DNA of 64,000 bases from Asterias amurensis. Its lineage: Eukaryota > Echinodermata > Asteroidea > Forcipulatida > Asteriidae. The notes below the pieces were generated by a model. That model worked only from the letters and a program-made list of their open reading frames with translations. It did not search any database and was not told the DNA's origin. The DNA is taken from positions 4,004,001 through 4,068,000 of the forward strand of contig NC_092665.1 of NCBI RefSeq assembly GCF_032118995.1, read 5' to 3'. The translations under genes were made by a program, and so were the position numbers. This document shows, piece after piece, positions 1 through 64,000 of the stretch; positions within the stretch are counted from its first letter, which is position 1, and each line of letters starts with the position of its first letter.

Positions 1-193
1 CTCGAAATCAAGCATCTGAAAGCACACAACTTCGTGTGACAAGGGTGTTTTTTCTTTCATTATTATCTCGCAACTTCGATGACCAATTGAGCTCAAATTT
101 TCATAGGTTTGTTATTTTATGCATATGTTGAGATACTTTAACTGTGAAGACTAGTCTTTGATAAATAACAATAGTGTCCAGTGTCTTTAAGCG
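1..193. mobile_element. MITE-A copy, cut by window edge
   Basis: The stretch matches the right two thirds of the MITE-A consensus seen intact at 34785-35181 and 60768-61147, including the end GTGTCCAGTGTCT followed by TTAA. The left end lies outside the window. Confidence 0.75.
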
Positions 194-195
194 TT

Positions 196-495
196 CCTAA
201 AACATCCTCAACTCCTTTGGAATATGCATAACCAGCAGACAAATTTACACGTAGGCTGCTATTCATTCACATCAACAATCTCTACCCTCGCATGTACCCA
301 CTTACTTATGGGTGATGAGAAGCAATTATAGTTAAGTGTCCTGCCCAAAACAAAAAGTGTCACAACCGGGATTCGAACCCACACTCTGATGACTCAGTCT
401 GGGATTCGAACCCACATTCTGATGACTCGGTCATATAAACAAAATGTACAACTGGGATTCAAACCCACATTCTATAATGACTCAGTCATATAACA
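196..495 (-). mobile_element. tRNA-derived SINE-1 copy with repeated B-box segment
   Basis: Read on the minus strand this carries the tRNA B box GGGTTCGAATCC followed by the SINE-1 core (CCAGG... CTCATCACCC). The segment around the B box (plus strand GGGATTCGAACCCACA) occurs three times, near 369, 411 and 463, so the head has been locally repeated. The copy is old and lacks the L2-like tail. Confidence 0.6.
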
Positions 496-929
496 CACAA
501 AAAAAGTTATTACAAAATGTGTGTCACTTCAATCGGTGCAAGGTTTGTAGTCACGATAAGATCATGAAAGGTTTGATGTTTACATTGCCATGGTAACTAC
601 TACAGGTTTGCGTCAACCGAGCCAGCACTAATCACGGAGCGATCACCTAAGATAGATAAAGTCAATCAGTGATTATTGATGAATGTCAATGGAAAAAAGT
701 AATGCAGAGGAGCTAAATTCTGCAGTAAAAAAATAACTTGATTAGAAAGTTAAGAAATTAAATTTCTTGGAATAGACCTTATGCAGTGACCTCATCATCC
801 CGCTGCATCTTTAAGGTAAAACCATGACGGCAAAAATGGCAGTTCAGAAGCAAAGGATGGGTCAAAGAGCAATATAAAACAATACACTTTTATATCAAGC
901 CGGTATTTGCATTCTGATCACAGTCACTC

Positions 930-1190
930 GGCCATTTTTTCCATTGCTAAAACTATCTCAGCTCCCTCAGAAGTATATAGTTAGTGCAGCCAAATTTGTA
1001 GACCACCAAGCCAACTCTACCACAAGAACAATCTCTACCCTCAAAGGTAACCATTTACCCCTGGGTGAAGAGAAGCCATAACAGGTAAGTATCTTGCTCA
1101 AGGACACAGGTGTCAAGACTGGGATTCGAACCCACCCCAAATGACCTAGCCACTAGAACTTGAGTCTGGTGCCATAGACTGTTTAGCCAC
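930..1190 (-). mobile_element. tRNA-derived SINE-1 copy
   Basis: On the minus strand it shows the B box GGGTTCGAATCC and the shared core CTTGAGCAAGATACTT, with the stretch that pairs with CTCAGCTCC at its far end. Its tRNA-like head runs straight into the 141-bp tandem array that follows. Confidence 0.6.
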
Positions 1191-1597
1191 GACACGCCAT
1201 CCATGAGGGCCCCTTTTCCAGTGAGGTCAGAGGTCACCAGCATAAGGTCTACCTTGTATTAACACAATCCCCAACCGTTTTGGAAAGATGAACAACCAAA
1301 TCAGTATTTGTGGTTAGACTGTTTAGCCACGACACGCCATCCATGAGGGCGCCCTTTTCCAGTGAGGTCAGAGGTCACCAGCATAAGGTCTACCTTGTAT
1401 TAACACAATCCCCAACCGTTTTGGAAAGATGAACAACCAAATCAGTATTTGTGGTTAGACTGTTTAGCCACGACACGCCATCCATGAGGGCGCCCTTTTC
1501 CAGTGAGGTCAGAGGTCACAAGCATAAGGTCTACCTTGTATTAACACAATCCCCAACTGTTTTGGAAAGATGAACAACCAAATCAGTATTTATCGTT
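1175..1597. repeat. three tandem copies of a 141-bp unit
   Basis: TAGACTGTTTAGCCACGACA begins at 1175, 1315 and 1456, giving a period of 140-141 bp and nearly identical copies. The first part of the unit is the tRNA-like head of the adjoining SINE-1 copy, so the array appears to have arisen by duplication starting inside a SINE. Confidence 0.9.
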
Positions 1598-1999
1598 AAC
1601 CTATTTAAAACACTTAGATCCCAGGTTAGTCACTTGTTCAGGCAAATAGTGCAAATTGACACCAGCATCCTGCTATGTGTTTCCTTTGTTACATCCACCT
1701 TCAAAGTGAAAGCAACACAATTTTACAGAAACCTGTGGTTTTTCCAGTAGTGTACAACCAGGTCATTTCCTGTGTTAATGATGAATTGCTATAAACCACA
1801 ATAAGGAAATAAATGACAACTGAACAGATTCCAAGCTGAAAGAATTGCAACATTTTGTCTGGTAATGTCTCTATTTTGGTCTAGTGTTAAATAGGGCATA
1901 TATCCTTTACTTTGAATTAACAGAGCCATTTTAGAATGAATCGCAATTTCATTAACATTACAGTAATTCAACGAGTTGCAAACAAAAAAACAACTTGTG

Positions 2000-2935
2000 G
2001 GGTGCAGTGAAGAGGTGAGAAGGGTGGGTAGATAAAAGGATGGAAATGTGAAGGGTTGAGAAAGTTTTGGAGTTACAGGGGTGGGGGTCAGGGGTACAGG
2101 GGTTGGCGGGGTAAAAATGGTGAGAAGGATGGGGGAAGTCTAGGGGTGGGATAGGTAAAGGGGTGTAGGGGTGGGATAGGTAAAGGGGTGAGAAGGTAGG
2201 GGGAAGTCTAGGGGTGGGATAGGTAAAGGGGTGTAGGGGTGGGATAGGTAAAGGGGTGAGAAGGTAGGGGAGGTGGTGAAGGAAGTATAAAAGGGTATAA
2301 TTGAAGAGGTGACTGGTGAAGCTTGCTTATGGAGGGGGGGGGGGGAGCTGAAGGGATGGGAGAAGTGAATGATCATGAAGGAGGGGTAAGGGGGAAAGGG
2401 TGGGGAGTAAAGAGGGTTTAGAAGGTGTGAAAGGTGGGGAATTGAATGGGTGGAAAAAGAGCAGGGTTAGGAGGGAAGAATTTGAGAAGATGGCTGGTGG
2501 GGAAGGGTGGAGAAGGTGAAATGGGTGGGATAGGTGACGAGGAAATAAGTTGAAATGTAGATGATTTAATGGGGTACAGAAGGCGCAGGGTTAGGAGGGA
2601 AGATTTGGAGCTGACAGGTGGGGAAACCTGGAGAAGGTGAAGGGGTGGGATGGGTGACGAGGAAATAAGTTGAAATGTAGATGAATTAATGGGGTACTGA
2701 AGGCGCAGTATTAGGAGGGAAGATTTGGAGCTGACAGGTGGGGAAAGATGGAGAAGGTGAATGGGTGGGATGGGTGACAGGGATCGAAGGTGAAATGTTG
2801 GTGTGCAGTGGAGGGTGGAGATTGTGCAGAGTTAGGAGGGAAGTTTTCTGTGGGGGGGGGGGAAGGGTGACAGGTGGGGAAGGTCGAAGGGGGAGCGAAG
2901 GGACCGAGGTGCAGGGCAGAAGGAATGCGAGTTGC
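2000..2935. repeat. purine-rich minisatellite (G/A on plus strand)
   Basis: Almost every base on the plus strand is G, A or T in G-rich blocks. A unit of about 67 bp built on GGGGTGGGATAGGTAAAGG fills 2130-2275, and a unit of about 118 bp (GGAGAAGGTGAAGGGGTGGG plus a tail with AGGAGGGAAG) fills about 2510-2900. Two G runs of ten or more lie at about 2333 and 2850. Strong strand asymmetry allows triplex, G-quadruplex or R-loop forms. Confidence 0.9.
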
Positions 2936-3046
2936 GAACACAGCCTACTTTTAACCGATTTCAATCCACTATGCTGCCTGGATGGATGATCGTAAGAATC
3001 GCTGGCAAATGGAAGTGAGACAGAACTCATAGCGGATACTTTGCCT
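2686..3046 (-). CDS. possible last exon of ARMC9 (P/S/T-rich tail)
   Basis: On the minus strand an acceptor TTTCCAACAG precedes an open frame starting at 3046. Its phase (two bases completing a split codon) fits the donor at 4185, which leaves one base. The frame begins SKVSAMSSVSLPFASDSYD and then runs into the pyrimidine-rich strand of the minisatellite, giving a proline/serine/threonine-rich tail to a stop at 2686. The first 35 residues are serine-rich and polar; I recognise no domain. The exon could equally be spurious, because three other endings of ARMC9 are possible near 4185-4275. Confidence 0.25.
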
Positions 3047-4184
3047 GTTGGAAATTAATGTCTGGGTTAAGAATCAAAGAGCTACGGAACAGAAGGAAAA
3101 AAAAATTAAATTCTGAAAATTTATCTGCGATACGGTTAGTATTCTGTAGTGGTTTTTGACTACTGCTTCAAGAAGGATCTTGGGAAAAATATACTGAGTC
3201 TCCAGTGCATGGTAGAGGATGGAGTGTCATAACTCAAATTTCAACCATAAATAACAATTTAATAAAAACCCAAAAGCTTTAGAACTGAAAGCGAAGAAAG
3301 TTTCATATAAATCTAAGATTGTTTGGGTTAGTGGCATGATTTCAAACACAACCTTGCTTGCCCACAACCTTGTACTATAAAAAAAAAGTGATGTCATTAA
3401 TGAGGTCATTAACAGCAGCATTAGTCATCCAAACTGAAACCGCAGCCAAAGAAAAAAAATTCAAAATTGTTGAAAAATGTTTTTTTTCACCCTTGATGTC
3501 TGGTTTCTGCTTTCGGTAAGATTTTTTGTCATTCCTAAAACAAAACCCAGAGTAATTTTCTGTTTCATATGTTGATCTCAACCTCTCTCTAGACAATAGG
3601 TTCTGTATTTGCGTGTCAGAGAGCATCTCAAAAGCTTTTGAACTGCTTCCTAAGATGGCTGATAAAAACCCTCCAGGGCTCAATTTCATAGAGCACAAAA
3701 ACTAGCTAAGCAAAAAAAAAGAACCATGAAGCAAAAAGAATGTATTCTGCAACTGCAGTAGCAAGTGACTTCTATAAGATCATTCTTTGTTAATTTTAGA
3801 TTCAAATGAAGAAACTATTGAAATAAAAGTTTTGAATCACTGAGTGCAAATGCGAATGTCGAGTTGTAAAGCGGAAATGAAACTGAAATACAAGGCCTGA
3901 TACTTCACGAAGATGCCCACAAAGTTCCAAAACAAGTTTGAATTCTCCCTCACAGAAACTTGAAGTACAAATGGAATATGCCTCTCTGACAGGATGCCCC
4001 CCCCCCCCTCCCCCCAAAAAAGGAGAAAAAAACTATGAAAAAAATTCAAAGGGGGATGAGTTATGAGCTTAAAAAGTGGTTTAACATTTAATCAACAAGA
4101 ACAAACTCAGTAAGCAACGCAATGCAACACGGGTCTGGAGTTGGTTAGATTTCCACACCCCGGTCAACAGATGAAAACACTTAC
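3047..4184. other. gene-free stretch, intron or 3' flank of ARMC9
   Basis: No exon with matching phase was found on either strand. A fragment of a MITE-B end (CTCAATTTCATAGAGCAC) lies near 3678, and a C run with a short break lies near 3998-4015. The rest is AT-rich without clear structure. Confidence 0.5.
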
Positions 4185-7100
4185 TAGAGGAGCTACCAGG
4201 TCGACCTATGACCCGATCATCTAGTTCTACATTCTCTACCGGTGGAAGGGTGCCGTTTGATGCACCAGCTCTGGTAACCTGTTTCACTTTTGTAAGAGGA
4301 TAATAAAAATATACAGGTGAGAGAAATGATGGATGGAGCAAAGCACCGGACTACTGGGAGTGAGGGAGATTTGTTACAGGCCCATTTCGAATCCATGGCT
4401 TTGGCTTTGGATTCGGCTTTAGGCTCCGTCCTCTTGTCTGATGCCCTGAGCACGTGCGCAAAGCACTGCGCAAGAGTCCAAACAAACGCAGGGCAAAGTT
4501 AGCCTGAGCCAAATCTGGAGATGAAGCTGTGGTTTCGAAAAGGGCCCTAGATTGGCGGCTACGGCTATGGCTGTTGCTAGAATGGCTTCATCATAATGCA
4601 TTGAAGTATAGGCATGCTAAGCAGCAGTGGGAGCCGAAGCTGAATTGGCTAATTTGGATTTGGCCTACAGACCATGGCCCTGTTTCATAGAACTGCTTAA
4701 GCACAAAAAATAGCTAAGCACAACAAAATTATGCTTACCAAACCAGGGTTACCAGTTAAACTACCTTGTCACATGTAAAATGTATGACTGGTATCCTGCT
4801 CATTTCTGCTATAAAGCAGAAAATTGTTAAGCAATATTTTCTGCTAGGGCAGTTCTATGGAATTGGGCCCAGGTCACACAGGGCAATTTTTCAGGCAACT
4901 TGGAAGCAATCACTCGCACTGCATGCACAAGGAACACTTCGGCAGCACAAGAAACATACCCTCTGTGGTGGTAACTCAGTGTACCCTAAAAAATAATGAG
5001 AAAACTAAAACGTGAATGCATTTTATCAATGGACATTGCCTGGAATTGGTTGCCTATAAATTGGCTCGTGTGACTTTGCATTTAGTACAAAGCCTCAATA
5101 AGCCCAGCCATAATGTCTAAACAAGATCCCCATCATCTAGACAACCATGTCATGGTTTATGCAGCACCGAAAGTCCCTCTGCAACAGAACATTTCAAAAG
5201 TGTTATTTGATGAAAGAAAAGAAGAAAAAATTAAACAGATTGGGAGACTTTCAGGACACTAGGTGGCAGCAGACTCATAACCACACCAATCCATTATTCT
5301 TGGAGATTACACTCGGTGAGATTAAACCATACTCAGATATTACCTAGTGTCTGCTGCCACCTAGTGTCACAAAGTGTCCTATTGATATGGTAGCTGGATA
5401 CAGTTTACAATGTAATTTCAAATATAGCAAGGTCTGCCATTCCTGAGAAGAGGGCTTAGGGAGGTCCTACTTTTTCAGTAATCTTCAAACTGATTAAGAT
5501 CTGCAGGAAAAAATCACCATCAGAAAATCCGCTGGAAAAAAAGGGGGAAAAAAAGAAAGGTTTTCTTACTTTGTCTACTGCCTCCTGTACTTGGTCTGAT
5601 CCGAGGGGGTGACCCGGAGACCTTCGGAGCAGGTGGTGGGGTCATACCCCGGGTTAAAGGTCGCCCTTTAGTGGAGTCAGGTGTCCGAGTGAGTCGAGGT
5701 CTGCTACTGAACGCTTTATCATAGTCCACATTCCTGCAAGCAAAAAAGACAAAAAGATATCAAATATTTCATGGCATGTTCTCAGAAGGGCCCTCACGTA
5801 TCCTTCACGTGCATGCTTTCCTTTATTCACTGTAACCATTCCAAAGGCCAGTAATAATAATAACAATAATTGTGGCTCCGTCCACTCAGTGACGCTCCTG
5901 GCGCTGTAACATACAGTATTTCCTGCAAGGTGTGGGACTACGTTTGAATTACCAGACCTAATCTTGATAGCACCGTGTAATGTTTTTACAAGGTGCCGTA
6001 GTTCAATTTGCTGCCAATCAAACCAGGAACACTGGGGCGAACCCCTTCTCTTTTCGATAAGTGCACTGGGTTCTTTTACATGCGTTACATAACACATGGG
6101 AACTGTGAGATATTCTTCCAGCTTTTTCGCTCGTACTGTTGCACTTTGGAACTCTGTATCCTGCTTTCCAACATCTTACAATCTGTTCCAGTTCAAGAGA
6201 ATCGTCAACAAAAATCTTCCCTGACTTTAAACTAGCTCTATAGAAGCACCTAATTTCAAGTGGCCCTCTGGCCTTGTGTTGAGTGATTTTTCATTCAAAT
6301 ACAATAAATAACATTTTAACTGAGATAAACCGTTTGGAACTTTGTTTTGGTGACTTCAAACAAAGTTTTTTTTAAAAGAGGAAAAAAAATTCTTTTCCAT
6401 CTGGATTGAATCAACAAAATAAAGATTCTATGGATTCGGCACTTACTTTGGGAAAGGATTTTTGGCTTCATTTGTAGGTTTGGAAGCGTTCGTCACTTCA
6501 GGCTTGGGATCCTGTTGATTCACAGAAAAATTGATATTAAAAATAATTGATTTATAGAGCTGTCATTTACAAGATTAGTTTTATCCTGCAAGTTGAAATA
6601 CATTTTTTTTCCTTTTGAGAAATTTAAAGGTAAACTCACCCCTGCAGATCGAGAAAATGTCTTGCTTCTTTCTATGTCAAATTCTATCAAAAGAAAAAAA
6701 AACTTAATGAAGTTTTATTTGCAACAAAACTATGAATGGTCTGTTCATATAGACTTTTATAATGCAGCTAGTGCATCTTGGTCTTTTTCCCTGTACCCAA
6801 TAGCAGAGACAATAGCTAATATTCATTGCACAATAATAATAATAATAATAATAATAACAATTTCTTATATAGCGCATTTCACAATAAACCGTATCAATGC
6901 GCTTTACATTAGTCCCCTGGTCATTGGGCCAATAACATCCCTTTAATCTTTCTCAGCTCCCATTAGGGAGTATACAGCCCCGAGCTGCCGTGACGCTCCG
7001 AAGGCTTTTTCATACACAATATCAACCTCTACCCTCGCAGGTACCCATTTATACCCCTGTGTGATGAGAAGCAATTATAGTAAAAGTATCTTGCTCAAGG

Positions 7101-10100
7101 ACACAAGTGTCAAGACCGGGATTCGAACCCACACTCTGGTGACTTAGCATCAGAACTAGAATTCGATGCTCTTAACCACATTGAAGAAACCAGAGTGTTT
7201 TTTCTTCCAGCTTCAGTTTTGGTTTAGATTCGAGAAGTATCAAGATGGCCACACCATGATAAGGAAGTGCAGGGCCCAACTTCATGAAGCTGGTTAAGCA
7301 AAACATTCTGCTTGGCAAATTTCTTTGCTAAGCATGAAATGAACCGGGGTTCCATTCACACCAATGGTATCTGTCTGGTGTTCCGGCTGATAATCTTTTT
7401 TTTGCTTAGCAAAAGGTTTGTTGTACTAAGCAAGTGTTTGTGCTTACAGGATTTATGAAATTGGGCCCTGATGGTAAGGATTGATGAAGGAATGTAAATC
7501 TCTGAATGACTGATTCAAGTCTACTGTGATGTCAAACAAACCCAATTAACCCCTTGCACATGTTGCACGTGCGTCACACGCGGCAACTGATGCCACGCTC
7601 ATCATGTTGGTGGGCAAGTTAGGTTTACGTCTATAAACGCCGCGTCGCCTAAAATAGGCACTTTCACTGCATAACACACAGCATAGAGTTATATGTAAAA
7701 ACGCACAGTGAAATTGCCCACCAGTATGGCGCATTCAAGATTTTTCTGATGATGACGTCAGGTGAAATTGGTCAGTAGACCTTTCTTTTGTTGATAAACA
7801 AACCGCCTTGGTTGGCATGGAAGGCCGACTAATTATAAAACACTCAATCGTATTAACAGACGTTTCAAACAAATTCAAGATTGCTGCAAACTTACAATTA
7901 AAAATTAAATACCTCCCATAATTAGTTGTTTTGTTCTCAACAAAATCAACACAATGGTTGAATATTTTTGTAACATTGTTACAACCAGTACTTACAAAAA
8001 CAGATTGCTACTGTCAGTAGCGATCTGTTTTTGATTAGTATGTATGGCTTTCTTAGTTTTCCGACCTAGGTTAATAGCAAAAACTTGGGCTGTGATGACG
8101 TTGCAAAAGAAAGGTCTATATAGTCCATCCCACACTCAACTTCAACTACTCAAAAATAAGACTTGTCTATGAAATTACTCACCACTCGGGGATTTCTCAT
8201 ACGAGTCACCTTCAGCGGCAGCTGCTTCAGTATGATGACTACTACGACTACCACTCCTTGTTGGCGGTCGATAAACCTGCAAATATCAACATTCGCATCC
8301 AAAGGGTTTGATTAATTTATACTCATCTTTGCAAACCAATCTAACACAAGTTAAAGACACTGAACACTATTGGTAATTGTCAAAGACCAGTCTTCTCACT
8401 TGGTGTATCTCAACATATGTATAAAATAACAAACCTGTGAAAATTTGAGCTCAACTGGTTGTGGGAGTTATGAGATAACTATGAAAGAACAAAACACCCT
8501 TGTCACACGAAGTTGTGTGCCTTTAAATGCTTGATTTCAAGCTTGAGGTCTCGAAATCAAATTCGTGGAAAATTACTTCTTTCTCGAAAACTATGTCACT
8601 TCAGAGGGAGCCTTTTCTGACAATGTTTTGCACTATCAACCAATTCTCATTACTCGTTACCAAGTGAGGTTTTATGACATTAATTATTTTGAGTAATTAC
8701 CAAGTGTCCACTGCCTTTAAAGGTACTGGACACATTTGGTAATTGTCAAAGAACATTACTCTCTCACTTGGTGAATCCCAACATATGCATAACAAAAATA
8801 ACAAATCTGTGAAAATTTAGCCTCAATTGGTCATCAAAGTTGCAAAAGAGTAATAAAAGAAAAAGCCCTTGTTGAGCAAAATTTGCTTTTCAGATGCCTG
8901 ATTTTTTTGTTAAAAGAATAATAATGGTCTTACCTGTCCATTAACTGGTGGTGCATTGCCTGCCAACGATACACTGATAAGAAAGGGGGAAGGGAAAGGT
9001 TGAACTGTTAACAAATTGTCATGTTGAACCAAGCTGTTTAGTTAGCTGTTTAGTTAGATTAAGCAGCAAAGCCGTACAAATGTCTTACGATTAGCATTTT
9101 TGAGGTATAGCAGACACTATAGGAGTGCACTGATTGGTTTTTGTTGTTTGCAGAAAGATTTACCCAACACGAAATAGTGTCATAGTATTGTGTCCATCAA
9201 ACCTCAAAATGGCTTAATGTTTTCTTGTTTTCTTGAGTGAAAAATAAAATAAATAAAACACAAGGCAATGTAAATCCTTACTCTTGAGAGATGTCCACCA
9301 TGGCACTGCTCCCAGTATCAGGTCTTGAGAATGGCTTCTCATTCATTGCAGATCCCTGACAAGAAATAAGAACACTGGGCTGACAATCTATCCAACAATT
9401 TTATGTTTAACTTCAACACACAAACATCCCTACCTCTCAGGAAACCTGTATAGACCCCAACGGCCCGTCCATGGCAAAACAGCCAAACTCATTTTGATTT
9501 AAGATTGTTTTTTGGTAAAATCAGGGCACTTTTCCCAGTTCAATCTTTGTCCAAAGGCATACTTTGTATGTACTGTATGTGAATGTAACATGTCCTATCT
9601 CCGCCTCTTTTTACAATTTTGTACCATATTTATAGCAAAACAGCTTTTTGCTGTACTTGCTTTTCTCAAAATGAGCTAGGAAGTGTTAATGCCATGGAAG
9701 AGCTGCCCTGCACTAATGTCGCTATTGTCTGCTCATGGTCTGCCATTTGGGGAGGCAAAAATTACATGCAAAGATATGGTGAGAGTCTAACAGCACAAGA
9801 TTGTAACCTAAAATGCACATCGCTTGGAGCCGGGATCTGATTCCAAAATGGTACAATCAAGATTTAGTTGATTAATAGGAGCAGAGCCATCAAACAGAAG
9901 GGTGGCGGGGGAGGGGCACGAGGTGGGACTCGGGGAGGACAACACGCGAGGACAAGCATCACTTTATAACAGCTTGGTTAGCTTAATACACCATTTAAAT
10001 TGTATACTACATGTAATGCCTTACATTAAATTATGCAAGTTTAACATTCCAGGTTACACTGATTGGATAAACTAAAATGAATTATTCATGCGATACTACA

Positions 10101-13100
10101 AAAATATAATGGAAAGGTGCATACATTATCTGATATTATGAATAACCTATTAACGAAAGGTTTTGGAAAGGAAGGCCGACTGGTAGCATTTAATGTTAAT
10201 GCCAGGAACAAACACATTATGAGTACATGCATACTAAGATGGGATGGGAGGTGTTAAACAATCCACTTCAGCCATTGGAGATCATAGATGCAGGAATAAA
10301 GCATAAATTAATATTAAGTGGGAAAGTTGGTGTGGCAAATTAAACCTCATCATCTGATTGGTTTACAGCAGTACATGACTTATGAATCATTCATAAAAGG
10401 AATGTGGATGTGATTGGAGTTAAGTGAACCTGTGTCATGAATTGGCAGGCAGGATATGAATAATTCATGACTTATGGTAATTGCTACCTTATCCTCAGAA
10501 AGATTTGGGAATGGTGTGTTTGTCAGCATCTGGGAATAAATCATGTATCAATAATAAGACAGGATTCCACCAGAACAATTATCTTCAAAATGACCACTTC
10601 CTTGGTCGTGGAGTAAACATGGACGTGTCTTTTGTAAAAATCTATTTGTAAAAAATCTGAATCTTTAAAATAAGCACAATTATAAAAACTAAAGAAATAC
10701 TAATGAAATTAAACAGATTAACATTGGTTGAGTTGGATGGATCATCCAACTGGATTTAAACAGATTACATGAGATAATCTTCTCAAGATTCAATAAATGG
10801 AAATTTGCATCGGGAATAAAGAATATTAATTTTGCTTTTACTTACATACACCAATGTGTGTTAGCACTGTATACTCAGTACTTTCCTGAGCTATGTGAAC
10901 ATAATCACAGGCATATTACCCAGGTGGGATTTGAACCCACGACCTTTCTCAAGATTTATGTGTCTGAATCAGAAGGGCCACACTCCCAGTTTCATAATTA
11001 TCCAAGATGATAATGGCATCTTGGAAGTTGATTCATATTGGGAAACCTCAAACCCTGGCTTGGGAATGGGGGCAGGAGTGGGATTGGTTGACCTTACCCC
11101 TAGGTACTGAGAAGCTTCTCTCCAGCTAGTTCTCCTGGCTTAGCTTTAACAGCTTCAGCTTTGTCTAAGTCGGCTCGGATAGGGTTACAGTTAGGGAATG
11201 GGGGCAGGAGTGGGATTGGTTGACCTTACCCCTAGGTACTCTGTACTGAGAAGCTTCTCTCCAGCTAGTTCTCCTGGCTTAGCTTTAACAGCTTCAGCTT
11301 TGTCTAAGTCGGCTCAGTTAGGGTTACAGTTAGGGAATGGGGGCAGGAGTGGGATAGGTTGTTTGTATCCTTACCCCTAGGTACTCTGTACTGAGAAGCT
11401 TCTCTCCAGCTAGTTCTCCTGGCTTAGCTTCAACAGCTTCAGCTTTGTCTAAGTCACCTCGGTTAGGGTTACAGTTAGGGAATGGGGGCAGGAGTGGGAT
11501 ATGCTGTTTGAATCCTTACCCCTAGGTACTCTGTATTGAGAAGCTTCTCTCCAGCTAGTTCCCCTGGCTTAGCTTTAACAGCTTCAGCTTTGTCTAAGTC
11601 AGCTCGGTTAGGGTTACAGTTAGGAAATGGGGGCAGGAGTGGGATAGGTTGTTTGTATCCTTACCCCTAGGTACTCTGTACTGAGAAGCTTCTCTCCAGC
11701 TAGTTCTCCTGGCTTAGCTTTAACAGCTTCAGCTTTGTCCAAGTCAGCCTCCATGGCGTCTTGGTCTTGGTCCTCCTATAAACACAGAAGTTTCATTCAC
11801 AGAAATGATAAAAACACCATTCATGCAAAATTATTATAATGAATTTCTGCTAATAAAACCCAAGGATGCCTCAACAGCCAACTTAAAGACTGTAATTTAG
11901 AAGCCTGTAGAAACCTGCAGACAAGGGTGCAAGCAATGAACCAGAAACACCAAGGTTAAAGGCCAAGTCACACTGCAGCGATAATGAAAACGATAACGAT
12001 CACGACGCAAAGAGAATGCATGCTATTGGTTGATTGCTCCACAAAAAATACGCACACGCTCATTCAACCAATAGAGAGCGTTCTCTTTGCGTCATGATCA
12101 TTTTCGCTGCTGCAGTGTGACGCGGCCTTAACCCCGACTCTTCCAGTACGTGTTCTGGGTTCTTTTACCTATCTTACTACATGGGACTACGACTCACCCA
12201 TCAAATGGAAAAAGCAATTATGGTTAAGTATTTTTTATTTCTTCCATTTACTCAAATTCCTTACCTCTGGCTCTTCATCTTCTTCATCATCAGACTCCAC
12301 ATCATCAGTCACAACATCTGAACAAGTAAACAAAAAATTTACCATATTATGAATAATGCATAAATTAATATTAAGTGGGAAAGTGGGTGTGGCCAATTAA
12401 ACCTCAGCAGCTGATTGGTCAACAGCAGTACACGACTCATGAATCATTCATAAAAGGAATGTGGATGTGACTGGAGTTAAGTGAACCTGGCTCATGGATT
12501 AGCAGCAGGATATGAATAATTCATGACTTATGGTAATTGCTTACAAATATGAGTTGTGTCATTTCTTAAATCCTCTGCGTGTTCTTAAGTAGGACTCTGG
12601 TTTTCTTACCGAGAAACAAGTGATTCATGATGAACATTCATTATCTGCCACTGGACAGTACTGAACCCCCGCTGGGTCAACTAGACAACAGAATTCTACA
12701 TTCTAAAAGACCAAGTGCTGGGTTAACCCTTCTACCCTTACCCCTAACCCAGGAGCCACCCCAAAACATACCTGTATTAAGTTGTTTGATTATGAAATGA
12801 ATTTGCCGATTCATTTCTGGGCTGTCATCTTTGATGAAACATTTTAGAATTTCTTCCATTCCCTGCGAATCAAAATACAAAAATTATTAAATGTACAAAT
12901 GCTGTTCCTCAAACAAGGAAATTCACCGAGAGGCGTCATATTTAGATACAAGTAAAGATTTGTTATTTAAGATGAGACTTACCATAGCTTTAGCTTCTTC
13001 TCTTATCTCTGGAACACAAAGGATGCTGTACAGGGTGCCATTTACATATGGGCGGATCTGCGAAATGAATACATGAATAAATTAGCATAAATTGTATATC

Positions 13101-16100
13101 TTGCAGTTCATGGAAGGCGGGTTGGTGCAACCTCATTCCCATTGGTGTATGATCTCGCCATGTGAATTTTACTTGAGTTAAGAAAATGAATGGAAATGTG
13201 TTAAAATGTGTAAATATATGGCAAAGTTTAATTAGGCATGTGGTTGATCCAATCTACACGCACAGTTAAATATTGTAGTCCGCAAAGGAAGCATGACGTC
13301 ATAGGGCAACTACTTCCCTTTCATTCTATTTTTTACAGTTTAAAGACACTGAACACTACTGGTAATTGTCAAAGACCAGTCTTCTCACTTGGTGTAAAAA
13401 CACCCCTGTCACACAAAGTTGTGTGCTTTCAAATGCTTGATTTTGAGACCTCAAAATCTAATTCTGAGGTCTCGTAATCAAATTCAAATATTTAAGTGGA
13501 AAACTACTTCTTTCTCAAAAACTACTTACTTCAGAGGGAGCCGTGTCTCACAAAGTTTTATACTATCAACAGCTCTCCATTACTTGTAACCAAGTCAGTT
13601 TTTATGCTAAAAATTATTTTGAGTAATTACCAATAGTGTCCACAGCCTTTAAGGTGACCACACAAAACATTGTCATTCTGGAGAGAACCCTGAATATATT
13701 ATTCTCCTACCTCTTGGTCTTCATGACCCAGGAGATCGCTCAACACCTTCAGCATCTTGGTTTTGTCTTTGATACATTTTGTCTTCCCTGTCAAGAAGAA
13801 AACAAATAAAATCTTTCTCAAAATGCACATAAGACTTCAAAAATTTACTAAACTTCTGAATAATAATTTTTTTCCCTTTTAAGGAAAAATGGTTTAAAAT
13901 CCTTTACATTCGAGAAAGACTCTGCTAGGGTCGAAACTTCAGACTATTAACTACTTTTTGCTATTTGTCTATACAGCGGAAAACAGGTCATACATTGTTA
14001 TCATGTACAGAAGAGACAGCTAACTGCTTTATGAAATCGGGCACAGGCCATAGTGTTTAGGCAGGCACTTCATTTCTACTTCTAATGTAATAAAGCTCAG
14101 TGATAAGATATTGACAGTTTTAAAACAGTGGATGTTTTTTGTTTGTACCTGCTGTTCGGAGACACAAGTTCATCAACAACGCAACAGAGTACTCTAATGT
14201 ATAATCTGACAAGGAGTCGCTATCCTCTAGCACTCCAACGAGCCAGCTGATGATCCCTGTGTTTATCATTGAAGTCTGCAGATGACGTCTGTGGACAAAT
14301 AAAGCAATATTTGCATTATACTTTGTGACACCTTTATTATATGTTCTCACTGATCACATAATAATAGTGACAATTGTGGCTTCTTATCTAGCGGTCATAA
14401 TAACAATAATTTTATTAACAAATTATTATATAGCGCATTCCAGAATATTCGTCTCAATGCACTTTACAGTAGTGCCATGGGATGGATTTCACAAAAATAA
14501 CAACTTAAAGCAAGTCCTAAGTTAAACTCGAGATGAAATCCCCCCCCCCCCCCGCCCTTGGTCATTGGGCCAATAACATCCCTTCAGCTATTTATCCGTC
14601 ACTCAGTAACGCTTTTAAGCGTTAAAAGGCCCTTCAACATTCAGTATTTTCCTCCAAGTTATGTGGGACTACGTTTTTGAAGTATGGGGTCGTTTTTTTG
14701 AGGGGGGGGGGGGTTGGAAGGTGGAGTTTTTGTTGACTTACTTGAGGCTGAGTTTCTGTAATGCTCCAAGGACATTTTCTCTTGTGATGGGATCTTTCTC
14801 CTCGGACTGTAGGGTTGCTTCAAGTACCTCAATTATCTTCTCATTTTTACCAAGATATGTCCTCCCTGAAAGCAACAAAGATGAAATGGAATTCATTAAA
14901 CAATTGCGTTCTAAGCAAAAATGATGTAGATGGATTCATTAATCAACAGACGGTATCGCCTCGCCCACGGACCTTTTGGTTCACCGAAGTGTAACTAGTA
15001 TCTGTTTCAATGCAAATGCAAAGGGACCATTGCCTAAAAGCTCTGCTTTGTAAAAATGGATCCCTCTGAAGTATCATACTTATTTTCATCTTGATACATA
15101 TTTACTGTATTGTATTCTTTAAACTGATCGCTCTTGAGTGATAATGTATTTTATTTGTTGATACTGTGGAAAATAAAATGAACCTTGAACCACTTTGTTT
15201 TTATGAAAGTGGCCTTATTGTTGGACAGGCCGTATGCACGTCTAAACGCGTACATCAATGAATCACGCAGCTTTCCCGGTTTGATTTCTATGACACATGC
15301 ATGAACACGCTCACAGATACCATGTTGTTGGTTGGTATTTGAGTGGTAGCGTCATATTCGATACGGTTTCTAATCACCTTTAGATGCAAGGTTTGGAATT
15401 ACATGCAGGCCATGGCCTCTGTTGCCCCTCTTCTTGGCCTTGGTGCCCCTTCAAAAATTTCCCATTGACTTTAAGATTTTCCAATTGAAGTGCCCTTTGC
15501 AAAAATGAAAATGGTCTTGCCCTCTCAAAAAAGAAACTCCAGGCCTTGTGTGATACTGTGTTCTTTTCTACTGATCTGGGATGGATTCTTTATAAAGGAT
15601 TACTGTACCTGCAGCAAGAGATGCAAATGCATTGAATAACCTGGCCATGTACTGTTGAGTTACGTCATCTCCAGCTACGAGGGCATCCATCACTGCTTTC
15701 TGTACCAGTAGATAATAAAGACTTTGATTGATTGGGTGGTTGATAGAGGGGCGAGGGTCAGGTGGTTGATGGGCTATTTGTAGGATAGAGGGTTGGGGAT
15801 GGGTGGTTGATGGGTTACTTGTAGGCTAATGGGACAAGGACTGGGTGGTTGATGGGTTACTGGTAGGCTACAGGGGCAAGGGATGGGTGGTTGGTGGGTT
15901 ACTTGTAGGCTAGAGGGTTGGGTGGTTGATGGGTTACTTGTAGGCTAGAGGGTTGGGGATGGGTGGTTAATGGGTTACTTGTAGGCTAGAGGGTTGGGGA
16001 TGGGTGGTTGATGGGTAACTTGTAGGCTAGAGGGTTGGGTGGTTCATGGGTTACCTGTAGGCTAGAGGGTTGGGGATGGGTGGTTGATGGGTTACTTGTA

Positions 16101-19100
16101 GGCTAGAGGGTTGGGTGGTTGATGGGTTACTTGTAGGCTAGAGGGTTGGGTGGTTCATGGGTTACCTGTAGGCTAGAGGGTTGGGGATGGGTGGTTGATG
16201 GGTTACTTGTAGGCTAGAGGGTTGGGTGGTTGATGGGTTACTTGTAGGCTAGAGGGTTGGGTGGTTGATGAGTTACTTGTAGGCTATAGGGTTGGGTGGT
16301 TGATGGTGGTTATTGGGTTACTTTTAGGCTAGAGGGTTGGGTGGTTCATGGGTTACTTTTAGGCTAGAGGATTGGGGATCGGTAGCTAATGGGTTACTTG
16401 TAGGCTAGAGGGTTGGGGATGGGTGGTTGATGGGTTACTTGTAGGCTAGAGGGTTGGGGTTGGGTGGTTCATGGCCTACTTGTAGGCTAGAGGGTTGGGG
16501 ATGGGTGGCTGATGGGTTACTTGTAGGCTAGAGGGTTGGGGTTGGGTGGTTCATGGGTTACTTATAGGCTAGAGGGTTGGGTGGTTCATGGGTTACTTTT
16601 AGGCTAGAGGGTTGGGTGGTTCATGGGTTACTTTTAGGCTAGAGGGTTGGGGATGGGTGGTTGATGAGTTACTTGTAGTGGTAAAAGGGTGGGGATAGGA
16701 CCAACTCACCCTGTGTTCATTAATTTCTGCACATCCTAGTAGGTCATGTTGTATATAGGCTGATAGTACGGTATCTCGCTGTTCACCAGGTTCACTGCGA
16801 GTCAAACGCTGCAAACAAAAACCAACAAACAAACAATAAAACAACTCATAATTGACTGTCAAAGAGAAGCACTACCAACATTTAGAGGGATGTAGCTTCA
16901 AACCTCTCAGGACAAACTGATAAGCACAATATTGACAGCGATTTAGTGGAAACCCACCCTCTTCAGAACAGCAGCAACGTTTTTTTAGAACAGTTTAACA
17001 ATTCAAAATTCTGTATTCAAAATTCAAGCAGTTGCAGACACAGAGTTTATACAGAGTTCACTATAAAATCAAATATTCAAAAATCAATCAGACAAATTGG
17101 TAATTGAGGTTTAGCAATTATTGGTAAGGCCACATAAAACAAAGAAATTGTTGATCGTCCCCGCCCGACCGTTCAAAAACCCCCGACCACATTTTTTTAT
17201 TTATTTTTTTTATCATAAAAAACAACCTTTTCAATGATATTTTTTTCAAAATGTCCAAGTTTGAAAAGATGTTTAAAGGTTTTTATTCATGTTGGCAAAG
17301 CAAGAACAATTCTTCAAATATTTACTTGGGCTACACTGTGCTTAGTTGTTTGAAAAAGTTTACAGAAAGTGTCACCTAGGAGTTAAATTTGTTTGACAAA
17401 ACTATTGAAAACATCACAAACCCTCTGTTTTATAGTGATTGTGATGATTTCTTTATTCTTGATTTCATATTTGCCAACAAAACTTAAAAAAAAAAAATAA
17501 TAATAATAATAAATAAACCTCCCTCCCCCATCCGCCAAAAATAAGGACGATCAACAATTTTTTTTATATGTGGCCTAATGCCAATGTGGTTTTTGATATT
17601 TCAGTTGCCAATGTAATACAATTATCTTTTTGTTTTAAAACAATGGATTGGGTCACTCACTCTGGTTGACCCAAAAATTTCGTACATGTTTTACACAGTC
17701 GCATCTTCGTCATGCAAGTACGCTAATCGCGGTGATCCCCACGAACTGCTGAAGCCTCCCACATTTTGTACAAGAGACTTAATATAAGTACATCATCACA
17801 AACAAGACTAGGTCGTAACCTTCAAGAAACTTTGAAAGTCTAAGCGGTAGACCCAAAACAGAAATCTAATCTTATCAGCCCCCGATTTCACGAAACTCAT
17901 CGCAAGTAGCGACGCATCGTAGGGTTTGCGATGTGTCGCAGACCTAAGACACGTCGCGGCTGCGACGAGTTTCACAATCCATTTCACCAAACACGTCGTA
18001 TGCGCGACGAGTCGCAACTCAAACCATTTTCACTCTTAATAAAAACAACCCTTTGGACGAGGATGAACTGCTAACGTTCTGCGGCTGTTTTATGTTGTGT
18101 ACAACTTGGTCATGAAACAGTCGTGTCTTATAGTTTATTCAAGATGGCAGACACTCAATACCGTTTCGGACTAGTGTTTAGGTTTTTTTTTTTTTTGGTT
18201 TTTATTTATTTATTTGTAATAGTTGTTTTAGTTTGTGTGTGTTCGTTTGTTATGCGTGTGTTTGTTTTCTTTTCTTTTACCTGTTTTTTTTTTTTAAGGG
18301 GGGGGGGGGGTTCCATTTTTTGTCTAGTGTCTTCCCGATTAGTTCACGGAAGTTAGATGTATGTGTGGTAATTTTTTTGTCCTTTCATGCATTTTGTGCG
18401 TAACCAAATGAAACATCGCATTCTTACGACGACCCTATGGGTCGTCGTAACTTACGACGTGTTCTTCCTCATTGTCAAGGAACTTGCGACGCATCCAACG
18501 CATCGTAACTTTGATGAAATCGATTTCATACGCATCGCAACTTACGTGTAACCGGTCGCAACTTGCACTTGCGACGCGTCGCCAGCGCTTCGTGAAATCG
18601 GGGGCTGGACTCCTACTCTATATAATCCTGAATCTCTTACCCATCTCAGAGCTTGTAGGAGTAATTCTCGTCTTCGCTTTGGAGCGTTGATCATATCAAA
18701 CTTCACTTGATCATAATCAAGAGATGGAAGTAATGGAACCTCATCTTTACTGTAATTCAATCCAATTCAATCTGACATTAGTTTTTTTTGTATCCTGGGC
18801 CCAAGTGCATGTTTCTGCTTACCGTAAGCAAAGAATCGGCGCTTACAGAAGCAGGGAAGTCCTTGCTTATGTCAAGCGTATTTCACAGGTTACCAGGGAA
18901 TTTTTGCTTGTGCATGTTTGTACTCAATGGTTAGGCATTCTTCGCTTATAAAACACAGCTAGCGCAGAAATTCAGGGCTTGTACAGTAAGTGCAGAATGG
19001 TGATTGTAAGCGCAGAACTTGGCGGTAAGCAGAGCCATGAAATTGGGGTTCAGATATTATTAATTAAGAATTGAGATTTTGAATGAATAGAGGAAAGAAA

Positions 19101-22100
19101 GGATGTTGGTTTGAATCCTCTTGAGATGTTTATAAAATGTACGCCCAGGGCACAACTTCACAAAGCAAAAAAGTTTCGCGCAAGACAAATTGTCAGTATT
19201 ACCATAGTGATTTGCATTAAGACATCACACTTTACTAAGCAACTACGATTGATTTGCAGTTAAGAACAATCTTGTGAAATCATCCCCAGGACTTGGAAAG
19301 CATATGAGCATAACATTACTATTTAATGGCACTCGACAGTTGGACACAATTGGTATTACACAACATAGCATATAATAAACTAACTTGGTAACTAGCAATG
19401 GAGAGCTGTTGATAGTATAAAACATTGTAAGAGACGGCTCCCTCTGAAGTAACGTAGTTTTTAAAGATTTTACTCCTCACTAAAATATTTGAATCTGAGA
19501 AAGACTACAGCCTGAAGCCTTTCTCAAAGCACATAAATTTTTGCAACAAGTGTTTTTTTCTCTCCATTATTCTCTTGCAAATTCGACGATCAATTGAGTC
19601 CAAATTTCACACTGCAGGTTTGTTATTTTATGCATATGTTGGGATACACCAAGTGAGAATATAGGGGTCGATTTCACAAAGAGTTAAGACTCGTCTTATC
19701 GTGAGTTAGGACGAGTAACTCGTCCTAACTTAGGATTAATCTTAAGGTCTGCATGCTAGAGTGCAGGGTTGGGACTCGCCTAAGAAAGATAAGTCTTAAG
19801 TTAGGAAGAGTTCTATGAAATTGACGGCTGGTCTTTGACAACTACCAAAAGTGTCTAGTGAGTTAAATGAATGAGATGTAGAATAAAAAGAAGAAGAAAA
19901 AAAGGGTCTTGGTTTGAAACCGAAGAAGGAATTCCAGGCTTAGTACACTGAGGTGACAAAGAAGAGACAGAATACACAAATAGGTAAATATAAAAATTAC
20001 CTGAATCTCTCTTCTGGGATTGGACTATGGGTGAGGGAAACACAAAAGGGATAATCATCATGCATCAAGCATCATCATGCAAATAAACATAAAAACTAGC
20101 CTTGCTCAAGGCGCCGCTGTAAACCCACCCGTATACCCTTTGCGTGGTGCGTGTAATCACACCGCATGACCCACCCGTATACACACTGTCACATCCTACG
20201 ACTACTGTGCACAGAAGTCATCCGCACTCGTACCACTAACCGCATGCGGAGGCCGTCAGGCCGACAGCCTTGTCGGGTCTGTAACTTCCGGGTTTAATGT
20301 GTTTCTTGAAAAAAAATTCCACTAGTGGAAAAAAATGGGGGGGGGGGGGCTCTCGGATATGCTAGTATGCAGCTCATGAATATGTACGGTATACCATACA
20401 TATTCATACATATCTTTCGTCAGACCTATCAGACAACACAGGATGTGAGGCAAATGAATTATTCATTTTGACGTCCAATCACACACTTCCCTTATCACGA
20501 CCTTTGGACCCTATCATGCTTGCTGAGCGTCCATGGTGGTGGTGTGTGATGTATGTAAACATGTCTCGTCTGTCGCGGGCATTATGGTAATGAGCTGACT
20601 GTGGGAACTCTTCGCTTATTATAGTAATGAGGTCAGTTGCTTGAACACAGACCCTACAAGGCTGTCGGCGGACGCATGCGGATAGTGTACGGGGGCATCG
20701 TGTTGTGCGATGTTATGCACAGTGAATACGGGTGGGTTTTTATACAGCAGCGGTCTTTTTTCGGAGTGAATCATTCGACTGCCTAAGCAAGACTACATAA
20801 AAACAGAAATTAACAATACTTCAAAATCATACACCCATTCCAAAAATTAACAACAAGTCAAAATCATACACCCATTCATTCATTCATCTGGATTATACCG
20901 TTGCCTCAGTGGGTGCAAAATCACAGTAATTACAGCTTGCATGAATAAAGGCGAGTGCAATATTGCAATATAGAGTCCTTATTCAAACAAATGACAATAA
21001 ATAGTATTGAAATAAACAATCTTGTATCTTTTCCCCATTGGCTTATATTTTGATATTGAAAAGAAGAAGCTTCATGCCTGGGTGATCCTTTTCAATTGCC
21101 CTTTGTGATCCATGGCTAGAGTAAGATAGTGCAGTGTAGGAATGTAATAGCATTCACAAAATAAAGGTTTTAAAAATACATGCAAGGAGACTGCCAACAA
21201 TAGAACTTAACAGCTCAGTTGGTAAAGCATCGGCAAGTTAATCCGGAGGTTGCAGGTTCAAATCCTGCTCTCGTCAATTCTACATTGGCCACCTCGAAGT
21301 CAATCTCAATATAACCAGTCACATTTTCCTTATAGTTTATTATTAGATTTTTTATAGTCGTCATAACCGGAACAGAAACAAAAAGTACTGAAAAAAAAAA
21401 TTCAAATTGAAACAAGAACATTTTCTAAATTTGTTTGAAAAGCAGACTCTTCTTACCTTGGATGTGCAAACGAAGCTCTGATTATCTCGCCAGCCTTTTA
21501 AGAAAAAAAGAGGGAACAAAACAATAACTTTCTTGCATAAATCACAATTATTTCAGCAAACATTACAAGTTGATCCATCTGAACAGGACAAGTCAAGACC
21601 ATAGTCTGAGAGAGGTGATCTTGTTGCCTGTATTTGAAAGCCTCCTGAAGACATTTCTGTTCCCCAACCAACCCTGATTCGTTTGTTTTTCTTTTTGTCC
21701 AGGTCTCCTGTACAGCGCTCTGTTCCAAGTATCAGTCGAGCGAGAGGATGTCTTCAGCCGACGCCTTCTCGGGTAACTCTGATGGTCGTCTTCCATGCAT
21801 CCTGGTCCAGCATCAGCGTCCAAAGCTCAGTTGTTTCCTGTTGTGTTGATCTACGAATGTTAGTCTCCTCCTGCCCTTGCTCCTGTTTCCATCTATGGGT
21901 TCCCAGAGAACTAGGGGGCTCACAGCTAGCTCTGGATGGTGGACACAGTGGCCAGCAAGCCTCATCCTTCATTCCCTGATCTTAACAGTTACTCTTGGTA
22001 GGGCAGCATAGAGCTGGGAGTATAGCGCTATATCAATACTCCGTATGACCCAAACACAAAAAAAAATGCAAACTAGAGCGTGAGGGTATTTTGCAACGAC

Positions 22101-25100
22101 ATTCCACAGAATCTACGTATCAAAATTATAAACTACTTTTTAATGATTCTTACATCATCAAGAAGTTAACAAATTATCCACTTACAGTTGAAGGTCTGTT
22201 GACATCCACAGACTCTCGGAGTTGATTTGAAAACAATCTCTGGCAAACAGTTTGTAAGTACTCTGGCGTTACCTGCAGAGAACAAATCACTAGGTCAAGT
22301 TAAAAAAAACAACTAACATCTACAAATTTGGCACAGGAAATAAAACTAATCTAGTAGTGGATATACAGGTCTGGAATTTCATCTTTGGGAGGGCAAAACC
22401 ACTTTAATTTTGAAAAGGATACTTCCTTTGGAAAATCTGTTGGTCTACTGGAAAATTTTGTAGCAGCACCAAGGCCAAGACCAGGGCAATGGAGCCATGG
22501 CCACCAAGGCATCTTTGTGAACCAGGCTTGGATATGTTGGGCAGGTAATACCATGGTTACTGTAAAAAAGTGGTTTTCCTGATTTTATTTCGTGTGTTGC
22601 TATTCAGCAGACAGCATCCACTAGTTTGTCAGTTGAGTTGAGTTGAGTCGTGTTGAGTCAACTGATAGAGAACTAAATTGCTATAAAACCAGGCTTGGAT
22701 ATGTTGGGCAGGTAATACCATGGTTACTGTAAAACAGGTTTTGTCCTGATTTTGTTTTGTGTGTTGCTATTCAGCAGACAGCATCCACTAGTTTGTCAGT
22801 TGAGTTGAGTTGAGTTGAGTCGTGTTGAGTCAACTAATGGAGAACTAAGTTGCTATCATATAGACAACATCCAGTAGCTCGTTAGTTGAGTTGAGTCAAT
22901 TAATGGACTAACTTGACATTGAACAGAAAACATCCACTAGGGAGCTAGTGTGTTTTGATTTAATAAATAAGAGACCGAGTTGACATTGAACAGAAAAAAT
23001 CCACTCGCTCGTAAGTTGAGGTGAGTCAACTAACTAATACAAATTTAGTCGACATTGAGTAGACAACATCCGCTAGCTGCTTAGCTGAGTTAGTTGAGTC
23101 AACTAATAAAAACTTAGTTGACATTGAGCAGAAAACACTCGCTAGCTGTTTAGTTGAGTCATCTAAGAAGAAAACAAGTTGACATTGAACAGACAACTTC
23201 CACTAGCCAGTTAGTTGAATTGAGTTGAGTCAACTAATAACAAACTTAGTTGACATTGTGCAGACAAATCCACATCATAACTTACCGGACTTCCATTGAT
23301 ACAGCTTTCTAAGGAGTCCACAAGCTCAGCAGTTATTCCGATTAGATTATGGTAGTCTGATTGTAGTTTGTTATAACGTTTGATGTACGTCATACAGCGT
23401 CTCTCAGCTTCTACGACATTCTGCTGTATCTGATTCATCTGCTCCAAGTTTTCTATAAATGTAAAAATAACAATTCAATTAACTAAACTCAAAGCATCGT
23501 TTATTTCCACATATTATCATCAAGAAAAAAGTACAGTCAATATATATGTATGTGGAAGCACGTTCCAAAAAGCATGGCTTGTCAAGGAACAGCCTACAAA
23601 ACAAAACAGCAGCTTTTAATAGCATATAACAAAATAACAACAAGTAGTATTAACAGTGTATATTTACAATGATATCATATCCACAAATCTGAGATCTTTG
23701 CTGTTATGAATTTATGACATATAAGTCTCGTGCACACTGAAAGTTGTTGGGAGCATTCTTTTGGTCCCACATACACTGTTTTTATGCCTGAGGGAAACAA
23801 ATATACATGGCATTGATTAATGGGACTTAGTATTCAACTGCTCACAGTAAGAAAAGGATATAAGATACTTACTGTCATTTAAGTCTTGCTGTTTATAAAA
23901 AAAAGTTAAGGAATATATCTCTGTGATTACGCTAGAAAGGGATCCTCAAAGTTCCTAGCATTATTAGTAAGTCCGTTATTACCTGTTAGTCTGACTTGTA
24001 TCCTGCTGCAAAAAATTTGTTTAGCAATAATGTCTGCTTGAGCAGTTCTATGAGGTTGGGCCATGTCAATTTAGTTGGAAAGCAGTTTGTAATGCATTTT
24101 GTAGATTTTTTTAGTGATAAAAAGGATACATAAATTTCAAAGAGTCTCGGCTGAGGATGAGCTGGTAACGTTAACATCAGAAACTTCTCCAATCTGACTT
24201 GAAGGTCTGGTACCCAGGAGTCTTGAAAGAGTTCTTTATAGGATGGATGTTTAGTCGGGTCTGGAACAAAAGGAAGTGCATAGAAGGGGAGAAACTCCGT
24301 CGTTTGACTCAAGACTGCTCCTCGGGATTCCAGGAATGTCTTGAAGGAAAGCATGGACTCTTCAACTTTGATTTTACTCTGTTAAATCAAGGAAAATAGA
24401 AGAATGCTATTACAAATAAACCAGCAAATTGACAATGTGATTACCATAGAGTTATATATAAGAACTAGAGGGCGCACGAGTAATACTTGGTGCACAAACG
24501 CCATGGGACCGCAAGATGACAAGCGCGTCATTCTGCACGCGCGTTGAATATGAAATACACGTTTGAGTTTTTTTTTATTGAACGCTCACGCGATGCTGTT
24601 TGTTCAACTTACAAAATGGCCGCACAAACACACGCTGTGAGATGCCAGTTTTGTCAACTTAGAAAATGGCCGCCTGGGCGCATGCCGGAGCGCGTTTATA
24701 GGCCAGTGCGCCCACTAGTTCTTATATATAATTCTATGGTGATTACTAATCTCTTCATCTCCGAATTTCTGCGCTAGCTGTGTAAGCGTAGAATGCCTTG
24801 TATTATGTGAAGTATATGCACACACACAAGCAGAACCTGCTAACCTGTGAATACGCTTGACATATGCGTGGAATTCCCTACTTCAGTAAGCACCGATTAT
24901 TTGCTTATGGTAAGCAGAGTCATGAAATTGGGCCCTGGTTGAACGTACCTTCTTTCCTGTCATCAGTTGGTACTTGATCGGGTAGATGGCAAAGTAGATG
25001 CTCAGATAGAATTCAAGTTTCTTGCAAACAGGATCGTTGCTCTTGACACTCTCTGGGATGTTTGAGTCCCATAGAAGGAAAAACTCTTTCCGTGAACCCA

Positions 25101-27095
25101 CTTTGAACATGGAGAGTAGATCGGACTGTCAAAGAAAATGAAACAATTATAATATTTTACTTGGGTTAAAGGCAGACACATTGGTAATTTATACTCAAAC
25201 TAATTGCTAGCATAAAATCTTACTTGGAAACGAGAGCTATTGATGGTATAAAACATTGTGAGAAACGGCTCCCTCTGAAGTAATGTAGCTTTTGAGAAAG
25301 AAGTAACTTCTCACTAAAATATTTGAATTGAAATAGAGACCTCAGCTGAGGTCTCGGATTCAAGCATTTGAAAACACACAACTTCAGCAACAAGGATGTT
25401 TTTCTTCCATTTTTTTCTCACAACTTTGACAACCAATTGAGTTCAAATTTTCACAGGTTTGTTATTTTATGCATGGTGAGATACACCAAGTGAGAAGACT
25501 GGTATTTGACAATTACCAAAGGGGTCTACATGTATCTTTAAACTAAAAAATAATGTTTAGCCATACAAGTTGTACTTTTACATTTTCAACGAAAAAGATT
25601 TCATACCTGAAGATCCTTCTTCTTCATGTCCCATGGTCGCTGTGGCAACGGTTTCAATGGTTTACCTCTTTCTCTTGCTTCTAACTCAAAAGACTTCAAT
25701 GTTGTTTTGAAGGTACAAAACTCCAAATACTACAAAAGAAAAACAAAGTCAATAGGTTAGGCATGCTGTAACGAATCACACCTAGAATTAAATACAGGGC
25801 ACTGAAACCGTTAACACTATGAATCACAAAATTAGAAAGAAGAAAATATTAACACAAAAACACCGTAAGGATTTAGCACTAAGTATACAATGTGTTAGCA
25901 TTGAGTATACAGTGCTAAAACACATTGGTCTATTGGTAAAACTTAAAAATTAATATTCTTTATCCCCGATGTAAATTTAACATCTATTATATATCATTGT
26001 GGTACCCGCTGCCAAAACATAGGATTCAAACTGCCTCTAGCTATACGGGGCAACCTCGGTAGTCTAGTTTGCAAGACACTGCTCTAGAATTGCAAGGGTC
26101 GTGGGATCGAATCCAACCGGAGTAATATGCCTGTGATATTTGTTCACAGGGCTCTGGAAAGTACTGAGTGTACAGTGCTAACACACATCGGTGTATGGGT
26201 AAAACCAACAAATTAGTAAGGAAATCAATTCAATGTTATAAACTACTCATCAGAGTTTTAAAGTCACCTGGAAGTGGTATTTTTTCAAAATAAAGCTTTT
26301 GTCTCTAATATATGTGTTTTGATGAGTGGAATGTGAATAAACAGTTAACTAAGGTTTTAAAAAATCAGTTATGTTATTTACAAATTTAAGAGTAGACCCC
26401 GACCCGAGAGGGCGCTGTTCGTGACGTCGATCGAGGCAGACTTTGCCTGTAATGCGTAGAGTAAACACAATTGCAAAGTACATGTACGGACCAAGTCGTG
26501 AGTTTGTACGTTTAACAAAAAAAATGTTTTGTTTTTTTCCGGCAATGCCGACCAGGTGTATTGCTGCTGAATGCAGAAAAACACTTTTTGAAATGTACCA
26601 ACTCATGACTTGGACGTACATGTACTTTGCACCTGTTTACTATACGCATTGCAGGCAAAGTCTGCCTCGATTGACTTCACAAAAGGGGTAGGCGGAGTCA
26701 GCCCCCCAAACAACTTTATATATGTTTTAAACATATAAATCGTGACAAACAATTACTAAAAAAATTGTTTTATTGTTCGTAAGCATATACTCTTATGTTT
26801 GAAAGAAAAAAAATTCTATTTCCAGGTGACTTTAAACTTAAGACATGGTTTAGGTTTGGTTCTAGAATCTAAGTTTATTGTGAAGCACTTTGATCTTGTT
26901 AAAGGCACTTTATAAATAATCATTATTATTTTGAAAAAAAAAAAACGTTGGCAGCAATTATACTAAAGGTCCCTCACTAGCCATCACCAGTGCTCTAAAA
27001 AAGAATTGATTTCAAAAACTCACCTCTTTAACAATAGAATTGATATCATCTTCAAATCCAACGAGGGAGCTCCCAGTCTGGCGTTTTGATCCCAT
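4185..27095 (-). CDS. ARMC9: ARMC9 orthologue (LisH and armadillo-repeat ciliary protein)
   Basis: ARMC9 acts at the ciliary base and tip in the TOGARAM1-containing module behind Joubert syndrome. I read 26 exons in unbroken phase, about 815 codons (human 818): 27095-27024, 25729-25607, 25125-24949, 24378-24130, 23888-23873, 23452-23286, 22272-22186, 21494-21457, 20024-20001, 18749-18641, 16808-16710, 15699-15609, 14865-14742, 14288-14149, 13787-13711, 13057-12983, 12862-12772, 12317-12265, 11775-11665, 10529-10488, 9355-9282, 8973-8934, 8276-8183, 6683-6640, 6511-6447, 5733-5570. A LisH segment spans exons 1-2; family-specific blocks include [66 protein letters not shown] and [15 protein letters not shown]; armadillo repeats fill the middle; an acidic stretch follows at exon 18. 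The C-terminus is uncertain: three acceptors between 4268 and 4290 give different endings, one reading on to a donor at 4185. Confidence 0.95.
4676..4870. mobile_element. MITE-B copy
   Basis: Ends GGCCCTGTTTCATAGAACTG and AGTTCTATGGAATTGGGCCC are inverted repeats of one another. The inside is rich in GCTTAAGC-like motifs. It lies downstream in the transcript of the ARMC9 exon at 5570-5733. Confidence 0.75.
5254..5379. repeat. short inverted-repeat element carrying two CTCF-like motifs
   Basis: GGACACTAGGTGGCAGCAGA at 5254 is mirrored by GTCTGCTGCCACCTAGTGTC near 5349, with AGTGTCC closing the right end. The shared core CACTAGGTGGCAG resembles the vertebrate CTCF consensus; the two copies face each other. 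Confidence 0.55.
5840..6100. repeat. dispersed repeat shared with 31380-31545
   Basis: The run from CAAGGTGC through AACCAGGAACACTGGGGCGA, CCCCTTCTCTTTTCGATAAG and TTTTACATGCGTTACA is almost identical at 31395-31495. The left part shares short words with 14560-14690. Family unknown; no coding capacity seen. Confidence 0.6.
6835..7192 (-). mobile_element. full-length tRNA-derived SINE-1 with L2-like tail
   Basis: Read on the minus strand: a tRNA-like head (TGTGGTTAAGAGCATCGAA, then B box GGGTTCGAATCCC), a conserved core (TGTCCTTGAGCAAGATACTT followed by ATTGCTTCTCATCAC), and a tail with GCGCTATATAAGAAATTG ending in an ATT microsatellite. The tail resembles the 3' end of L2-type LINEs, which would supply the reverse transcriptase. 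It lies in the intron between ARMC9 exons at 6640-6683 and 8183-8276. Confidence 0.8.
7272..7468. mobile_element. MITE-B copy
   Basis: It opens with GGGCCCAACTTCATGAAGCT and closes with TTATGAAATTGGGCCC, an inverted pair. Inside are TTAGCAAAAGG and TAAGCAAGTG motifs typical of this family in the window. Confidence 0.75.
7776..8119. mobile_element. MITE-E copy
   Basis: The ends TAGACCTTTCTTTTGTTG and CAAAAGAAAGGTCTA form a terminal inverted repeat. The interior (TTGAATATTTTTGTAACATT, then AGCGATCTGTTTTT) matches 34005-34309 along its length. About 40 bp of extra sequence is present here in the middle. Confidence 0.8.
8355..8716. mobile_element. MITE-A copy, first of a pair
   Basis: A TTAA lies at 8351-8354 and another at 8717-8720. 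The left end AGACACTGAACACTATTGG and right end CCAAGTGTCCACTGCCT are inverted repeats. The second TTAA is shared with the next copy. Confidence 0.85.
8721..8905. mobile_element. MITE-A copy, second of a pair, truncated
   Basis: It starts AGGTACTGGACACATTTGG directly after the TTAA that ends the previous copy, and fades out about 30 bp before the ARMC9 exon at 8934-8973. Confidence 0.7.
10285..10490. repeat. intronic repeat, copy 1 (partner at 12345)
   Basis: It matches 12345-12545 with few changes over about 200 bp (for example CATAAATTAATATTAAGTGG, CATTCATAAAAGGAATGTGG, ATTCATGACTTATGGTAATT). Its end coincides with the splice donor of the ARMC9 exon at 10488-10529. No terminal inverted repeats were recognised. 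Confidence 0.8.
10840..10985 (-). mobile_element. SINE-2 fragment
   Basis: Read on the minus strand it has a tRNA-like B box GTGGGTTCAAATCCC and then CACAGG...AAAGTACTGAGTATACAG, as in the fuller plus-strand copy at 26040-26215. Confidence 0.6.
11060..11664 (-). repeat. tandem array derived from an ARMC9 coding exon and its donor
   Basis: Units of about 131-145 bp are marked by GGGAATGGGGGCAGGAGTGG at about 11063, 11194, 11333, 11478 and (as GGAAATGG) 11623. Each unit holds, on the minus strand, the last 90 or so bases of the ARMC9 exon at 11665-11775, its donor GGGGTAAGG and about 35 bp of intron, joined by a linker containing TTAGGGTTACAGTTAGGG. The acceptor and first exon codons occur only in the rightmost, true exon. 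The leftmost unit has lost 7 bp. Copies with the exon frame intact still read [15 protein letters not shown]. Confidence 0.9.
11960..12127. mobile_element. MITE-K, 168-bp hairpin element with TTAA flanks
   Basis: TTAA at 11956-11959 and 12128-12131 bracket an element whose left arm (AGGCCAAGTCACACTGCAGC, then CACGACGCAAAGAGAA) is repeated in reverse at the right (TTCTCTTTGCGTCATGATCA, then GCTGCAGTGTGACGCGGCCT). It can fold into one long stem. Confidence 0.85.
12345..12545. repeat. intronic repeat, copy 2 (partner at 10285)
   Basis: Second copy of the roughly 200-bp unit, lying in the next-but-one ARMC9 intron upstream in the transcript, between exons 12265-12317 and 12772-12862. Confidence 0.8.
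13344..13648. mobile_element. MITE-A copy
   Basis: TTAA at 13340-13343 and 13649-13652. The ends AGACACTGAACACTACTGG and CCAATAGTGTCCACAGCCT are inverted. It lies in an ARMC9 intron about 60 bp from the exon donor at 13711. Confidence 0.85.
14395..14665 (-). mobile_element. SINE-1-related fragment with L2-like tail
   Basis: On the plus strand an AT-rich run is followed by TTATATAGCGCATTCC, CAATGCACTTTACAGTAG and TTGGTCATTGGGCCAATAAC, as at 6850-6950. A poly-C run of about 14 sits near 14541. The tRNA-like head is missing. Confidence 0.55.
15405..15548. repeat. dispersed repeat with GTGCCCTTTGC motif
   Basis: Related copies, both orientations, occur near 22370-22535, 31570-31705, 39940-40030, 41855-41925, 47085-47215 and 51700-51815. 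Shared words are CCAAGGC or GCCTTGG, TGCCCTTTGCAA and TGCCCTCTCAAAA, with CCTGGAATTTCATC at one end. The copies are short and diverged; no terminal repeats are certain. Confidence 0.5.
15720..16680. repeat. minisatellite filling an ARMC9 intron
   Basis: A unit of about 35-45 bp, GGTTGGGTGGTTGATGGGTT then ACTTGTAGGCTAGAGG, is repeated about 22 times with variants. It starts about 20 bp after the exon acceptor at 15699 and stops about 30 bp before the donor at 16710, so practically the whole 1-kb intron is array. Confidence 0.95.
17125..17578. mobile_element. MITE-H
   Basis: The left end TAAGGCCACATAAAAC followed by TTGTTGATCGTCC is mirrored at the right by GGACGATCAACAA and TATGTGGCCTAA. The element is about 454 bp, AT-rich and without coding frame. 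Confidence 0.8.
17877..18606. mobile_element. MITE-G, 730-bp inverted-repeat element
   Basis: The ends AGCCCCCGATTTCACGAA and TTCGTGAAATCGGGGGCT are an 18-bp perfect inverted pair. Subterminal regions are full of TCGCAAC and ACGACG motifs in both directions. The middle is a T-rich tract ending in a long T run and then a G run near 18298. Its right end is 35 bp from the ARMC9 donor at 18641. Confidence 0.85.
18797..19050. mobile_element. MITE-B variant
   Basis: It opens GGGCCCAAGTGCATG and closes with GTAAGCAGAGCCATGAAATT. The interior with GCTTACCGTAAGCAAAGAAT resembles 24765-24936 and 47765-47925. Confidence 0.55.
19326..19855. mobile_element. MITE-A copy interrupted by MITE-C
   Basis: A diverged copy starting GGCACTCGACAGTTGGACAC and ending CAAAAGTGTCTAGTG. 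It is split at about 19663 by a MITE-C element; the A sequence resumes at CTGGTCTTTGACAAC near 19828. Confidence 0.7.
19664..19826. mobile_element. MITE-C copy inside MITE-A
   Basis: GGGGTCGATTTCACAAAGAG at the left is mirrored by TTCTATGAAATTGAC at the right. The inside carries AAGACTCGTCTTATC and AGTTAGGACGAG repeats. Confidence 0.75.
20113..20753. mobile_element. MITE-I, 640-bp inverted-repeat element
   Basis: CCGCTGTAAACCCACCCGTA at the left pairs with ATACGGGTGGGTTTTTATAC and AGCAGCGG at the right. A second inner inverted pair (GACAGCCTTGTCGGGTCTGT at about 20260; ACAGACCC then AAGGCTGTCGG near 20645) is also present. A G run lies at about 20338. It is without coding frame. Confidence 0.75.
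21195..21290 (+). mobile_element. tRNA-like sequence, probable SINE head
   Basis: A-box-like AGCTCAGTTGGTAAAGC and B-box GGTTCAAATCC are spaced as in a tRNA. The acceptor arm does not pair well, and the same frame gives the [11 protein letters not shown] artefact common in tRNA-derived SINEs, so this is not called a tRNA gene. Confidence 0.55.
21650..22020 (-). mobile_element. possible LINE fragment (C-terminal end of a reverse-transcriptase ORF)
   Basis: Minus-strand frames contain [19 protein letters not shown] followed by [13 protein letters not shown], a layout like the short basic block and D/R-x-x-W motif near the end of some invertebrate LINE polyproteins. Two frames are needed to follow it. 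The call is from likeness only, and it lies inside an ARMC9 intron. Confidence 0.35.
22520..22760. repeat. tandem duplication of about 160 bp
   Basis: ACCAGGCTTGGATATGTTGG, then GTAATACCATGGTTACTGTA and GTGTTGCTATTCAGCAGACA, occur at about 22520 and again at about 22687. The pair leads into the TTGAGT-rich array downstream. Confidence 0.8.
22625..23280. repeat. degenerate minisatellite, unit about 65 bp
   Basis: Units contain GTTGAGTTGAGTCAACTAAT, then ACTTAGTTGACATTG and CAGACAACATCCACTAGC. About nine diverged units end within ten bases of the ARMC9 donor at 23286. Confidence 0.9.
24443..24740. mobile_element. MITE-J, about 298 bp
   Basis: ACCATAGAGTTATATATAAG then AACTAGAGGGCGCAC at the left pairs with GTGCGCCCACTAGTTC then TTATATATAATTCTATGGT at the right. 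Inside, AAAATGGCCGC occurs twice about 50 bp apart. Confidence 0.85.
24765..24936. mobile_element. MITE-B variant
   Basis: It closes with GGTAAGCAGAGTCATGAAAT then TGGGCCC, and carries GCGCTAGCTGTGTAAGCG and CGCTTGAC motifs shared with 18797-19050. It lies 12 bp from the ARMC9 donor at 24949. Confidence 0.55.
25170..25537. mobile_element. MITE-A copy
   Basis: TTAA at 25166-25169 and 25538-25541. The left end AGGCAGACACATTGGTAATT has a short deletion; the right end is CCAAAGGGGTCTAC. It lies in the intron between ARMC9 exons 2 and 3. Confidence 0.8.
26040..26215 (+). mobile_element. SINE-2, tRNA-derived
   Basis: The head GGGGCAACCTCGGTAGTCTA, anticodon-arm-like CACTGCTCTAGAATTG and B box GGGATCGAATCC are in tRNA order. 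The body follows with CCTGTGATATTTGTTCACAG and AAAGTACTGAGTGTACAG. A related body fragment is at 25885-25990. Confidence 0.65.
26262..26831. mobile_element. MITE-D copy with internal hairpin
   Basis: TTAA at 26258-26261 and 26832-26835. The ends AGTCACCTGGAA and TTCCAGGTGACT are inverted. Internally 26422-26511 and 26593-26678 are long inverted arms (AAAGTACATGTAC and its reverse, and GCAGACTTTGCCTG versus CAGGCAAAGTCTGC). Small open frames here are by-products of the palindrome. Confidence 0.9.
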
Positions 27096-28282
27096 GGTGC
27101 AGTCACTGATGTTCTTGACTACATGTAACTTATTCACGACTGAATTCTAATTACTGCTTCATTTCAAGAAGACGCCATACTTAATCCGCGACTCCAACTA
27201 ATTGAAAACCTGTACTGTAATTACTGTAAAGGGTTTTATTGAGTTACCTTTTCTGTAAAGAATAAGAGAACATAAATTGGAAATGACAATTGGCAGATTT
27301 AACCTAAAAACAGCTCTGACTACTTTTGTCCTGAGCAAGACAGTTAACATTTAAACTACAAATACTTCTCTTTTCCCAGCGACGGGTAAAACTAAATGGA
27401 ATATGGAAACATTAATTCGGGAATTTAATGCAAAAAACTGGGTATTTCTTGAAAATAACTATACACCATTGCATTTGGCAATAGCATGTTTTCTGACTGC
27501 TTTTGACACATGTAAACCCTGGTTTTCAAAACGTCACTTCAGGGGTTTACTTTAAAAAATAAATTGAAGGTAATTTAAAAAAAGAATGCACGGGCCCTTT
27601 CGAATGGTTAACTTAATTTAATTGAAATTGAACAGATCTGATTCTAAATTCTGGTATGTTGGTAAGAAAAAAATTAACTTAATGCTGAAAAAAAAAAAAT
27701 TAGTAACCAATTAATTTAATTGTCTTATCTAACTAGCTAGCTAGGTTGAAAAGGTGGTGGCAGGATGAATGATGAAGATACATAAATCTTTGTTTGGTAC
27801 ACTATTAATATTATCAATATCAGACTTGTGTCACTGTCACAAGTTGTGATGAACAACAGTTAATTTATCATTTAAAATAAACAAAATATATCATCTCATG
27901 ACATCAGCTAGCATATAAAACTAAATGTTTAATCTAGAAGTTAGAACCACCATGGATGTCTACCTCCATGGAACCACCATCTGCAGCTCTGCACAACCAT
28001 AACGCGTCCATCGTTACTAAAAACCAATCATGCGTGCAAATTATCTGATCTATGATCTAGTCAGTGGTTATTCGTGTGTGTTTTGAAAGGACAGTTTCGT
28101 GTGCAAAACAGCAGACCATGAGACAGACGTGACACTAAATTACTGTTACAGCTGAATTCATACAATGTTTCTAGAAAAAAACACGACATTTACCTCATAC
28201 AAATGTTTTCTTTAACTGCATTCAATTTAATTCAATTGGCGACAAATATTAAGGTCATTTATTCATGCATTTTTTACTTACT

Positions 28283-28493
28283 TTATCTGTCAGCGAGCTT
28301 CCAAGAAATGATTTCGGTATTTTGATTCAACTTCGTACCCATAAAACTGTGGGGCGGTTTAAACGCGTTGAAGTTTAAGAACATGTTTCTGGGTAAGAGG
28401 AATTTCAATGGTATCCGGCCTGATAATGCAATGATAAAGAAAATGCAATGTAGATAAAGCTGTGTTTCGGATACCAGTTTTATAATATCAAAG
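28283..28493. promoter_or_regulatory. candidate bidirectional promoter of ARMC9 and PPIH
   Basis: The PPIH start codon is at 28494. On the minus strand a good donor AAAGTAAGT ends a possible non-coding ARMC9 first exon at 28283, with the ARMC9 start codon next at 27095. About 210 bp thus separate the two first exons. No TATA box was seen. The non-coding exon is inferred from the donor alone. Confidence 0.4.
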
Positions 28494-31400
28494 ATGGCGG
28501 GTAACGTGTCGTCTCCTGAAAATCCCATAGTTTTCTTCGATGTTTCTGTCGGAGGACAGGTATGGAATTACAATCAATGGCATGTAACATGTAAATTACA
28601 ACGTAGGGGACCGAACTATCTGTGTGAAAAAATTTTCTGATTGATGATTTTACCCGAAAATTGATATTATGTGTAGTGCTTTACATGCATTGCGCACTGC
28701 ACTAGCGCCACTAAAGCATTAGGGCGCCCTCTTTCGTGTTTGATGGTTATTTATTTCTTCTTTCAATATTCAGATAAAAACTAATTAGTATAATAATATT
28801 AAAGTAAGTAAGTGTAGAATTTCAATTTATTTATCCACACACTTGCATTAAAATATGTTATGCTAGTACTTACCGTACGTTTAGTAGTACAGTAGTACTC
28901 GGGTACTAAGAGAGAGTAGTAATAGGCCTACTAGTTCGTAGTGGTGATAAAACTAGATTTGTATAAAATAAAAAACAAAGTTTTTACTTTAAAATCCATT
29001 TGACCCTTTCGGTACAGAAAAAAAAAGTTCACAGATTTACAAACAATTTACAGGGTTTACAGAAGGTAATGGTGAAAGACTTCTCTAAAAATATTATAAT
29101 CCATGAAATGCTTTACTTTCTAAGAAAACGGTAAAACAACATAAATTCTCGTTAGCGAGAATTACGGATTTATTTTAAACACATGTCATGACATGGCGGA
29201 ACAAGAGTGGGTTTTCCCGTTATTTTCTCCTGACTCCGATGACCAATTGAGCCTAAATTTTCACAGGTTTGTTCATTTATATACAAGTTGTGATACATGA
29301 AGTGTGAGACTTGGACAATACTGTTTACCGAAAGTGTATAACATGTATAATGGCTTTAAATTAATAATTTGTAAAAATTATAATTTACAAACTTTTGATT
29401 AATTGTGTTAAAAATGATTTGAACATTCTTTAAAATTGCTGAAAGTATGTATGTAGTCCAATATCCACTTTAAGCTTTTTATGTTTTGTTTTTTAATAAA
29501 GGACATTGGAAGGATGAAGATGGAACTTTTTGCCCACGTTGTTCCTAAAACTGCTGAGAATTTTAGGCAGTTTTGCACAGGAGAGTACAGGTAAAATCTC
29601 GTCTGATGATTTGGTTGAAGTTTATTATTAAGTTGGTCCAAATTAAGAAGAACCTGACCTTAAGTCATTTAAGGTGTGCTAGACTCTATCAACATCCACC
29701 AAGTGACAGAAAAAGCGCATTACAACAACTAATGGTTTGCCAAGCTGCGTTGCGTGTAGAACCCTATCCGACATACGACAACAACCTCAACAGGTGTTTA
29801 ATACAGATACAGATACAGAATATAAAAAACTATAGTTAATATTAAGATTAAATTATCAAGTTGAAATAATAATACTTGACCCTCCTCCTTGATGATTTAT
29901 AGCTTGAGATTATATCTGTGTCAATTTTGACAGGTGTTTTCATTTTGAAAAGTGGAATTCTGGTTTCAATTATCGGAAGGATTTGGGTTACGACTTGTTC
30001 AAGGCAACTAACTATACCTGACAATGACTAGAGAAAGCTAGTCGGAACGTTGAGACCACTTCAAGAACTGACTCCGCGGTAATGCAGTTAATTACGATCC
30101 TATAAGCTAAAGTAGTAGATCCAGCTAATTTTCTATACCTTGTGCCGGGGTAGTAGTTAAAAAGCAGGGCAGTTCTTTTCAGAGAACTGAGAAGTCCCCC
30201 GAACATCCAATAAATCTACTCCGCGGTAGTAGAATACGAAAGACAGTTCTCTAAGAACAAACTCTACCTGGCAAGTAGATACACACATGGTGTTACCGCA
30301 AACCAAGTTATTTGTATTATATTCAACTATTAAAATTATACATTTTATAACCAATCAATTTTATTTATGTTACTTTGCAGAGATGAGAAGTCAACTCCGA
30401 TAGGATATAAAGGAGCTCTTTTTCATCGTGTCATTAAAGATTTCATGATCCAAGGAGGTGATTTTATCAAGGTACATCAACATTGACATTTTAACATTGA
30501 TGTGAGAAATAATTCCGCTCTGAGATTTTGTCTTTTTGAAGCCCAGGCTAATCATAATTATTTTTAAAGATCAACTTGAAGGAAATCACTCATATTAATT
30601 TGACTGTTCATTCTTGTTCATTTCGTGTGAAGTTTCCTCCTAGTATTTTTGTAAAAATTTGATTGGAAAAACTAGCCCACCCTTAAATTTTTAAACCTCT
30701 TTTGTTTTGGTTATTGGCAGCACCTGGCCAGGGCCCAAATTCATAGAGCTGCTTAGCACAACAATTTCCACATGATTTTCAGGATAAGCAAACAACAGCT
30801 GAATACCAGTAACAGGCAATATGCATCAAATGGAAATTTGGTTGGTAATCCTGTTTTTATCAAGGAAGAAATTTCATGTTAAGCAAATTTTTGTGCTTAG
30901 CAGCTCTATGAAATTAGGCCCTGGTTCCCAGCAAAGAGCCATAATAATGCAACGCCAAAGCACCATTGAAGTACCAGTGCTTCATTCAGTACCTTCCTTC
31001 GAAGTTCCCTCATAATTTGCTGCATTTATTGTAATTATTTTGTTTTCTTTAGGGCGATGGTACGGGATCAGCATGCATCTACAATGGTTCCTGTTTTCCA
31101 GATGAAAATTTTAAGTTAAAACATGACTCCCCAGGCCTTCTATCTATGGTAAATCATTCTACAATTTTGTTTCTGAAGGCCAATTTTGAAGGCCAGGGCA
31201 ATAATTCCAAAGCACTAAGATTCATCTTGAGATAAAATAAATAAATATATAAATATCGAAGTCTTATATAGCGCAAGTATCTACCAAACAAGGTACTCAA
31301 GGCACTGAGTATATACAAACTTTCAGAAAGATAGGTTATTGCAGTGATGGATTCTGAGACCCAATTATGTAGCACTTATAAGGGTTTACAAGGTGCTACG

Positions 31401-33202
31401 GCGCATTAAGCAGCCACAACCAGGAACACCGGGGCGAACCCCTTCTCTTTTCGATAAGTGCACTGGGTTCTTTTACATGCGTTACACAACACATGGGACC
31501 AACGGCTTTACGTCCCATCCAAAGGACGAGATGAGTTGTCAATAACCAAAGGCCTCGAAACACCCACAGCAATTGCCATGGTGCCCTATAGTGGTGCCCT
31601 TTGCAAAGTTCCAATTCAATTTTAGACGTTCCTCATTAAAGTGCCCCTTACCAGAGGAATATTGCCGTGCCCCTTCAAGAGTGAAGTTCATGGCCTGGAA
31701 CTTGACGATCATCCTTTAGCGGTCGCAACCGAGATTCCATTCACAATGCACACCAGGGGCCAATTTCATAGAGCCGCTGAAGTAAAAAAAAATGTTTAAG
31801 CCTGAAGATAGCTTGCTTATTTTACACATGTTACTCTCCAAAATTTCATGCCATATACATTGCTTGTGGTATTTAGCTGTTGTTTACTTTGCATATAATA
31901 ATTGAGTGGAGTCTTGGCCGGGAATCTGATTTTACTAAGCAAGGATTTTGTTTGCTTAAGCAAAATTTTGTACTTAAGCAGCTCCATGAAATTGAGCCCA
32001 GAGGTGTTTATTCATCATCATGTTTGAAAGGTCCACATTTTTAGACTCTGTATCTCTACCGATCACGTTGATGTAGTTGAGTGGTCTACGTCCTCTAAAA
32101 CTTGACCATACCCTTCCCAAATCCAGATTTACCTTAGCTGTGTCCCTTCAAGAATGGATTTCAAGGCATATAACCAAATATTTTGTATTGGGACATCACG
32201 TGGAGAGTGATTTGCAGTAGTGATCAATCTTAGCTATGGGCTAAATAAATAATGGTTTATCTGATAAATAATCGGTTTATCCGTAAACAATGATTTTGTT
32301 TTAATAATTCCTTAACTTGTATGAATATCCAGGCAAACTCAGGGCCGAGCACAAATGGATGCCAGTTCTTCATCACATGTGCCAAGTGTGATTTCTTAGA
32401 TGGAAAACATGTTGTGTTTGGGAAAGTTACGGATGGACTTCTTGTATTGAGGAAGATTGAGGTTAGTTTTTACTTTATTTGTTTTTTTTTGCAGAACATT
32501 TATATTATGCTGAATTTACTACTAAGGATCACTGTGTGTTTCAGGACACCTGCTTTTGTTTGTTTTTAAAGGCACTGGACATTATTGGTAATTAATCAAA
32601 ATAGTTGTTAGCATAAAAATATACTTGGAAACGAGCAATGGAGAGAGCTGTTGATGGTATAAAACATCATGAGAAACTGCTTCCTCTGAAGTAACGAAGT
32701 TTGAGAAAAAAAAACAATTTTCCCACGAATTTGATTTTGAGACCTCAGAATTAGATTTTAAGGTGTCGAAATCAAGCATCTGAAAGCAAACAACTTTGTG
32801 TGACAAGAGTGCTTTTTCTTCCATTATTATCATGCAACTTCAACGACCAATAGAGCTAAAAAGAATTCCAGGTTCGTTATTTTATGCATATGTTGAGATA
32901 CATCAGGTGAGAAATCTAGTCTTTGACAATAAACCGAAGGTTTCCAGTGCCTGTAATAAAATAAACAAAATGAAACTGAAATAGTATGTAAGTGTTAGTA
33001 GGACTTTTTTTACACCTTTGCTCATTTCAAATACAAGTACATGTATTCCAATATAATTTCATGTAAGTTGGCAAAAAGCAATTGGTTTTATAAATAATCA
33101 TTCTCTAAGTCTAAACATCTCTCTTTTTTTCAGAGTGTACCGACAGGACCAAACAACAAACCCAAGCTACCTGTTGTAATATCACAGTGTGGAGAAATGT
33201 GA
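28494..33202 (+). CDS. PPIH: PPIH, spliceosomal cyclophilin (peptidyl-prolyl isomerase H)
   Basis: Cyclophilin H binds PRPF4/PRPF3 in the U4/U6.U5 tri-snRNP in the nucleus and isomerises X-Pro bonds. Six exons in continuous phase: 28494-28559, 29502-29590, 30381-30471, 31053-31148, 32333-32461, 33134-33202, giving 179 residues against 177 in human. The start [20 protein letters not shown] and end VVISQCGEM are family-specific. The cyclophilin signature [15 protein letters not shown] is at 66-80, with catalytic Arg68, Phe73, Met74 and Gln76 (CypA R55, F60, M61, Q63). One oddity is Phe135 in [12 protein letters not shown], where human PPIH and CypA have Trp (CypA W121, the cyclosporin contact). 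Introns hold MITE-A and MITE-B copies. Confidence 0.96.
30731..30921. mobile_element. MITE-B copy
   Basis: GGGCCCAAATTCATAGAGCT at the left is inverted at the right as AGCTCTATGAAATTAGGCC. It lies in PPIH intron 3. Confidence 0.8.
31380..31545. repeat. dispersed repeat shared with 5840-6100
   Basis: It contains ACCAGGAACACCGGGGCGAA, CCCCTTCTCTTTTCGATAAG and TTTTACATGCGTTACACAAC, nearly the same as near 6027-6090. It is preceded by a TTATATAGCGC-type motif at 31265. Lies in PPIH intron 4. Confidence 0.6.
31756..31999. mobile_element. MITE-B copy
   Basis: GGGGCCAATTTCATAGAGCC pairs with AGCTCCATGAAATTGAGCCC. Inner arms with GCTTAAGCAAAATTTTG are present. Confidence 0.8.
32570..32952. mobile_element. 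MITE-A copy
   Basis: TTAA precedes AGGCACTGGACATTATTGG at 32570; the right end TTTCCAGTGCCT is followed by GTAA, a decayed TTAA. It lies in the last PPIH intron. Confidence 0.8.
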
Positions 33203-33828
33203 ACATTAAACAAACTCAGTGGTGTAACAAGTACATTGCCATGACGGACGGACGGACGGACAAGATGTATTGTCAGCGATGGACTATAGAGGGCACTGTT
33301 TAACGCTATCGGCAATGTTTGACCGCCTGTGCCATGAACGTTTCCTCAAAATGGCGCTCCTTCATGAGGCTGGCTCATACTGAGGCTGAAAAGGAAATAG
33401 GCTGGCCCCATTCTTGATAACAAATTAGGTACTATGATAGTACCTACGTAGCCGGGAAACCAAACAATGGTGGCACATTGTGATCTTGCTTCCAATTGGA
33501 CGGAGACTTTTAGACAGTCCGCTTTCACAGTATTGCGCATGCTCAGACCTACGCGCAGTACTGAGCATGTGCGCGCACGCTCAGAGCCGCAAAAGTCTCC
33601 TACTTCTTGAGTTTCTTTATTTCTTAGATTTCTCTTTGAGTTTGCCCTTTGTTAAATTCTCAACCAATATTTCCCTCCACACTGTACATGTATTTAAATC
33701 TGCCCAATGGTGACGTTTTTTTGCGATTTTTGTTTTTTCCACAAACCCATACTAAAAGAAGAAAAAAGAAAAAAAAGACCATTTAAATTTTCTTAAAAAT
33801 GCAACCCTGAGGCCCTATTGCTTCTACA

Positions 33829-33834
33829 AATAAA
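33829..33834 (+). terminator. poly(A) signal candidate for PPIH
   Basis: AATAAA about 630 bp after the PPIH stop codon, the first canonical signal downstream. The cleavage site is not visible. Confidence 0.45.
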
Positions 33835-34004
33835 CCCATGTAACATCTCTGCGGAGACTGCTTTATCTATTTCATTACACATACCAAATAACAATCAGTG
33901 CCAATAACAGGGAAGAAATGTTCAGTTTTAGATGTTGGAGAAACATCTCAATGGGGAAACCCACTCGCAATCGGGTAGGGACTGAAAACCTAAATCCCAT
34001 ATTA

Positions 34005-34309
34005 TAGACCTTTCTTTTGTTGTAGCAAATCCCCCTTGGTTGGCATGGACGGCCACATGTTTGTAAAACACTCAATTGTATTACTAGATGTTTTTAACAA
34101 AATTTAAGATTACTGCAAACTTTCAATATTAAATAAAATACCTCCCGTAATTATTTGTTTTGTTTTCAACAAAATCAACACAATGTTTGAATATTTTTGT
34201 AACATTGTTACAAACCGTAGCGATCTGTTTTTTATTTGCATTTATGCCTTTCCATACTTTCCCAACTTTGGTTGGAAAAAACTTGGGCTGTGACGCTGCA
34301 AAAGGTCTT
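34005..34309. mobile_element. MITE-E copy
   Basis: It starts TAGACCTTTCTTTTGTTG and ends GCAAAAGGTCTTTA. The interior matches 7776-8119, with TTGAATATTTTTGTAACATT and AACTTGGGCTGTGA. Confidence 0.8.
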
Positions 34310-34510
34310 TATTTACAACCTCCAGTCCAAGGTGAGATTCAAACCGGGGTCCACAGGGGAAGGGCAAGCAAAGAAACCACTAAGCCAACCTGATGAAACT
34401 AATGTTTTTTTTAACTGGGAAATGTGTTTTGTACAGTATTTTGTAATAAATAAGTTCAGTTTTTTGCTCAAACATGGAGTTTTTGTATTATGTAATTAGT
34501 TAGTTTTTCA

Positions 34511-34780
34511 AGGCACTGAATACGTTGGGTAGTTGTCGAAGACCAGTATTCTCACTTGGTGTATCCCAACATATGCATTGTACAAAATAGTGTGCTTTCA
34601 GATAGGAATAAAAGGCTTCTGGCCTGAAGTCTTTTATTGATTTAGTGAGAAACTATGTTACTTCAAAGGGAATCGTTTCTCACAATGTTTTATCCTATCA
34701 ACAGCTCTCCGTTGCTCGTTACCAAGAAAGGTTTTACGCTAATATATATTTCAAGTATATTACCAACAAATACAGTGCCT
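34511..34780. mobile_element. MITE-A copy, first of a pair
   Basis: AGGCACTGAATACGTTGGGT at the left and CAACAAATACAGTGCCT at the right. TTAA at 34781-34784 is shared with the next copy. Confidence 0.75.
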
Positions 34781-34784
34781 TTAA

Positions 34785-35181
34785 AGGCAGTGGACACTAT
34801 TGGTAATTACTCAAAATAATTATTACCGGTATCATAAAACCTTTATCGATTATGAGTAATTGGGAGACTAAGAGGTTGATAGTATAAAACATTGTGAGAA
34901 ACAGCTCCCTCTGAAGTGACGTAAATTTCGAGAAAAAAAGTAATTTTCCACGAATTTGATTTCGAGACCTCGGTTTTAGAATTTGAGGTCTTGAAATCAA
35001 GCATCTGAAAGCACACAACTTCGTGTGACCATGGTGCGACAAGGGCGTTTTTTCTTTCATTAATATCTCGCAAGTTCAACGACTGATTGAGCTCAAATTT
35101 TCACGGGTTTATTTTATGAATATGTTGAGATACACCAACTGTGAAGACTAGTCTGATAATTACCAATAGTGTCCAGTGTCT
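34785..35181. mobile_element. MITE-A copy, second of a pair, full length
   Basis: AGGCAGTGGACACTATTGG at the left and CCAATAGTGTCCAGTGTCT at the right, with TTAA on both sides (34781-34784 and 35182-35185). At about 397 bp it is one of the best preserved copies. Confidence 0.9.
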
Positions 35182-35309
35182 TTAAGTGCTACTACAACCT
35201 CACCGTCCTTGTTTTATCAGTTAAGATCATTGATACATAAAACAAAAAATAATAGAACACAATAAGAACATTACAAAAACACAAAATGTTTCTTTGCTCA
35301 AACATGGTG

Positions 35310-35315
35310 TTTATT
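35310..35315 (-). terminator. poly(A) signal candidate for YBX
   Basis: AATAAA on the minus strand about 1.4 kb past the YBX stop codon, which would give a long 3' UTR over 35.3-36.7 kb. That stretch has no repeats I recognise, which fits a UTR. Other AATAAA-like words in the region make the choice uncertain. Confidence 0.3.
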
Positions 35316-36697
35316 TTTTTGAGCCTCATTCGGATTTGTGTTGTAGCTTCTAAGGTCTTTACAAAGAAGTCTTATATTTATCACAAATGAGATCTCCTGC
35401 TATAGATGGTAGAAAATGAAATGGAAAGAAATTATGCAGGAATAACAAAAGTGCCAAAAATTAGGAACTATAGTCCTCAAAGCCGCAGGGAATTAAATAA
35501 GAAAATTGACCTTTGGCCTGGCACCTGCCAAAACAAAATTTGAATCTTTCAAACTTATTTAAGTTTTCATTTTTTTCTTTAAATAATTTCATTTTTTTTT
35601 TATAGATCAGAATTTCTAATCCCCCAAAATTCAAAAAATACTATCCCCAAAACAAAACTTTTAATGCAGCAAATGCAATTTGTCTTCTCTCTTTTTTTTT
35701 CAAGACGGATTTCAGATACAAAATGAAACTTTTCAAAATTAACTTTTTAGTCAAATTCGTCAAATTTGGTACAAAAATGTCCTACAAAATGAAATACAAC
35801 TTGTTGGCAGATACCTGGGTTTTGTACTACAAAACCACAGCCAAATCGGTCCGATCCAAAATGACACATATACCTCAACTACAAATACATTAACGTCTGC
35901 TCTACGAAGTGCCAGGACTTACGATCTTAAAAGTTATTCCCCAAAAAGTATTCAATATTGTTTCCATGGCATCAAGGTCTGACGATATTAGCTATTGGAA
36001 GTGTCTGTAACTGGTTTTTTTTAATACTGTCCAATTGTTTGGCCTCAATTTATTAAGTAGTTCTTATATTTCTATGACTTTGGTTTCTTTATAAAATAGT
36101 CATTGCAAATTGCCAAATATTGCAAAAGGTTTTGTGTATCCTTCAGGGTAAATTATCCGCCATAAAGTACTGTTTTTAGTTAACATGCCGCAGACGGCCA
36201 GTTTACACCAGGCGTCTCATGACAGGTGCATAAAACACCTGCAAAATTATTGGTAGGTACATTGATACCAGAGCTAAATGTAACGTCATGGTATTATACG
36301 TACACATTGTAGGCAGAGTTTGTAATCCTCTACAGGTTGGAGTTTCTTGGAAGTCTCTTAACTATTTCTTTTTTTTTTAACCGGTTTGAAAAGATTGTGC
36401 TGAGTTTCTGATAGTAATACATTCCAAATACTACATACGGCTGATATAAAAACAGGCCTTAAGTTGTACAACTTCCCAACTATGGATCACAAATGCCAAC
36501 TACCTTAATTTCACCAATCGTCTCCACAGACAGCGAGTGTGTTCGTTATCATTTGCCTTCCAAATCCCTCGTGTCTGAAAATAATATCCGATGGTCATTA
36601 TTTGCAGGATGTTTGATCCCACATGATGTTGCTATCCCCTGGGTTCTATGTGGGCGTGTTTGTGGGTGTCTGTCTGCCTGGCCTAACTTGGTGTTAC

Positions 36698-39600
36698 TTA
36701 CTCCTTGACTTCGGTAGCTTCTGGTGCAGTGTGCTCCTCTTTAGGACCAGATGGGCTTCCCTATAAGGTGAAAAAAAAAAACATGCAAGTCATTAGGCCT
36801 GGGCGACGAGTTTTGTAGCAGCGACTTTTAATTGCTTAGACCAGCCAACACTACTGTGTTCAGCCGACACTATTGTGTTCAGCCGACACTACTGTGTTCA
36901 GCCGAGACTACTGTGTTCAATTACTCAGTTAATTGTGCAGCCAGGATTACTACAAAAATAGTCGCGTACCTTTAATAAAATACAACTTACCTCTCCAGCA
37001 GAGCCTTGCTTTTCGTTGCGTGCACCTGGAGGTCTGCGCCTGCGGTAACGTCTTCGTTGAGGGCGCTGTTCTCCCTCGTTCTCTTTATTCTCATCACCAC
37101 CACCTCCTTCCTCGTCTCCTTCCTGGCGACGTTGCTGTCTGTAGTTACGATAACGTGGACGGTAACGGCGACGGGGTTTCTCCGAATCCACGCCATCTTC
37201 TTTGTCACCGTTCTCTTTCTGTGAATAAGATAGACAATTATGCAAAAAATAGTTTTAAAAAGATTATTCGTTGGTTATAAAGCGACAAGTTTCTCAAAAA
37301 GTTCACATTAGATTTTAACTATTTCTGTATTGTCTCGTTACAAATCTTTGCTCAACACACATAAATCATTTATGCTCCTTTAAAGGGTATACGTACTTTT
37401 TCCTAACAAAAAACACAATGTCCACAGATTTGAAGATTATGATAGTAGGAAGCTTCCCTTGAAATTTTACTTACTGAGGTGCTGTAGTTTTTGAGAAATG
37501 AGTAAAAGTAATAATTTTCGTCTCAGTTTTAGCATGTAAAAACGTATTGACCAGTTATGCTATGGTTTTGGTATAATATCATACATGTAACTGGTTAAGG
37601 GGATTTTACATGCTAAAATAATTTTGGTCTCATGAGACCAAAATTATTTTGTGACTTGTTTTAGTCATTTCTCAAAAACTACACAACCTTAGTTAGTAAT
37701 ATTTGAAGGGCAGCTTTCCGCTATCGTTATTTTCAAACCCTGTAAGTTTAATGTACCGGGTAAATCTGTGGACATTTTGAAAAAGTACCCAAATCCTTTA
37801 AGCCATTCATTTCTGTACAATCTCCATACGCCCAGACATTGCTAATTATGTTGATTTTTTTGCATTGCTATTTTCAGGTAATTTTCTGGAAAATTAATGA
37901 GAAACAGAAACACATGGTTTTGTTTTTGAGTACATTCTATGTTTACATGAGAAACATTAGAAAATGTCAAATCAATCCCAAACGTTTTCTTTGCCCTCCA
38001 TTGTTTGAGCAAAAGATGGTCAAATATTGTGGCCTCTCTGGGCATTTTGGTACAAGCCCCTTGCAGCCACTATTGTCTCTAAGAGTTTAAAGGCACTGGA
38101 CACTATTAGTAATATTGTAAATGACCAGTCTTCTCACTTGGTGTATCTCAACCTACATGTATGCACAAATAAGAAACCTGTGTAAATTTGAACTCAACTG
38201 GTCGACAAAGTTGCAAGATAATAATGGAAGGAAAAACACCCTTGTCACACAATGTTGTGTGCTTTCAGATGCTTGATATTGAGATCTCAAAATCAAATTC
38301 AGAGGTCTCGAAATCAAATTCAAATGTTTTAGTGGAAAATGACAATCAAATTCTGAGGTCTTTCATTCAAATTCAAACAGTTTAGTGGAAAATTACTTCT
38401 TTCTCGAAAACTATTTTACTTCAGAGGGAGCCGTTTCTCAAAATCTTTTATATTATCAACAGCTCTCCATTGCTTGTTACCAAGTAAGTTTTTATGCTGA
38501 CAAGTATTTACCAATGCCTTTAAAGTCAGTGGACACTATTGGTAATTGTCAAAGACTAGCCTTCACAGTTGGTGTATCTCAACATATGCATAAAATAACA
38601 AACCTGTGAAAATTTGAGCTCAATCGGTCATCGAACTTGCGAGATCATAATGAAAGAAAAAAATACCCTTGTCACACGAAGTTGTGTGCGTTTAGATGGT
38701 TGATTTCGAGACCTCAAGTTCTAAATCTGAGGTCTCGAAATCAAATTCGTGGAAAATTACTTCTTTCTCGAAAACTATGGCACTTCAGAGGGAGCCGTTT
38801 CTTACAATGTTTTATCTATCAACCTCTCCCCATTACTCGTCACCAAGAAAGGTTTTATGCTAATCATTATTATGAGTAATTACCAATAGTGTCCACTGCC
38901 TTTAAATGTAGCTTACCTTGACACCAGCTTCATCAGAGTCCCCTGCTGGACGACGGTAACCACGATTACGGTATCTCCCTCTTCCGCCTCCTCTTCCTCT
39001 TCCTGATCTCGGAGGGCGACGCCCCTCTGTGTTGTCCCCGCCCTCTGAGGTACCACCCTCTTCCTGCTCCTCACCGTCCTCTCCATCCTTACGGCGACTG
39101 TAGTAATTACGGCGAGTACGGAATCGACGTCTGTCTGGGGCGTACTTGCTTCCCTGTACTGCGGAACCGTCAGGACCAGTCACATTACTGGCTTCTTGGC
39201 CCTAAAACAAACAGTACCCACATGCAGATTAGTGCTGGGCAAATAGTGAAATTTTGATATTCGGATACCGTTGGCCAACTATCGGAAATTAACCGGATAT
39301 TCGAATAGTTTTTTAGCTAGAGGGGGCTAAAAAAAAAAGTAGGGTTTTTGCCGCTAGAGGGCGCTGTTCATTTGTGAATGAGATCTTTTGGGCGGATTGA
39401 TATTCGTTTTAGACAGTGTCACTCGGTTCATTCATAAAAATAACCAGATCTAATTTAAAGATGGCGATTTGCTTTTTCTTTTGATCGTGATTGACTCTAC
39501 GTGAAGGAAAACTTTTGAAATCTTTGATCAAACTACGCCAGAAATGTCATTGTTTTAGCTCTCCACGGAGGTGAGCATAATTAAATACTTAATTTATGCT

Positions 39601-42600
39601 GTTTTATGCTGTCTTAATAGACGTTTCATAAGGATTCAGACAAAACATTCCTATCAGTTGTCACCAGACGTCCGCGGATATTCGGATATTAAAGAATATC
39701 TGGTTTCTTGGTTGTAATTACAGAACTATCCGGTTTATAAATAGGTATTCGCGCCCTATGCGGATATCCGGTTGAGAAAAAAAAAAGGCATTCGCGGTTA
39801 CGAATAGGAAAACCTATTCGCCTTTAACCGGATATTCGAATAATTCGCCCAGGCCTAATGCAGATGTAAAACACTTCTTTAACCGTGCATGCAACTACAG
39901 TTTAAACAAATTTGTTTAAAGAAAGTGGCAGACACAAGAAAAGTTTGGCCTTGGCGCCCCTTCAAAAGTTTTCTAATGGAAGTGCCCTCTCTACAAATCG
40001 AAAATGGCTTAACTAGCCCCTTCTATGATTTTACCTTTCTTCCAGCGAGCACATCAAACTCAACTGTCTCACCATCCCCAAGACTGCGCAGGTACTTCTT
40101 GGGATTGTTCTTAGAAATGGCGGTCTAGAAAACAAGAACAAACATCCACTCAAATCAGCATTGATCACTTTAAATTTTAAAATCTCCAGTTTGTGATCCC
40201 CCCTCTTTTTTGTCTTCACAGTATTGTGGAGAACTTCGAGTATTATCAATGGTTGACAGTAAACATTCTATCCGAGGGTTTCTGGTTCACCAACAATACA
40301 CCGATCCAGTAGGCTCTGCCCACAACGCACTTGTGAGCAAGAACACGTGGGGCTCTCGAATGCCTTTCTGCACAACTCTGCCGCGCGCGCCAAGATACGC
40401 GCACGCATGTCGGACCTTATTTGTCGGACCTTATTTGTCGGACCTCCGTTGCATTGTGATTGGTCAATACGCAATGGGGCGGAGCTTAGTGGATCGGTCT
40501 ATTATAAAGAAGGAAGACAGAGATGCACATGGTTTAGTTCTACTAGTAATAGGAATTTTGTAAACAATTTTAAAAGGTATTGGACACTTTTGGTAAATGT
40601 CAAACACCAGTATTCCCACTTGGGGTATCTCAACATGTGCATAAAATAACATGATGTTGTTCACATCCCTGTTTATTGGGCCTCAATTATTTCTGAAACC
40701 ATCTCAACTCCTTAGGAGTATGCAGCACCAACAGCCAAATAAGTGCAGGTTGCTTATAATTCACATCAATAAACCTATACCCACATAGGTACCCCTTTAA
40801 CACTGGGTGATGAGAAGCATTTATAGCGTCCAGGAACTGGACCCAAGTGTCTGTACCCAAATTTGTGCCTACACTCTGATGACTCAGACATCTGATCAGA
40901 ACTTGAGTTTCATGATCTCTACCGCTTTCAAAACATATCAGAAATTTAAAAAAAAGTTTACCTGATGGACGAAGATGTCGTCCTGCGTATCGTCCCTGCA
41001 AATGAAATGAAAAGAGAATTTGAAATAAAATATCAAAAAAACTATTGATGTATTTGTTTCTACTATCGCTCTATGACATGTAGTTTACCTTTTTGTTTGG
41101 TTGCTATTGTATTTCGTAAGCGCTTTGTATCGCTTTGTAAAAAGCGGTATATAGGTAAGGTTATTATTATTTAGTATTTAACATGATTTTAACCAGGATC
41201 TTTGGTCCTTGGAGAAAAGTAGGACAATGTTTTTGAGTACAAGAGCTGACTTATGGTGTAGGCTTATGTAGAGTTCAGGCTATTTAACTACAGTTTTTCT
41301 TATCCCCCTCCCCCAAAGCACCAAAATACACCAGACGGCGAAATGTAAATTTCCACCGATTAGAAAAATATCAAGCCTGAATTACTGAAACTACTTCAAC
41401 TTTATGAAGCATACTGTTCTTGAGTTTTCTACTAATAAAGAGGAAGTCAGCTGATCAGATGAAAGTTGTATGTCTTGCTATGACATTTTGTGCTGCATTC
41501 TTTATCTACAACTTAAAAAAGAAAGAAACAATAAAACCTACCGGTTGATGAAACCGTAGCCACTTCTTACATTAAACCACTTGACTGTGCCCGTGACGCC
41601 GCTGGCTGTAAAAAACATTGAAAAGAAATAAAATGCTTTACTTAATTTTAAAATAAGTTCATTCAAAAAAAGGGTTGTTTGAAAACATCCTTTCAATTCT
41701 GTCTAGAGGGAGGTTACATCCCCAGCTTATCCAATTAGTCAGTACAAAACGTCATCAGCTTCTGTAAGTGCATGTACCCCTTCTGGAAACATGCTTGCAC
41801 TCAGACTAGCAACAAAGCAGGCAACTGCCCAACCAACCCTGAAATTTCAGCTTTGATTTGAGAGGGCAAGGCCATTTTTAGTTGCAAAGACTCCCATTTT
41901 TAGGAAATCTTGAGTTACTCACGGCATGTGTGAAATGCAAATCATACTGATAGTGATGAACACTAAGTCTGACAATTGACGACCAGTAGCAATAAATATC
42001 AACTGTCCCATTTGCTTGGCTCAACATACTCAGGGCAGGCCTGTCTAGCTACATGTAGCTAGGCCGCACTTCTAGTGAGTTCTACCATGGTTCTACAGTT
42101 GCCCTGCCTGTACTGCACGCACAGTGTTGGCCCCCCAAAATTTTATAATTATAGGTAAGAAATATTGACAACAAAATAAGTTAATTATTTGTTGAAAAAC
42201 TTGAATACCGTGCAAGTCTTTCAAACACATGACATGACCAGATGACATAGATAGGACTTTCTTTACCAATACACAATATAGCCTTAACACTGAACAGTTT
42301 AAATTTGATAACTATTTTATGAGGGATTTTGAACCTAACCAGGTTAATTAAAGGCACTTTGAAATTTAATTTCTAAATTTGTAACAAATTTAAATGTCGA
42401 CCACGAGCTAGGTAGGAGCAGACTTTGGAATTCTTGACAGGATAGATAGATAGCCTAAACTTAAAGGCTTAATTCATAGAATCATAATGAATATAAAAGA
42501 ACAAAGCAGAAAGATTCCTACATCAGTTAACTTATAGTTGTAAACATATTTTGTTACAAAAATGAATCGCAATTTGGCAGTCCATATAGATAGGCAAATG

Positions 42601-42919
42601 TTTTGAGCAATCATTCCTAACCAAAGATGGGAGTGTGCGCACATTACAATTAATTCACGCTGGTAAACCATGCGTAACCCAAAAAGAAGCATGGCCCAAA
42701 ATGATGGGCGGGTACCAGTATGCCATTCCACTACACACACACATCAACTTCGCACCTGCCATGTTTTTGAAGGCAATTTCACGATGAAATAGTTGTCATT
42801 TTTTACCATTTTCTCAGCAACGCCAGCACCTGTAATCTTTATTTTTACACCATCTTACCCAGCAATACCCCTTTCGATTGCTCGTCCACATCAGGCTGTT
42901 GTTCAGAGTCCTCAGTCAT
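36698..42919 (-). CDS. YBX1: Y-box cold-shock RNA/DNA-binding protein
   Basis: Y-box proteins package and regulate mRNA and bind single-stranded nucleic acid through a cold-shock domain. Seven exons in phase: 42919-42859, 41605-41542, 40995-40962, 40124-40035, 39201-38917, 37218-36991, 36760-36698, giving 274 residues (human YBX1 324). The cold-shock domain is at about 22-100: RNP1-type [14 protein letters not shown] with Trp30, Phe31 and Phe39, RNP2 DIFVHQ at 48-53, then [20 protein letters not shown]. The C-terminal part alternates basic/aromatic and acidic blocks ([35 protein letters not shown]) as in the family. The N-terminus is short, without the alanine/proline-rich lead of YBX1 or YBX3. 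One gene may stand for all vertebrate YBX1-3; the symbol marks the family. Confidence 0.95.
36842..36918. repeat. 23-bp tandem repeat, about 3.5 copies
   Basis: CAGCCGACACTACTGTGTT recurs with a period of 23 bp in the last YBX intron. Confidence 0.85.
37384..37797. mobile_element. MITE-L, 414 bp, with perfect inner palindrome
   Basis: TTAA at 37380-37383 and 37798-37801. AGGGTATACGTACTTTTT and AATGTCCACAGATTT at the left pair with AAATCTGTGGACATTTT and AAAAAGTACCCAAATCCT at the right. The region 37615-37650 is a perfect 36-bp palindrome centred on CATG. It lies in a YBX intron. Confidence 0.85.
38091..38519. mobile_element. MITE-A copy, first of a pair
   Basis: TTAA at 38087-38090, start AGGCACTGGACACTATTAG, end TTACCAATGCCT, TTAA at 38520-38523 shared with the next copy. 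An inner segment with GTCTCGAAATCAAATTC is duplicated. Confidence 0.85.
38524..38901. mobile_element. MITE-A copy, second of a pair
   Basis: It starts AGTCAGTGGACACTATTGG, ends CCAATAGTGTCCACTGCCT, and has TTAA at 38902-38905. Its end lies 15 bp from the YBX exon donor at 38917. Confidence 0.9.
39230..39857. mobile_element. MITE-F, hAT-like non-autonomous element with 8-bp duplication
   Basis: ATGCAGAT stands at 39222-39229 and again at 39858-39865. The ends TAGTGCTGGGCAAAT and ATTCGCCCAGGCCTA are inverted with a one-base difference in register. Subterminal motifs GGATATTCGAATA and CCGGATAT recur in both directions. Eight-base duplications and short inverted ends are typical of hAT elements. 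It lies in a YBX intron, 28 bp from the exon at 39201. Confidence 0.85.
40572..40651. mobile_element. MITE-A fragment
   Basis: Only the first 80 bp are present: AGGTATTGGACACTTTTGG then ATCTCAACATGTGCATAAAA. Confidence 0.6.
40680..40935 (-). mobile_element. SINE-1 copy, old
   Basis: The core in plus sense reads ACCCACATAGGTACCCC, GGGTGATGAGAAGCATTTAT and CACTCTGATGACTCAG, as in the copy at 6835-7192. The B box is decayed. Confidence 0.55.
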
Positions 42920-44079
42920 CTTTTTAGGCAGATGTTCTTACCGGGCGCTGATCTTACTCCCCTTCGCACAACGATCTTTCTTTGTGCTGACAAAATGTCG
43001 GCACACGCGCTATGAATTGTGGGAACAAGGTGACGTTTTGGGCTGAGTTAAAGAAGAATTTTTACAGGGGTGTTCTAAAGTAGTGACGATAAACTTTTAC
43101 TTTCAATCAAAATTTCGTTCTCTTACTGATTTGATTGCTCTAACAATCACAATTATCCTGTAAAAAAGTGAAACAATGTTAAAAACATCTCCCATCCATT
43201 GTTTCCGAAAAAAAAAACATTTCCAAAAATGACGTTTCATAGGGTCTATATATAGCATGTGCCATTCTCTTTGAAGTCTTCGAGAAAGACTCTAGTCTTA
43301 GGGCCAGGTCGAAACGTCAGACAGACCATTAACGTTTTTGTTTTGCAATTTTACCATTGGTCCTTTTGGTAAGTTGTTTGCAACAGCTAATTAAATTTTC
43401 TCATAAAAAAAACCCCGTGTATAGGGGCGCTTGGTTTTTGAGTGAGAACACTGCAAAACAAAATATAACTGTCGTTTGTATATAACTTCCTAAAACTTCC
43501 CGCCACGAAGGTGCAATGGTTCAGGCTTCTTCTTTTTTTTTTCTTTCTTTTTTTTTCCTTTTTTTTTCATGCCCCATGTGCTTCAAAAATAACATGAGTC
43601 GTTACTTCCGTTTTGTTGGCAGTTTTCTTGTCCGTAAGAATTGTCCAGATCCTGTGTATGCACTTTGAAGGCTATATGGCATTAGTTGTTTGTCTTTACT
43701 GTATATCTTTTTAACAACCCATCACTCAGGGAAATATTTCATTCTTCCCACAGTTTGTGTGTTGTTGCACAGTGGAAATCAGAAGTATACCTTGTTTAAA
43801 GTAAATAAATACTATTTTAAAGAGAAAGCGCCACTCTCGCTTTAATTACAGGATTACCCAATAATATTTGTATTATTTTCAAGGTTCAATGTTAATATAT
43901 TTTTCACAATATCAAACAAAAAAGAGACATAGTCAAATTAAATAAAATGAAATGAAAATAATCACTAAAAAGACGCCATAGCAGTACGTCAGTAAAGTAT
44001 ACAGATACAGCATAGAAAAAAGGGAAGAACTAAAACAAACGATGACACTGCATGAATACTATAGGTAGGGATCATCAGC

Positions 44080-44490
44080 CAGTTAAGAAAACGCGATTCA
44101 ATTACTCCAGCTTTGCAATCTCTCCATTGGCTTCCTATTCATTCTCGCATCATCTTCAAAATTCTCCTTCAAACATTTCAATGCAGTCTTGGAAGTGGAC
44201 CAACTTACCTGAAAGATCTACTAACTCCATACACTCCTACTAGAAACCTCCGTTCTGCTAACAAAGACATCCTCGTTATTCTTAAAGTGTATGGTCAACG
44301 TAGTTTTCAGTTTCTCCCTCTACACATCAAACAAGCCACTGCGATCTCAAGTTTCAAGACTCTTCTCAAAACACATCTATTCAAATTATCTTATACTTAA
44401 TTATTCTTTTGGTTCCTCTGAGCGCTTAGAGACTTTCTTTTGGCGGTGTTAGGCGCTATAGAAATACGGTTGTTATTATTATTATTATCA
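44080..44490 (+). mobile_element. 3' end of an L2/CR1-like LINE
   Basis: The frame at 44113-44400 reads LHWLPIHSRIIFKILLQTFQ, GPTYLKDLLTPYTPTRNLRS and SFKTLLKTHLFKLSYT, the standard C-terminal end of L2-type reverse-transcriptase ORFs. The 3' tail has AGGCGCTATAGAAATACGG and an ATT microsatellite, like the SINE-1 tail. The usual GxxLWNSLP-type block is shortened, so the copy is probably not functional. Confidence 0.75.
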
Positions 44491-45420
44491 ATTTTTTTAG
44501 AAGCAGAGCTTGCTATGGTCCCTAATTTAGACGTGTTTTTGTTTCGACAGAGAATAACAATTAATATTATTGAGTTTGTACTTTCATGAGTATCTGACCA
44601 CTAAGCGATGTCAATGTTCTGCAAGTGTCCAATTATCATAAAATATATTATCATAAATACATTGCACTCGCAGACAACGCCTATTGCTACAGTGAAAAAA
44701 GTTAAGACAGAAGAACACCCCTTTTATTCGGATCATTCCAATTCATGGGGTATCGCAATTGAACCATTTTGAGTAGCCCCTCCCGAGACAAACCTTAGTT
44801 GGCCTGGGAATGCGCATGCGTTGTACCTGCATCGTCGACTCTCTTTTCCGTTCGCAGGCGCCACATGTGAGTAAAACACCAACTTTTGATCATAAAATTC
44901 CCCGATATTGACGAAGGACATTACATTTTTATATATCATTTTATAATACTTGTTATACTCAATCTATGTTTGTACCAATTTATTTTATAAGTTTGTAACA
45001 AGCTTTATGTAGGTCTATTTTTTCTTGAAGTGAAATTCACAACTTAACTCAGTATTTTGTTCGTGTGCTTGTGTACGTACACCGCAGTACGTGGACTTAC
45101 AAAAGCAACGTGTTTTAGTTAACGTTGAGTCATGTGTATGTGTGTGTTGTGTGGATGTCGTTTTGTGGCCCTCGTGCTTGCCCCTGCTGCTGTTGGCATT
45201 TGTCGGTTAAAAAAATAGGGATTTACTGGAGATTGCGCAATACACACGAACATTTTAATAACTGCTTTTCTTATGTTTACCTTTTTTCCTTGTTGCATTT
45301 GAGATCTATGCCCATTTTCCGCATTTGTTTTGTAATGTAAGTAAACCAAGTCTAAGGAGTGGACCATCCATGTGTCTCTTTTTTTTTTTAAGTTCCTAAA
45401 AAAGTTGGCAGATAAGTTTG

Positions 45421-45573
45421 GGGGAAAAGTTTCCGTATGCGTGTGGCGCCACCACTTTTTCATTTGATATGAAATAATATAGTATCTAATTTACTTCAAC
45501 CCTTCCAATGAGATATCCCTTTTTGTAAAAATGAGTGAAAAAGTGGTGGCGCCATACAGAAAGTTATCCTAGT
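45421..45573. mobile_element. MITE-M copy, about 150 bp
   Basis: The left end (GTTTCCGTATG, GTGGCGCCACCACTTTTTCA) is inverted at the right (TGAAAAAGTGGTGGCGCCAT, ACAGAAAGTTATCC). The middle is ATATGAAATAATATAGTATC. Confidence 0.75.
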
Positions 45574-46028
45574 TTGGCATGTGGTATGGACTACTCCTAG
45601 AACTATTTCGGTTTCGTCCGGCTATCGTCTCCCGTAACCTCATAGACGAACATCTTTTACGTGTTTAACGACCCATGGTTCAATGAATTTTTGAATCAGA
45701 AATCTCTCTTTTTTTTTCTTTTTTTTTTTAATCTCGCCAAAATTAGGCTCTATGTGTCCTTTGATATATCAGTGTGCGAGGGGGCGACCAGAGAATCCAC
45801 TCCGCAATCTCAAAAATTGTTAAAAATAATAAATTCTTACCATAATTTTGGATTCCCTATCTACTGTACGTGTTACTCCGTTGCCAACAATTTTGAAAAT
45901 TACCCGACCTCGTTTTGCGAGAGTGCGTCACAAGAGGGCGGGTACGGTTTGTGATTTGTGTACAAAACATACACGGAACCACGAAGCTCGCACAGGGTAC
46001 CAGTTTGTACACTTTTTGCACACAGCCG

Positions 46029-46138
46029 TGTTTTCATTCGATATGAAATAATATAGTATCTAATTTACCTCAATGAGATATCCCTTTTTGTAAAAATGAG
46101 TGATAAAGTGGTAGCGCCATACGGAAAGTTATCCGAAG
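46029..46138. mobile_element. MITE-M copy, right part
   Basis: ATATGAAATAATATAGTATC through AAAGTGGTAGCGCCATACGG then AAAGTTATCC repeats 45463-45573. The left end is missing. Confidence 0.7.
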
Positions 46139-46845
46139 AAGTGGCTGTAGGATACAGTATTCCCAGTTACCTTTCCCAATACAGACATCCCATCATGATT
46201 AATAAAGAATGTCCTGTTATGTTTATGACTGTTAATAAAATACTTTCCACTGTGACATCACAAATGTACAAAATTTGTCTACAATCAATAATTGAATTTA
46301 GATGATTTAATTCGTCTACAAAACAAAGTCTCAAGCTCAGTCCAAAGACAACTTTAAAATGCTTTACCTTACAGTACTTACAGGATTAATGAACGATTTA
46401 CAAAGTCTTCCCAGCATTGCCAGCAGATGAATACAATTTTGTTGATTTGTTTGTTTGGCATTTTAATGTCTTTGGTGTGAAAAAACACACTTGAAATTTG
46501 ATGACAATCTTTTTCACGTGACTGGATCCTGATATCTTCAACACAGTATTTTTTCTTCACATAATTAACATCAACTAAAACAATAAAACATATTTTAAAA
46601 ACAAAACCACGTCAAGGAGAATCTTACATTGTGTTGTAAACTACTTTTTTGGTTCATCCCTAGCTAGGTGTCCTAATTGGTATCATTTGAGTAAAAAGTA
46701 AAGCCTTTACTAAAATCTGTTTCTACACTAAAACACTGACATTTTCTTGATAATCTTTCTATCATTGCAATTCCATAGTTTTTGCTTTTTTTTTTATGTT
46801 GTCGTAGCATCCAGTATTCAAAATCGTCAACAGCTTTGATCAACC

Positions 46846-49489
46846 ATGGAAGACAATGATGATTTTACAACTGGCGAGTCTGGTGCCTCCGAAACATATC
46901 CCGCTCAGTGTTCAACTCTTCGCAAAAATGGTTACGTGATGCTGAAAAACCGTCCGTGCAAAGTGGTAGAAATGTCCACATCCAAGACGGGGAAACACGG
47001 TCACGCCAAGGTGGGTGTTCTGGGCAAATTTTTGTACTCCTTAGCTGGATGTTTCAGGCCTGATACTTCATGGAGGTGATTGTTCCATGCCTCCTGGTCA
47101 TTGCCTTGGTGCCCTGGAAATGCTCCAGTAGAAATTTCAATTTCCTCATACGGTGCCCTTTGCCAAGGAAAAATGCCATGGTGCCCTTGCCCTCTCAAAA
47201 CCGTAGCATACATGCCTAATGTTTACCTTAGCTCCCAAACTCACATAATGTCAATTCTCCTTTAGATCATACAGTAGTAAAGTCTTATAAGCTCAAAGGA
47301 ACTGAACCCTTCTTAAAGACACAGGACAATATTGGTAATTGTAAAAGACCAGTCTTCACACTTGCTGTATCTCAACATATGCATAAAATAACAAACCTGT
47401 GAACATTTTATGCATACAGGTATTGGGATTTTTGTTGCTGTGATGCACCAAAAGAGGATACTGGTCTTTGACAATGACCAAACGTGTCCAGTGCCTTTAA
47501 ACAACACTATGTATTAATGCCCATTCATGGTATGCAGTTTTTCATGTTAACACAAATAACTGTCTTCTTGTTTCAGGTGCATTTGATCGGTATAGATATT
47601 TTCAATGCCAAGAAGTACGAGGATATCTGCCCTTCAACCCATAATATGAATGTACCCCATGTAAAGCGAACAGATTTGCAGGTAATAAATCGTTGTTTTC
47701 AATCTTATTAACGTTGACAGAATCTTCAAGCAGGAGCAGTTTACTTGTCATTTTCACTAGTCTGTCTGCATTTTACAATTGTCTGCGCTTCAGTCGCCAT
47801 TCTTTGCTTACCTGGCAAGCACCAAATTTCTAGTTCTGTTAATATGCTTGCCGTAAGAGCGGAATTCCCTGCTTCCATAAGTGCCAATTCTTTGCTTACG
47901 GTAAGCAGAGCCATGAAATTCCGCCCTGTTCTAGTTAATAACTTTTCAATGTTATACAATTTTGTAAATATGGTAAATTTACCCTTTTGGTTCTTGGGAA
48001 AAACTGTTAAATTCTAGAAAGTTAAACTTGTGGTTGATTTTCTTGCCCCAGTGCATTGGTTTAGAAGATGGATTCCTCTCCCTTATGACTGATACCGGAG
48101 AAACACGCGACGATCTGAAGGTTCCAGAAGGTGATATTGGAAAAGAAATAGTCGCAAAGGTGGAGAAGGATGAAACATTTAATGTAAGTAACATAGCCCA
48201 TCTGGGGTAGAACTCACAAAGAGTTAGACAAGTCTTATCTCAAGTTTGGGCGAGTTTCTCGACCTAAGTTAGGACTAGCCTTAAGTTTTTTATATTTCCC
48301 AGGACTAGTCCTAAGTTAGGAACTAGTCCTAAGTTCCGAAGTTCTTTGTTAAATCGACCCTGGTGTTTTTGTAGGCTTCTTACAAAATGCAGCACAGTTC
48401 AGAATAAGCTGGTGGTGGCAGAATTAATTTTTTCAAATTTCTGAAATACTTTGAGAATGTTATTTGTGGGATAATTACCTTCCAATTCTCTCTCAAGAGT
48501 TTTGAAGTACACTTGCACATAAACACAAATGAAATAGATCTTCTCCGAGTGTTGTTTGACTTATTTTAATTGTGGTCTTGTAAGATCAATGCTGGTCCAG
48601 TAAGAATTTTGAGCTACATGCAGTAAATCCAATATAGTCCACCAAGGGCGAGTGGTTCAACAACATTTTTCATAATTATATATATGGGGGCATCATTGCT
48701 GAATTGTACCACCCACCTTGGCTTCAACACTGGCTACAAACCATGCAGTCTTGTAGAATTCCCCCCCCCCCCCCTTTCCCGAAATTGAGCCCTGCTCAGC
48801 AGCACAGGCTTTTTACTCCCATAGAGCTTAAATGGTTTAAGGAGTGAAGTTAATAGTCCAATGACTAAGGGTAGCAGGGACGAGCGGTCTAAGGCACTGG
48901 TTTAAGGCACAGCACCAGTCATTTCGATGGCCTGAGGTTTAATTCCACCGCTGCCAGGATTTTTCTCCGCCTTGGAACCCCCAGCAGGGTGGATATGTGC
49001 GCGTTACAGTTTTTTTCATGCAACGTTTCCGCGGAATTACGCGTTTTTTGGGGTTTTTTAACCGTACGAAAAAAAGAACAAGAATAAAAACCCTTTTTTT
49101 TCTTTTCTTTTTTCCCGGATTTTTTTTTTTAGCCTAATATATACCTGGCATTAACAGTGTATAGCTATAATCATGTAAAATAAGCCTAGTACATGCTAAA
49201 AAAGCACCTAAGAGCATAAAAAACCGCAACATTTTCTAGGGTACCATTGTGGGTATCATGTCCCGTGGCGTTTCGGCTGCCTCGCTCCGCACTTGCATTG
49301 TGCCTTTGAAAATTTTCCTCTTTTTTTTTCAACGGGCAGTTGCATGCCTGTTAATATTATAATAATAGTCTTGTATTGGCACTTTACGAGAAGCCACTAA
49401 TTATTATTTCTTTGTCTTTTATGTAGGTAACCGTTCTAAAGGCGTGTGGTGAAGAGTCTGTTATAGCTATCAAGAATGTAACTGTTTAA
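46846..49489 (+). CDS. EIF5A: eIF5A, hypusinated translation factor
   Basis: eIF5A binds the ribosomal E site and uses hypusine to help peptide bond formation at stalling motifs such as polyproline. Four exons, all phase 0: 46846-47010, 47577-47681, 48052-48183, 49427-49489, giving 154 residues, the same as human. The hypusine loop [12 protein letters not shown] puts the modified lysine at 50. [13 protein letters not shown] and [10 protein letters not shown] are family blocks. The start codon is in a good context (AACCATGG), and an acceptor GTCGTAG at 46801-46807 suggests a non-coding first exon upstream. A poly(A) signal at 50856 gives a 3' UTR of about 1.4 kb. Introns contain MITE-A, MITE-B-like and MITE-C copies. 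It is followed by a paralogue in the same orientation. Confidence 0.97.
47317..47496. mobile_element. MITE-A, 180-bp internally deleted copy
   Basis: TTAA at 47313-47316 and 47497-47500. It keeps both ends (AGACACAGGACAATATTGG; ACGTGTCCAGTGCCT) but only about 45% of the usual length. Confidence 0.85.
47765..47925. mobile_element. MITE-B variant
   Basis: GTAAGCAGAGCCATGAAATT at the right end and inner GAATTCCCTGCTTCCATAAG match the variants at 18797 and 24765. Confidence 0.5.
48204..48360. mobile_element. MITE-C copy
   Basis: GGGGTAGAACTCACAAAGAG at the left and TTCTTTGTTAAATCGACCC at the right. AGGACTAGTCCTAAGTTAGG repeats fill the middle. It starts 20 bp after the eIF5A exon 3 donor. Confidence 0.75.
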
Positions 49490-50855
49490 AGGAATGAGCT
49501 GGACGAGTGGGTTAGTATCATCACAATTCTAAATCAATATGGATAGCTACTTGTCATTTAGCACATCCACTTGTTAATTGATTGGTTTTATGATGGTAAG
49601 ATGGTACATATGCAGAACAGTCAGTTACACGTGACCACTGGTTGTGTATGAGCAGGAGGTTAATTTATATGCATTCTTGTCGAGGATCTGGGAATCTAAC
49701 AACCTGAAACTTACACAGTGGTAACAAACATCAACCACATTCGTAATAACAACAAACAAGTCGAAGTAGATAAAGTTATTGTGGGATTGAATTCTTTAAC
49801 CAGTGTGTGGAGCAGATGAGATCTGTTTGACTATTGGTTTCTGTAAAGGGTCTCGTGGGTTTTTCAAAGCTGAAGGAAATTGCACATCTATGTGACTTTT
49901 ATGTTTTGGCTTTCCAAGTATCCGGATGAAAAGCGAAGGTTGTTAGATTTGCAGATTCTCTAAGTTACCTCTTGCAGGTTACAAATATCAGAAAATCATT
50001 ATACTGGTTGTTTTTTTAAAATCATCAATATTTGTTGATGCCGTTGTAGGCGCCTACATTGTGTTGCCTTACTGTGATATTCCCTTTTAATATCCTAGTG
50101 CTATGCCATGCGGAGGGATCACTTACAAACTTTTTTGTCAATTTTACCCAAGTTGCATTTTATATCAAACTCTTAAAGGTGAAAGTATAAATTACAGAAT
50201 CATGTATTGACCGTAACAGACCCTTAGTATTGTTTTATGACTCTATAGATCTTGAAGAGTCTTTGTTACGCTCTCGCCTTCACTCAAAGGCCACATCCGA
50301 GGGCAAGTTTCAGAATCTGCTTCTAAAAACCTTAGCGTTGTAACATAATCAATAACAGGTTTTTTCCCCCTTTATTGAAAGACCATTTAAACAGAATATT
50401 GTTTGACCTTAAGACGTAGAATGTATCAATTATATGACTAGAATGCTGCCATGTAAAGCCAGCTTTGGTTATGATATGGTGTTTTTCCATCCGAGACTAA
50501 AACCCAGATTTTGCAAGTGTCATGTGATATTTGCCCTCCAACAAAACTCAATTTACATCACACTTTACTGAACCAAGGAGTGTAATTATTTTACCCAATG
50601 CTTACTTCCAAATAAATTCAAAACTTACTTAGTATGTATTATGTGGATTTATATAGAGGGCGCTACTCTGCGGTTTTCCATTGTATAATTACATTGTTCT
50701 GTTCATGCTGCAGCCATGATTGTCTGGGACCCAAGAGATGTGGTGATGCTCTCTTTGAAGTCACCAACTGTTTAAAGAGAAGCCAGACTAATTTTGGTTT
50801 GTGCCCATCTTTGATTGTCACTACACGATGATGACTGCACCATCAATCGGACCCT

Positions 50856-50861
50856 AATAAA
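50856..50861 (+). terminator. poly(A) signal of eIF5A
   Basis: AATAAA followed by AGTTGTATGTTGTTTC, a GT-rich stretch suited to a downstream element. Confidence 0.6.
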
Positions 50862-51418
50862 GTTGTATGTTGTTTCTTTACAATGTATACTACAAAATGC
50901 TATTAAAACGTCTGGAAACTGAACTTTTTTTAAATTTTTTGATTTGATGTGTGTTTACAATATGAAGGGGTTATCTTTTGGGGGCGGGGCAGGGCAGGGA
51001 GACACCCATTTAGTTTTACAGGCAAATACTGCTCTAAACTAAATGGGTGTCTATCTTTGAGTGTTGAAGCTAACATGCAATTAGTTTTTCTCTTTTTTGG
51101 GGGTGGGGGGGGGGGAGTAAGGGAACACAAATTTGGGTGATATTGGGATAAGGTTTCGCGTTAGTATGTCAGGGTACTGCATTTCTTGTTCGGGGATCTG
51201 TTTCAGTGGGGTGGAAGGGTGGGAGTGGGTAGGGAAAGGGCTTTGGATTTACCAGAGGGTATAGTGCAAGTTGGTGATAGAAGGAGTCAATTCAGAATCT
51301 GAAACAAGGAGCATGCATGTAGTATTAAACAAGCCGATGCATGTCCACAAAGTTTTCTATTACCAATTTAATTCTGTATTACGTAAGCACTACTTTACAA
51401 CATGCATATCCGTTTTGA

Positions 51419-51541
51419 AAGAATTGCTGACTTTTCAGCAAGTTTCCCATATGAAATGTGGATACAAAAACTTCTTTTCTGCTTTCCCTGTGAAGTTTTT
51501 CTACTTAACATAAAGTGACTCCCATGTTCACACTTATCAAT
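51419..51541. repeat. local duplication, copy 1
   Basis: GTGGATACAAAAACTTCTTT, CTTTCCCTGTGAAGTTTTT and GACTCCCATGTTCACACT are found again in the same order at 51865-51981. Confidence 0.85.
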
Positions 51542-51864
51542 CTTTTTTCAGAGTTAAAGGTGAACTTTTCTTTATTGTGCTGACTCTGTTGATAGCAAAT
51601 ATTGACTAACGTGTAACTTGCCTGTCTTTGAGCATGGGGCAAAGATTAGGGTAGAAGCCCTTAAAGAAAGGTACAGTATAAGTGCCTCTCAACCTGGAAT
51701 TTCATTTCAATCTCATCAGCCCTGGAATTTCATCTTTGGGCACTTTCTATTGAAAACCTTAAAGGGGCACCAAGGCAAGGGGCAATGGAGATTGGTACGC
51801 GCGTAATTCCTGGCTTGTATCATTCAAAATGTAGTTCTGAGTAAATACTACTGAAAAATGTGTG

Positions 51865-51981
51865 ACTTGATGAATGATTTCCCAAATGAAAAGTGGATAC
51901 AAAAACTTCTTTTGTGCTTTCCCTGTGGAGTTTTTTTCTAACTTCACAATAAATGACTCCCATGTTCACACTAATCAATCT
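51865..51981. repeat. local duplication, copy 2
   Basis: Second copy of the roughly 115-bp unit, about 445 bp downstream, with a handful of differences. Confidence 0.85.
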
Positions 51982-54570
51982 GCAGTTTTAAAACAAAAAT
52001 TAAACCTATGTTGCAAACAGAAAAAACTTATGCATCACACTGTTGTGTTGTCAAGGGCATGGATTTGGGCTAACAACTAACATTTTTGTCATTTTCTTGA
52101 CTTTTTGTCTATTTGTAGTTCATAAATCAAGAACTGCTGAAAGCTCAAACTGTTTGATTTGATACACTTTTACATCGAAGCTCTGTAGTTATCTTTTATG
52201 GTGGTTTCTTGTAAGGACACACAACTGTGTACATGTATATGGTTTCTTGTATAGGACATGCATGTACTATATGGTTTCTTATAGGACATACTATAAAAAG
52301 TCACTTTGTATGAAAAGGATAGTTCATAGGGTGTACATGTATTTAACACTGCCAACATTTTGGACTGATGGACTTGTTTCATGTATGTTGGCTTACTCTT
52401 GTTTCCTGTGTACATGTACATTGTACTCTGCTTCAATTCAACTTGGTTTAAAAAAAGTCGACAATCTTAGTTCTAGTTCCACCAGTAACGTCATTGCTTG
52501 TGAGCCGTGTGGAATTTACCAGCCTCAGCAATGTATGTAGAATGACGAGTGTAAATTTTGCCCACATTGGGGGTAACCAGTTTTTGTTCTTCTTAATTCT
52601 GTGTGTACAAAGCTTGGTTGGTTAGCTCAAAATTTGGAGCAAGATCTCATTTGCTATGTGTTTGTTGCGAGTAACTTTTTCATACATGATAACTTTACTG
52701 TCGGCTTATAAAACTGATCAGTTAGGGTTGAGTGATATATCTTGCCCTAAAAGATGCTATCAGTTCTGGCTGTGCTGTTTGTTAAATGAACATAACTTAT
52801 GTACAGCATAAAAAAAACATACATGTGTATTATCTGCCTTATGATATTCTTTGCTTTTATGATGATATTTTAATTATATTTTTGTCGTATTGATGAATCT
52901 GTTCTGACCAGAGTGAACACATTTCTTGACATAAATCATACCTCATGATTTTTCTTTTTAAAAATGACTAGCATATTGGCAAAATTGTAATTTGTGCCAA
53001 ACTTAATTTCCACTTTCTTGACGATAATTAATAATGTGTACGGCCTCGGTCAGAGTACAAGAGAGCGCTATACCAACTTGTAGTACAATTTTGAAGTCTG
53101 TAACAATCAGATTTGTTCAGAACTAATTAGTTAATGCTTCTAAATGCTTCAAAATTTGTGAGTGTTTCAATGAAAAATTAAATCTCTTACAAGTTTCTTG
53201 GTGTAGCACTCCTTTGTAAAAAGGTTGACCATAAATTTTGTTGACGTGTGCAGGTTTTTGAAAATGATAGCAGGGTGTGATAATTTTTGTACAATAGACC
53301 ATTGCATAGTTCGTCCATTATCTGGTTCCCCGACTACCAGTTAAAATCTCTAGCAACAGTTGTGCGAGGTCCAGTCTAGTTTTGCGAGGGGCCCTGGAAT
53401 TTATTGCCCATGTGTAGTTGCTTGCCCATGTGTCGTTGCTATTCAAGTAGATGGATATAGTCTGTTGGATTTAATTATTACTCAATTCAAAGTTTTGAAG
53501 CAATATTTTTTCTCGTGGTGGATTTTTATTTTGTCTAATACTTTTTTCTTTTCTTTTTTTCTCATCAAGATATTTCGTTGCTCATTTTGTGACAATGTTC
53601 AATTTATTTTCACGACAAATTTATTTCATAGCATTTAGAGACGTGTAGGTCATTTACATGTTTAAAACGATATAGATTTACTCTAGAATACTCTCTTTTA
53701 ATTTCTTCGTAGTCTGTCTAAAATCATGAGATTATTTACAAAAGTTGAATATCAACTAATAGTACGTGGTCACTTTGGGTCAACGAGTTTTAAATTGGCA
53801 TCACTGCACAGCTGAAGTATGGCGTCTCTATTCATTGTAAAAACTACTATCTTGCGGCAGCCATTTTGTTTTTCATCCATGTTAATGTTCCCAAACGGAG
53901 GCTGGGTGGGATAAGAGTCTGGTTCCTTTTTTGTATGATACAGAAAGTATTAAATGAAATTATTGCAAAAAAGGAACTAGACTAAATGGCTGTAGCAATT
54001 TTAACGGTACATGTACATTTTTGTAAATGTATACATTGCCACAATATACAAATAGTACCTTGAATAGTCTTTGATGCAACATTTACCAAAGTTCGGTAGC
54101 GATGACGTCATTGCTGAGTCTGCCATGCGGTTGTTTGTCAAGTCCACAGTTACAAAGATCAGATCAGTTTTATATTTACTATTATTCTTCTGTATGGACG
54201 GTCACTGGTAAATATAACGAAGTAAACAAACGGTTAAAAGAGTGGTTGGCAACATATTTGATTGCCTTGTGTTGTTTCACAGTTAAATTGATTCAGTTTT
54301 TATACTTGTCACAAATGGCTGTTCATAGTTTCATAACAACAATTGTAATGTTAAGAGAAACTTTGTTATTGAATGTCGAGGGTTGGTAAAATGAAAACAA
54401 CAAACAAACACTTGTGGACCATATTACCACTCTCAACATCACGGAAGGCATTACAAATTTGGGGAAAATACACTTTTGGGGACACTAGGTGGCAGCAAAC
54501 TCACTAGATAATGTAAAACCAATGTTCTTAAAAATATGCGCATGCTTATAACTCGTGCCTGCATACATGT

Positions 54571-54677
54571 GATGCGTTTTCGCGGTCGTAACCAATAACA
54601 GTTAAGGTTGAGTTGGCCATGGGTTATAACTTGCCAATGACCGAAGCGGTAGTTGGTCACAGCCGCGAAAACGCACC
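54571..54677. repeat. inverted repeat, arms about 20 bp
   Basis: GATGCGTTTTCGCGG near 54572 is mirrored by CCGCGAAAACGCACC near 54663. Between them GGTCGTAACC and GGTCA also pair loosely. It may be a small foldback element. Confidence 0.65.
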
Positions 54678-56141
54678 CTCTAGTATGTGTGTTTTCTGCA
54701 ATCGGTGGTTGAAAGTGTCCATTTGATGACATCATCAAGAGTAGTAAAATTGCGTCCAGGATAGACCAGTCCAGGAACTTCAGTGGTTGGCTGTGCAATA
54801 CATTTCCCTCAAGTGCCATCTAGCCTGGCTTTACCCGGTCGTTGGAGGCTTGTATTTATGGGAGAAGAAGCATGTCATCAAATATAATAATCGTCGGTTC
54901 TCCATTGTACATTGTACATGTTTTCAACAAGTGAACAATTTGGGCACATGAGGGCGTACTTGAAGTGCTGTTGTGGCCATAATTATCCATGACGTCATGT
55001 CAAACGTAACACGCCACTATGACCCCAATCTTATGATTCCAAACTGATATCGAGTTCGATTGCTAGTTCTCTCCGATTTATAACTACATTGTATACATAA
55101 CAAACTTATGGTATGTTAAAAAATCTTTTGACTTGATCATGCAACGCCAAAAAATAAACAAATTGTGTTCTTAAAATAATATTGTATGCATTAAAACGAA
55201 AGAGTATACTGGCCATACCAGTTAATGGTTTAGTAATGTTATGTAATACTTATTTTGAACATTATCATCTATTAAATTGGTTTGGTTTGGTTTAAGTTAA
55301 ATACAGATTACTTGGAAGTTGTATCCTTACACACTCGGTATTAGTGTACTGCACACGTGTCCCGACCCCCTAAATCAACAAACAAACAAACAAACGAAAA
55401 GGGAAAACTAAAAAAAAAACACTAGTGCCCAAGAAGAATGAGGGAAGACAAGCAGGCCCACTTGTACGTCATCATAAAACGAAAGTAGTTTTCCATGGCT
55501 CCCTAAATAGTTTGACTGCATAGCCTATTCCTGAATAATTATCTGAGAACGACACTTTTGTTTCAAAATTCCCTTCTAAAATTGCGCCCCACCCCCCCCC
55601 CCCCCACCCCACCAAAATCTGCCCTTATGCACCCTCGCACTCCCCCTATATACCCTAGCCTCCATCCGTTCCAACAAGCAAAGCTATACCAAGACAAAGT
55701 TCAGCCGATGGGCGTGGAAAACCCCCGCAGTACACATGCAGATGACACATACAGCATAAACGAAAGCAGACCATCCCACCAAGGACATTGCACAATCAAG
55801 TGCAATGCATTGTACAGTTAAAGTTACGCATAGTAATAATTGTGTGGTGCAATACAATACATTTGCGCAGCTATAAATTAAGACTTCAAAAACCTGTTCG
55901 ACACAACAGTTCCTGCATTCGTATCGCTGCTGCACCATCATGTTCTAGATTTTTGTTCTAAATTTGAAGTATTGTAATACAAAACTACATGCCAGCGAGT
56001 AGAATATCTAAAAAAGTCTGTACATCGTGTGATGCCTTAACCGGGTACATGTCAAGTAGGGTTACTGCAAGTGGAATTGGCTGAAAACAATCTAGGATAC
56101 AACTTAATAAAACTTTGACCCATAAAGAAATCTACTCCAAG

Positions 56142-59100
56142 ATGCCAAGGAAGACCAAAGCTAGTCGCAAGACGGATATGAGTTTGGAGAAGAAGATCCA
56201 AATCTCTGAAGATTTTGAAGTTGGGAATGCTGGCGCCTCTAAGACGTACCCTCTGCAGTGTTCCGCACTTCGTAAAGGGGGACACGTGATGATGAAAGAC
56301 CAGCCATGTAAGATCGTAGAAATGGCTACGTCTGCACCAGGAAAACATGGACACGCAAAGGTTTGTAAACAACTTAACCCTTAAGTTCTTAACTATCGGT
56401 AGTGTGATGATGGATTCAATTTATTGAGGAAATTTATTTATAGTTAAGGGCCCGATTGTTTTGTTTGGGTTTCTTTTACGTTTACTTGTAAACAGATGCC
56501 CTAGGCCTAAAACCGAAGAAAAATTCATATTAATTTGCGTAAACAAATTTCTAACAAGTGAAATAATAATGCATGTATTGAATCACTTATTCACTTATAA
56601 TTATTAGTCAGTTTTAACACATTATTGATCTTAATTAATTATGCACATCACATAACGTCATTTGAGAAGGGCGCCCTCTCCTAGATGTCAAAAGAAAGGT
56701 TGTTCATTGGCCAATCATGCGCGCCGCGCGTACAACTTTTTGTTCACCTTTAACATGGCGGTGTGGCAGGAGATTATGCCCCCCCCCCCCCACGGAGATT
56801 CGGTCCCAAAGTTGGCGACCTGTAAACAAACTTCTTCTGATAGCGCCTTTTTTTGAATCATCCTCCTAGAGCCCACGTTAATTTCCCATTTTCCAATTCT
56901 CCGGCGGACAGAATTCCCCGGGACACCGGCTTGTAATTGTACGTCAATAATTTTAAAGCCCGGTTCATACTTCCTGCGACATGCGAATGCGATGCGAATT
57001 TGACGTCACAGCCTTCCTTTCGCAGCGATTTTCGCAAGTGAGTAGCCCAGAGTTGACCTGCTGCGAATTATTCAGAAGAAGCTTTCTTTCAGGAAGACAC
57101 ACAATAATGCGTCCCGAAATGTCGGGTATGTTTTCCACAATCAATTCAGAACGTAACAAATCACTTCCTTTAAGATGAGATAATGTTATAACCCCTTGAC
57201 TCTGGACCTATATCCTAACACACTTTTTTGCTTCAAATTAAGTGTTTTCTTGAAACAAAATACAAATAATTTTGTTCACTTTGATATTTTAGATTCACCT
57301 GGTTGGGATTGGTATTTTCTCCGGGAAGAAACAGGAGGTGATCTGTCCGTCCAGCCACTCCATGATGGTGCCTCATGTCAAACGCGAAGATTATCAGGTA
57401 AAGAAATAACGGACAATCCAAGTAAATACGTTGTAACTGATTACTTTCGGTTTACTTTAGCTGAGGCTTGAAGCTTCGGCTTACGGTGTCCCTCTTTGCT
57501 GCATTGGGTTCGCGTTGGTGCGGCTGTGCTTCCAATGAATGGCATTCGTCCAAAAGTGCTCGCTGGATCTTGTTTTCTGTCGCCTCTATATGCGGGTTTG
57601 TGAATCCATCATGAGTATTCTGTGGATTGTTACCAGCAGGACTACCACACACACTGGGCCCACCCAGTTTCATAAAGCCTGGAAAGCCCCTTGCACACTA
57701 GATCTCATTTAGCAAGGATCCCCTGCTAAATTGTAGCATGGTTGTAAATGTACCTCGTGTGAAAGACTACTGTCCGAATTCTCTTGCAAAATCATTTTAA
57801 ACACTTTTTTTTGCTACATTTTATGCTAAAATTAAGCTGTCGCATGTGAACTTAAGCGTAAAAACTTGTTACAGAAAATTATTGCTTTACAGAAACTGGT
57901 TACCAACCAAAATTCAATTAAGTTTATTATTATAACTCTGGTGCCCCACCTTATTGCTTAGCAAAGAATGTTGCCAAGCAACATTGTCTGCTAAATTAAA
58001 TAATGGGCCATATGTGTGCTAATAACACACCAGTGTATACAAGTTTAGTCCACACAACGTTCAAATAATTGCTAATGCATTTCTTTGACTAAATTTGTAT
58101 TTGTTTTTCCTTTTCTAAAAGGTGATTGGCGTTTGGGATGGGAGCATGAATCTTTTGGACAACAAGGGCGTGGTCAAAAACTTTGTCTCTTTGCCAGAGG
58201 GGGAGCTCGGGATTGAGATTCAAGCACGATTCGAGGCAGAGGAAGACATAATGGTAAGTTTTCAATGTTTGTGTCTCCTTTCTAAAAGTTTTTGTGTACC
58301 CTCAACCAGTCCTGTCACTGTCCCTGCAAATACAATTATATTTTGTGGTACAATTATTATTTTTGTGGTATTTTTTCAAAATAAAGCTTTTGTCACTAAT
58401 ATATGTGTTTTGATGAGTGGAATGTGAATAAACAGTTTACTGAGGTTTTAAAAAATCAGTTCTTATGTTGTTTACAAATTTAAGAGTAGACCCCGACCCG
58501 AGAGGGCGCTGTTCGTGACGTCAATCGAGGCAGACTTTGTCTGTAATGCGTAGAGTAAACACAATTGCAAAGTACATGTACGGACCAAGTCGTGAGTTTG
58601 TACGTTTCAAAAAAAGATTTGTTTTTTTTCTTCCGGCAATGCCGACCAGGTGTATTGCTACTGAATGCAGAAAAACACCTTTTTGAAACGTACCAACTCA
58701 CGACTTGGACGTACATGTACTTTGCACGTGTGTTTACTATACGCATTGCAGGCAAAGTCTGCCTCGATTGACGTCACAAAAGGGGTAGGCGGAGTCAGCC
58801 CCCAAACAACTTTATATATTTTTTAAACATATAAATCGTGACAAACAATTACTAAAAAAATTGTTTTATTGTTCGTAAGCATATACTCTTATGTTTGAAA
58901 AAAAATATATATATTTCCAGGTGCCTTTAAGCAAATTCCCTTTTAAAGGCACTTGAGACGCTTGGTAACTACACAAAACATAATTAGCAAGAAACTTGTA
59001 ACGAGCAACGGAGAGCTAGCTGTTGATATTTAAAACATTCTGAGGAACAACTCCCTCTGAAGTAACGTAGTTTTTGAGTAAGAGGTAATTTCTCACTGAA

Positions 59101-59414
59101 TTATTTGAATCCGGCTTACTCACACAAAATTTGGTGGAACAAGGGTGTTTTTTCCCCATTATTTTCTTGGAACTTTGATGACCAGTTGAGCCCAACTTCC
59201 CACAGATACACCAAGTGAGAATACTGGTCTTTGACAATCACCAAAGGTGTCTATGCCTTTAAGAGACGGGTGGATATTGATATTTTATTTATATTATTTG
59301 AAGTCTAAAAGCTATAAATAATTTGTATTTTATTGTTTGATACATCAACAGGTTACTGTCATGTCAGCTTTGGATGAGGAAGTCGTTGTCGGTTTGAAGA
59401 AACTGCCCAAGTAA
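56142..59414 (+). CDS. divergent eIF5A paralogue with basic N-terminal extension
   Basis: Four exons, all phase 0: 56142-56360, 57293-57397, 58122-58253, 59352-59414, giving 172 residues. Exons 2-4 have exactly the lengths of those in eIF5A 7 kb upstream (105, 132, 63), so this is a tandem duplicate. The first 20 or so residues, [20 protein letters not shown], are an added basic stretch. The hypusine loop is kept as [12 protein letters not shown] with Lys68 in the modified position, but the preceding Lys-Thr of eIF5A has become Ala-Pro. By hand count it matches eIF5A at about 34/50 in the exon 1 core, 23/35 in exon 2, 15/44 in exon 3 and 8/20 in exon 4, so the OB-fold half has drifted most. 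The frame and splice sites are intact, so it is probably a working gene. The donor of exon 1 (GTTTGT) is non-consensus at position 3. Function unknown; not named here. Confidence 0.9.
58362..58926. mobile_element. MITE-D copy
   Basis: It matches 26262-26831 nearly base for base, including the hairpin arms and GTAGGCGGAGTCAGCCCC. The left end is replaced by unrelated sequence; the right end TTTCCAGGTGCCT is followed by TTAA. It lies in the last intron of the eIF5A paralogue, about 110 bp after the exon 3 donor. Confidence 0.9.
58947..59258. mobile_element. MITE-A copy
   Basis: TTAA at 58943-58946 and 59259-59262. The ends AGGCACTTGAGACGCTTGG and ACCAAAGGTGTCTATGCCT are inverted. It follows MITE-D by 20 bp. 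Confidence 0.8.
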
Positions 59415-59645
59415 GAATCGGTAAACATCGACTTTGATCGGCAACTGTCGACAGTATAAGGATGCCATCGGAACTATATAGCCTTCAAGTAGTTTTTAGA
59501 TGTTGAAATGAACATATCATTAGAATAGAGTTTAAATGGGGTTTCTTTATACTTTATTCCTCTAATAGTGTCTGATTAGAAAATAACACAGCTTTAATTG
59601 AAACATAGAGCACCAAGTCGCAATGATTGATTATTTGAAGCCCAG

Positions 59646-59651
59646 AATAAA
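59646..59651 (+). terminator. poly(A) signal candidate for the eIF5A paralogue
   Basis: AATAAA about 230 bp after the stop codon. The next gene ends on the other strand about 570 bp further on. Confidence 0.45.
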
Positions 59652-60220
59652 GCCACATAAAAATCGAACCGAGAGATTTACAATTTGAATTCATTCATAA
59701 TTTTACTTTAAAAACGTAGTTTGAGTGATGACATTTATTTAAAAAAAAAAAATGGAGATTGCTAAACAAAGTATCATTTGTTAATCAATATTGCAGTATG
59801 AAATTAACTAATGAAAATTGGAGGGTTTGGGTTCTTCACGTGTATCCACCAAGACCATGTGTCGAAATCAGGCATCGACTATCTGCGGCTGTTGTTTAAA
59901 ACATGTGTTAGGATGTGCTTGTTGATATGTTAATGCATGCAGTAGCCGCAATGTTTGATCAAATTTAAGATGCTCTTCTAATTTACAAAACGTTTAGAAT
60001 CCATGACTTATAAATGCATAATCAACATTGAATAAAACAGTAGTATAGTGTTGCATTTCTTTGATGTTAACATGATTTCCTTGTAATGTTTAGCCTATGT
60101 GAAATTTCATTGCAGGGTATATTTTGTTTTTGAGATAACGCTACGGCTTTGGCTTAAATTAGTCCAGAATCTGATTATAATTATTTACGACAGTATATTA
60201 AGCCAAAACGGATGTTGAGT

Positions 60221-62005
60221 TTAGACAAACTTGTTTGCTCGGTTTGCAAAGGCTGCCTTCTTGGCTGCTGCAGCCTCCTTATCTCTCTTGGCCTGTTTTT
60301 TGGCTTCGGTAGCCTTCCGTTGCTCAGCGACAATTTCGTCTTTCAAATTCTGGGTGTCTTCATCAGCCCGGCCCTGTAAGATAAAAACAAATAATAATAA
60401 TATTAAAATATGAATGAAACAGCACAGTAACATCAGCGGAAGTTTTCAGTGGCAATTTGTTCACTTTAATTGTTGATGTATGTAAAAGTTATTTCGAAAC
60501 GCCAAGACCATTAAAATGGCTCTTTTTCGTGTTCAGCGCCAGTCATCCAAATAGGAGATTTGCACATGATTAGTTGTCACCACACGTTTACGAGTTCCAT
60601 CCTTTTGATATACCTTGATTGGTAAAATGAAATCATTTGAAATGTTATATCCCCGATGTGGGTGGGTCCAGTGGTCGATTTCACAAGCTTTAGACATGTC
60701 TTATCTCAAGTTAAGACGAGTTTCCGTCCTAGCTTTGACTTAAATAGGACTAGCGTTTAGTCTTTAAAGGCAGTGGACACTATTGGTAATTACTCAAAAT
60801 AATTATTAGCATAAAACCTGTATTGGTTACGAGTAATGGGGAGAAGTTGATAGTATAAAACATTGTGAGAAACGGCTCCCTCTGAAGTGCCATAGTTTTC
60901 GAGAAAGACGTAATTTTCCACGAATTTGATTTCGAGACCTCAGATTTAGAACTTGAGGTCTCGAAATCAACCATCTGAACGCACACAACTTCGTGTAACA
61001 AGGGTGGGTTTTTTCTTTCATTATTATTTCGCAAATTCGATGACCGATTGAGCTCAAATTTTCACAGGTTTGTTATTTTATGTATATGTTGAGATACATC
61101 AACTGTGAAGGCTAGTCTTTGACAATTACCAATAGTGTCCACTGCCTTTAATAACTCAGTAGGATTAGTCCTAAGTTGGAACATGGAGGACTTCCTCATG
61201 GTTAGGTCAAGTCCTAAGTTAAGATTATCTTTGTGGAATCGACACTGGAGCTTGTTAATCTATCGGTAGACATTTCTAAACATTGTGCTCATAAAACAAT
61301 AATGACAAAATTCACAAAATATGGAAGAAACAAAAATGGGTTCCTTACAGCCGTCTCGAAGAAGTTCTTAGCTCCACCCACTCCTGCCTTTTCGACCTCT
61401 GCAGGTGTTGCTGCTAAGACGATCTTATTGTTCTTGACAATCTTCGTGTATCCTGACCCCTCTGGCATTTCTCCTTTCAAACACTTGCTCCACAGTAACA
61501 TAAACTGAAACAGATCAAAATTTGAGAGTTCGTTATGTAAGGTAATTAGCCCGAGTAGGGCGGCATTTTTTTGTATTACACAATAATTGCCATCGGAAAA
61601 AATCCAGTTTTCCTATTGTTTTTTTTTAATCGATTTAGAAAAACAATATATACTACTAGTTTTAGGCGAACTGACTTTTACTGTTCGGCAGATGCAAACA
61701 TTTCTTTCTTAAAATTTTTATTTTGTGAGTGCAAAATGTTTTGCTAATCGGTTTGAATTTGGCTTCGAACAAGAAAGTGCTGTTTTCATGCTACTCTCTT
61801 ACTTGTTTTATTTTTACCAGAGTAAATTCATTAAAGCGCCCTCTCGTGCTTAACTACCTCTCTGAAATTGAATTTGCCATCCTTGTCCTCGTCTATGTGG
61901 CTTATGATACTTTTGAGCTCGAGGTGAGTCATAGGCTCCCCTCGTTTCTCCATCATGTTCTTCAAATCATCATAACAAATAAAATCATCCTTGTTCTCGT
62001 CGTAT
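60221..62005 (-). CDS. EFHD1/EFHD2 (swiprosin) family EF-hand protein, 3' part
   Basis: Swiprosins are calcium-binding, actin-bundling cytoplasmic proteins. Three exons in phase: 62005-61858, 61504-61349, 60373-60221, encoding 151 residues to the stop codon. Two EF hands are present: the first loop DENKDDFICYDD lacks the glycine at position 6, the second DEDKDGKFNFRE is canonical. Between and after them come MMEKRGEPMTHLELKSII, VGGAKNFFETA and a long basic coiled-coil-like tail (EIVAEQRKATEAKKQAK), as in EFHD2. The first codon is split, so at least one 5' exon is missing; none with matching phase was found up to 64000. It converges on the eIF5A paralogue. Confidence 0.88.
60671..61245. mobile_element. 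MITE-C copy interrupted by MITE-A
   Basis: GTGGTCGATTTCACAAGC at the left and TTTGTGGAATCGAC at the right are its ends. TAAGACGAG and AGGATTAGTCCTAAGTT are C-family inner motifs. A MITE-A sits at 60768-61147. Confidence 0.75.
60768..61147. mobile_element. MITE-A copy inside MITE-C
   Basis: TTAA at 60764-60767 and 61148-61151 bracket AGGCAGTGGACACTATTGG ... CCAATAGTGTCCACTGCCT, a well preserved 380-bp copy in an EFHD intron. Confidence 0.9.
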
Positions 62006-62539
62006 CTGCATACAAAGAAAATGATTGGTTAATGTGTTGACATGTGACATCGTACAGAGCATCCTTTGATTGATTGACTTTGTTCACTACATACAATCAC
62101 TGAATAATCTAATCCGATTAATTGGACGATTATTTTAAAGCAACAGTGACATTTTAAATTTACCCTTGGTGGTTATTAGTCATGTGACAATAGTATATAC
62201 CTCATTATAATGTTGATGATTGAACTTTAACTAGCCTGTTATATGTTTTTTTTATGAAGAGCGGTAAAGAATGTCTCTTCCAAATGAATTTCGATACGTT
62301 AGGCCCAATACGAAACTCGTTTGTTATATTGAGATTGCTGTATAGCGCCGAGTCCTTTTTGGTTGGCTGTCTGTTTAAGAAAATTAACATCAACAACAGA
62401 AAATAATGTAGTGTTCGTAATAAGCGGTGACATTTATCAAAAAAAGAAGATCCAGAATTATGCAGTGTCTGCTATTTTTTATTCCTTTCGAAAAGACCCC
62501 GACTTCGATCCTATCCAATCGCCACTTTTCAAACCCAAT

Positions 62540-62786
62540 ACAAAACGCCCCCAGCGGCTTCGAGCTCAGCGGCCGAAACTAGTTGCGCGCGCCGCCGAAA
62601 CATTACGTCACATTCATAATGACAAAACTTTTTTCGTCTGCTCGAGCTCGCGGTTTGGTGCTTGAAAAACGTCGGTTTACGACCAAAACTGGACACATTT
62701 ATGTCTCTTTAGTGGACCTCACCCAGTCAACAGTGCCCTCGTAGTACTAGTGAAGATGGTGGACAACACGCTTTGATGATATTTCG
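62540..62786 (+). promoter_or_regulatory. CpG-rich patch and possible non-coding first exon
   Basis: About 62540-62660 is unusually rich in CG for this window (GCGCGCGCCGCCG, GAGCTCGCGG). A donor TTCGGTAAGT follows at 62786. The only ATG between them (62756) meets a stop after six codons. It could be the promoter of a plus-strand transcript running out of the window. Confidence 0.25.
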
Positions 62787-64000
62787 GTAAGTTAGGACAC
62801 AAACTAAGTTTTCTGTTTGTAGTTTCACAAAGTTGGTACGTGACTGACGAAACGTAGTCGTAATGCTGCATCTATTTCGTGAAAATATTTGCTTGTTTTT
62901 GTCTGGGGTTAAAACTGTCATTGTATTTAATTAACGAATTAGGCATACTTTGGTGAACCAATTGCCAAGTATGGTATGCTTGGAATTTTACAATGTGTGG
63001 TGCCAACCACCCCAATAAAAGGCTAACGGTCTATCGAGATACATACGAATCTGAATTTGTTTAACAATTTTTTTATTGTAAAAACAAATTTGTGTATCGT
63101 AGGAGGTCCTGTTTTCGAGGTGTCCCTAAAATCGTGGCAAATCTTATACCTCTCTGTGCGCGATGTTAACAGTCCCGAGATACAAATTGTGTGGTTTTAT
63201 TTGCCAAGCAAAGAGTCTCCTCTCCCTTGACCAAAACTTAGAAACAAGTAAGGCTCCTCTGGTTATTTGCACTTGTAAATTCAAAAAGTTTGGTATTTTA
63301 GGCATTTCTAAAAGGTACAAAAATATGTCATAATGTTGAGGCTATATAAAAATATTTGCCCACCGAAAAAGTTTCATCAAACACTATTTCTTTTCACAAT
63401 TCGTGATGATCAAATCATGTTACTAAATATTTTGCTGAGCATTCGGGAAAAAAATACAGAGGTTTAAAGAAGCCATGTGCCTTATTTATATAATTTTCTA
63501 ATATTTTTTGAGATTTTTATTTTGTAACCCTCATATCAATATTATTATTAATATTAAAATTTAAACATCAGCTTGTTGATTCAATTATCACTGTTTATTA
63601 ATACGCTTTATTATAAATATTAAGAAAAAAATGAAGAAAAAAATAAATAAAAAATCAGATTTGAAAGCCAGTTATTATTCACACTTTTTATTATTTTTAT
63701 TATTTTTTAATTTTTTGCAAATTACCTTGGTAATTTTTGAAATTTAATAAAAAAATAGTTTGAATAAAATGAAGACAACTGCTAGCTATAAAGTCATACA
63801 CAGAGTCTCAAAGAACACTTGTAGTCACTGCAGATGTTTCTTCCATGTATGGCTCCACCAGGAAACCATACTTTCTCGTTTGCCGTGAAAACAGGAAAAA
63901 CTCAAAACAAATGGGGCCAGTTGAAGTCATCGAAGATTTGTGTGTAATGTGAAAATTTCAATGTCCTTCAAGTTTTAATATAATTATGTTTGCATACTTC
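62787..64000. other. AT-rich gene-free end of window
   Basis: No coding exon seen on either strand. AT content rises further after 63500 (ATTATTATTAATATTAAAAT). It is probably intronic to the EFHD gene if its first exon lies beyond 64000. Confidence 0.45.

Follow-up and report, generated by a model that had tools for sequence, protein, structure and literature searches.

A second, divergent eIF5A gene in tandem with its neighbour, old and with the hypusine lysine in place

The question raised by this locus is whether a strongly divergent second gene beside a translation factor as constrained as eIF5A is still a working eIF5A, and how long it has existed. The window, by which we mean the whole 64,000-nucleotide stretch of DNA analysed here, comes from an animal by its gene content. 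A natural, long-lived form of eIF5A with two changes beside the modified lysine, one of them at T48, where a human disease variant falls, would reveal the true requirements of the modifying enzymes and of the ribosome, and whether animals use specialised eIF5A forms. The two genes, called here the standard gene and the copy, and the elements next to the copy are as follows.

46846-47010, forward strand: standard eIF5A exon 1, carrying the canonical loop
47577-47681, forward strand: standard eIF5A exon 2
48052-48183, forward strand: standard eIF5A exon 3
49427-49489, forward strand: standard eIF5A exon 4, including the stop TAA
55872-55877, forward strand: TATAAA, possible promoter element 270 bp upstream of the copy ATG (consensus match only)
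56142-56360, forward strand: copy exon 1, donor AAG/GTTTGT
57293-57397, forward strand: copy exon 2, the rest of the N-terminal domain, ending at human residue 90 and as long as its counterpart in the standard gene
58122-58253, forward strand: copy exon 3, the bulk of the C-terminal OB domain and the most divergent exon
58365-58930: repeat element of about 565 bp inside copy intron 3, with 94% identity to 26274-26835
59352-59414, forward strand: copy exon 4, including the stop TAA
59646-59651, forward strand, with another at 60031: AATAAA, possible polyadenylation signal of the copy (consensus match only)

The copy (56142-59414, forward strand) has four coding exons for an intact protein of 172 amino acids, and the standard gene (46846-49489, forward strand) has four for 154. 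The original prediction described a tandem pair in the same direction, some 7 kb apart, with identical intron positions, equal lengths of exons 2-4 and an intact frame and splice sites in the copy, and all of this holds. The coding regions are separated by 6.65 kb, exons 2-4 measure 105, 132 and 63 nt in both genes, every intron of either gene is in phase 0 with GT...AG ends, and the copy has neither an in-frame stop nor, in exons 2-4, an indel relative to the standard gene. Its first exon is 54 nt longer, giving 18 extra residues. Because an in-frame stop (56082-56084) precedes the ATG, the reading frame of the copy can start no earlier than at the methionine of MPRKTK; the context of the start codon is AAGATGC. 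A processed retrocopy is ruled out by three introns at the same codons as in the neighbour. A tblastn scan of the window found no third eIF5A, returning the two genes and one 19-residue match (E 0.68).

Judged by its sequence, the copy is an eIF5A. The N-terminal domain (Pfam IF5A-like_N, 112.1 bits against a cut-off of 27.1, E 1.1e-32) and the C-terminal OB domain (Pfam eIF-5a, 70.4 bits against 24.2, E 1.5e-19) are both present, NCBIfam TIGR00037 scores 131.4 bits against a cut-off of 75.45, and the best PDB matches are eIF5A chains, with E down to 2.4e-57. It is a divergent one, identical to the standard protein at 80 of 154 positions (52%) and to human eIF5A at 85 of 153 (56%), and the loss of identity to the neighbour is uneven: exons 1-4 retain 34/51, 23/35, 15/44 and 8/20 identical residues, and the C-terminal domain (human 91-153) only 23 of 63. 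The alignment thus indicates that the N-terminal domain with the modified lysine is preserved in the copy and that the OB domain has drifted. Ten of the 44 columns that are invariant in seven outside eukaryotic rows are altered in the copy (K47A, T48P, R36Q, D62G, D71V and five more), against three in the standard gene. The standard protein shares 100 of 153 residues with human (65%), for reference values of 63% between yeast and human and 73% between moth and human, so this nominally standard eIF5A is itself unusually divergent, about as far from human as yeast is. There may be a third, more conserved eIF5A elsewhere in the genome.

The two human eIF5A proteins are about 84% identical. The human pair and the yeast pair are each described as "more than 90%" identical in the text available from PMC8835957, and on either figure the 52% found here agrees with the earlier claim that the copy differs from its neighbour far more than EIF5A does from EIF5A2. 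In a nine-row tree, the end branch of the copy is 0.90, that of the standard gene 0.44 and that of the moth 0.15, and the three vertebrates lie 0.16-0.26 from their stem. The description of the copy as fast-evolving beside a standard gene is right as to the copy, but its comparison gene is no slow reference, with a branch about three times that of the moth and roughly two to three times the vertebrate path. To call the copy a new variant was fair: the core fold and GKHGHAK are kept, and two loop residues and the tail are changed. The outside rows include PDB entries 7oyc, 7oya, 5hy6 and 3hks, which we take to be frog, fish, moth and Arabidopsis. The human (8a0e) and yeast (5gak) rows agree with PMC10042821 and PMC7864902. 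The remaining row, from locus L001, is called an alga from its position beside Arabidopsis in the tree (support 99/97).

The copy keeps GKHGHAK with the hypusine lysine (K68, human K50), as well as T45, S46 and the whole of G49-K55, and K47-T48 is replaced by A-P, so that 8 of the 10 human residues at 46-55 are kept. It departs from the full eukaryotic 12-residue loop, which is usual and not known to be required, by S44A, K47A and T48P. Position 44 is also A in the alga-like row, whereas K47 and T48 are invariant in 7/7 outside eukaryotic rows, and K47-T48 stands before G49-K50 in human, the standard gene, moth, yeast, Arabidopsis and the alga. Residues 30-90 are given as the minimum substrate region of DHPS (PMC9117371), and here the copy keeps 41 of 61 human residues, Arabidopsis 42, and the standard gene and yeast 49 each. 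Human T48N is reported to lower hypusination and ribosome association in yeast (PMC7864902), N173 of DHS to contact the T48 main chain (PMC10042821), and glutamates of Xpo4 to contact T45, T48 and K55 (PMC4912631); P48 could therefore weaken modification or export. Five residues are listed with missense variants in a human disorder, T48, G106, R109, P115 and E122 (PMC7864902). The copy keeps G106, P115 and E122, has K at 109 as yeast does, and has P at 48.

Homologous loops were compared in the best 80 of 492 confirmed loci, 79 of them titled archaeal and one (L001) eukaryotic and alga-like. The search patterns came from the eukaryotic alignment and the copy, and one of them asked for T or P at 48, so that the frequencies at this position mean little. 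GKHGHAK is present in all of these 80 loci, and the residue pairs at 47-48 are RP in 48, KT in 21, KP in 5, AP in 5 and SP in 1 of the best 80 of 492. All five A-P loci are archaeal. The double change in the copy thus matches a combination in use among archaeal proteins rather than two arbitrary losses, and deoxyhypusine synthase probably still accepts the loop as a substrate, hypusination of the archaeal A-P proteins being assumed. Since the whole protein falls among animal eIF5A in the tree (86/90), this archaeal-type state is most simply regarded as convergent. Within the same 80 of 492 loci, the residues at 47 and 48 are linked: every A or S at 47 is paired with P48 (6/6 aIF5A loci, L022, L029, L048, L049, L070 and L080), and every T48 with K47 (21/21, including L001). 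The alga-like eIF5A at 601-1063 of L001, in a sequence titled as a Verrucomicrobiaceae MAG, is eukaryotic and represents contamination; it has a putative 37-base intron at the codon of intron 2 of both window genes, an old intron position.

The acidic N-terminal tail of eIF5A has been replaced in the copy by a longer, basic one. The charge of the residues before the first domain is +2 in the copy, against -5 in both the standard and the human protein, and the first 18 copy residues alone carry +5. The pI is 8.38 for the copy, 5.36 for the standard protein and 4.95 for the human protein (over the 153 residues seen). Such a tail could serve location, RNA binding or ribosome binding.

The protein of the copy has been under selection. 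A codon model over the 154 aligned codons of the standard gene and the copy gave an omega of 0.029 with dN 0.41, a pairwise value that mixes the branches of both genes, and omega = 1 was rejected (LRT 78.4). Fixing omega at 0.1, 0.2 or 0.3 cost 1.4, 5.6 and 10.4 log units. The dS of 14.5 is saturated and unusable as a number, and third codon positions differ in 101 of 154. Together with the intact frame, these values bear out coding and purifying selection on the copy, and a freely drifting copy could hardly have stayed 52% identical over a saturated dS with no stop or indel. In simulated neutral decay of the standard gene to 52% identity, 17 of 400 replicates were stop-free, and the simulation was run without indels, which would lower this count further. 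A polarised test took sites at which human, moth and the standard gene agree, with yeast and Arabidopsis as the deep set. The copy alone had changed 8 of 52 deeply conserved sites and 13 of 33 others (p = 0.019). With yeast alone as the deep set p was 0.020, and with the alga added the counts were 7/43 and 14/42 (p = 0.08). This is a fairer test than the hypergeometric comparison of copy changes with conserved columns, whose values (0.001 to 3e-6) come out too strong, since residues in which human differs at variable columns are scored there as changes of the copy.

The duplication is old, as had been claimed of a long-lived paralogue. Likeness between the introns of the two genes is confined to dispersed repeats, which are found in other parts of the window too. 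Of 22 states of the standard gene that are absent from the seven outside rows, the copy shares none (0/22), although at eight of these sites the copy carries a further private state, which could mask sharing at an earlier time. Pairs among the three vertebrates share 3/14, 6/14 and 4/15 private states, a loose yardstick as these sequences are much closer. With the two genes constrained to be sisters within deuterostomes, the stem common to both measures 0.03-0.05 and the standard branch 0.36-0.46, which with the absence of shared states places the duplication before most of the divergence of the standard gene. Recent duplication or gene conversion is ruled out by the saturated dS, the unalignable introns and the private states.

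The explanation that we consider probable is that the copy is an ancient tandem duplicate of eIF5A and still a working gene, whose product carries hypusine and works on the ribosome, in a narrower setting than the neighbouring gene. According to PMC9117371, eIF5A occupies the E site of the ribosome, where its hypusine touches A76 of the P-site tRNA, and the eIF5A isoforms are the only proteins known to carry hypusine. By analogy, the protein of the copy would be a substrate of deoxyhypusine synthase and hydroxylase, would bind the E site with the hypusine facing the P-site tRNA, and would promote peptide-bond formation on stalled ribosomes. Its deployment may be confined to a tissue, stage or condition. 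The A47-P48 pair and the basic tail may alter how strongly it is modified, exported or located.

Three other accounts of what the copy does have to be weighed against this. That it is a decaying pseudogene whose frame happens to be intact would accord with the repeat element in its third intron and with the few simulated replicates that reached 52% identity stop-free; the absence of any stop or exon 2-4 indel, the complete set of splice dinucleotides and a saturated dS alongside a dN of 0.41 argue otherwise, as does the expectation that indels would thin those replicates further. The copy is no retrocopy by its structure, and on these features a pseudogene is very unlikely. Rather unlikely, and deserving more weight, is a neofunctionalised protein of eIF5A fold whose main task is no longer to assist peptide-bond formation on the ribosome, as with HEX-1 of fungi. 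The long branch, the ten altered invariant columns, the drifted C-terminal domain and the new tail with its raised pI are what such a change of function would leave behind, and HEX-1 chains are among the remote PDB relatives of the copy. Yet the parts of the protein best kept are the N-terminal domain and the loop that serve hypusination, and HEX-1, unlike the copy, has lost the hypusine site. Finally, A47-P48 might block or weaken deoxyhypusine synthase and leave the copy as an unmodified or poorly modified decoy or regulator of the modifying enzymes or ribosomes. The effect of T48N in yeast and the contact of DHS N173 with T48 point that way. However, P48 occurs in 59 of the best 80 of 492 loci (where the pattern allowed T or P only) and the complete A-P pair in the five archaeal loci whose modification is assumed, and we regard this account as improbable.

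A further alternative concerns age and is compatible with each of these functional accounts. The duplication may be older than the split of protostomes and deuterostomes, with the standard gene belonging with protostome eIF5A, the copy with vertebrate eIF5A, and reciprocal losses elsewhere. The free nine-row tree joins the standard gene to the moth (75/81) and puts the copy beside these two, and its shape had a p-AU of 0.90-0.93; a tree of (standard, moth),(copy, vertebrates), at 0.22-0.23, was not rejected, and the complete lack of shared private states also fits. In exon 4 (human residues 139-147), K139 and C141 are common to the standard gene and the moth, and the copy has S139 as in yeast, human and fish (two of the three vertebrates) and V147 as in vertebrates, a pattern that might go back to an old pair of animal eIF5A genes or might have arisen by chance. 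Against this, a tree of sisters within deuterostomes escaped rejection as well (p-AU 0.42-0.55), the copy and vertebrates kept together had 0.07, and the standard gene shares with at least one vertebrate six otherwise absent states, where the copy shares four. The basis is nine sequences and about 150 columns, on which the 95% set by AU takes in seven of nine topologies under LG+C20 and eight of nine under LG+G4; copy with moth was rejected (0.0005-0.01), copy outside yeast was marginal (0.04-0.08), and monophyly of the two window genes tested against the free tree had a p-AU of 0.14. We think the older date unlikely. The boldest form of the idea is likewise unlikely: that an eIF5A pair of ancient animals, of which most lineages kept one member, survives complete in the window, side by side since about the origin of bilaterians, and that the copy has specialised as an elongation factor whose hypusine loop is of archaeal type and whose tail is basic, the two hypusinated factors dividing ribosome rescue between them.

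Seen as a working, hypusinated duplicate, the copy can be set beside the known systems. With human EIF5A and yeast Tif51A it shares both domains, GKHGHAK and an intron 2 right after residue 90, and it differs in its 56% identity to human, its altered invariant columns and its basic rather than acidic tail. HEX-1, the Woronin body protein of fungi, is likewise a strongly diverged eIF5A duplicate, but its PDB match to the copy scores 34 bits, where the best eIF5A chain has 197, and the copy retains the equivalent of K50. The ten-residue loop of archaeal aIF5A is identical to that of the copy in five of the best 80 of 492 loci, whereas the whole protein of the copy groups with animal eIF5A. Vertebrate EIF5A2 is also a second eIF5A gene in one genome; it is placed on 3q26 (PMC9117371) and at more than 90% identity to EIF5A (PMC8835957), unlike the tandem copy at 52%. 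The location of the copy, in tandem and close to a Y-box gene, suggests a duplication independent of the one behind EIF5A2. Two eIF5A isoforms are ascribed to most eukaryotes, nearly identical to each other in yeast and in human (PMC8835957). A diverged animal duplicate with a hypusine site and an altered loop fits neither these pairs nor HEX-1. Among the matches listed (titles and abstract starts, with subscription journals largely absent) there was no report of such a duplicate, and none concerned a second eIF5A gene in echinoderms. In one scan of viral contigs three stretches matched a pattern and none was confirmed as a relative.

The neighbourhood bears on the origin of the pair. Cyclophilin exons lie at about 30.3-32.5 kb on the forward strand (Pfam), one piece having the U-snRNP cyclophilin PPIH as its third-ranked PDB match (3e-10, against 2.7e-10 for the first). 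A Y-box protein gene follows at about 36.9-41.7 kb on the reverse strand, with pieces of cold-shock domain, of which one falls short of its cut-off, and further exons recognised by eye; the best PDB matches of one piece are YB-1 and Y-box-binding protein 2. YBX2 and EIF5A are reported to lie around GLUT4 on human chromosome 17 and a Fugu scaffold (PMC3832493), and ybx1 and ppih adjoin in neighbour lists of fish taste receptor genes (PMC7014666). The order from about 30300 to 49489, PPIH-like cyclophilin (forward), Y-box (reverse) and eIF5A (forward), appears to join these two vertebrate pairs and so looks like a gene order that preceded the genome duplications of vertebrates, in which case the eIF5A locus of the window would correspond to vertebrate EIF5A, and the copy would have arisen by local duplication.

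Two further features of the window lie upstream.

21212-21268, forward strand: borderline tRNA-like match, possibly the head of a repeat and the sole match of the Rfam scan (29.8 bits, gathering 29)
23989-24381, reverse strand: exon of an ARMC9 homologue (Pfam CTLH_Armc9, 1.5e-28)

Downstream, an EF-hand gene at 60224-62028 on the reverse strand converges on the copy (Pfam EF-hand_7, 3.3e-11 for one piece); we take it to be swiprosin/EFHD-like. The likeness of the repeat element in copy intron 3 to its counterpart at 26274-26835 suggests a fairly recent transposition, and its middle (58512-58780, 269 bp) is an imperfect palindrome, 82% identical to its own reverse complement, with arms of about 130 bp.
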